The notes under the pieces were generated by a model. It was not told where the DNA came from and searched no databases. It saw only the letters and a list, made by a program, of their open reading frames with translations. The position numbers and the translations under genes were made by a program. Positions 1 to 36,512 of a DNA stretch of 36,512 nucleotides are shown piece after piece; the first letter of the stretch is position 1; each line of letters begins with the position of its first letter. The stretch comes from Candidatus Peribacteria bacterium. Its GTDB lineage: Bacteria > Patescibacteriota > Gracilibacteria > Peribacterales > Peribacteraceae. The DNA lies in the NCBI GenBank assembly GCA_018652265.1, contig JABICL010000023.1, forward strand, positions 1 to 36,512. The letters are read 5' to 3'.

Positions 1-41
1 AATATTTTTCCATACGACGTAGCTTGAGTAATTTGCACAAC

Positions 42-47
42 AAGGTG
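42..47 (+). promoter_or_regulatory. Shine-Dalgarno-like site of prfA
   Basis: AAGGTG ends five bases before the ATG at 53. It favours that start over the ATG at 62. Most other genes in the window lack such a site, which makes this one informative. Confidence 0.5.
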
Positions 48-52
48 TTATT

Positions 53-1105
53 ATGTGCACAATGCTCAAACAAATCGAGGAAATAATGGCGGAATATGAA
101 GGCCTACAAAAAGAACTCTCCAATCCAGATATCGTCACAAATCCATCTGAGCTTAAACGCGTCGGCAGGAGAATTTCGGAAATAGAAAAAATTATTCCAG
201 TATTCAAAGAATACAAAAAATGTCAGACATCTATAGATGATGTAGAAAGCATGAAAGATGATCCTGATCTTCTTAAACTTGCAGAAGAAGATGCAAATAA
301 AGCGAGGAAAAGAATGCCAGAGCTAGAAGAGTCAATAAAAGTATTTCTAATACCAAAAGATCCAAATGATGAGCGTTCAGTTATCTTAGAAGTGCGCGCA
401 GGAACAGGAGGAGAAGAGGCTGCACTTTTCGCTGCTGAACTTCTACGTATGTATATGAAGTATGCAGAAGATAAAGGATGGACTCCTGAACTTTTTGATA
501 AGAAGGATGCAGAAGCAGGTGGCATAAAAGAGGCAGTAGTAAAAATAGATGGAGATGAAGTTTATGGTCATCTGAAATTTGAAAGTGGAGTACATAGAGT
601 TCAGCGTGTTCCTTCTACAGAAAGCCAAGGCAGACTTCATACTTCTGCTGCAAGTGTTGCGATAATGCCTGAGGCAGAAGAAGTAGATATAAATATAAAA
701 CCGGAGGATATAAAAGTAGATGTATTTAGAAGTTCTGGCCCTGGAGGACAAAGTGTAAATACTACAGATTCTGCAGTCAGACTTACCTATCTTCCTACAA
801 ATACAGTAGTTATATGTCAGGATGAGAAATCTCAGCTAAAGAACAAAAACAAAGCTATGAGCATTTTACGAAGTCGTTTGTATGCAGAGGAGCAGGAACG
901 CCTTGCAAAAGAGCGTGGAGATATGCGTGCTGGACAAATAGGCTCAGGAGACAGATCAGAAAAAATTCGCACATATAACTATCCACAGGACAGAGTTACA
1001 GATCATAGGATAAAAGTTAACTTCAGCAATTTGCCTGGAATCCTTGAAGGAAATTTGGAGGGAATTGTAGAGAAGCTGAGAGAGGCAGATAGGGAGATAG
1101 AATAA
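53..1105 (+). CDS. prfA: Peptide chain release factor 1 (RF1)
   Basis: Class I release factor that reads UAA and UAG on the ribosome and triggers peptidyl-tRNA hydrolysis. At 350 residues it is the usual RF1 length. The catalytic loop GPGGQS has GGQ at residues 231-233, and the stop-codon-reading tripeptide is PST at 187-189, in the VPSTESQGR context. This is the PxT class of RF1, not the SPF of RF2. The start at 53 is supported by AAGGTG at 42-47, five bases upstream. A second ATG at 62 would also give a typical RF1 N-terminus. Its modifying enzyme PrmC, often adjacent to prfA in bacteria, lies about 6.7 kb away here, with envelope genes between. As the only release factor seen, it fits the window's exclusive use of TAA/TAG stops. 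Confidence 0.97.
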   Translation: MCTMLKQIEEIMAEYEGLQKELSNPDIVTNPSELKRVGRRISEIEKIIPVFKEYKKCQTSIDDVESMKDDPDLLKLAEEDANKARKRMPELEESIKVFLIPKDPNDERSVILEVRAGTGGEEAALFAAELLRMYMKYAEDKGWTPELFDKKDAEAGGIKEAVVKIDGDEVYGHLKFESGVHRVQRVPSTESQGRLHTSAASVAIMPEAEEVDINIKPEDIKVDVFRSSGPGGQSVNTTDSAVRLTYLPTNTVVICQDEKSQLKNKNKAMSILRSRLYAEEQERLAKERGDMRAGQIGSGDRSEKIRTYNYPQDRVTDHRIKVNFSNLPGILEGNLEGIVEKLREADREIE

Positions 1106-1108
1106 AAA

Positions 1109-1143
1109 TGCCACACTTCGACTTCGCTCAGTATGACACTTTT
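1109..1143. repeat. REP-like imperfect palindrome between convergent genes
   Basis: The element runs TGCCACACT, a core reading TCGACTTCGCTC, then AGTATGACA. The arms can pair with two mismatches. From memory, the CTTCGACTTCGCTCAG type of core recurs as a dispersed intergenic repeat in many unrelated bacteria; this was not searched. It fills the gap between the prfA stop and the stop of the minus-strand lipoprotein and is followed by a short T-rich run, so it may also act as a transcription barrier. Confidence 0.55.
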
Positions 1144-1165
1144 ATTTACTAATAATTTCAATACT

Positions 1166-1669
1166 TTATTGAACTTCTTCTTCCTCTGGCTCAGGAAATT
1201 CTGCTGGAGCTTCTCCTTCTTCTGCGACCTGACACCTTACGTCCCCTTCTCTATCTACGCACATAACATCAGTTTTTCTGTCTTCATCGGTGTCAAAGAA
1301 GCAACAAACCCTTGTCTTCGAACATTTTTCTCCAGTTTCTGCACAATCTCTCTGGCATGCATTATTTCTACATAAGAAATTATTTCCACAATCAGCATCT
1401 TCTTCACATTCCATACTACATACACCAGGCACATCTTTAGTAGCATTCTTACATATAAGACCATCTATACAGTTTTTTGTTTTCCAACATTGTCCATTTC
1501 TCTCTTGATTTTCAAATACTAGCCTTTCAGCTTTTTTTGCTTCTTCTACTTTCTCACTTCCTTCAGGACCATCAGAACTTTCTATTTGCCAAGAAGTAGG
1601 ACTACTACATGCGGAAATAAAAATTATTAATGAAAGATACGACACGATCTTCGCAATTTTGCGATTCAT
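1166..1669 (-). CDS. Cys-rich secreted lipoprotein, unknown function
   Basis: A 167-residue protein. I chose the ATG at 1669, giving a lipoprotein signal: basic MNRK, a hydrophobic stretch, then a lipobox ending ISAC with Cys21. The open frame extends 30 codons upstream into the neighbouring gene, but that extension is Ser/Thr/Trp-rich and would bury the signal. The mature part has an acidic linker and then about 14 cysteines in roughly 85 residues, with spacings such as CxxxxxCxxGLxC and CxxDxDCGxxxxC that recall small disulfide knots of the Dickkopf or WAP kind. The tail is Glu/Pro-rich. It should sit on the outer face of the membrane. It follows the DUF378 gene by 29 bases on the same strand, so the two probably form an operon. 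Function not recognised. Confidence 0.8.
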   Translation of the reverse strand: MNRKIAKIVSYLSLIIFISACSSPTSWQIESSDGPEGSEKVEEAKKAERLVFENQERNGQCWKTKNCIDGLICKNATKDVPGVCSMECEEDADCGNNFLCRNNACQRDCAETGEKCSKTRVCCFFDTDEDRKTDVMCVDREGDVRCQVAEEGEAPAEFPEPEEEEVQ

Positions 1670-1698
1670 AATAAAGATTGGGGAAAATCTAATAAAAA

Positions 1699-1983
1699 TT
1701 ACATTGGAGGCATGCCACCACCTTGTGGAGGTTGTGGTGCTTGAGGAGGAGTTGCACATGAGCCGCTCTCGCAGGATCCTTTTTTACAACATCCGCACAT
1801 AGCAACTAAGCCCATAACACCAGCAGCACCAACTGCTATGTATACGATTCTTTCTATCATTGGAAATGATCCAACCAATGCAGAAACGAGATTAAAATCG
1901 AAAAGTCCTACAAGTCCCCAGTTTATGGCACCAACCAAAACTAGAACTTTGCAGACCTTACAACAACAACTTTTTTTACACAT
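1699..1983 (-). CDS. DUF378 family small membrane protein
   Basis: A 94-residue protein with two membrane spans. The first contains the DUF378 hallmark (VLVGAINWGLVGLFDFNLV) and the second is IERIVYIAVGAAGVMGLVAM. Both ends carry extra cysteines (KKSCCCKVCK at the N-terminus, CGCCKKGSC after span 2) plus a Pro/Gly-rich tail. These Cys clusters are not part of the usual DUF378 core and might bind metal or anchor disulfides; that is inference. The family function is unknown. It is probably co-transcribed with the lipoprotein downstream. Confidence 0.85.
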   Translation of the reverse strand: MCKKSCCCKVCKVLVLVGAINWGLVGLFDFNLVSALVGSFPMIERIVYIAVGAAGVMGLVAMCGCCKKGSCESGSCATPPQAPQPPQGGGMPPM

Positions 1984-2010
1984 AAATTGCGTGGTTAAGA
2001 ATTAATAAGA

Positions 2011-2033
2011 CTTAAATGATTATCGTATTTAAG
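2011..2033. promoter_or_regulatory. Inverted repeat upstream of DUF378 gene
   Basis: CTTAAAT and ATTTAAG are perfect 7-base arms separated by nine bases. The repeat lies 27 bases upstream of the DUF378 start on the minus strand, a position suited to an operator. No regulator is known, and an AT-rich palindrome of this size could arise by chance. Confidence 0.25.
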
Positions 2034-2116
2034 CTTCAGCATGTAAATGGCGTATATGTTGACTGATTTGGCAAATGTTTAATATTTTATATAAGATAAA
2101 TTCAGGTATTTTGTTG

Positions 2117-2122
2117 TATAAT
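2117..2122 (+). promoter_or_regulatory. -10 box (TATAAT) for tRNA-Gln
   Basis: A perfect TATAAT lies 12 bases before the first base of the mature tRNA, about where a -10 box would sit for a very short leader. No good -35 sequence is seen at 16-18 bases upstream. Confidence 0.45.
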
Positions 2123-2134
2123 GACATGGAACAA

Positions 2135-2209
2135 TGGGGAGTAGCCAAGTGGTAAGGCAGCGGGTTTTGATCCCGTCATTCGGGGGTTCGAATCCCTCCT
2201 CCCCAGCCA
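2135..2209 (+). tRNA. tRNA-Gln (anticodon TTG), CCA encoded
   Basis: A full cloverleaf can be drawn. The acceptor stem is TGGGGAG/CTCCCCA, the D-arm is GCC AAGTGGTAA GGC, the anticodon stem closes the loop TTTTGAT (anticodon TTG, reading CAA and probably CAG), and the T-arm is GGGGG TTCGAAT CCCTC. The discriminator is G, followed by an encoded CCA. The overall sequence closely matches bacterial tRNA-Gln. Confidence 0.97.
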
Positions 2210-2224
2210 AGTTGAATTTAAAAC

Positions 2225-2266
2225 AAAACCCGATACGGTCGTCCTAGAGGACGAGTATCGGGTTTT
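2225..2266. terminator. Long hairpin, probable bidirectional terminator
   Basis: AAAACCCGATAC (2225-2236) pairs perfectly with GTATCGGGTTTT (2255-2266). Inside, TCGTCC and GGACGA form a second stem around a TAGA loop, with a GG bulge. On the plus strand it lies just after the tRNA and ends in TTTT. On the minus strand the trailing sequence is GGGTTTTGTTTT, a better U-tract. It may therefore end both the tRNA transcript and transcripts coming from the radical SAM side. Confidence 0.8.
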
Positions 2267-2559
2267 CCAGAAAGAGTAACATTGGATCATCTCTGCCTTG
2301 CCTTCCGATTTGAAAAAACGAAAGACGCGCCGTAGACCACGATTAACACAACGAGTACTAATATTGTTTCCCTCATGTCCTATTTGCCCTTCCCTTTCTA
2401 TGTAAGTGAAGGATGTAAGAGAAGCATGAAACCCACAAAATCATTGCAACAGGATCTTTGGATAGCAATTCGAACATCATATTTACCCTTGTATTCAGAA
2501 GGAACGAAACTCTTTTGTACATTAGAGCACTTAGTTAAAAGGATGTCCAATATTTTTGT
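2267..2559. other. Gene-poor interval; possible 29-codon membrane peptide on minus strand
   Basis: No convincing gene is seen in this interval. On the minus strand, 2376 to 2287 reads as a 29-residue peptide: MRET, a hydrophobic span (ILVLVVLIVVYGASFVF), then the basic tail SNRKARQR. That layout suits a tiny single-pass membrane protein, and it precedes the minus-strand-competent terminator. However, its stop is TGA, which no confident gene in this window uses, and 17 hydrophobic codons can arise by chance. A 62-codon plus-strand frame at 2375-2563 has no recognisable features. Confidence 0.3.
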
Positions 2560-3450
2560 CTAAACCGACACATACTGTCCACAATTACTCCCTATCTCGT
2601 TTTCTTCGAGCTCTCCTATGCTCACTATCACATCAAACCCCTTACTTTTTAGATCAGAAACTAATACGCCTACAGAAGATTCATCATGTGGATCTAGGGC
2701 ACTGCTGAGATCATTTTTCTCTGCATTTCCTGTGGGATTAAGCGGAGTTAGTTTTACCAAGAATTTATCTGGAGAGAAATGTTTTTCTATTACATCTGCT
2801 TCTACTGGATAATCTTCCATCATTACAAAATTCAAAGTGATTTTCCTATCTCCCGGAACATAAAAAGACTCCCCATACTCCCCTATCTCCTCAAAGGACA
2901 TTTTTGGAATTGGGATTAGAACATCCCTTTTATCCATATCAGTCGTATGTATAGAGAACTGCATTTGGAACTTTCCATCACCATATAATTCATTTTTTAT
3001 ATCTCTAAGAGGATCAAAGAATTTCATATAATTCTGAGGTCCTATACTAGAAACCGAAGGAATTATATTCGGAGCATCATATCTGATCGGAAGCTCTCTA
3101 AGCACTTCTAGAACTGCAGAATTGAAAGCTGGCTCCCCCATCCTAGTAAATTGAATCTTGAATTTCTCTGTATCTACTTTTCCTTCAGGAAATCTCTTAT
3201 CTACCAAATAATCTATTTGTTCTAAGATTTCATCTTTTGTCATTTTTCCACTAAATTTCTTACCAGCATCACACATCAGACATCTTGCAGGGCAACCTAC
3301 TAGGCATGAAATTATGATCACCCATTTTTCCTTACGTGTAAGCGGTGGTTGAACTGATTCTGCAAATTCAATCTGGCCTTTTTCCAGCTCTGCAATGTAA
3401 ACCTTAGCCAATTCATCCTTGCCTACTTCTCGTATTATTTTCACTGGCAT
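2560..3450 (-). CDS. RlmN/Cfr-like radical SAM protein
   Basis: A 296-residue radical SAM enzyme. The 4Fe-4S motif CxxxCxxC is at Cys53, Cys57 and Cys60 (GCPARCLMC). The rest follows the RlmN/Cfr plan: the SAM-binding segment TRMGEPAFN, the SIHTTDxDKRDVLIPIP segment matching the SLHA...R..LMPI motif, KLTPLNPTGN, and a C-terminal GSNCGQ whose Cys290 aligns with the methyl-carrying cysteine of RlmN. The family methylates C2 or C8 of adenosines in 23S rRNA or tRNA. Two differences stand out. The protein lacks much of the N-terminal accessory domain. The second catalytic cysteine, normally seven residues before the cluster, is Ile46; the nearest cysteine is Cys49. It may be a paralog with another substrate, so I do not call it rlmN. 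Confidence 0.82.
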   Translation of the reverse strand: MPVKIIREVGKDELAKVYIAELEKGQIEFAESVQPPLTRKEKWVIIISCLVGCPARCLMCDAGKKFSGKMTKDEILEQIDYLVDKRFPEGKVDTEKFKIQFTRMGEPAFNSAVLEVLRELPIRYDAPNIIPSVSSIGPQNYMKFFDPLRDIKNELYGDGKFQMQFSIHTTDMDKRDVLIPIPKMSFEEIGEYGESFYVPGDRKITLNFVMMEDYPVEADVIEKHFSPDKFLVKLTPLNPTGNAEKNDLSSALDPHDESSVGVLVSDLKSKGFDVIVSIGELEENEIGSNCGQYVSV

Positions 3451-3519
3451 AAATTACCATCTGTTAGCCATTTTTCCTATATTTCTGGTAAGATTATCGA
3501 TATTCAATGTGAGCAATAT

Positions 3520-3532
3520 TACAATTTACAAT
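3520..3532 (+). promoter_or_regulatory. Possible -10 boxes just before the first pilin gene
   Basis: Two overlapping TACAAT boxes (3520-3525 and 3527-3532) end 7 to 14 bases before the ATG at 3540. If used, the transcript would have almost no leader. No Shine-Dalgarno is visible. The next gene has TATAAT in the same relative place. Confidence 0.3.
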
Positions 3533-3539
3533 AAACAAT

Positions 3540-4490
3540 ATGAATATATATAAGCATCACAAGGGATTTACTCTAATAGAACTGGTGCTTGCAATTGGAA
3601 TAATGTCTGCGCTCGCAGGAATAGTTGTATCTACAATCTCTCCCGCAGAAACGATGCAAAAAGTAAAAGACCTTGGAAGAAAGAGTGATTCCAAACAAAT
3701 GCAAACTGCTCTTTTTCAGGTATTACTAGATCATGGTAGTCATGATGATTTTAATTTCCCAGAAGGAGAAGATAATGCAAAGCCAATTTGCAAACCGGGT
3801 ATAGATAGTACTGAATGTACAAATCTTGGCGGATTAGTTTTATCCGGTCTTTCAGAACACATTACAGAAATTCCAATAGACTCAATTATCCCAGAAGATG
3901 AAAAATGCACAGGTTATATGGCTTACCAACACGCAGGTAGAGTGCATGTATTTTCTCCAAACTTAGGAAAAAGATCTGGTGACTCTCCAGAAGGCACTTG
4001 TAGTTCAGAAGAAGAATCTGGCGGATCATCTTCATCTTCCTCAGAAAAAGAATTTTGTTTCGAATCTTGTATAACAGACCTAGTCTCCAAAAATAATGGA
4101 AGCGTAGGAGATATAGCAATCTCACAACCTTATGAATCCGATACAATAGATATAAATTTGAAAACTGATGAAAATTGGCATTTGATCAAATCTTATTTAG
4201 ATTTAGCTCTAGATATTGGAAACATTCCTGTGAATAACAAAAATAACCCTAAGCTGAGTAAATTTAAATATAATGAAACTCATAATCCAAAAGCACAAGA
4301 ATACACATACGAAATAGATTCATCTGAATTTACCTGTGGAAATGAATATTTCTTTGCAATTAATTCAAATACACACAAATATATAAATGGAAAAAGGAAA
4401 AAGAAAGATGTCTCCTGGGGAGATGGAACGAGCTTTGGTGGAACTAATGGTGCTACTTATTTCTCGTGCACCATAGATTGTTGCGAATAA
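3540..4490 (+). CDS. Prepilin-like secreted protein, short paralog
   Basis: A 316-residue protein with a type IV prepilin N-terminus: HHKGFTLIELVLAIGIMSAL. Cleavage is expected after Gly9, with Phe10 becoming N-terminal and Glu14 at +5. Residues to about 145 form a pilin-like head with the Cys pairs PICKPG...ECTNLGG and a CTGYMAY segment. A Ser/Glu-rich linker (about 150-170) leads to a C-terminal domain from about 173 with an FCFESC start, FKYNETHNPKAQEYTYEID, SWGDGTSFGG, and a CxxDCC end. Both the head and the C-terminal domain recur in the next gene. It would be handled by a prepilin peptidase and type IV pilus or type II-like assembly; no assembly genes are in the window. It may be a minor pilin or adhesin tip. 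Confidence 0.85.
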   Translation: MNIYKHHKGFTLIELVLAIGIMSALAGIVVSTISPAETMQKVKDLGRKSDSKQMQTALFQVLLDHGSHDDFNFPEGEDNAKPICKPGIDSTECTNLGGLVLSGLSEHITEIPIDSIIPEDEKCTGYMAYQHAGRVHVFSPNLGKRSGDSPEGTCSSEEESGGSSSSSSEKEFCFESCITDLVSKNNGSVGDIAISQPYESDTIDINLKTDENWHLIKSYLDLALDIGNIPVNNKNNPKLSKFKYNETHNPKAQEYTYEIDSSEFTCGNEYFFAINSNTHKYINGKRKKKDVSWGDGTSFGGTNGATYFSCTIDCCE

Positions 4491-4521
4491 TGGATAAAAT
4501 GGAATTATTTGTAATGATAAG

Positions 4522-4527
4522 TATAAT
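4522..4527 (+). promoter_or_regulatory. Possible -10 box (TATAAT) for the second pilin gene
   Basis: A perfect TATAAT ends 12 bases before the ATG at 4540, in the 49-base gap after the first pilin. A start site 6-7 bases downstream would give a nearly leaderless message. No Shine-Dalgarno is present. The second pilin may therefore have its own promoter. Confidence 0.35.
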
Positions 4528-4539
4528 TATTAACAAAAT

Positions 4540-6360
4540 ATGAAGAAATTTAATTCATTTATAGAAATAAAAAATGGCTTCACTCTGCTAGAAATCATAC
4601 TTGCAACGGGAGTAATGTCTGTTTTGGCTGGAATAACTATTGCCACAGTTGCTCCAGGTGAAATTTTTTTGAAAGTAAGAGATGCAGAAAGAAAGCATTC
4701 AGCAAAACAAATCGAAAATGCCTTACATCAAATACTAGTGGATTATGATAGCTATGTTACAGGAGTGACATCAATTCCTAGTGGAGAAGAAAATGCAAAA
4801 CCCATTTGTAAAGAAGGTGTAAGTGCCACGGATTGCAATAGCCTTGGTGCGATATCTTTATCTAACCTATCAACAGAATATATTGCAGAAATTCCTGTCG
4901 ATCACATTATATCGGAATCTGAGCAATGTACGGGGTATATGGCTTATAAATTAGTCGATAGAGTACATGTATTTTCTGCGAATTTAGGAAAAATACCAGA
5001 AAATGATCCAGATGGAGTTTGTGGAGGACCATTGTGTGGCAATGGCACAATCGATAATGAAGAGGAATGTGATGATGGCAATGACATAGATGATGATGTT
5101 TGCAACAATTCTTGTGAAACTTCGTGTGGTAATGGAATTTTGAATTCAGGAGAATCATGTGATGATGGAAATACATCTAATTCAGATGGGTGTTCATCTA
5201 CGTGCGAATTGGAAACAACATTTACATGTAGTGGAGAGCCTAGCTTTTGTATAAGTACAAATAGTCTAGATGCATATTGGCCAATGGATGAAGGATCTGG
5301 AGAATATATAAACAATTCTTTGGGATCAGGCAATCTAGCACGCAAAAGCTCTTGGGCACACTGGGTAACAGATGTACCATCAAATACAAATAGTAATTAT
5401 GCATTAGATTTGCGATCTGGAGCAGGATATTTATGGGTAAATGGAACTTTTCCACTAATGGATGGAGATCAGACCTTTATGATTTGGGCAAAGCCAAAAT
5501 ACTCTAGTGGAACCAGATGGCTATGGTCTGACCTTGGTTATTATAATGATAGCAAAAGTATGATTGGAATAAGATTCAAAAATTATAAATTTGAAATGGT
5601 AGCGAAAGATGATTATGCAAATTCTGCTATTGCATCTACAAATACATTGGAATTAAACAATTGGTATCATATAGCTGGAGTAAAGGAAGGAAACAGTGTA
5701 AAAATTTATTTAAATGGCGCTTTGCAGGATTCAGATACAGGATCACCAAATTCATTAGGCACTATAAATACAAATGGAAATACGACACCTTCAATTGGCA
5801 GAGCAGCAACATCAGGAGGAGTTTTCCCTGGAACAATTGATGAAGCAATGGTTTATAGTCGTGCTTTAAGTGATCAAGAAATATTGAATATATATAATGG
5901 GCCAAACGGTTCATCATCTGAATCTACAGAAGATGACTTCTGTTATGAACCATGTACTACCACATTCTTTGCAGGGCAAACTATAGATGTGGGAGATGTA
6001 ACTGTGTATCAGACATCAGGATCAAATGATGTATATGTTAAATTTGCAACCGAGGATGATTGGGAGATAGAAGAAACGCAAATGCATTTTGGCGAAAATG
6101 TAAGCAATATACCGCAAACCGGCGGAGGGAATCCAAAGCCTGGACAATTTGATTACAAACAAGAACATAGCCCAGCAGTACAAGAATATATTTATACAAT
6201 TGATGAATCTGAATTCACATGTGGAACAGATTATATTTTTGCAGCACATGGAGATGTAATTTCACCAGGAGAATCAGAAGGTGCCTGGGGAGATGGTAAT
6301 GATTTTTCTGGCCCAAATTGGGCTACCTACTTCTCATGCAATATACAATGTTGCAATTAG
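4540..6360 (+). CDS. Prepilin-like protein with DUF4215 and LamG modules, long paralog
   Basis: A 606-residue protein with prepilin signal NGFTLLEIILATGVMS: Gly13/Phe14 cleavage, Glu18 at +5. Residues 1-155 are clearly paralogous to the preceding protein (shared ENAKPICK, CTGYMAY, RVHVFS.NLGK). Two DUF4215-type Cys modules follow at about 166-223 (CGNGTIDNEEECDDGN and CGNGILNSGESCDDGN). A LamG/concanavalin-like sandwich spans about 243-454 (LDAYWPMDEGSG start, NNWYHIAGVKEGNSVKIYLNG, ending SRALSDQEILNIY). After a Ser-rich linker the C-terminal domain (465-606) matches that of the short paralog. LamG domains commonly bind glycans or proteins, so this is probably an adhesive pilin. The DUF4215 modules match those of the giant protein downstream. 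Its TAG overlaps the stop of the convergent flavoprotein gene in the bases TTAG. Confidence 0.87.
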   Translation: MKKFNSFIEIKNGFTLLEIILATGVMSVLAGITIATVAPGEIFLKVRDAERKHSAKQIENALHQILVDYDSYVTGVTSIPSGEENAKPICKEGVSATDCNSLGAISLSNLSTEYIAEIPVDHIISESEQCTGYMAYKLVDRVHVFSANLGKIPENDPDGVCGGPLCGNGTIDNEEECDDGNDIDDDVCNNSCETSCGNGILNSGESCDDGNTSNSDGCSSTCELETTFTCSGEPSFCISTNSLDAYWPMDEGSGEYINNSLGSGNLARKSSWAHWVTDVPSNTNSNYALDLRSGAGYLWVNGTFPLMDGDQTFMIWAKPKYSSGTRWLWSDLGYYNDSKSMIGIRFKNYKFEMVAKDDYANSAIASTNTLELNNWYHIAGVKEGNSVKIYLNGALQDSDTGSPNSLGTINTNGNTTPSIGRAATSGGVFPGTIDEAMVYSRALSDQEILNIYNGPNGSSSESTEDDFCYEPCTTTFFAGQTIDVGDVTVYQTSGSNDVYVKFATEDDWEIEETQMHFGENVSNIPQTGGGNPKPGQFDYKQEHSPAVQEYIYTIDESEFTCGTDYIFAAHGDVISPGESEGAWGDGNDFSGPNWATYFSCNIQCCN

Positions 6361-7187
6361 CTTAAATATTTATCTACTTCCATAGCAGTTTTTAGTGCAT
6401 CTCCAGTGGAGATATGTACTTGTCTATATTTGCCGCCTTTTGCATCTCCCACAATATATAGGCCTTCTTGATTTTCGATTTCAAAAGGAAGGCAAGGATC
6501 TCTTCCTATTGCAATTAATGCAGCATCATATTCAAATTCCGCTTCAGAGGTTATAACTACTACGTTTTTATCATCAAGCTTAACCTCTTTTATTTCCTGA
6601 TTTTTGTGCATAGAAATTCCCAATTTTTCTGCTCTTTCTAGAAGTAATGGTAAACACGAAAATTCTCCTCTAGTAACAATTTCTGGCTCAAATCCCCTAT
6701 TCTTTAAATTTAGAGAATAATCAAATCCTGCATCACCCCCTCCTATCACAATAACTTTTTTAATATCACTAACCTCAATCAAATCCTCTATTTCATAAAA
6801 TGCTTTTTCATTTTTTTCTAAATCATCTATTTCAGGTAAATCTAATTTCTTTGGAATAGTTCCAGTCGCGACTATTACAGTTTTTGATTTATAAACATTT
6901 TGATTTGTTTTTATTTCAAAAACATCTTCTTTTTTTATATCAATCACCTCCTCTTTTACCACACATATATTTTGTTCTTCTAATTGCTTCTTGAAAACTT
7001 CTATCAAATCATTTCCTATCATTCCACTTCCAACTCCCACATAGTTTTCTATAAGATTTGCATTACGAAGAAGTCCTCCTACTTTCTCTTTTTCAAAAAG
7101 AATTACATTACGACCAGATCTTTTTAATTGTATCGCTGCAACTATTCCTGCAGGACCAGCGCCAATAATTATGCAGTCATAAATCAT
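6357..7187 (-). CDS. Thioredoxin-reductase-like flavoprotein lacking CxxC
   Basis: A 276-residue, two-dinucleotide-domain oxidoreductase of the thioredoxin reductase fold. The FAD loop is GAGPAG at 9-14, the ATG segment of the FAD domain is VIVATGTIPKK, the NAD(P)H loop is GGGDAG at 149-154, and the C-terminal FAD motif is YIVGDAKGG. The redox CxxC that precedes the second loop in thioredoxin reductases is absent: the corresponding stretch is AFYEIEDLIEV. It is therefore more likely a ferredoxin/flavodoxin-NADP reductase-type enzyme or one with another acceptor. Its ATG directly follows the TAA of the upstream isochorismatase-like gene, so the pair is translationally coupled. At 276 residues it is slightly shorter than typical TrxR (about 310). 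Confidence 0.85.
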   Translation of the reverse strand: MIYDCIIIGAGPAGIVAAIQLKRSGRNVILFEKEKVGGLLRNANLIENYVGVGSGMIGNDLIEVFKKQLEEQNICVVKEEVIDIKKEDVFEIKTNQNVYKSKTVIVATGTIPKKLDLPEIDDLEKNEKAFYEIEDLIEVSDIKKVIVIGGGDAGFDYSLNLKNRGFEPEIVTRGEFSCLPLLLERAEKLGISMHKNQEIKEVKLDDKNVVVITSEAEFEYDAALIAIGRDPCLPFEIENQEGLYIVGDAKGGKYRQVHISTGDALKTAMEVDKYLS

Positions 7188-7793
7188 TTAAATATTTCTA
7201 GAAAGAACAGGAGTTGCAAAGCCATATGCTAAATTTCTGATGCTCGCATCATGCATTTCTTGGCTATATGAAGCCATTCCATCCGTTACAATAAATGTAT
7301 CATAACCTCGTACAAATGATTCTCTGGCACTTGTTTCACAACATAAATTTGTAACTACTCCAACTATAACAACTTGTTTTATATTCTTAGATTTTAATAT
7401 TTCATCAAGACCTGTTTCGTAAAATGAATCATAAGTTGGCTTTCTAATTACAGCTTCATCATTTTCTGGAGATAGCTCTTTTATTATATTACTTTCAAAA
7501 GTTCCATCTTTCACAGAATCGTTCCACCAATTTATTATGGAATCTTTTTCTCCATCTTTTACAGCAAAATACGTATGTATAACTGGACGACTATTTTCTC
7601 TAAATTTAGCAATAGTATTACTTACATTTTTTATTAGATGATTAGAATCAGGAATATAAGCATGTGAATTTTCATTTAAAAAATATTCCTGCATATCTAT
7701 TACAAGCAATGCTGCATCAGAAATATTTAATTTCTTCCATCTATGCTTGAATTCGGTGAGAGTTTCAATCATATTCGTATATGAACTGTACAA
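7188..7793 (-). CDS. Isochorismatase/nicotinamidase-like cysteine hydrolase
   Basis: A 201-residue member of the isochorismatase-like fold. The catalytic triad is visible: Asp33 (LVIDMQEYF), Lys118 (VIRKPTYDSF) and Cys151 (GVVTNLCCETSAR), with the cis-peptide GVVT before the nucleophile. Family members hydrolyse isochorismate, nicotinamide, N-carbamoyl compounds or similar amides; the substrate cannot be told from the sequence. A nicotinamidase would normally show metal-binding Asp/His residues after the first Asp (DxH), which are not obvious here. The ATG at 7772 (residue 8) is an alternative start. It is coupled to the downstream flavoprotein (stop and start abut), hinting at a joint redox or NAD-related role. 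Confidence 0.85.
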   Translation of the reverse strand: MYSSYTNMIETLTEFKHRWKKLNISDAALLVIDMQEYFLNENSHAYIPDSNHLIKNVSNTIAKFRENSRPVIHTYFAVKDGEKDSIINWWNDSVKDGTFESNIIKELSPENDEAVIRKPTYDSFYETGLDEILKSKNIKQVVIVGVVTNLCCETSARESFVRGYDTFIVTDGMASYSQEMHDASIRNLAYGFATPVLSRNI

Positions 7794-7822
7794 GAATTTA
7801 CCTTCGATTCTAAGTTTTAAAC

Positions 7823-7828
7823 TATAAA
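7823..7828 (+). promoter_or_regulatory. Possible -10 box (TATAAA) before prmC
   Basis: TATAAA ends six bases before the ATG at 7835, in the 41-base divergent gap. With the two pilin genes it makes a third case of a -10-like box almost touching the start codon. It could be chance in AT-rich DNA. Confidence 0.25.
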
Positions 7829-7834
7829 TTTTAA

Positions 7835-8680
7835 ATGATTATCACACCTTTAGAAAAAGAGCTTCTAATGGCCCATGTACTTAAAAAATCTCGTGAATGG
7901 GTATTTGCGCACCCAGAAATAGAGCTTACAAAAGAGCAAAAAGAAGAATTTAAAAGCCTTGTGAAAAGAAGAGAAAATCACGAGCCAATCGCATATATAA
8001 CAAACGAAAAAGAATTCTATGGCAGAAAGTTTTATGTGGACGAACGAGTACTAATCCCCCGCCCTGCTACTGAGACTTTGATAGACGAAGTGAAGAGGTT
8101 ATTTAAAACAGGACTTGAAAAACAAAGATCGATTACAAAAGCAGATAATGGGATTGTTATATTCACAGAAATATTCAAAAAGAAATTTTCAATTTTCAAT
8201 TTTCAATTTTCATTCAAGAATCAATCTTCAATTGCCAATGATAAACTTATGATCTTGGATATTGGAACGGGCAGTGGCTGCATCGGCATTACTCTTGCAC
8301 TCGAAATTCCAGATACAGAAATCATTTGTACGGATATCTCAGAAGATGCACTCAAAGTTGCCAAACAAAATGTCAAAGCGCATAATTTATTAAATCGCAT
8401 AAAATTCTTAAAATCAGATTTAACAGAGGCTGAACGCGGAACGCGGAACGCGGAACGCTATCTCGCTGTTTCCAATCCCCCATACATCCCCCAGGTAGAT
8501 CCCAACAGGGATCCACTACAACCTGATGTTTATAACTTCGAACCTCACAAAGCGCTATTTGCAGGCAAAGATGGTACTGATCTCTTGACGAAACTCTATA
8601 AACAATGTCTGAATGACCCTTGTTGTATAGGCTGTGTACTAGAAATGCATGAAGAGCAAGCCAAAAAACTAACACAATAA
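7835..8680 (+). CDS. prmC: Release factor glutamine methyltransferase, insertion-bearing and C-terminally short
   Basis: SAM-dependent enzyme that methylates the GGQ glutamine of release factors such as the RF1 encoded at 53-1105. Seen: RKxxxEPIAYI-type segment (RRENHEPIAYITNEKEFYGRKF), VLIPRPATETL, SAM motif I DIGTGSGCIGI (from about 141), TDISEDAL, and the substrate motif NPPY at 214-217. About 35-40 extra residues sit between LIDEV and LMILDIGTGSG; this insert contains a TTTTCAA heptamer run. A second heptamer run (GAACGCG) lies just before the NPPY strand. The protein ends soon after LEMHEEQ, so about 40 residues of the usual C-terminus are missing, and no continuation is seen in other frames. 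It may be a functional variant or a decaying gene. Confidence 0.85.
   Translation: MIITPLEKELLMAHVLKKSREWVFAHPEIELTKEQKEEFKSLVKRRENHEPIAYITNEKEFYGRKFYVDERVLIPRPATETLIDEVKRLFKTGLEKQRSITKADNGIVIFTEIFKKKFSIFNFQFSFKNQSSIANDKLMILDIGTGSGCIGITLALEIPDTEIICTDISEDALKVAKQNVKAHNLLNRIKFLKSDLTEAERGTRNAERYLAVSNPPYIPQVDPNRDPLQPDVYNFEPHKALFAGKDGTDLLTKLYKQCLNDPCCIGCVLEMHEEQAKKLTQ
8186..8212 (+). repeat. Heptanucleotide tandem repeat (TTTTCAA)x4
   Basis: Nearly four perfect copies of TTTTCAA lie inside the extra segment of prmC. From memory, the same heptamer run occurs repeatedly in CPR genomes; this was not searched. The run of 7-base units shifts codon phase with each copy, so unit gain or loss would change the frame. 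Confidence 0.85.
8432..8458 (+). repeat. Heptanucleotide tandem repeat (GAACGCG)x4
   Basis: Four near-perfect copies of GAACGCG, GC-rich in an otherwise AT-rich gene. They encode ERGTRNAER just before the catalytic NPPY strand of prmC. This is the second 7-base run in the same gene. Confidence 0.85.
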
Positions 8681-8731
8681 CTTATAACTTTCTGCAACCT
8701 TGCATAGGTAAACAAAAATGTGCTTTTACGC

Positions 8732-8737
8732 TATAAT
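8732..8737 (+). promoter_or_regulatory. Possible -10 box for the giant gene
   Basis: TATAAT lies 83 bases before the ATG at 8821, with no clear -35. The intervening leader is very A-rich (runs of AAAACAAA type) and has no Shine-Dalgarno, as expected for a little-structured leader read with help from A-rich binding. Confidence 0.35.
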
Positions 8738-8820
8738 TTAAAGATTAATAAATATCCTAATATCCGCATAAATAAAACAAAAAACCAATAAAAAACAAAC
8801 AAAAGAAACAGACAGAAATA

Positions 8821-11800
8821 ATGCTAAAAATAAAATTTAGATCAGGCATAAGTTCAGTACTTGCAACATTAGTAGTGTTTGCAACTCTTACTGGAATAAT
8901 CGCTATCACCACTTCTCAAGTAAGTGAAGATTTAAATTTAACTGCTGATGTAGTTTCCTCTGATTACTCTCTTGAATATCCGTATTGTGATACAACTGGA
9001 GATTGCACCATGGTAGATGGCACACATGTACCAGAAAATGCTAATCAGTGTTGCATTGGAGGAATGTGTGAATCTCCACTTTGTGGAGATGGAGAGATTC
9101 AGTGTAATGAAGTTTGTGAACCAGAATATTCTGAATTTGGATGTCAATTTGGTGATGGACCTGTAAATACAGGTTGGTATTGTGATCCAACAGGAAATAG
9201 TAGTGAATGTAATGCAGGAGGATGCAACACAGCAAGTAACATATGTTCAGATTGGTCTAATGGAGGCATATTCTGCACAAGTGATGATGATTGTCTAGGA
9301 TCATGTGAAATACATACTACAGACACATGCTGTAGCGATGATTGTAAAACAGATTTAACTGGCACAGATTCTTGTCCAATTTGTGGCGATGGCGTAATAA
9401 ACGGAGATGAAGAATGTGAGCCAGATGATCTGTCTGCATGTGAGGAATGGGAATACTGTGGTGGTCAAGGATGCACATGTACATCCAATCCATCGCCTTG
9501 TGGTAATGGAGAGTTAGATCCTGGTGAACAATGTGATGGGTATGACATGGGAAACTGGGATCCAGATTTATTTAGATGTGTTGAATGCGAAGCAATATTC
9601 AAGATTGCTTTATGTGGGAATGGTACTGCGGAACAAGGAGAAGAATGTGGAGAAGATCAACTACCTGATTGCAATGAATCTATAGGCGAAGCATGTAGCC
9701 AAAAATGTGAATGCGAAATGCACTGTGGTAATTCAGAGTTAGATGTTGGAGAAACTTGTGAGCCAAGCACTTCTCCACCAGTAGCATGTAATGCAGGAGA
9801 AATTTGTAATTCAGGATGTGTATGTGAATCAGATTTAAGTTGTGGAAATGGAATCGCAGATCCAGGAGAAGAATGTGGAGAGCAAGACATGGGAAGTTGT
9901 CCTAATGCAGGAGAAATTTGTGTTAGTTGCAAATGTGTAATCGGATGCGGAAATGGCAATATAGATCCAGGAGAAGAATGTGAAAACAATGATCACTGTA
10001 GTACAGGAGAAATTTGTACAGATTGTACATGCGAATCAGATGGTACATGTCCTAATGGATTTACAGATCCTCCAGATGAAGATTGTGATGATGGAAATAC
10101 TAATACATACGATAGTTGTACCAATTCATGTAAAGATGCAAAATGCGGAGATGAGATTGTATGGCATGATAACGAAGACTGTGATTATGGCGATTTTAAT
10201 TCAGACACTAGTAATTGTACTAGCTCATGTCAATTTGCAAGATGTGGTGACGGATTTACACATGAAGGAAATGAGGAATGTGATAAGGGTGACGACAATA
10301 ATTCAGACAATGCATCATGTACATCTGAATGTGAAAATGCAATGTGTGGTGATGGAAACGTATGGAATACAGACGGAGGAACAGAAGAATGTGATTACGG
10401 CCAGCTAAATAATGACTACGGACAATGTACATTATCTTGTAAAAACCCAAGATGTGGTGACGGATTTCGACAAGTTACTAATAACGAAAACTGTGACGAC
10501 GGAGATACATTAAATGGAACTCCAAATTACTGTAATGATACTTGTAGTGGAATTACAGCATCCGAATGTGGGAATGGGATTTCAGAAGAAGGAGAAGATT
10601 GTGATGAAGGAGCATCTAATTCTGATACAGGAAATTGTACAAGTTCATGTAAATTTGCAAGATGTGGCGATTCGCTTGTGCAAGCAGGAGTAGAAACCTG
10701 TGATGATGGAGATTTAAATGGCGATCCAGGCTTTTGTAATACAAGCTGTAATGGAATTACAGATCCAGACTGTGGAAATGGAATAATTGAAGGTGCAGAA
10801 GAATGCGACGAAGGAACATCTAACTCTGATACAGGAAGTTGTACTACATCATGTATGGGACCAAGATGCGGAGATGGATTTGTATGGGCGGGCAATGAAA
10901 CTTGTGATGAAGGAAGTACTCTAAATGGAACTCCAAATCACTGTAATGATGTATGCGATGGAATGACCATTCCAGTCTGTGGAAACAATATTGCAGAATC
11001 AGGAGAAGAATGTCATGACGAAGGATTAACATGCCCAGGTAATCAGCCATGTGATACATCTACGTGTAAATGTGGAGAAGATCCTTGTGGAAATGGAAAC
11101 ATAGATCCAGGTGAAGAATGTGAAACTCATGATGACTGCACAATCTCATATCATTCATGTACTGATACGTGCATATGCCAATTCCAAGATGCAAATCTAT
11201 TATGTGAAGATGGAATTATTCAACACTGGGAAAATTGTGGAGAAATAGGATTACCAGAGTGTGAAGAAGGAGAATACTGTGGAACTACTTGTGAATGTAA
11301 AGATATTGTTCCTGGATGTGGAAACTTCATAGAAGATTTTCCAGATGAACAATGTGATGATGGAGGAGCATGTCGCGGAGGAACTGCGCATGAAAATTAT
11401 ATAACAACATTGGATGAAGCAATTGAATGTATAACTGGAGGAGGAATTACTGTTGGAATAAGTGGAGATGGATGTTCAGAAATATGTCAACTAGAATCTG
11501 ATTGTGGAAATGGAATAGTAGAATTTTCTGAAGGATGTGATGATGGAGGAAAATGTGTTGCAGGAGATGCAAACAAAATTGGAAATAACTGTACAACTCT
11601 TACTGTACTTACAGACTGTGGACTTAGTGGAATATGTGAACCAGAAGAAGGAGATGGATGTGATGATGTCTGCCAAATAGATCAATGTGAAGTTATAGGA
11701 AATGTAACTGGAGTAGATGCATATGTAATGTCTCTATATAACTTAGGAAAATTTGAAGAAGGCATGTACAACGCAAATGTATATGAATATTCAGAAAATC

Positions 11801-14800
11801 CATGGGATCTACCTTGGTTTGATGATGACTACATGACCAGAACAAACTTATATGCACCAAAAGATGTAGGAGCAAATATTCTAGGACAATCAATAACAGG
11901 CATAACAGAAATCCCATTTGTAGGTCCTGTAGACAATCTACCACATGACCCTGCTTACTTTGCAGCTAAATGGGAAGGAGTACTAAATGTTCCATCACTT
12001 GGAGAATATGATTTCCACTTCGGCTCCAGAGATGATGCATGGGTAGTTTTAGATGGTAACGTAATTGCAAGCCATACAGGCACTCACTTAACCGTAGAAG
12101 ATCAGGAAGGATCTATAGTTTTACAACCTGGTAGTTATAATTTAGAAATTTATTATTCTTCTAGAAGTCCTTATCAGTGCAATGTCGCTATCGAAGATAA
12201 CTGTACAGACACTGTAGATAATGATGGAGATGGCGCAACTGACTGTAATGATTTTGATTGTATAAATGACACTGCATGTCAGATTACACAAATAAACGAA
12301 AATGATCTTCCTCCTTTGCTTGTCACAACTGGAAATGACGAAGAAGGATTTGCCGCATCAATATGGAATGTTATTACAAAAATATTTGGAAGTATTTTTG
12401 GATCAGATTCTAAGTTAACGGCAGAACTTATCGGCATAACAACAGGAAATGACTATGCATGTAGTAATAGATCAGATGATGACGGAGATGGATTAATAGA
12501 TTGTGCAGATCCTGGATGTAGAGATGATTCATTATCAGGATGGCAAATGCGAACAGTATCTTCAGAAAATTATAATGGTGATGATATAACATCTGCAGAT
12601 ATAGACAGCGATGGAGATAAAGACATAATAGTTGCAAATAGTAGCGATAACGAAATAGTTGTATATTTAAATGATGGCAGCAGTCCACCTTGGTTTACAG
12701 CCAATGTTTTCCCTCTTGCAAATAATCATCGACCTAAAGCAATAGATGTTGGTGATTTAAATGGTGATAACAGAAAAGATATTGCTATCGCTTCTCAATA
12801 TGGTAATTCTGTTCAAATACTTATAAATGATGGAGGTACAGGACTTAATTTTCAGCCAGCACGAATAATTGATTCAATTGCATATTATGCATACGACATA
12901 GAAATAGCAGATCTAAATGATGATGGAAAAATGGATCTAGTAGTTCCACATGCGAAAGACAATGTAAATCCATCTAGATTTGCAGTATATAGAAATACAA
13001 CTTCTTCTGTTAACAATGTTTCATTTTCGAGAAGTATTTTAGATACCATTGGATCAAATGCATTTTTTACTTCCGCACACGTAGATCAATTTCGTTCTTC
13101 AGATTCTTATCCAACAATATTCACTACACTTACATCTGAAGATTTAATAGTTGCATATAAAAATTCTGGATCTTCATTTACAAGAGTAGACATACCAACT
13201 TCTGCAAATGCACCATGGTCTGTAAAAACAGCAGACATAAATAATGATGGATTAAAAGATATAGTTATGGGATCTAGATTCGATAATTCAATTTGGTGGT
13301 ATGAAATGGGTCCTGAAGGACTATCCTCTACAATGTCAGTAACCGAGCATCTCATATACGCAGGTGATAATATTTCATATCCTTACAGCATAGATATAGG
13401 AGACATCGACGCTGATGGAGATATAGATATTGTTATTGCATCCTCAGTAGATGGAAGCTTGAACCTCTTATATAACTATTCAAATGGATCTAGTTTTTCT
13501 GCTCCAAATGCATTATTTGAAGAAACTTTATCATTTGTAGATGCCGTACATATAACAGACTTTGATACTGATTCTCGAAAAGACATTATAAGCACATCAA
13601 AAAATACAGTTCGATGGCATGAATGGTTTGGACTTAATGAATGTAAACCAATGGCTGATAGCGAAAGAACTGAATGTAATGATGGCGTAGATAATGCAGA
13701 TACAGAAGATAGCTTCATAGATGCAGATGATCCTGGATGTCACATAGGAGGCAATATGAATAATCCATATGATCCAAATATATTAAGCGAAGATCACACG
13801 ATAGGATGTGGCAATGGGAAACAAGATCATATAGACGAAACCTGTGATGATGGGAATCAAGATAATACAGATGATTGCTTAAATTCATGTGAGAATGCAT
13901 GGTGTGGAGATGGATACATTGCAAACGGAAATGTACATCAAGAATATTGTGATGACGGAACATTAAATGGAACGCAAACCAACTGCAATTCAACATGTAC
14001 CGGAATTACACCGCCTCTTTGTGGAAATGGTGAGCAAGATCCAGGAGAAGATTGTGAGCAAGATAATGAGTGTAATTCAGGAGAATTGTGCCTAGGCTGC
14101 GAATGTATATCTGATGGCACCTGTGGCAACGGTTATGCAGATCTTGGAGAAGAATGTAATGATCCAGGACTAAGCTGCTCTACCGGAGAAATTTGTAATG
14201 CGACTAATTGTTTATGTGAATCAGATGGAACATGTGGAAATGGATATCAAGATCCAGGAGAAGAATGCAATGAGCCAGGATTAAGTTGTACTGACTTAGG
14301 TGAAACTTGTGATAATTCAATTTGCGAATGTACTTATGAACCTGGTTGTATGAATGGAGTAGAAGATCCTGGAGAAGAGTGTGATGATGGAAATAATATA
14401 GACGAAGATAACTGTACAAATTCCTGTAAAGACGCAATATGTGGAGATGGAGTTACTTGGAACTTAGAATCTGGAACAGAAGAATGTGATGATGGAAATC
14501 TAATACTTAGTGATGGATGTAATAATAATTGTGATCTCACAACTGAGTGTAACGATACTGTGGATAATGATGGCGATCTTCTTATAGATTCAGAAGATCC
14601 TGGATGTCACATAGATGATAATTTAACTAATCCATATGATGAAACAGATGATGATGAATCTAATTCTGAATATTGTACAAATGGATTACAAGAAGGATCA
14701 GAAGAATGTGATGATGGAAATAATGTAGATGAAGATAATTGTACAAATGCATGTGAAATTGCAACATGCGGAGACGGAGTTACATGGAATCTAGAATCTG

Positions 14801-17800
14801 GAACAGAAGAATGTGATGATGGAAATATATTTAATTCGGATGACTGCACAAGAGCATGTGAAAATGCAAGATGTGGAGACGATATTGTATGGCATTCAGG
14901 CAGTGGAACAGAAACTTGTGATGATGGTGATGCATTAAATGGCACTCCTCTTAGTTGTAATGCGGTGTGCACTGGAACTACAGAACCTGTATGTCCAAAT
15001 GGTGTCATAGAATCTGGAGAAGAATGCGACGATGACAACACATTAAATATAGATGCATGCACAGACGTATGTGAAGACGCTGAATGTGGCGATGGATATA
15101 TATGGGTAGGACAAGAAGAATGTGATGATGGAGATACATCTAATACAAATCTATGTTTGAACTCATGTGATAGAGCAAGATGTGGAGATGGATTTATATA
15201 TGCAGGAATAGAAACCTGTGATGAAGGAGACTTAGTAAACGGAACTCCAAATCACTGTAATTCAACCTGCAATGGAACAACTAATTCAGAATGTGGAAAT
15301 GGAACCCAAGAAACAGGTGAAGCTTGTGATGATGGCAATCTAGCACGAGGTGATGGATGTGATGATAACTGCAATATTACAACTGAGTGTAATGACACTG
15401 TAGATAATGATTTAGATTTACTATTTGATGCAAACGATCCTGGATGTCATACAGATGGAGATTCGTTGAATACTTTATCGTATGATTCAACTGACAATAA
15501 CGAGAGTCATACTATAGAGTGTGGGAATGGTGCAATAGAAGGATCTGAAACATGTGATAATGGTGGTGCTAATTCTAATACATCTGCATGCACTCTAAGT
15601 TGTGCAGATGCAAGATGTGGGGACTATTACATATGGACTGGAAATGAAAACTGCGATGAGGGCGATGCACTGAACGGTACTCCAAATCACTGTAATGCAA
15701 CTTGTACTGGAATTACAGGATCTGTATGTGGAAATGGAACTCAAGAATCAGGAGAGGCTTGTGATGATGGAAATCTAGTACGGGGTGATGGATGTGATGA
15801 TAACTGCAATATTACAACTGAGTGTAATGACACTGTAAATAATGACTCAGACATATTTATTGATGCTGAAGATCCAGGGTGTCACACAGATGGGCATGTA
15901 TTAAATGCAACTTCATATGATCCAAGTGATAATGATGAATTTAATCCAATATCATGTGGAAATGGTGCAATAGAACTTGGAGAAGATTGTGATGATGGAA
16001 ATCTATTAAATACAGATGCCTGTACCAATAATTGTGGAGTCGCAAGATGTGGAGATTATTACGTATATATAGGAGTAGAAACTTGTGATGACGGAGACTT
16101 AGTAAATGGAACTCCAAATCACTGTAATGCAACTTGTACTGGAACAACTGATTCAGAATGTGGAAATGGGACACAAGAATCAGGAGAAGAATGTGATGAT
16201 GGAAATCTAGTACGGGGTGATGGATGTGATGATAACTGTAATATTACATATGAGTGTAATGACACTGTAGATAATGACTCAGATACATTTATAGATATTG
16301 GAGATCCAGGATGTCACACAGATGAAAATGCAGCAAATGACGCAACTTATAGACCTACATGGGATGTTGAGGATCACACTGCTTTATGTAGAAATGGAGT
16401 AGAAGAACCTGGAGAAGATTGTGATGATGGAAATGACTTAAACACGGATGCATGTACAGAAATATGTGAAAATGCTAGATGTGGAGATGGCCATATATAT
16501 ATAGGAGTAGAAACATGTGATGATGGTGATGCTCTAAATGGAACTCCAAATCACTGTAATTTAACCTGTGACGGAATCACTTCTTCAAGTTGTAATAATA
16601 GAGTAAAAGAATCAGGAGAAGAATGTGATGATGGAAACTTAGTTGATGAAGATGATTGTACAAATGCATGTGAAGATGCAGAATGCGGAGACGGATTCAC
16701 ATGGAACCTAGAATCTGGAACTGAAACTTGTGATGATGAAAACACTACTTTGGGTGATGGCTGTGACAACAATTGTAATATTACAACTCAGTGTAGTGAC
16801 ACTGTGGATAATGATGGAGATTTGGTTGCAGACACAGGCGATCCTGGATGTCATACAGATGAAAATGCATTAAATGGCACTTCATACGATGCAACCGATG
16901 ATGATGAAACTCATGCTGCATCATGTGGAAATGGTGTAGAAGAAACCGGGGAAGATTGTGATGATGGAAATAATTTAGACGGTGATGGATGCAGTGCAGA
17001 TTGCCATGATCAATGTGCAACTGGAGATATTCCTTCTGCATTCTACTTCTTCTTTGATGATCCAGAGCTAACTGTATCCCCTACTCCTACATGTCCCGTA
17101 TGTGGTGATGGAATAACAGAAGGCAGAGAAGACTGCGAAGACATCAGTGAATGTTCTACAGGAGAAGCATGTACAAGTTGTGAATGTGTATCTGATGGAA
17201 CATGCAACAATGGATACGTAGATAGCGGAGAAGAATGTGGAGAAACAGAACTCCCTGTTTGTCCTACTGGAGAAGGATGTAATCTAGATTGTGTATGTGA
17301 AGATTTATGTGGAAATGGTGTATCAGATGCTGGTGAACAATGTGGAGAACCTACACTTCCAAACTGTACTGGAAGCGATATATGTGGAGGATGTCGATGC
17401 ATCGACACTTGTGGAGATGGAATAGTAGATTCATACGAGGAATGTGATGATGGAAATACAAACACAAATGATAATTGTACAAATTCATGCCAAGATGCTG
17501 AATGTGGAGATGGAATTACATGGGATCAAGGAGTAGGAAGTGAAACTTGCGATGATGGAAATACTTCAGATACAGATGGATGTTTAAATACCTGCCAAAT
17601 AGCAACTTGTGGAGACTCCTTTATAAGAGAAGGAGTAGAAGACTGTGAAATTGATACTGATTGTCCTGTAAACCAAGGTTGCACAGTCGACGCATGCCAA
17701 TGCATCGATACCTGCATAGGAAATACATGTGACCCAAATGAAGACTGTACATGTCCTGATTGTTATGGCGAGCAAGATGGATGTGATAATGGATATATAT

Positions 17801-20800
17801 GTGATGCAAGTTCGCAGAGCTGCACCGAAAAACCATGTGGAAATGGAAGAATAGATGCTAGAGAATACTGTGATCCATCTGTTCCTCCATCAGATAATGG
17901 CTCAAATTGGGAATGTGACACAGATAATTGCACACTCATATATACATGCGGAAATGCCCTAGAAGAACTTGGCGAGCAGTGTGATCCTCCAACAAGTTCT
18001 GGAGGCAATCAATTCTGCCGTGCAGATTGCACGATAGATGCATGTGCAATTGTAGATTTACATAGTGGAAATGGATTTATAGGAAGCTACTTCAATATGC
18101 CATCATGGCATTATGGAATGGACGATAACACAGTAAATGGTCCATCAGACCCTGTACCAGATCCATACCTGTGGTTCTCAGATATATATCTAAAACGCAT
18201 AGATGAAACTCCAGCTCAAATATCTTTACCTGCACCATTCGATGGTCCAGATAATAGTATTCCTGGAGATGCATCACATCACAGTGCTATGTGGCGTGGT
18301 ACTGTAACCGTACAAAGTGGTGGAGCATATCAGTACACACTTACAACTAGAGATGATGCATGGATAGTTATAAGAGATGGATTTACAAATGTAATAGTAG
18401 ATGCAGTTACAGGCATACAAGATACTGTGAGCACTCATACAAGTAGCATTTTCCTTACAGAAGGAACTCACATAATGGAAATCTACTTCGTAAGTAGACA
18501 AGGTGGAGTTGGACTAGAAGGAACATTCTTCTTCTCATTTAACAGTGCAGGAATAGCGGTTGCCCCTTATTACCCTGGATGTCCATTCTGTGGAAACGGA
18601 TTGCAAGAACCAGGAGAGACTTGTGATGATGGATTCGTAAATGGATCTGGAGATGGCGTATGTAATTCAATATGTACTGGATTTGGCAGCGCAACATGTG
18701 GAAATGGAGTGGAAGAACCAGGAGAAGAATGTGATGATGGAAACTTAAATAACGGAGATGGATGCTCAGATCAATGTACAAATGAACCAGAATGTGGAAA
18801 TGGAGTAACAGAAGGAACAGAACAATGTGATGATGGAAACTTAACCAGTGGAGATGGATGCAGCGCAACTTGCATCTTGGAAACAGAATGTGGAAATCAA
18901 GTCGAAGAGCAAGGTGAACAATGTGATGATGGAAAACACTGCCTAGATGCAACAGGCATAACTGTAAATTGTACAAATGATAATTCTGTATGTGTCGATC
19001 CTTTGAGCTGTGATCCAGTAGATGGAGATGGCTGTTCAAGTACGTGCCAGATAGAATTAATATTATGTGGAAATGCTATAGAAAATTCAGGAGAAGAATG
19101 TGACGATGGAGGACTTTGTATTGGTGGAATTCAGAACGGCATAGGATGCACAACTCCACTTGGAGCACTTAATTGTGCTCTAAATGGAGGAAATTGTATT
19201 GCACAAAACGAAGACGGAGATAATTGTGATTCAAATTGCCAAATAGAAGTTGTACAAGAATGTGGGAATGGAATAAGGGAAAATCCTCCAGAAGAATGTG
19301 ATTATGGAACTTGCGGAACCCCACCTACATATCCATGTAATTCAGATGCTGAACCAGACATGTGTAGAACTACTTGTGATCTACCATATTGTGGAGATGG
19401 CATTAGAGATCCAGGAAATGCAGAACAATGTGATACAGGCGATGCTAGAAGCAATAGTCTATCAAATGCCTGCAGACTAAATTGCATGAATCCAAGCTGT
19501 GGAGATGGAGTGACAGATCCAATAAACCAAGAAGAATGTGATAATGGACAATTAAACAGCAATACAACACCAGACAGTTGTAGAGATAATTGCACTGAAC
19601 CTGTATGTGGAGATGATGTAATAGATACAACTCATGGAGAAATATGTGACGATGGAAACACTAATGATGGAGATGGATGCTCTGCTAATTGCCAAGAAGA
19701 AGAACCTGTATGTCCAAATGGCAATCAAGAAACAGGTGAACAATGCGACGATGGAAATATGATCAACACTGATACATGTACTGATCAGTGTGAACTTACA
19801 TTCTGTGGAGATGGTATTCCACAAAGTCCAAATGGCACAGGTACAAATGAAGATTGTGATGATGGGAATAACATCGATACTGATTCATGCAGCAACTCAT
19901 GTCAGATACCTATAGAATGTGGAAATGGCATAACAGAACCAGGTGAAGAATGTGATGATCAGAATTTAAGTGAAGACGATGCATGTAATAATTCATGTGA
20001 ATTTACATCATGCGGAGATGGCATAAGACAGATCCTAAACGGCGAAGACATAAATGAAGAATGTGATGATGGCAATAATATAAGTGGAGATGGATGTTCG
20101 GATATTTGTGAAACAGAAATTCCACCAAATTGTGGAGATGGACAAGTTCAAACAGACGAAGGAGAAGAATGTGATGATGAAAATACTGATAACACAGATA
20201 CATGTACAAATATGTGTCAGAATTCTGAGTGTGGAGATGGGCTCTTGTGGGTTGGCACAGAAGAATGTGATGATCAGAACCTCAATTTAAGTGATCAATG
20301 TAACAATGACTGCGAACTTACAAGTTGTGGAGATGGAATAATTCAATCTACAAATGGAGACGGAGAAAATGAAGAATGTGACGATGGTAATAATACAAGT
20401 GGAGATGGATGTTCGGATATTTGCGAGATAGAACCGCCAATCTGTGGAAATGAAATCTTAGAAGGAGATGAACAATGTGATGATGGAAATCTGACTGATG
20501 GAGATGGATGTTCGGATACTTGTACATTGGAAGCGGTATGTGGAAATAATGCACAAGAACAAGGAGAACAATGTGATGATGGAAATAACATAAGTGGAGA
20601 TGGATGCTCTGAAATCTGTGAACTAGAACCAACAAACTGTGGAAATGGAATACCAGAAGCAGGAGAACAATGTGATGATGGAAATACAGATGAAACAGAT
20701 GCATGTAACAATGAATGCATATTCACACTCTGTGGAGATGGAATAATTCAAAGTACAAATGGTATTGGCGAAACTGAAGAATGCGAAGATGGAAATAACA

Positions 20801-22098
20801 TAGGAACAGATGCATGCACAAACGAATGTATGAATTCAGTATGTGGAGACAATATTACACAATCTCCAAACTCAGAAGGAATTCATGAAGAGTGTGACGA
20901 TGGTGACACAAACGGATCAAATTACTGCAATACATCATGTAGAAAAACACACTGTGGAGATGGGATCATACAATCTCCAAATGCATTTGGATTAGATGAA
21001 AATTGTGATGATGGGAATCAAAATACAAATGACTCATGTACTAATTTATGCTCAATAGCATCATGTGGAGATGGAATAGTATTTGCAAATGTTGAACAAT
21101 GTGACGATGGGAATAATATAAGCGGAGATGGATGTAGCTTTATTTGTATAACAGAAGCAGGCTCTGGAACTACTCTTACAGGATCTACTCTTACAGGATC
21201 TACATTGTGTGGAAACGGAACAAAAGAAAACTACGAAGAATGTGATGATCATAATATAAATAGTGGAGATGGATGCTCTTCTAGTTGTCTGGTAGAAAAT
21301 TACTGTGGAAATGGAAGAACTGATCCAGGAGAAGAATGTGATGATGGCAACTTAAGGTCAGGAGATGGATGTAGCAGGAACTGCAAAGATGAAGTCAGTC
21401 ACATTTCAGACATAGAATGTGGAAATGGAATAGAGGAAATAGGAGAAGAATGTGATGATGGAAATCAAATAAGAGGAGATGGTTGTAATAGATGGTGTCT
21501 AGAAGAAAATGATGATGGAACTGTTATAAATGCTGGCACTTGTGGCAATGGAAGCGTAGATGATCCTAGAGAAGAATGTGATGATGGCGATCTAAATAGT
21601 GACGATGCAAATGGAGCTTGTAGAACAAACTGTAAACGAGCTCATTGTGGTGATCTGGTCATAGATCACAGACAAGGAGAGGAATGTGATGATGGAAATA
21701 GAAGAAATAACGACACATGTTCCAATCTCTGCCAGACCGTAGATGCTGTTGCCACAACTCCGGATACAGGCACAACTACTATTCCTCCTACACATGGCAC
21801 TGCTCCAACTATCACATACGACAATACTTCTAATCCAACTAGCGCATACATAGGATCACTACTCACAACTCCTCCACCTGTATACGTCGATATTCCAAAT
21901 CAAGTTACTGATCCAGTTATATATCCAGATACATATCCAAATCATGCAGATATTAATTCACAGCTTACCGACAACGCACATCATGTCGCTCCACCTGTAA
22001 CACCTGGAACAGGGCCAGGCGCAATCAGCTTGATAGTGATTGCTGCTACTGGGATATTGTTTGGGATTAGAAGACTAGTAATCAAAACTAGTCGCTAG
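8821..22098 (+). CDS. Giant DUF4215-repeat surface protein with PA14 and FG-GAP domains
   Basis: A single 4425-residue frame, extracellular and membrane-anchored by prediction. The N-terminus has one hydrophobic segment (VLATLVVFATLTGIIAIT) after MLKIKFRSGIS. By my count about 82 Cys modules of type CGNGxxExGExCDDGNxxxxDGCxxxC follow; this is the DUF4215 family, about 30-40 residues each. They are interrupted by a PA14/fibro-slime domain (about 959-1120, DDAWVVLDG), DNDGDG calcium-type loops (about 1127-1240), an FG-GAP/VCBS propeller (about 1240-1610, six or seven DxDxDGxxDI repeats), and a second PA14 domain (about 3074-3250, DDAWIVIRDG). The end has a Thr/Pro-rich stalk, then TGPGAISLIVIAATGILFG and the basic tail IRRLVIKTSR. 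Likely role: disulfide- and calcium-stabilised adhesion fibre. No LPxTG is seen. Its TAG overlaps the convergent gene by 11 bases. Confidence 0.95.
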   Translation: MLKIKFRSGISSVLATLVVFATLTGIIAITTSQVSEDLNLTADVVSSDYSLEYPYCDTTGDCTMVDGTHVPENANQCCIGGMCESPLCGDGEIQCNEVCEPEYSEFGCQFGDGPVNTGWYCDPTGNSSECNAGGCNTASNICSDWSNGGIFCTSDDDCLGSCEIHTTDTCCSDDCKTDLTGTDSCPICGDGVINGDEECEPDDLSACEEWEYCGGQGCTCTSNPSPCGNGELDPGEQCDGYDMGNWDPDLFRCVECEAIFKIALCGNGTAEQGEECGEDQLPDCNESIGEACSQKCECEMHCGNSELDVGETCEPSTSPPVACNAGEICNSGCVCESDLSCGNGIADPGEECGEQDMGSCPNAGEICVSCKCVIGCGNGNIDPGEECENNDHCSTGEICTDCTCESDGTCPNGFTDPPDEDCDDGNTNTYDSCTNSCKDAKCGDEIVWHDNEDCDYGDFNSDTSNCTSSCQFARCGDGFTHEGNEECDKGDDNNSDNASCTSECENAMCGDGNVWNTDGGTEECDYGQLNNDYGQCTLSCKNPRCGDGFRQVTNNENCDDGDTLNGTPNYCNDTCSGITASECGNGISEEGEDCDEGASNSDTGNCTSSCKFARCGDSLVQAGVETCDDGDLNGDPGFCNTSCNGITDPDCGNGIIEGAEECDEGTSNSDTGSCTTSCMGPRCGDGFVWAGNETCDEGSTLNGTPNHCNDVCDGMTIPVCGNNIAESGEECHDEGLTCPGNQPCDTSTCKCGEDPCGNGNIDPGEECETHDDCTISYHSCTDTCICQFQDANLLCEDGIIQHWENCGEIGLPECEEGEYCGTTCECKDIVPGCGNFIEDFPDEQCDDGGACRGGTAHENYITTLDEAIECITGGGITVGISGDGCSEICQLESDCGNGIVEFSEGCDDGGKCVAGDANKIGNNCTTLTVLTDCGLSGICEPEEGDGCDDVCQIDQCEVIGNVTGVDAYVMSLYNLGKFEEGMYNANVYEYSENPWDLPWFDDDYMTRTNLYAPKDVGANILGQSITGITEIPFVGPVDNLPHDPAYFAAKWEGVLNVPSLGEYDFHFGSRDDAWVVLDGNVIASHTGTHLTVEDQEGSIVLQPGSYNLEIYYSSRSPYQCNVAIEDNCTDTVDNDGDGATDCNDFDCINDTACQITQINENDLPPLLVTTGNDEEGFAASIWNVITKIFGSIFGSDSKLTAELIGITTGNDYACSNRSDDDGDGLIDCADPGCRDDSLSGWQMRTVSSENYNGDDITSADIDSDGDKDIIVANSSDNEIVVYLNDGSSPPWFTANVFPLANNHRPKAIDVGDLNGDNRKDIAIASQYGNSVQILINDGGTGLNFQPARIIDSIAYYAYDIEIADLNDDGKMDLVVPHAKDNVNPSRFAVYRNTTSSVNNVSFSRSILDTIGSNAFFTSAHVDQFRSSDSYPTIFTTLTSEDLIVAYKNSGSSFTRVDIPTSANAPWSVKTADINNDGLKDIVMGSRFDNSIWWYEMGPEGLSSTMSVTEHLIYAGDNISYPYSIDIGDIDADGDIDIVIASSVDGSLNLLYNYSNGSSFSAPNALFEETLSFVDAVHITDFDTDSRKDIISTSKNTVRWHEWFGLNECKPMADSERTECNDGVDNADTEDSFIDADDPGCHIGGNMNNPYDPNILSEDHTIGCGNGKQDHIDETCDDGNQDNTDDCLNSCENAWCGDGYIANGNVHQEYCDDGTLNGTQTNCNSTCTGITPPLCGNGEQDPGEDCEQDNECNSGELCLGCECISDGTCGNGYADLGEECNDPGLSCSTGEICNATNCLCESDGTCGNGYQDPGEECNEPGLSCTDLGETCDNSICECTYEPGCMNGVEDPGEECDDGNNIDEDNCTNSCKDAICGDGVTWNLESGTEECDDGNLILSDGCNNNCDLTTECNDTVDNDGDLLIDSEDPGCHIDDNLTNPYDETDDDESNSEYCTNGLQEGSEECDDGNNVDEDNCTNACEIATCGDGVTWNLESGTEECDDGNIFNSDDCTRACENARCGDDIVWHSGSGTETCDDGDALNGTPLSCNAVCTGTTEPVCPNGVIESGEECDDDNTLNIDACTDVCEDAECGDGYIWVGQEECDDGDTSNTNLCLNSCDRARCGDGFIYAGIETCDEGDLVNGTPNHCNSTCNGTTNSECGNGTQETGEACDDGNLARGDGCDDNCNITTECNDTVDNDLDLLFDANDPGCHTDGDSLNTLSYDSTDNNESHTIECGNGAIEGSETCDNGGANSNTSACTLSCADARCGDYYIWTGNENCDEGDALNGTPNHCNATCTGITGSVCGNGTQESGEACDDGNLVRGDGCDDNCNITTECNDTVNNDSDIFIDAEDPGCHTDGHVLNATSYDPSDNDEFNPISCGNGAIELGEDCDDGNLLNTDACTNNCGVARCGDYYVYIGVETCDDGDLVNGTPNHCNATCTGTTDSECGNGTQESGEECDDGNLVRGDGCDDNCNITYECNDTVDNDSDTFIDIGDPGCHTDENAANDATYRPTWDVEDHTALCRNGVEEPGEDCDDGNDLNTDACTEICENARCGDGHIYIGVETCDDGDALNGTPNHCNLTCDGITSSSCNNRVKESGEECDDGNLVDEDDCTNACEDAECGDGFTWNLESGTETCDDENTTLGDGCDNNCNITTQCSDTVDNDGDLVADTGDPGCHTDENALNGTSYDATDDDETHAASCGNGVEETGEDCDDGNNLDGDGCSADCHDQCATGDIPSAFYFFFDDPELTVSPTPTCPVCGDGITEGREDCEDISECSTGEACTSCECVSDGTCNNGYVDSGEECGETELPVCPTGEGCNLDCVCEDLCGNGVSDAGEQCGEPTLPNCTGSDICGGCRCIDTCGDGIVDSYEECDDGNTNTNDNCTNSCQDAECGDGITWDQGVGSETCDDGNTSDTDGCLNTCQIATCGDSFIREGVEDCEIDTDCPVNQGCTVDACQCIDTCIGNTCDPNEDCTCPDCYGEQDGCDNGYICDASSQSCTEKPCGNGRIDAREYCDPSVPPSDNGSNWECDTDNCTLIYTCGNALEELGEQCDPPTSSGGNQFCRADCTIDACAIVDLHSGNGFIGSYFNMPSWHYGMDDNTVNGPSDPVPDPYLWFSDIYLKRIDETPAQISLPAPFDGPDNSIPGDASHHSAMWRGTVTVQSGGAYQYTLTTRDDAWIVIRDGFTNVIVDAVTGIQDTVSTHTSSIFLTEGTHIMEIYFVSRQGGVGLEGTFFFSFNSAGIAVAPYYPGCPFCGNGLQEPGETCDDGFVNGSGDGVCNSICTGFGSATCGNGVEEPGEECDDGNLNNGDGCSDQCTNEPECGNGVTEGTEQCDDGNLTSGDGCSATCILETECGNQVEEQGEQCDDGKHCLDATGITVNCTNDNSVCVDPLSCDPVDGDGCSSTCQIELILCGNAIENSGEECDDGGLCIGGIQNGIGCTTPLGALNCALNGGNCIAQNEDGDNCDSNCQIEVVQECGNGIRENPPEECDYGTCGTPPTYPCNSDAEPDMCRTTCDLPYCGDGIRDPGNAEQCDTGDARSNSLSNACRLNCMNPSCGDGVTDPINQEECDNGQLNSNTTPDSCRDNCTEPVCGDDVIDTTHGEICDDGNTNDGDGCSANCQEEEPVCPNGNQETGEQCDDGNMINTDTCTDQCELTFCGDGIPQSPNGTGTNEDCDDGNNIDTDSCSNSCQIPIECGNGITEPGEECDDQNLSEDDACNNSCEFTSCGDGIRQILNGEDINEECDDGNNISGDGCSDICETEIPPNCGDGQVQTDEGEECDDENTDNTDTCTNMCQNSECGDGLLWVGTEECDDQNLNLSDQCNNDCELTSCGDGIIQSTNGDGENEECDDGNNTSGDGCSDICEIEPPICGNEILEGDEQCDDGNLTDGDGCSDTCTLEAVCGNNAQEQGEQCDDGNNISGDGCSEICELEPTNCGNGIPEAGEQCDDGNTDETDACNNECIFTLCGDGIIQSTNGIGETEECEDGNNIGTDACTNECMNSVCGDNITQSPNSEGIHEECDDGDTNGSNYCNTSCRKTHCGDGIIQSPNAFGLDENCDDGNQNTNDSCTNLCSIASCGDGIVFANVEQCDDGNNISGDGCSFICITEAGSGTTLTGSTLTGSTLCGNGTKENYEECDDHNINSGDGCSSSCLVENYCGNGRTDPGEECDDGNLRSGDGCSRNCKDEVSHISDIECGNGIEEIGEECDDGNQIRGDGCNRWCLEENDDGTVINAGTCGNGSVDDPREECDDGDLNSDDANGACRTNCKRAHCGDLVIDHRQGEECDDGNRRNNDTCSNLCQTVDAVATTPDTGTTTIPPTHGTAPTITYDNTSNPTSAYIGSLLTTPPPVYVDIPNQVTDPVIYPDTYPNHADINSQLTDNAHHVAPPVTPGTGPGAISLIVIAATGILFGIRRLVIKTSR
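13669..16863 (+). repeat. Higher-order repeat inside the giant gene
   Basis: A linker coding ECNDTVDNDxD...DPGCHTD recurs six times, starting at 13669, 14548, 15382, 15817, 16249 and 16786. The copies at 15382, 15817 and 16249 are 435 and 432 bases apart and share long near-identical stretches, such as GGTGATGGATGTGATGATAA and ACTCCAAATCACTGTAAT. This is a block of about 144 residues holding three Cys modules that was duplicated recently on top of the older single-module repeat. Confidence 0.85.
21166..21207 (+). repeat. 15-base tandem repeat in the giant gene
   Basis: GGAACTACTCTTACA, GGATCTACTCTTACA and GGATCTACATTG follow one another. They encode GTTLTGSTLTGSTL, a Thr/Ser/Gly linker between two Cys modules. 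Confidence 0.85.
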
Positions 22099-22729
22099 CA
22101 GGACATTCCTCATTAGTAGGTACTAACTGTTCATCAGCATAACCAAAAAGTCTTCCAGTTTCTTCGGGATTGGATAGTTCTTCTAGGCTTACTCGACACG
22201 CCCAGTTTGCTTTAGTAATTAAATCTCTAAGCACTGGTACTGTGCATGCTTTCTGATGCCTTTCTTCTGGCGAGAATCCAGATACCATTTCTACACTAGA
22301 ATACCTGTCTTCAAATTCACTATTTTCAATAGGCTCATCTATACCACATGCCTGAGCAAACTCGTGCGTATTAGCTGGCCATGTTCTACGTTCAGTATGA
22401 CAGTTAATTGCAATATGTCTCTGACTTAACATTACAGCTTTTCTCATATCATCTAATGGAAAGAAGAGTTTTCCTATCCCATGATAGGTTGCGTCTGTAT
22501 TATCTACAAAAACACGATCTATATGTTCTTGCAGGATACCTGTCATCTCATCAGCAAGAGCTTTTACTTTCTCGTGAAGTAAAACAATGCCCATCTCTAC
22601 CTGTGCATGATGTTGAATATAAGATACTGCAGCAGCACAAATGTCTGGATTTCGAACTACCTCACTTGTCATAAGGAGGTTTACTTTTGGTTTCGAGTTC
22701 GGCAAAGGGAGAAATTTTGGTTTTAGCAT
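22088..22729 (-). CDS. Hypothetical protein, soluble
   Basis: A 213-residue protein I do not recognise. It has no signal peptide or membrane span. Residues about 18-100 look helical (CAAAVSYIQHHAQVEMGIVLLHEKVKALADEMTG is compatible with an amphipathic coil). Several His/Cys occur (SQRHIAINCHTERR), but no family motif is clear. The start at 22729 gives a basic Pro/Lys-rich N-terminus; the ATG at residue 20 (22672) is an alternative. Its last 11 bases overlap the stop of the giant gene on the opposite strand. Codon use resembles its neighbours, and its length without interruption makes it likely real. Confidence 0.65.
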   Translation of the reverse strand: MLKPKFLPLPNSKPKVNLLMTSEVVRNPDICAAAVSYIQHHAQVEMGIVLLHEKVKALADEMTGILQEHIDRVFVDNTDATYHGIGKLFFPLDDMRKAVMLSQRHIAINCHTERRTWPANTHEFAQACGIDEPIENSEFEDRYSSVEMVSGFSPEERHQKACTVPVLRDLITKANWACRVSLEELSNPEETGRLFGYADEQLVPTNEECPASD

Positions 22730-22787
22730 AATAGGTAAGGGTGCCTATGCTATAGAATATCTTATGTATGTAAAGTGATTTTGGCTG

Positions 22788-23495
22788 CTATTCAACCTCT
22801 TCTTCTCCAACCAAATCCGGAGGCAATTCCATGTCTTCTTCTACAGGAGGCTGCTCTAATCCCATGCCTTCTTCCATCATAGGCGGCATCATCTCCATAT
22901 CCATAAGATCTTCTCCTGTCATAGTACTTCCAGACAAAGCTGCTTTTCTTGCTTCTTCTGCCTCTCTTTCTATCCTTTTCTTTTCCTTCTCTTCCTCTCG
23001 CTTCTTTATAAACTCAGCTTCTTCTTCCAAGTATTTGTCTGCAGAATCCATATCCATTCCTACAAATAGCCTAGCTGATCCAGAAGCACTTAGAGGACCA
23101 TCTGCAAGACCAGCACGAATTATCACTTTGTATGGCCCTACATTCAATCCCTCTTCATTGTGCAAAGAGAACTGTGCAATATTCTGATTAGGCTCCATCT
23201 CTATCGTATGCCTTGCAACTGGCGGCCTTAGATCATTTGGGTAAAACCATGACATCTGCACTTTATATGCTCCAGTAAGAGTTTCTGCATTCTGTAACCA
23301 GATATAACTATAAACAACAGAAGAGCCTGTCTCGAAAAGAGTTCTAAACTCAGGAATATCCTCTGCTGACTCTATCTGCTCAGAAGTAAATTCAATACGA
23401 GAAATCTCTAGCTCAGGGGGGGTATACTCGGCCTCTCCAGAACAAGAAGAAAGTATAAAAATAGCAATAACTAATGCGAATATCTTTGTTTTCAT
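22788..23495 (-). CDS. Secreted lipoprotein, beta domain plus charged helix
   Basis: A 235-residue protein with lipoprotein signal MKTKIFALVIAIFILSSC, lipobox LSSC, Cys18. The ATG at 23495 was chosen because the seven codons upstream (MPYDSYP) would precede the signal. The mature region begins with a probable Ig-like beta domain (about 25-150: SSVVYSYIWLQNAETLTGAYKVQMSWFY ... GPYKVIIRAG). A strongly charged helix follows (EEEAEFIKKREEEKEKKRIEREAEEARKAA), and then a Met/Glu/Pro-rich acidic tail (about 190-235). It should be surface-anchored; the helix could be a coiled-coil spacer. Family not recognised. It lies 58 bases upstream of the preceding minus-strand gene and may share its transcript. 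Confidence 0.75.
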   Translation of the reverse strand: MKTKIFALVIAIFILSSCSGEAEYTPPELEISRIEFTSEQIESAEDIPEFRTLFETGSSVVYSYIWLQNAETLTGAYKVQMSWFYPNDLRPPVARHTIEMEPNQNIAQFSLHNEEGLNVGPYKVIIRAGLADGPLSASGSARLFVGMDMDSADKYLEEEAEFIKKREEEKEKKRIEREAEEARKAALSGSTMTGEDLMDMEMMPPMMEEGMGLEQPPVEEDMELPPDLVGEEEVE

Positions 23496-23699
23496 AGGAT
23501 ATGAATCGTAAGGCAATTTGCTCTCTATGAAAAGTTGCTTAATTTTGATTTATGTTTTGTAGTTTGCAATACTTAAGAATGCCGCTCACATGCTTAAGGC
23601 GGTATATGCGACGAAATCAACATGGGATTGATCATATATATTGGTACCCAAGAATGATTTCTTACGCAAAATACCACCTGCATGTTCGCTACTTGGATT
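23496..23699. other. Intergenic, no gene seen
   Basis: About 200 bases with no supported gene. ATGCCGC (23579-23585) and GCGGTAT (23599-23605) can form a 7-base stem with one G-T pair. There is no U-tract on either side, so I do not call it a terminator. Confidence 0.4.
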
Positions 23700-25085
23700 T
23701 TAATTATTTTCTGTCTTCAATATCTTAAATAAATAAAGAACTATACTTAATATAAATATAAACAATGGAATAAGCATTGTCCTATGAAATGTTTGTCCAT
23801 TTAGCAAAAATTGCACATTTGGAGTAAGTAGATATATAAAAATACTTTCAACAAAAGTTATAAGTCCAAATATTAGTACAAACGTACTCCTCATACACTT
23901 ACTCTTGGATTTGATCAGTTTATATATTTGAAAAGCAATAAATACAGGAACAAGAAACCAAAATATTCCAAAAGATCCATACGAGAACATAGCATCTGAC
24001 ATCAGATTTATCGCTTCTGTATGCCATTTTATTGAAAAATCACCTGGATGAGGACTAAGCGGTAATCCTTTTGTAATCAGGAGCAATGGCCACAAAATAG
24101 ATAAAACAAAAGCAACTATTGGCACAGATATCATGGATTTTATTTCTTTCGATTTGCATTTACAGAAAAAATATAACGCATATACAAATATGAATGGAAT
24201 TACTCCAAATATTAAGCCTTCCATTTTTACCCACGATGCTGCAGAGATAAGAATTGCGGATATAATTAGAGATTTATAATCCCTATTAGAATTTATATAG
24301 ATAATCGCACATAAAATTCCAAGCATTAAATATTCAATAACATGTATATCCCCATATCCCTGCGCAAGATGCAATGACACGAGTGGAATCATCATAAAGA
24401 GCCCAAGTGTTACCAAGCTAAACAAAGGATTTGTTATCCTTGCAAGGATTAGAACAAATGCAGAAAATGCAAATATAGATAAAATAAGAGTAGATGCATT
24501 TGCTCTGGAATCATTCCAGTCAGCCTGTGGCTGATTGAAATATATTTGAAGCGAATGAATAAGGATAGGATATTGCGGTTTCGAATGTCCCCTATCTTCA
24601 TTTAGATCAAACGCAATCTTTTGGTCTTCATAACTTATTCTTGATCTCATATTCCACTGGCTTAGTGTGTCATAATAATACGATGGCACAAAAAGCGCAT
24701 GTCCAAGCGAAAAAAACAGCTTACATGCCATGGACAAGGCTATAAAAATCATAAGTATATTTTTGGCACTTCTTATTCCCCCACTCTCAAATATTTTAAT
24801 TGGACTATGTGATTTAAAATGAAACCATAGTTTATTTTTATAAGTTACATATAAAAGTATAGAAATTACTACAACGTGCAAAAGATAAACAAATGGAAAA
24901 TTAATTGGAATATTAGATACTGTGAGCAAGAAGAAGATAAGAGCATTTATAAATGCACCTATAGCAAATCCTAGAAAATACTGTTCACATCTTCTAAAAG
25001 ATTTACCAGCAAGTATAAGCACTACCAATCTTCCCTCGAAGGTTAGCAAGAATGCCGAAAATATAAAAAGTAAAAAGGAAATCAT
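23700..25085 (-). CDS. Multi-span membrane protein, probable GT-C glycosyltransferase
   Basis: A 461-residue polytopic protein with about ten or more hydrophobic spans. The large extracytoplasmic loop after about span 4 reads YYYDTLSQWNMRSRISYED ... GHSKPQYPILIHSLQ. That acidic-residue, W and YP arrangement resembles the first loop of GT-C enzymes (PMT/ArnT-like, lipid-linked sugar donors). A second loop has QGYGDIHVIEY and WVKMEGLIFG. Likely role: glycosylation of surface proteins or lipids at the outer face, but the family assignment is by architecture only. Its ATG overlaps the TAA of the upstream gene by one base (TAATG), so it is translationally coupled to it. Confidence 0.65.
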   Translation of the reverse strand: MISFLLFIFSAFLLTFEGRLVVLILAGKSFRRCEQYFLGFAIGAFINALIFFLLTVSNIPINFPFVYLLHVVVISILLYVTYKNKLWFHFKSHSPIKIFESGGIRSAKNILMIFIALSMACKLFFSLGHALFVPSYYYDTLSQWNMRSRISYEDQKIAFDLNEDRGHSKPQYPILIHSLQIYFNQPQADWNDSRANASTLILSIFAFSAFVLILARITNPLFSLVTLGLFMMIPLVSLHLAQGYGDIHVIEYLMLGILCAIIYINSNRDYKSLIISAILISAASWVKMEGLIFGVIPFIFVYALYFFCKCKSKEIKSMISVPIVAFVLSILWPLLLITKGLPLSPHPGDFSIKWHTEAINLMSDAMFSYGSFGIFWFLVPVFIAFQIYKLIKSKSKCMRSTFVLIFGLITFVESIFIYLLTPNVQFLLNGQTFHRTMLIPLFIFILSIVLYLFKILKTENN

Positions 25086-26125
25086 TATTCTATAAATCTA
25101 TAAATAGAAACATCTTTATTGAAAGTTTTTAAAACGACTGCATGTCTTTTTTCTGTATCTCCACAGGAGATCATGCCATCTTCTTCTGAAAGTTTATTTG
25201 TAGCCATAGAAACAACATGTGTAGCCTTATTCCAATTATCAATATCATGCGTAACTGAAATTGGATATAAATCATAACGTAGATATTTATGAACTATGTC
25301 GCCTGAATCAAAACACATTGCAACTTTCATATCTTTTTCTACTAAATCAGCATCCATCCTCAAATAATCTGCCGCTTTGTACAGAGGCCCAAGTTGCCTA
25401 TATTCATGCGAAGAAACCCACTCAGATAGATCTGTAAACGTTGTCTTTACGAGATCTAGCGAAAATCTGGCATCATATAAAAATAAAAACATCAGAGCTA
25501 TAACTACAATAGATCTCGATATCTGTTTTATTTTCTTGAAAATGATGCAATAAGCAATTTTCGATATTAGAAATATAAAAGCAATAATCCCAAAGACTTT
25601 CACAAAACTTACACCAAGAACTTTATATCCATAGAAAAAATTTACAGAAGAAAGCAGCTTAGGCTCGTCTACAAAAATATGAGAAATAGATGCGGAAATT
25701 GTTTTTGTAAAACTAGGCGATCTAGGAGCTATCTCCTGTAAAGAAACAACTCCACCTTCTTCCCCTGCTATATACAAATTATATTCTTCTCTACTGGGGC
25801 TCCATGCAGGAGACATAGTCAAATCTATAGTTAGATCTCTATTTTCTCCGGGTTCTGCATATATAGAAATCACATCTAATGGATTTATTCTGATTATTTC
25901 TCCTATATCTTCTGGATATGCTACAGAGAACTTTAGTGGTACATCGGATGAATAATTTATATCAATACTCTCTGCCTTGAACTTTAGTGGCACCTTTTTC
26001 TGCTGCATCTCTGGCTCTATACCAAAAAATTCTCTCGCTTCCTGTGAAGCTAGCTTTTGCTCAGCGGCACAGGCTATTGGAATGAATTGGAATGCCAGAA
26101 GAAATACTGCAAATACACGAAACAT
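25085..26125 (-). CDS. Membrane protein with signal peptide, partner of the GT-C-like protein
   Basis: A 346-residue protein with signal peptide MFRVFAVFLLAFQFIPIACA. An extracytoplasmic beta-rich domain spans about 40-160 (PLKFKAESIDINYSSDVPLKF, LTIDLTMSPAWSPSREEYNLYI). Two membrane spans follow at about 170-190 and 203-222, then a C-terminal soluble domain to 346 with several cysteines (VAMCFDSGD, GMISCGDTEKRH). The C-terminal part resembles the small alpha/beta domain that follows membrane spans in some glycosyltransferase-associated proteins, but I cannot name a family. The TAATG overlap with the downstream gene argues for a stoichiometric complex. Confidence 0.7.
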   Translation of the reverse strand: MFRVFAVFLLAFQFIPIACAAEQKLASQEAREFFGIEPEMQQKKVPLKFKAESIDINYSSDVPLKFSVAYPEDIGEIIRINPLDVISIYAEPGENRDLTIDLTMSPAWSPSREEYNLYIAGEEGGVVSLQEIAPRSPSFTKTISASISHIFVDEPKLLSSVNFFYGYKVLGVSFVKVFGIIAFIFLISKIAYCIIFKKIKQISRSIVVIALMFLFLYDARFSLDLVKTTFTDLSEWVSSHEYRQLGPLYKAADYLRMDADLVEKDMKVAMCFDSGDIVHKYLRYDLYPISVTHDIDNWNKATHVVSMATNKLSEEDGMISCGDTEKRHAVVLKTFNKDVSIYRFIE

Positions 26126-26362
26126 TGCTACATATAATGATACAACGATATTAGATATGCTGCAGCATAGTCATATAAGAATGTCTGCACTCTTCAAAAT
26201 CTATCTTTAGACAATCAAAAATAGGCTAATCTCAAAATGCTGCAATTCCACTCCGATAAATAGCATCAGACAATCGATCTATATTATGTCTATGAATGAA
26301 GAATCTAAAAATTGACTTTTCTGAGTACAAAATTTGTTCATATGTAAAACACTCTATACCCT

Positions 26363-26388
26363 ATTTATGGCTTATTTAAGCCATAAAT
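26363..26388. repeat. Perfect 11-base hairpin
   Basis: ATTTATGGCTT, loop ATTT, AAGCCATAAAT. The stem is perfect over 11 bases, with no U-tract on either strand. It may be an operator, an RNA element or a mobile-element remnant. Confidence 0.55.
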
Positions 26389-26462
26389 CACCACTCCAAT
26401 ATCAGCGTCAAACTTACTATGCTAGCTTTACAACATATCACCTATCTCTACAATGCTCCGGC

Positions 26463-26606
26463 ATGTCTGAATTTCGTAGAATAGATAACGTGAATATATC
26501 ACGAACATCAAAAACACAGGCTTCCTGGTCACTGGCCATAGTACACGCTGCAATGATAGTAGCAGTAATGTGGACAGTAATAATCAGTGCACCTATATAC
26601 GGGTAA
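26463..26606 (+). CDS. Possible small membrane protein (47 aa)
   Basis: From the ATG at 26463 the frame reads MSEFRRIDNVNISRTSKTQA and then a hydrophobic span (IVHAAMIVAVMWTVIISAP) ending at TAA. The frame is open further upstream (ATG at 26334), but that part has no features. It ends four bases before the convergent transporter stop. It has no homology that I recognise and no Shine-Dalgarno. The basic head plus single span is plausible for a small membrane protein. Confidence 0.35.
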   Translation: MSEFRRIDNVNISRTSKTQASWSLAIVHAAMIVAVMWTVIISAPIYG

Positions 26607-26609
26607 GCC

Positions 26610-27929
26610 TTACACAATCTCTCGTTTCTCTGGCTCCAGTGAAGTCGCAAGTTGCCTACTCCCCGAAGCAACTATCACCTCTTCTGAAACTCTGGTGTCT
26701 GGAAGTTTTCGTAAAAATATCATAGGTAGGAAGCTTGAAAGTATCGCTATCCACAATACTTTGTCCAAATTATCATAATTTGCAGATAACACTTCTGTTG
26801 CTTGTCTTACATCAAATATCGCAGATAACCAGGCTCCACCGAGATCAGATACTGCAAGACCTATATTCATAATGCTCGCAAATACAGCAAACATAGTCGC
26901 TTCTATACCTTTTGGACATATTCTGGCAGCAAGAACAAGCAGAGGCAGGAATCCTATCTCTGTGAGAGGGCCAGACACTAATGTATCTGCCATAGCAAAC
27001 CATCTAGCGCTTACACCTATGTATTCATACCATCCGTATATAAGACCTATAGAAGGCATAGAAAGGACTACGCTGGCTATTATTATCCAGAAAAACAGGG
27101 TTCTTAGAGGTATAGAGATCAGATATTTCCTAAAAATAAGCACTCCAACTATCCCCGATGCATAGCTTATAAGAGCTAATCTCCCGAAGAACTCAGGACT
27201 GAACTTAAGCTCATCTATCAGGAAATAGTTGAATGCCCCTCCACTAGAAGGAGTTGCCCTCCATACAAATAGAAAAAACACAGACCAAATCAGTGCAGGA
27301 GTCACTGCATTTTTAAATTTCCTCCAGGTTTCTAGTATTGAGAACTTCTGTAACTCCTCCAGTTTTTCGCTTATAAATACACTAAATATGCATGTAAGCA
27401 GAGGAAGAGTTCCAACAATATAGAAAACATTACGCGCACCTATTTTCTCCACTAATACTCCAGATAAATACGACACAGCGAGTGCTCCACTAAGTAGAGA
27501 TGCCCTACATATACTCTGAAGTCTTCCTGCAATCTTCTGAGTCTTGCTTCTCTCAGCCACAATTCCATCCACAATCACATCAGCTAGAGCGAATCCCATT
27601 GCAGATATAAATACTGCTATAAAAGCCCCATAGAAGCTCTGTACCCAAGTGGCTAAAGAATAATATCCAATAGCACCCAAAATCCCCGAAAGAAATAGGT
27701 ATGGCCGCCTCCTAAAGCCATATACAGGCACCCTATCAGAAATAATTCCATATATTGGTTTTATGCTCCATGGGATCAAAGAGATTGATCCGAGTATCCC
27801 AACTTGGGGAACAGTAAGCCCTAAATCCTCTTTGTAATAAAAAGTAGTTGCCACTCCAGCAAGAGCTGTTGATCCGGCTATAAAGTAGACAAATGGAATT
27901 ATTATGTTGGTAAGATCTCTCTTATTCAT
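26610..27929 (-). CDS. BT1-family (folate/biopterin-type) MFS transporter
   Basis: A 439-residue transporter with about 12 spans. The folate-biopterin transporter signature is clear: after GVATTFYYKEDLGLTVPQVG comes SLIPWSIKPIYGIISDRVPV and GFRRRPYLFLSG, then FALADVIVDGIVAERS, and in the second half PLLVLAARICPKGIEATMFA followed by SIMNIGLAVSDLGGAWL. BT1/FBT members move folates or pterins in cyanobacteria, plants and trypanosomatids; some of the family transport other compounds. Here the neighbours include folD, purD, purF and tmk, enzymes that use or depend on folate cofactors, so folate or pterin salvage is a reasonable inference for a reduced genome. The length and hydrophobic pattern appear complete. 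Confidence 0.85.
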   Translation of the reverse strand: MNKRDLTNIIIPFVYFIAGSTALAGVATTFYYKEDLGLTVPQVGILGSISLIPWSIKPIYGIISDRVPVYGFRRRPYLFLSGILGAIGYYSLATWVQSFYGAFIAVFISAMGFALADVIVDGIVAERSKTQKIAGRLQSICRASLLSGALAVSYLSGVLVEKIGARNVFYIVGTLPLLTCIFSVFISEKLEELQKFSILETWRKFKNAVTPALIWSVFFLFVWRATPSSGGAFNYFLIDELKFSPEFFGRLALISYASGIVGVLIFRKYLISIPLRTLFFWIIIASVVLSMPSIGLIYGWYEYIGVSARWFAMADTLVSGPLTEIGFLPLLVLAARICPKGIEATMFAVFASIMNIGLAVSDLGGAWLSAIFDVRQATEVLSANYDNLDKVLWIAILSSFLPMIFLRKLPDTRVSEEVIVASGSRQLATSLEPEKREIV

Positions 27930-27970
27930 TGCTCACAGTATATACGGTGGATTTTTTTCGTAAAATCAGT

Positions 27971-27976
27971 TATAAT
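27971..27976 (+). promoter_or_regulatory. Possible -10 box for the Lys-rich membrane protein gene
   Basis: TATAAT lies 34 bases before the ATG at 28011 in the divergent gap. The -35 region has only TGGATT-like matches. Confidence 0.35.
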
Positions 27977-28010
27977 TTCCTGATAAATCAAAATTTTCCA
28001 AACAAACACT

Positions 28011-28430
28011 ATGGCGAAAAAGAAAACAAAAACTACTCGCAAAAGCACTGCAACAAAATCTAAAAAGGTTTGTCGCAAGACCTGTGCAAAAAAGACCAGA
28101 AAGTCTACTACCAAAAAGCGTGTCACTAGAAAATCATCTAATCAGTTTGATTGGGAGATTGTTCCATTTGTAATTGCAGTAGTTGTCGCAATAATCGTTG
28201 TAATGCAAAGCATGCAGTCTGCTGAATACTTCAAAAATGGCGGAAATTCAGAATCCCTACAAGGCCCTCTATATCATATGGCAGGAGGATGTGTGGTAGA
28301 TGAAGGAACTGTACGCACAATCAGAGCATCTGAGCGTGGCATAAGTAGAGCTATAAAAAATGGAGACTCTGAACTTGCAGCAAAGAAAATTAAAGAGCTC
28401 AGAAAAATAAAGATTGAAGCATGCCTTTAA
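28011..28430 (+). CDS. Membrane protein with histone-H1-like Lys/Arg tail
   Basis: A 139-residue protein of three parts. Residues 1-43 are almost entirely Lys, Arg, Thr, Ser and Ala in KKxTxKS-type units (MAKKKTKTTRKST...), like the C-tail of histone H1 or bacterial H1-like proteins. One membrane span follows at about 50-65 (VPFVIAVVVAIIVVMQ). The remaining 70 residues are a domain with two cysteines (GGCVVDEG, EACL) and a likely helix pair. With the basic tail inside, topology rules put the C-terminal domain outside. The tail could bind DNA or acidic polymer at the membrane; this is inference only. It is followed by a strong terminator and stands alone as a transcription unit. Confidence 0.75.
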   Translation: MAKKKTKTTRKSTATKSKKVCRKTCAKKTRKSTTKKRVTRKSSNQFDWEIVPFVIAVVVAIIVVMQSMQSAEYFKNGGNSESLQGPLYHMAGGCVVDEGTVRTIRASERGISRAIKNGDSELAAKKIKELRKIKIEACL

Positions 28431-28460
28431 TCAGACTCGATAACAAAATAAATACAACTA

Positions 28461-28491
28461 TTCCCGTATACTAGTATACGGGAATTTTTTT
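28461..28491 (+). terminator. Rho-independent terminator
   Basis: TTCCCGTATAC (28461-28471) and GTATACGGGAA (28474-28484) form a perfect 11-base inverted repeat followed by seven T's. It lies 30 bases after the stop of the Lys-rich membrane protein gene. The terminator is textbook in form on the plus strand. Confidence 0.9.
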
Positions 28492-28510
28492 ATTAAAATT
28501 TCATTCATAC

Positions 28511-28528
28511 CCATACACCGGTATATGG
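28511..28528. repeat. Near-palindrome downstream of purD
   Basis: CCATACACCGGTATATGG is an 18-base palindrome except at one pair. It lies between the terminator and the purD stop. On the minus strand it could help end purD transcription, but it lacks a T-tract. Confidence 0.35.
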
Positions 28529-28552
28529 ATATATCACTTCAATAGATGAGAA

Positions 28553-29887
28553 CTAATTGCTTCTCAATTCTTTCATTAGCTCAATCCTCTTAGCGATCAA
28601 GCTTTCTGTCCCAATATCTTTTCTAAATCTCACAGGTCCTTTTGCCTGTTCACACAAATCTAGAGCAATCTTCTGAGCTTCAGAAGTAGTATCCCCTATT
28701 CCAACTATTCCAGCAGTTCTAGATCCGCCAAGCCTTAGAGCTCCATCATCATCTTCTGAAAGATCACCATAGAAGATCCTCGCATTGTCTTCTATATCTG
28801 GGAATTCAACTGTCTTACCTTTTAGATCTTTACTATTTGGATAGCATTCCGGCGTTATATACAAACAAACAGTAGCCTTACTACTAAACTTCACCATGTC
28901 CTCATTTAAATCTCCATTTATTATTGCCTGACATATGTCTACAAAATCAGTCTCAAGTAGAGGTAATACATTCAAGCATTCAGGATCACCAAAACGGGCA
29001 TTATATTCTATAAGCTTCACGCCACTCTTAGTAACTATAAATCCTCCATACAAAATACCTTTGAATGGCTCTCCACATTCTTCTTGCAATGCTTTTGCTG
29101 TTTGTACATTTATACTATGCGCTTTATCTATCTCTTCTTGTTTCAAGAACGGCAAAGAATGGTCTGCACTTGAATAAGTTCCCATACCACCAGTATTTGG
29201 ACCAGTATCACCTTCGTATGCACGTTTGTGATCCTGAACAGCAGGCATAGAAACTACCTGCTCTCCGGATACAAAAGACATAAGACTAAATTCAGAACCT
29301 ACAAATTTTTCTTCTACAACTACCTGATTTGCACCAGCTAAACACTTCAGTGCAAAAAATACACCTTCTTCTGCACTCATAAGATGTTCTCCACTTACTT
29401 TTACACCTTTTCCTCCAGCGAGGCCATCAAACTTAACTACATACTCTCCATCTAAATCATCTTCTATATATCTTCTTATTTCTTCTTCTGAACTACTTTT
29501 ATCAAAAACTTTAAATTTTGGATTTCCATCTATTCCGTATTTCTCAACTAAATCTCTCGTAAAACTTTTACTGGATTCTATTCTCGCAAGTGATTTTTTG
29601 GGTGCCATGCTTTTCACACCTATTTCTTCTAGCGCATCTACCAACCCTGCACCAATTGGATCATCCGGAGCAACAATTGCAAAATCAGGCTTCGTTCTCT
29701 TCGCAATTTCCAAAATAGGATCAAAATCCATAAGTGAATCTACTACTATCTGTTCGTCTGCAATCTTCTTTATTCCTGGATTTCTAGAATTACAAACATG
29801 GATAATCTCGGGATTATGACGCGATTTCTTTATAGCCTCAGCTATAGCATGTCCACGAGCAGAAACAGTTATTAGGAGAATTTTCAT
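28553..29887 (-). CDS. purD: Phosphoribosylamine-glycine ligase (GARS)
   Basis: ATP-grasp enzyme joining glycine to phosphoribosylamine, the step after PurF in purine synthesis. I chose the ATG at 29887 (444 residues): the protein then begins MKILLITVSARGHA, matching the PurD N-terminal strand-loop. The loop reads ARGHA rather than the usual GREHA. ATP-grasp core: EYVVKFDGLAGGKGVKV, VVVEEKFVGSEFSLMSF, QDHKRAYEGDTGPNTGGMG, and the metal-binding IEYNARFGDPE. The C-terminal domain (about 330-444) is present, with SRTAGIVGIG and a final RFRKDIG. Length is slightly above the usual 420-430. It lies about 0.5 kb beyond purF on the same strand, with the thioredoxin-like gene opposite between them. 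Confidence 0.95.
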   Translation of the reverse strand: MKILLITVSARGHAIAEAIKKSRHNPEIIHVCNSRNPGIKKIADEQIVVDSLMDFDPILEIAKRTKPDFAIVAPDDPIGAGLVDALEEIGVKSMAPKKSLARIESSKSFTRDLVEKYGIDGNPKFKVFDKSSSEEEIRRYIEDDLDGEYVVKFDGLAGGKGVKVSGEHLMSAEEGVFFALKCLAGANQVVVEEKFVGSEFSLMSFVSGEQVVSMPAVQDHKRAYEGDTGPNTGGMGTYSSADHSLPFLKQEEIDKAHSINVQTAKALQEECGEPFKGILYGGFIVTKSGVKLIEYNARFGDPECLNVLPLLETDFVDICQAIINGDLNEDMVKFSSKATVCLYITPECYPNSKDLKGKTVEFPDIEDNARIFYGDLSEDDDGALRLGGSRTAGIVGIGDTTSEAQKIALDLCEQAKGPVRFRKDIGTESLIAKRIELMKELRSN

Positions 29888-30018
29888 ATACGAAAATTGT
29901 AACATAAGTAATTCACTTATTGCGTAGAGAATTCATGAATAAATCGTTTATATGCTTGAAATAAATATCACAGCAATGGTACTTTGCATTCCTTGTTTGC
30001 ATATCTCAAAACTTAGTT
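29888..30018. promoter_or_regulatory. Divergent intergenic region purD / thioredoxin-like gene
   Basis: 131 bases between two divergent starts, so it must hold both promoters unless purD is read through from purF. No consensus boxes stand out and no riboswitch-like structure is recognised. Confidence 0.3.
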
Positions 30019-30396
30019 ATGACTACCAACGCCCAAAGAGAAATTTCAGTAAATCAATTTGAAGGAATAATACAATCACATGAAACTGTTGTAGTAAAAA
30101 TTGGAGAATATGGATGTCCGCCCTGTAGAAGATATGATCGCATGGTCATTGAATTAATGGATGAATTTAGTGGTAAAGTTGAATTTGTGTGTATTGATGG
30201 AGACACAATTCCTCACGGCTCCGAGGAATCCAGAAGCTTTAAAAGAGCAGTTGGACCATATACAGGAGTGCCTTATATAACTATTTTCAAGAACGGAGAA
30301 AGAACGGAAGGGATACTAGGATTTAGAGACAATACTGAACTAAGAGAGGCTATAAACAGAGTTCTATGTGATTCTAATGACAAACAAAACAACTAA
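30019..30396 (+). CDS. Thioredoxin-like protein with CPPC active site
   Basis: A 125-residue thioredoxin-fold protein, cytoplasmic by lack of signal. The active site is YGCPPCRRYDR (Cys33-Pro-Pro-Cys36) where classical thioredoxin has WCGPC. The cis-proline loop is TGVPYITIFKNGE, and GILGFRDNTELREAI closes the fold. Compared with thioredoxin there is a small insertion before the cis-Pro strand (DTIPHGSEESRSFKRAVG). CPPC sites are seen in some archaeal and CPR thioredoxin or glutaredoxin-like proteins and shift the redox potential. The last four bases (CTAA) are shared with the stop of convergent purF. No thioredoxin reductase with CxxC is in the window to pair with it. Confidence 0.9.
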   Translation: MTTNAQREISVNQFEGIIQSHETVVVKIGEYGCPPCRRYDRMVIELMDEFSGKVEFVCIDGDTIPHGSEESRSFKRAVGPYTGVPYITIFKNGERTEGILGFRDNTELREAINRVLCDSNDKQNN

Positions 30397-31910
30397 ATTA
30401 AACTCAAATTCTTGTATTGATCAGGTCCATCTCCATCATCGTCCGATGAATCTCTACCATGAGCATCTCGAATTGCATCACGATTTACACTTAGATTGTC
30501 TAAATACTCTCTAGTAACCTCTGGAGTTGGATACTTACCAGTAAAACATCCTTCGCTGAATTTGTGAATATTCTTATTTCCAACACGAACTGCCTTACGT
30601 AGATCCTCAATGTTTCCGTAGAATAAATCATCTGCACCTATAAAATCACAAATTTCTTTATTAGTATGATTTGAAGCTATTAATTCTTCTGTAGTAGGCA
30701 TATCTATACCATAAGGATCTTGGCTTATTATCGGAGGAGCTGCGGTTGCGAAATAAACCTTCTTGGCTCCTGCCTTTCTCGCTATTTCTACAATCTTTTG
30801 ACTGGTATTTCCACGAACTATTGAATCATCTACCAAGAGAACATTCTTATTTTTAAATTCCAGATCTATAGGATGAAGCTTAAATTGTATATTTCTCTTC
30901 CTCATTCTCTGTCCCGGCATTATGAATGTTCTACCTATGTAGCGATTCTTCACAAAGCCCTCTCTGTACCTAACCCTAAGTTTATCTGCCACACCTTGAG
31001 CCACAGGCCTTCCTGTATCTGGGATAGGAATAACAGAATCTATCTCTATTCCTGATTTCTTTATTCTCTTCCCCAAGTATTCGCCCATTCTTACTCTAGC
31101 TTTATACACATTCACACCATCTATAGTCGAATCTGGTGCAGCTAGATATACCCACTCAAAAAGACATGGTGTGTGCTGAGGTTTTCTAACTTGTCTGCTA
31201 TGTAATTTATTATTTTTATCTATGTATATAACTTCTCCAGGATTTATGTCTCTTACAAATTCATAATCAAGAGCTCGTATAACTGTGCTTTCAGAAACAA
31301 TAATATATTCCTCTTTGCCTTCGTGGACTCGCTTACCAAGTTGAAGCGGCCTAATTCCATGTGGATCACGAAATCCAACAACTCCATGTCCTCCTATGAG
31401 GACAACTGCAGAATAAGCTCCTCTACATTTTCTAAATACTGTAGCCGTAGCCTTGAACACATGATCAGGAGACAAGTGTTTTGGTCTCTGATTTTTTAAT
31501 GCTACAGAAAACACATTTAGAAGTGCCTCTGAATCTGATGTTGTATTTAAGTGTCTAAAATATTTATCTTTTAATTCTTTTTGTATCTCATCTACGTTTG
31601 TAAGGTTTCCATTATGAGCAAGTGCAATACCAAAAGGAGTGTTCACAAAAAATGGCTGAGCTTCAAACTCACTACTACATCCTGCAGTTGGATATCTAAC
31701 ATGTCCTATTCCAACAGGCCCTCTAAGACGAGCAAGAGACTTTGAATGAAAAACATCTCTCACCATCCCATTACTCTTTTTCAGATGAAATTGGCTGTTA
31801 TATGTGACTATTCCTGCTGCATCCTGACCTCTGTGCTGAAGGACTATCAGGCCCTCATATAGGTCCTGTATAGCATCCTGATGGCCAGAAACTGCAATTA
31901 TTCCGCACAC
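30393..31910 (-). CDS. purF: Amidophosphoribosyltransferase
   Basis: First committed enzyme of purine synthesis: PRPP plus glutamine to phosphoribosylamine. The start is GTG, fixed by the need for a free Cys2 nucleophile (M-CGIIAVSG); there is no propeptide. The glutaminase domain has EGLIVLQHRGQDAAG, GIGHVRYPTAG and AHNGNLTN. The PRPP loop is VLLVDDSIVRGNTS at 357-370. Family members of the B. subtilis type carry a 4Fe-4S cluster; here Cys249 and Cys455 remain at two expected positions, but the other two are replaced (SQDPYGIDM and FSEGC), so no cluster is expected. The C-terminus adds an Asp-rich tail (RDSSDDDGDGPDQ). It is upstream of purD on the same strand. Confidence 0.96.
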   Translation of the reverse strand: MCGIIAVSGHQDAIQDLYEGLIVLQHRGQDAAGIVTYNSQFHLKKSNGMVRDVFHSKSLARLRGPVGIGHVRYPTAGCSSEFEAQPFFVNTPFGIALAHNGNLTNVDEIQKELKDKYFRHLNTTSDSEALLNVFSVALKNQRPKHLSPDHVFKATATVFRKCRGAYSAVVLIGGHGVVGFRDPHGIRPLQLGKRVHEGKEEYIIVSESTVIRALDYEFVRDINPGEVIYIDKNNKLHSRQVRKPQHTPCLFEWVYLAAPDSTIDGVNVYKARVRMGEYLGKRIKKSGIEIDSVIPIPDTGRPVAQGVADKLRVRYREGFVKNRYIGRTFIMPGQRMRKRNIQFKLHPIDLEFKNKNVLLVDDSIVRGNTSQKIVEIARKAGAKKVYFATAAPPIISQDPYGIDMPTTEELIASNHTNKEICDFIGADDLFYGNIEDLRKAVRVGNKNIHKFSEGCFTGKYPTPEVTREYLDNLSVNRDAIRDAHGRDSSDDDGDGPDQYKNLSLI

Positions 31911-32102
31911 GTCTTACTAAAAGATTGGAAATTTATTAAAAACGCAGAAAACGCCCCAAAAAGTTTAAAATGGAGCCAAAATTAGGTGGAAAAGTACCAA
32001 CCACGGATAAATTTTAGGGGTTTTTGAGAAAAATGCAACTAAATTATACCTGTGTGCAAATCTTATTTGACATTAGATTCAGATAGGTATTTGATATGCG
32101 AA
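31911..32102. promoter_or_regulatory. Divergent intergenic region upstream of purF
   Basis: 192 bases, AT-rich, between the GTG of purF and the plus-strand small-gene cluster. AAAACGCCCC near 31950 and GGGGTTTTT near 32020 could pair imperfectly around about 60 bases. I do not recognise a purine or PRPP riboswitch here. Confidence 0.3.
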
Positions 32103-32438
32103 ATGATTGAGAAGCTAGAAAGTGTTCTCAGGCGTGCAGACAAGTACAATTATATTCTTGTGCCCGCTTGTATAGCAGCATTTTTTGCAAACTGTTTTGT
32201 CATGATAAATAAGGGCGAATCCCCAGATAAATTTCATCGTAAATACTTTTCTTGGGCTCAAAAATTAGAAATAGCAGACAATGACACTACAAAAAATGGT
32301 GTATCACACCTTACAAATATAGAAAATGTTAGTAATCAAACGAGAGATGTTAGAAATTCTGTATCAGAAACTATAGAATCAGATCATGAATCAGAGATCA
32401 TTGCTCATAACAGTGAAAGTAAACCCGGGATGCAGTAA
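32103..32438 (+). CDS. Small single-span membrane protein, orphan
   Basis: A 111-residue protein from the ATG at 32103 (MIEKLESVLRRADKYN); the frame can also start at GTG 32052. One membrane span at about 17-36 (ILVPACIAAFFANCFVM), then a hydrophilic tail rich in Ser, Asn and Glu (NIENVSNQTRD, SETIESDHESE) without structure that I recognise. It overlaps the start of yggU by 53 bases in another frame, so the two are likely co-transcribed. It has the same short-head, one-span, Ser/Asn/Glu-tail plan as the next two orphan genes. Confidence 0.55.
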   Translation: MIEKLESVLRRADKYNYILVPACIAAFFANCFVMINKGESPDKFHRKYFSWAQKLEIADNDTTKNGVSHLTNIENVSNQTRDVRNSVSETIESDHESEIIAHNSESKPGMQ

Positions 32439-32637
32439 AACAGAGATAAGAGAAAAACTAGAAGACGGAACACTGAAGATAAATATCGCAGCTCCTGCAG
32501 ACAGAGGCAAAGCAAATATTGAGCTTATTAAGTTTTTGGCACGTGAGTTTTCTGTATCGAAAAATGATGTGGAGATAGTCTCTGGAAAGACTTCCAGAGA
32601 TAAACTTGTAAAGATATCTGGGCAAGGAGTAGGATAG
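32386..32637 (+). CDS. YggU/DUF167 (UPF0235) family protein
   Basis: An 83-residue protein matching the YggU fold: LLITVKVNPGCSKTEI at the start, LKINIAAPADRGKANIELIKFLAREF in the middle and EIVSGKTSRDKLVKI at the end. The typical AAPxxGKAN and SGxTSRxK signatures are intact. Family function is unknown; it is broadly conserved in bacteria, archaea and eukaryotes. The start overlaps the upstream orphan gene by 53 bases. Its last 31 bases are repeated about 315 bases downstream, after the next orphan gene. Confidence 0.9.
   Translation: MNQRSLLITVKVNPGCSKTEIREKLEDGTLKINIAAPADRGKANIELIKFLAREFSVSKNDVEIVSGKTSRDKLVKISGQGVG
32605..32635 (+). repeat. Direct repeat, left copy (3' end of the YggU gene)
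   Basis: CTTGTAAAGATATCTG then GGCAAGGAGTAGGAT, which encodes LVKISGQGVG at the end of YggU. It matches 32920-32950 with three mismatches over 31 bases. Confidence 0.85.
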
Positions 32638-32645
32638 TTTTCGAT

Positions 32646-32918
32646 ATGCTCGAACCTATGATTCCAGAAGGAGATCTTGGTAACAGACGATTTAAAAAAT
32701 ATGAGAGATTAGTAAAAATAACGGTGATAGGCACTTTGTCGACATTCATTGCATGGCGTATTTTAGCTATAACAAATTCGGCAATAGATAGTCTAGATAA
32801 GCCAGTTGCAGATACTAGCGTCTCTACACCCTCAGATGAACCAGATATAAATCAAGCTGATTTACCATTACCAGCTCACGAAGAATCTGAACTATATAGC
32901 GTAAAAATGGACAAATAA
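32646..32918 (+). CDS. Small single-span membrane protein, orphan
   Basis: A 90-residue protein. It has a basic head (NRRFKKYERLVK), one membrane span at about 24-44 (ITVIGTLSTFIAWRILAIT) and an acidic, Pro/Ser-rich tail (DTSVSTPSDEPDINQADLP). No family is recognised. It starts eight bases after the YggU stop and lies exactly between the two copies of a 31-base direct repeat, as though it arrived as a cassette or arose by duplication. Confidence 0.55.
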   Translation: MLEPMIPEGDLGNRRFKKYERLVKITVIGTLSTFIAWRILAITNSAIDSLDKPVADTSVSTPSDEPDINQADLPLPAHEESELYSVKMDK

Positions 32919-32919
32919 T

Positions 32920-32950
32920 CTTGTAAAGATATCTGTACCAGGAGTAGGAT
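32920..32950 (+). repeat. Direct repeat, right copy (remnant of the YggU 3' end)
   Basis: CTTGTAAAGATATCTG then TACCAGGAGTAGGAT. In the matching frame it reads LVKISVPGVG, recognisably the YggU C-terminus without the rest of the gene. Confidence 0.85.
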
Positions 32951-32958
32951 GCGCGCCA

Positions 32959-33351
32959 ATGCCTACAACTAAAGAAGAAATAGATGGATTTGCTGACAAC
33001 TGGTTAAATGATGTTAGATCTGTTGCAGAAGAAAAAATTCAGAGACAAAGAAATGAAGCAAGAATAGCTAGAAAAACGAAACTTATAAGGTTTATATTTA
33101 GAGTCATAATCGCACCTGCTCTAATTGCACCATCTATGTCATCTTGTGATAACACATCTAACGCACAACCACCTTCCATCTCACCTTCAGACAATTCTGA
33201 ATTAAACGATACTAATTCTCAGATTGCCTCTTCTTCGCAATCAAACAATTCCGAACTAGGCTTGCGACAGTATTTGGACCTACTCCGCCAGGAACCGGAG
33301 AAATTGCAGAAGCCTTCTTACTCACAAGATCAAAATCAACGTCCCCGGTAA
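32959..33351 (+). CDS. Small membrane protein, orphan, running antisense into folD
   Basis: A 130-residue frame. The head is charged and helical (residues 1-45, VAEEKIQRQRNEARIARKTK), followed by one hydrophobic stretch (LIRFIFRVIIAPALIAPSMSSC) that ends in a lipobox-like SMSSC, then a Ser/Asn-rich tail. The last 140 bases lie antisense to the 3' end of folD, and the protein there (LRQYLDLLRQEPEKLQKP...) is probably just the reverse of folD coding. The frame may have lost its own stop. The first 80-90 residues are the more believable part. It directly follows the remnant of the YggU 3' end. Confidence 0.45.
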   Translation: MPTTKEEIDGFADNWLNDVRSVAEEKIQRQRNEARIARKTKLIRFIFRVIIAPALIAPSMSSCDNTSNAQPPSISPSDNSELNDTNSQIASSSQSNNSELGLRQYLDLLRQEPEKLQKPSYSQDQNQRPR

Positions 33352-34060
33352 GACCATCATCTGTCCTACTTATTCCTACATCAATCACAACAGCGCCTTC
33401 TTTTACCATATCTTCAGTTACAAATTTAGGCTTACCAATAGCAGATATTAGAATATCTGCGCCTGCTGATAATTCTTTTAGATTCTTAGTTTTACTATTA
33501 CACACAGTAACAGTTGCCCCCCTGTTTATAAGCATAACTGCAAGAGGTTTACCAACTATGTTGCTTCTACCCAGAATCACTACATGCTTTCCTTCTGCAG
33601 AAATTTCGTAGTGCTCAAGCATATGCACAACTCCAGAAGGAGTAGCAGGTGGCAGATGTTCAAACTCTGTAGATAGAAATACTTTTCCGAGATTATAAGC
33701 AGTAAAACCATCCGCATCTTTCTTCGGATCTATTGCACGAATAACTTGTGGAGCATGAGCCTGCAATGCATCAGGAAGTGGCATCTGAACTATAAATCCA
33801 GAAACATCATCATCTGAGTTCAATCTTTCTATAGTTCCCATAAGCTCATCCAAAGTTGTTTCAACAGGAAGATGAATATGTTCACTCCTCATGCCAACTC
33901 TCTCACAGCTTTTAAATTTCTGCCTCACATAAGCATCGCTTGCAGGATTGTCCCCTACTTGAACAACTACAAGCTTTGGATCTAATTTCTGCACATCTTC
34001 CTTGATAGAATCAAGTAGTGCTTCTGCCGCTATTTTTCCGTCGAGTATTTTTGCAGACAT
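33212..34060 (-). CDS. folD: Methylenetetrahydrofolate dehydrogenase/cyclohydrolase
   Basis: Bifunctional NADP-dependent enzyme interconverting 5,10-methylene-, 5,10-methenyl- and 10-formyl-tetrahydrofolate. At 282 residues it has the usual length. Catalytic Tyr44 and Lys48 lie in DAYVRQKFKSCERVG. The signatures FIVQMPLP, PKKDADGFTAYNLGK, PATPSGVVHML, GRSNIVGKPLAVML and PVPGGVGPNTVASL are all present. The ATG at 34060 lies inside the end of tmk, giving a 31-base overlap and probable co-translation. Formyl-THF from FolD feeds purine synthesis and initiator tRNA; methylene-THF feeds thymidylate, which Tmk then uses. Confidence 0.97.
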   Translation of the reverse strand: MSAKILDGKIAAEALLDSIKEDVQKLDPKLVVVQVGDNPASDAYVRQKFKSCERVGMRSEHIHLPVETTLDELMGTIERLNSDDDVSGFIVQMPLPDALQAHAPQVIRAIDPKKDADGFTAYNLGKVFLSTEFEHLPPATPSGVVHMLEHYEISAEGKHVVILGRSNIVGKPLAVMLINRGATVTVCNSKTKNLKELSAGADILISAIGKPKFVTEDMVKEGAVVIDVGISRTDDGLTGDVDFDLVSKKASAISPVPGGVGPNTVASLVRNCLIAKKRQSEN

Positions 34061-34641
34061 GATGTGACCATATCATACACATTTTTGCGACTATCTTCCT
34101 TATCTCCAGAAGTATCTATGACACAAACATCTGGATTCTCTTTTACATATTTTTCATAACCTGCATAAACCTTTCTCATAAATTCTTCTTTTTCGAATGC
34201 ATCTTTTTCATCTCTTCTGCCGACTCGCTCAAGACAAACATCAAAAGGCGGAAGTGTTACGACAATACAATCAGGTACAGGAAATCCTTCGTTCCAACTC
34301 TCAAGAAGAGCCTTAGAAACTCCAGATGCCTCTCCATAGATAATAGTAGAAAGTGAGTATCTATCTGTCACAACAGTCTTGCCTTCTTTTAGAGCTGGAA
34401 AAATTATATTGCCTACATGTTCTGATCTATCTTCACAATAAAGCTGTTGAAGTTCCATAGGAGAAAGTGTTATCCCATTTCCAAGCTCGCCTCGAATTTG
34501 CTTCCCATATTTCCCATCGGTGGGCTCATATGTATTTACAACATCTTTTCCTTCTTCTTGCAACTTTTCACAGAACATCCTCACCTGAGTAGATGTTCCA
34601 CTTCCATCTGGCCCTTCGAAGACTATAAAAGCACCTTTCAT
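34030..34641 (-). CDS. tmk: Thymidylate kinase, Walker A Lys replaced by Thr
   Basis: A 203-residue dTMP kinase: phosphorylates dTMP to dTDP with ATP. Seen: FIVFEGPDGSGTSTQ at 5-19, YEPTDGKYGKQIR (dTMP-binding EPxxxxxGxxIR), the DRY motif at 93-95 (VVTDRYSLSTI), and the lid region RVGRRDEKDAFEKE. The Walker A loop, normally GxxGxGKST, reads GPDGSGTST, so the catalytic Lys position carries Thr16. Everything else fits Tmk, so this is either a variant class with another basic residue supplying the contact, or a divergent kinase. It overlaps folD by 31 bases. Confidence 0.9.
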   Translation of the reverse strand: MKGAFIVFEGPDGSGTSTQVRMFCEKLQEEGKDVVNTYEPTDGKYGKQIRGELGNGITLSPMELQQLYCEDRSEHVGNIIFPALKEGKTVVTDRYSLSTIIYGEASGVSKALLESWNEGFPVPDCIVVTLPPFDVCLERVGRRDEKDAFEKEEFMRKVYAGYEKYVKENPDVCVIDTSGDKEDSRKNVYDMVTSCLQKYSTEK

Positions 34642-34922
34642 ACTACTTCGCGTTTAATAAGATATTCACTCATTTGCCTTATATCACCAAAATTGACCGT
34701 CGATTCCGCTACGCCGCTATTATTCTCAAAACTGTTCATACGAATTAATTGTTTTTAAATGCAAATTTGTCCCATATAAGAATTTGCAGTACATACTAGC
34801 TCTTTATGAGCATTTGAAGCTAGGCAAAATCTGAAAATGAGAATTTAGACGTGTTGTTAGAAATATTTGACAGAAAGAGGTAGAATAGTCCCCTTTTTCG
34901 TGTTTTATCCCATATCTGCTCC
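34642..34922. other. Divergent intergenic region before the DUF11 protein gene
   Basis: 281 bases between tmk and the secreted protein gene, with no gene supported. It contains the inverted repeat at 34760-34788. TTGACA occurs at 34867-34872, but no -10 at the usual spacing; TAGAAT at 34881 is only eight bases further. Confidence 0.4.
34760..34788. promoter_or_regulatory. Inverted repeat TGCAAATT/AATTTGCA
   Basis: Perfect 8-base arms separated by 13 bases containing CATATAA, in the divergent region. It could be an operator for either flanking gene. There is no T-tract, so it is not a classic terminator. Confidence 0.3.
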
Positions 34923-36512
34923 ATGAACAATCCAAAACGTCTCATAGCAAAAATATCTTTCACATTAATTTTATTTCAACAAGTTACTTTCGGTCTGTCA
35001 CTTGATTCACATTTTGCAATACCAAATAAGGTAGAGGCAGCTGTAAGTCCACTGTGTCAGGATGCAGAAAATGTAATCGATTCTATATATAGCAGTGTGA
35101 GTGAGAGTGCTTATCTTTATGCATTAGATCAAAGGAAAGACACTGCATATTGTGACTCTACAACAGATATAGTTCTTGCAGGCGGAGGCTCTAGTCCAAA
35201 ATGTGACGATAGACACTCAGATCCTGTATGTGGAAGATATTCCACACACGAAAAGAATGAACCTATAGTTTCTGGATCTGGAAAAGAAGGATGGAGATAT
35301 GTATTTGACTCTCATAAAAATGGCGCACATGAAGGAGTGCGAACAGAAGCAGTATGCCTTGCCGATACAAGCTACTCACAATTTTTTGATATATATACAG
35401 TTCAAGCAAATTCAACCGGTGATGAACTTTCATTTGATCAAAATAAAACAACAGCACTCTGCAATCCTGGAGACACTGTAATAACAGGGCGTGGAGCAGC
35501 TCCTAGGTGTAATACAGTTACAGATCCTGCATGTTTAAATAAATTGCCACAAACTTTGGAATTCAATGGTCCTGTACAAGTAGGTTCTCAAGAAGGGTGG
35601 AAAGTGGAATATGACATACAAAACGGAAATAATATTCCAGATACAATTCAAACAACTGCAGTATGTATGCACAAAACTTCAGAGTTTGATAACTATTTCA
35701 ATCTGTATAAAAAAGAAGAAACAAGTTTAGATACCAGATCGCTCGGACAAGACAATACTCAGGTTTTCTGTGAACGTGGTGACATCGCTATAGGTGGAGG
35801 TGGACATGGTCCACGATGTGATAATTCTTCTGATCCTATATGTGGATACAATCAGTACATCGAATATGATGGTAAGACTGGTAATGCAGATATAGAAGGT
35901 TGGAGATTTGGACTAGATGTTTTGGACGTTGGAAACTACAGCACACAAAGTGTTTACGTAACATGCCTAGGGCTTAATCAGTGTCCTGCACTTCCACAAG
36001 CAGATCTGGAAATTACAAAAGGTAAATCTGGAGATCCAGATTCAGTAACTCAGGGTGAAAACACTTCATATGTGTTAACTGTAAAAAATAATGGTCCAGA
36101 TACTGCAGAGAATGTAATAGTTACAGATGTTCTTCCTGCAGGAATTAATTACGTTGCATCATCTCTTGGTTGTAGTGAAAGCAATGGAACTGTTACTTGT
36201 GACTTTGGAGATATAACTAATCAGCAGTTAGCTATAAAAAGTATTATGGTGGGCACTTCTGGACTTGCCTCTTGTGGTCCAGGTCAAACAGTTACAAATA
36301 CTGCAAATATAAGTTCAAGTACTCTAAATATAAATTCAAACAATAGCAGCACACTGACAAGTGATATTTTGTGTCCCCTAACCCCTGCTTCATTGAATGT
36401 TGTAAAGAATGGGCCTTCATTGATTACTAAGGGAGATTTAGTTACATACACAATTGATATAAATAATTCAGGTCAGGAGACTGCTAACAATGTTGTAGTG
36501 GTTGATTCATTA
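34923..36512 (+). CDS. Secreted DUF11 protein with three 103-residue repeats (3' end outside window)
   Basis: The frame is open for all 530 codons from the ATG at 34923 to the window edge, so the gene is partial. A signal-like N-terminus (KRLIAKISFTLILFQQVTFG) is followed by three tandem repeats starting near residues 77, 180 and 283, exactly 103 apart. Each has C...GD/DI..xGxGxxPRC, DP.C, then EGW+.., and ends in T.AVC or VYVTC. I do not recognise this repeat. From about residue 360 come DUF11 domains: ADLEITKGKSGDPDSVTQGE and TVKNNGPDTAENVIVTDVLP, with a second starting near 490 (LNVVKNGPSLITKGDLVTYT). DUF11 proteins are surface or S-layer-like and usually end in an anchor, which would lie beyond the window. 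Confidence 0.88.
   Translation, partial: MNNPKRLIAKISFTLILFQQVTFGLSLDSHFAIPNKVEAAVSPLCQDAENVIDSIYSSVSESAYLYALDQRKDTAYCDSTTDIVLAGGGSSPKCDDRHSDPVCGRYSTHEKNEPIVSGSGKEGWRYVFDSHKNGAHEGVRTEAVCLADTSYSQFFDIYTVQANSTGDELSFDQNKTTALCNPGDTVITGRGAAPRCNTVTDPACLNKLPQTLEFNGPVQVGSQEGWKVEYDIQNGNNIPDTIQTTAVCMHKTSEFDNYFNLYKKEETSLDTRSLGQDNTQVFCERGDIAIGGGGHGPRCDNSSDPICGYNQYIEYDGKTGNADIEGWRFGLDVLDVGNYSTQSVYVTCLGLNQCPALPQADLEITKGKSGDPDSVTQGENTSYVLTVKNNGPDTAENVIVTDVLPAGINYVASSLGCSESNGTVTCDFGDITNQQLAIKSIMVGTSGLASCGPGQTVTNTANISSSTLNINSNNSSTLTSDILCPLTPASLNVVKNGPSLITKGDLVTYTIDINNSGQETANNVVVVDSL

Follow-up and report, generated by a model that had tools for sequence, protein, structure and literature searches.

Large, exported, cysteine-rich proteins with repeats like those of Myxococcus have been described in Peribacteria by Anantharaman et al. 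(2016), together with FG-GAP proteins and a sortase (PMC4736985). The cysteine-rich set forms a 14-gene cluster whose products average 1,655 aa and 7.2% Cys. These large extracellular proteins were read as attachment proteins, and the genome encodes sortase A and one disulfide-formation protein (PMC4736985). In a survey of huge proteins, Peregrinibacteria ranked with the richest bacterial phyla (PMC11573180). The giant protein analyzed here is a very large, well-formed case of the protein type already described for its probable lineage: it is large, probably exported, and cysteine rich, with Myxococcus-type repeats, FG-GAP company, and a sortase in the genome. It differs from the Peribacteria cluster proteins in being far longer (4,425 aa, with 9.6% Cys), in joining 82 modules, two PA14 domains, and one propeller in one chain, and in being encoded by a gene that stands alone, whereas the Peribacteria genes are clustered (PMC4736985). 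We consider it probable that this protein is an exported, disulfide-stabilized attachment fiber anchored in the wall or membrane.

The window, that is, the whole stretch of DNA that was analyzed, is the entire contig C15 (36,512 bases) of a 1.07-Mb genome that is in 48 contigs and was scored as 100% complete with 1.1% contamination. Some genomes of the same class have TGA within conserved frames, as Gracilibacteria do; together with the protein repertoire (PMC4736985), this would be compatible with placement in Candidatus Peribacteria/Peregrinibacteria. ORF reading revealed one frame with an ATG start and zero internal stops, which, as the original prediction held, occupies over one-third of the contig without being split by an in-frame stop. 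On the same strand, 140 bp upstream, is a gene that resembles prmC by its sequence. At the other end, a short frame running the opposite way overlaps the stop by 11 bp. This arrangement suggests that the giant gene is probably transcribed alone, as its own transcription unit. Elsewhere in the window (34923-36512), a further large surface-type protein begins, which has DUF11 repeats and is truncated by the contig end.

Table 1. Features of the giant gene and of the neighboring prepilin-type genes (nucleotide positions are those of the window)
Feature	Nucleotides	Strand	Residues (aa)	Description
Prepilin-type gene 1	3540-4490			N_methyl (PF07963) match
Prepilin-type gene 2	4540-6360			N_methyl below cutoff in one scan, at cutoff in another; two DUF4215 modules and LamG
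Giant surface protein gene	8821-22098	+	4,425 codons	466 kDa; calculated pI ~4.05
N-terminal hydrophobic segment	8845-8916	+	9-32	Hydropathy
Array A	9082-11694	+	88-958	21 DUF4215/myxo_disulf_rpt modules
PA14 domain 1	11695-12195	+	959-1125	RDDAW motif; Pfam PF07691
Two calcium-loop-like cysteine modules	12196-12540	+	1126-1240	DNDGDG/DDDGDG; pattern
FG-GAP propeller	12541-13656	+	1241-1612	Pfam FG-GAP_3
Array B	13657-18030	+	1613-3070	33 modules, with six interposed DNDxD...DPGC modules
Interposed modules of array B			1619, 1910, 2190, 2335, 2479, 2658	DNDxD...DPGC; pattern search
432-bp super-repeat in array B	15166-16637	+		3.4 copies, 77% match
PA14 domain 2	18031-18579	+	3071-3253	TRDDAW motif; similarity to copy 1
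Array C	18580-21732	+	3254-4304	28 modules
Pro/Thr-rich stalk	21733-22008	+	4305-4396	92 residues, Cys free, 37% P+T
C-terminal candidate sorting signal	22009-22095	+	TGP at 4397-4399	TGP, hydrophobic segment, RR tail

Scans with curated models matched the giant protein to DUF4215 in Pfam (E 3.5e-96; 315.8 bits against a cutoff of 27) and to TIGR02232 myxo_disulf_rpt in NCBIfam (605 bits against a 20.8-bit cutoff). Modules were counted with an HMM trained on the modules of the protein itself, with a domain E of <1e-3 defining a strong match. This HMM gave 82 DUF4215/myxo_disulf_rpt module starts (21+33+28), 74 of them strong; the earlier count of about 82 was thus exact. The six modules interposed in array B, with the pattern CxDxVDNDxD...DxxDPGC, had not been set apart in the original prediction. 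Cysteines number 424 in the whole protein, and of the 74 strong modules, 63 have exactly four, which would fit two disulfides per module. The chain contains 922 Asp and Glu residues against 114 Lys and Arg residues. Structure prediction for four consecutive modules yielded no usable model (pLDDT 43.9), the input having been 11 in-register stretches, too shallow an alignment; the rod shape of the module array is therefore an assumption.

The giant protein belongs to the same repeat family as the TIGR02232 myxo_disulf_rpt/PF13948 DUF4215 proteins of Myxococcus and other organisms, well over the curated cutoff, and differs from them in copy number and accompanying domains. A search of solved structures returned pappalysin-2 and pappalysin-1, human metalloproteases (8sl1, 7ufg, and others) in which a single stretch, GEECDDGD..SGDGCS, matches one giant module at E 1.2e-4 and weaker. 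Among solved structures, this stretch is the closest counterpart of the module that was found. The pappalysins, however, combine only one module with a protease, whereas the giant protein has 82 modules and no protease domain. No mention of "DUF4215" was found in the literature searched.

The domains between the arrays were recovered as predicted, with DUF4215, PA14, and FG-GAP all scoring over their Pfam gathering scores. PA14 copy 1 matched PF07691 (35.4 bits against a gathering score of 24; E 1.1e-8 at aa 1039-1121) and had weak PDB sequence matches to PA14 proteins. Copy 2 had no direct Pfam match and was recognized only by its similarity to copy 1 (36% identity; E 4.9e-16), in an alignment that keeps the DD of the RDDAW motif in both copies. 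The predicted structure of copy 1 was of low confidence (pLDDT 46), and the comparison with the PDB was limited to its core; this core matched PA14-bearing glycosidases and carbohydrate-binding module (CBM) folds, which would be consistent with a glycan-binding role. The propeller was represented by four FG-GAP_3 (PF13517) stretches over the cutoff (E 5.5e-25; 88.2 bits), and the DxDxDG-type loops were borne out at five sites (aa 1133, 1219, 1260, 1528, and 1580). A role in adhesion or host attachment would fit the PA14/FG-GAP content, the relatives, and the literature (PMC4736985); the predation role that had also been proposed gained no specific support.

Hydropathy analysis revealed only two hydrophobic segments in the giant protein, at aa ~9-32 and ~4398-4422. 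The first may be a signal peptide or an N-terminal anchor, and a pilin-like class III signal is conceivable. No curated family matched the N-terminus, and neither an AxA motif nor a clear signal peptidase I cleavage site was seen in it, so the N-terminus may stay anchored.

A Pro/Thr-rich stalk ahead of a C-terminal segment is typical of wall-anchored proteins. The giant protein ends in such a stalk, followed by a TGPG-hydrophobic-RR terminus. Its stalk, motif, hydrophobic segment, and Arg-rich tail are common to sortase-anchored and MYXO-/PEP-CTERM surface proteins, but its motif is TGP, in contrast to the LPXTG, PEP, or MYXO-CTERM motif of those known anchored proteins. A first profile, built from the tail of the giant protein and that of one relative, matched 36 of 36 same-family genomes (G000 included), weakly in a few, such as G015 and G021; few of the 23 genomes from other families of the class matched, all of them weakly. 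Thirty tails have T-G-P in common, along with a pair of glycines spaced four residues apart and R-R at a fixed spacing, and nearly all of them close frames bearing DUF4215 modules. The C-terminal TGP-hydrophobic-RRR signal was seen family-wide in relatives G001 to G035 (for example, L072 to L100). Pfam and NCBIfam hold no curated model specific to it; against the MYXO-CTERM, PEP-CTERM, and LPXTG models, the relatives' tails scored near the cutoffs, mostly below.

This family-wide tail is the least expected item of the analysis. As a family-wide signal it is solid. The tail of the giant protein keeps the TGP and RR spacing, has no NCBIfam match, and is the only TGP-type tail found in its genome. 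Scores from models that contain its own sequence are circular, and the tail was therefore rescored with that sequence left out; it then reached 11.4 bits, a score attained by 14 of 1,967 architecture-preserving (head-core-tail) shuffles. Judged from its sequence, the tail is likely a divergent member of the family. We also entertain, at somewhat less than even chances, the idea that the family uses a C-terminal sorting signal peculiar to it, [DKQE]-T-G-P-A-A-x(7)-A-G-A-A-A-G-x-x-W-x-R-R-R, which anchors DUF4215 proteins via a sortase or other dedicated protease, the giant protein being a divergent and apparently the sole substrate in its genome.

The genome encodes one sortase, with apparent catalytic His, Cys, and Arg motifs. 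The giant protein thus has the architecture of a sortase substrate and a sortase in its genome, but its motif is TGP, not LPXTG, and its tail has only the low profile score given above. Every one of the 59 genomes of the class has a sortase, whether or not it has TGP tails, so co-occurrence does not identify the anchoring partner. The genome also encodes two exported DsbA-like thioredoxin_4 proteins, one with an N-terminal membrane segment and a CPFC motif and the other lipoprotein-like with a CPAC motif; VKOR was looked for in the same genome and was not found. Because of the two DsbA-like proteins, the dependence on oxidative folding outside the cell that had been predicted is plausible.

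TIGR02232 modules were present in every one of the 35 same-family genomes searched and in 10 of the 23 genomes that belong to other families of the class. Several relatives contain open frames of 3,000 to 7,000 codons that match the PA14/FG-GAP part of the giant protein, but its domain order was not seen in any of about 115 relatives. The named genome contigs searched with this part gave distant FG-GAP matches only. One relative (G012:C1, ~135433-150639) contains a 7,015-codon frame that combines DUF4215 modules and FG-GAP matches with a TGP tail. The original prediction viewed the protein as a heavy investment for a reduced genome; the size of the genome agrees with this, but the investment is not exceptional, given that the module is present in 35/35 family genomes and that frames of 3 to 7 kaa occur in relatives.

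The module is not confined to the giant protein within its own genome. Two adjacent prepilin-type genes lie 2.5 to 5.3 kb upstream of the giant gene, and since the second carries two modules, DUF4215 is probably present on pili as well. The fusion of its pilin-like N-terminus to DUF4215 and LamG suggests a pilus bearing a lectin-type domain. Contig C16 carries a further giant frame (L021), 2,629 codons long, which is rich in DUF4215 modules, differs in its N-terminus, and lacks a TGP tail. On another contig (L022, C40), DUF4215 proteins with DxDxDG repeats and membrane anchors at the N-terminus follow one another, probably as a single cluster. Related DUF4215 genes, ~72 to 97% alike in blocks, lie on three pairs of short contigs (L026/L027 on C2 and C41, L025/L028 on C10 and C37, and L023/L024 on C47 and C35). 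Because these contigs are related in pairs, and because C2 and C41 start within the same prepilin-like gene, the assembly breaks at a multicopy DUF4215 family; recombination or cassette variation is possible.

The giant frame could conceivably be an assembly artefact, with chimeric or expanded repeats. Repeat arrays are error prone in short reads, and the genome is in 48 contigs. However, no exact internal repeat is longer than 54 bp and the DNA copies of the module are just 71 to 80% alike, values that make read-length repeat collapse or chimerism unlikely. Further, the frame is unbroken, its start, domain order, and terminal signals are matched, and similar giant frames are found in low-contig relatives, including one of 4,133 aa in the single-contig genome G030. 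We regard an artefact as highly improbable.

The protein could be mainly a protective coat, an S-layer-like or capsule-like cysteine mesh that shields the small cell, with the lectin-type domains only fixing the coat to sugars of the cell's own envelope. Most of its length is a repetitive module without obvious binding sites, its strong negative charge and dense cysteines would be suitable, and the absence of an orthologue with its domain order among the relatives is in keeping with such a coat. We nevertheless consider this unlikely, as the two PA14 domains and the propeller sit at defined places between the arrays and a single giant gene copy would serve a lattice protein poorly. Alternatively, the N-terminus (FRSG-ISSVLATLVVF...), in which a G precedes the hydrophobic stretch, could be a pilin-like class III signal, and the protein could ride on a type IV pilus as a tip-associated protein. 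The genome encodes about ten prepilin-type proteins over or near the cutoff, including the two in the window, one of which carries DUF4215 modules and LamG. The N-terminus of the giant protein, however, has no Pfam N_methyl (PF07963) match and lacks a Glu at position +5, a search of relatives gave no convincing homologous N-terminus, and, unlike pilins, the protein has an anchor-like segment at its C-terminus. A pilus-associated tip protein is thus quite unlikely.

In the attachment fiber that we favor, the chain would be exported through its N-terminal signal, and DsbA-like enzymes would form about two disulfides in each module. The disulfide-linked modules would make a stiff, protease-resistant rod carrying many acidic, probably calcium-binding, loops, with the C-terminus held in the membrane or moved to the wall by sortase. 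The PA14 domains and the propeller would bind other cells or surfaces through the glycans or proteins on them. Reduced-genome bacteria that are probably host dependent must contact other cells by means that are largely unknown, and one huge disulfide-knotted fiber bearing lectin-type domains offers a concrete candidate, whose domains can be tested one at a time. The family-wide TGP tail, in turn, suggests a common way of displaying module-bearing surface proteins.
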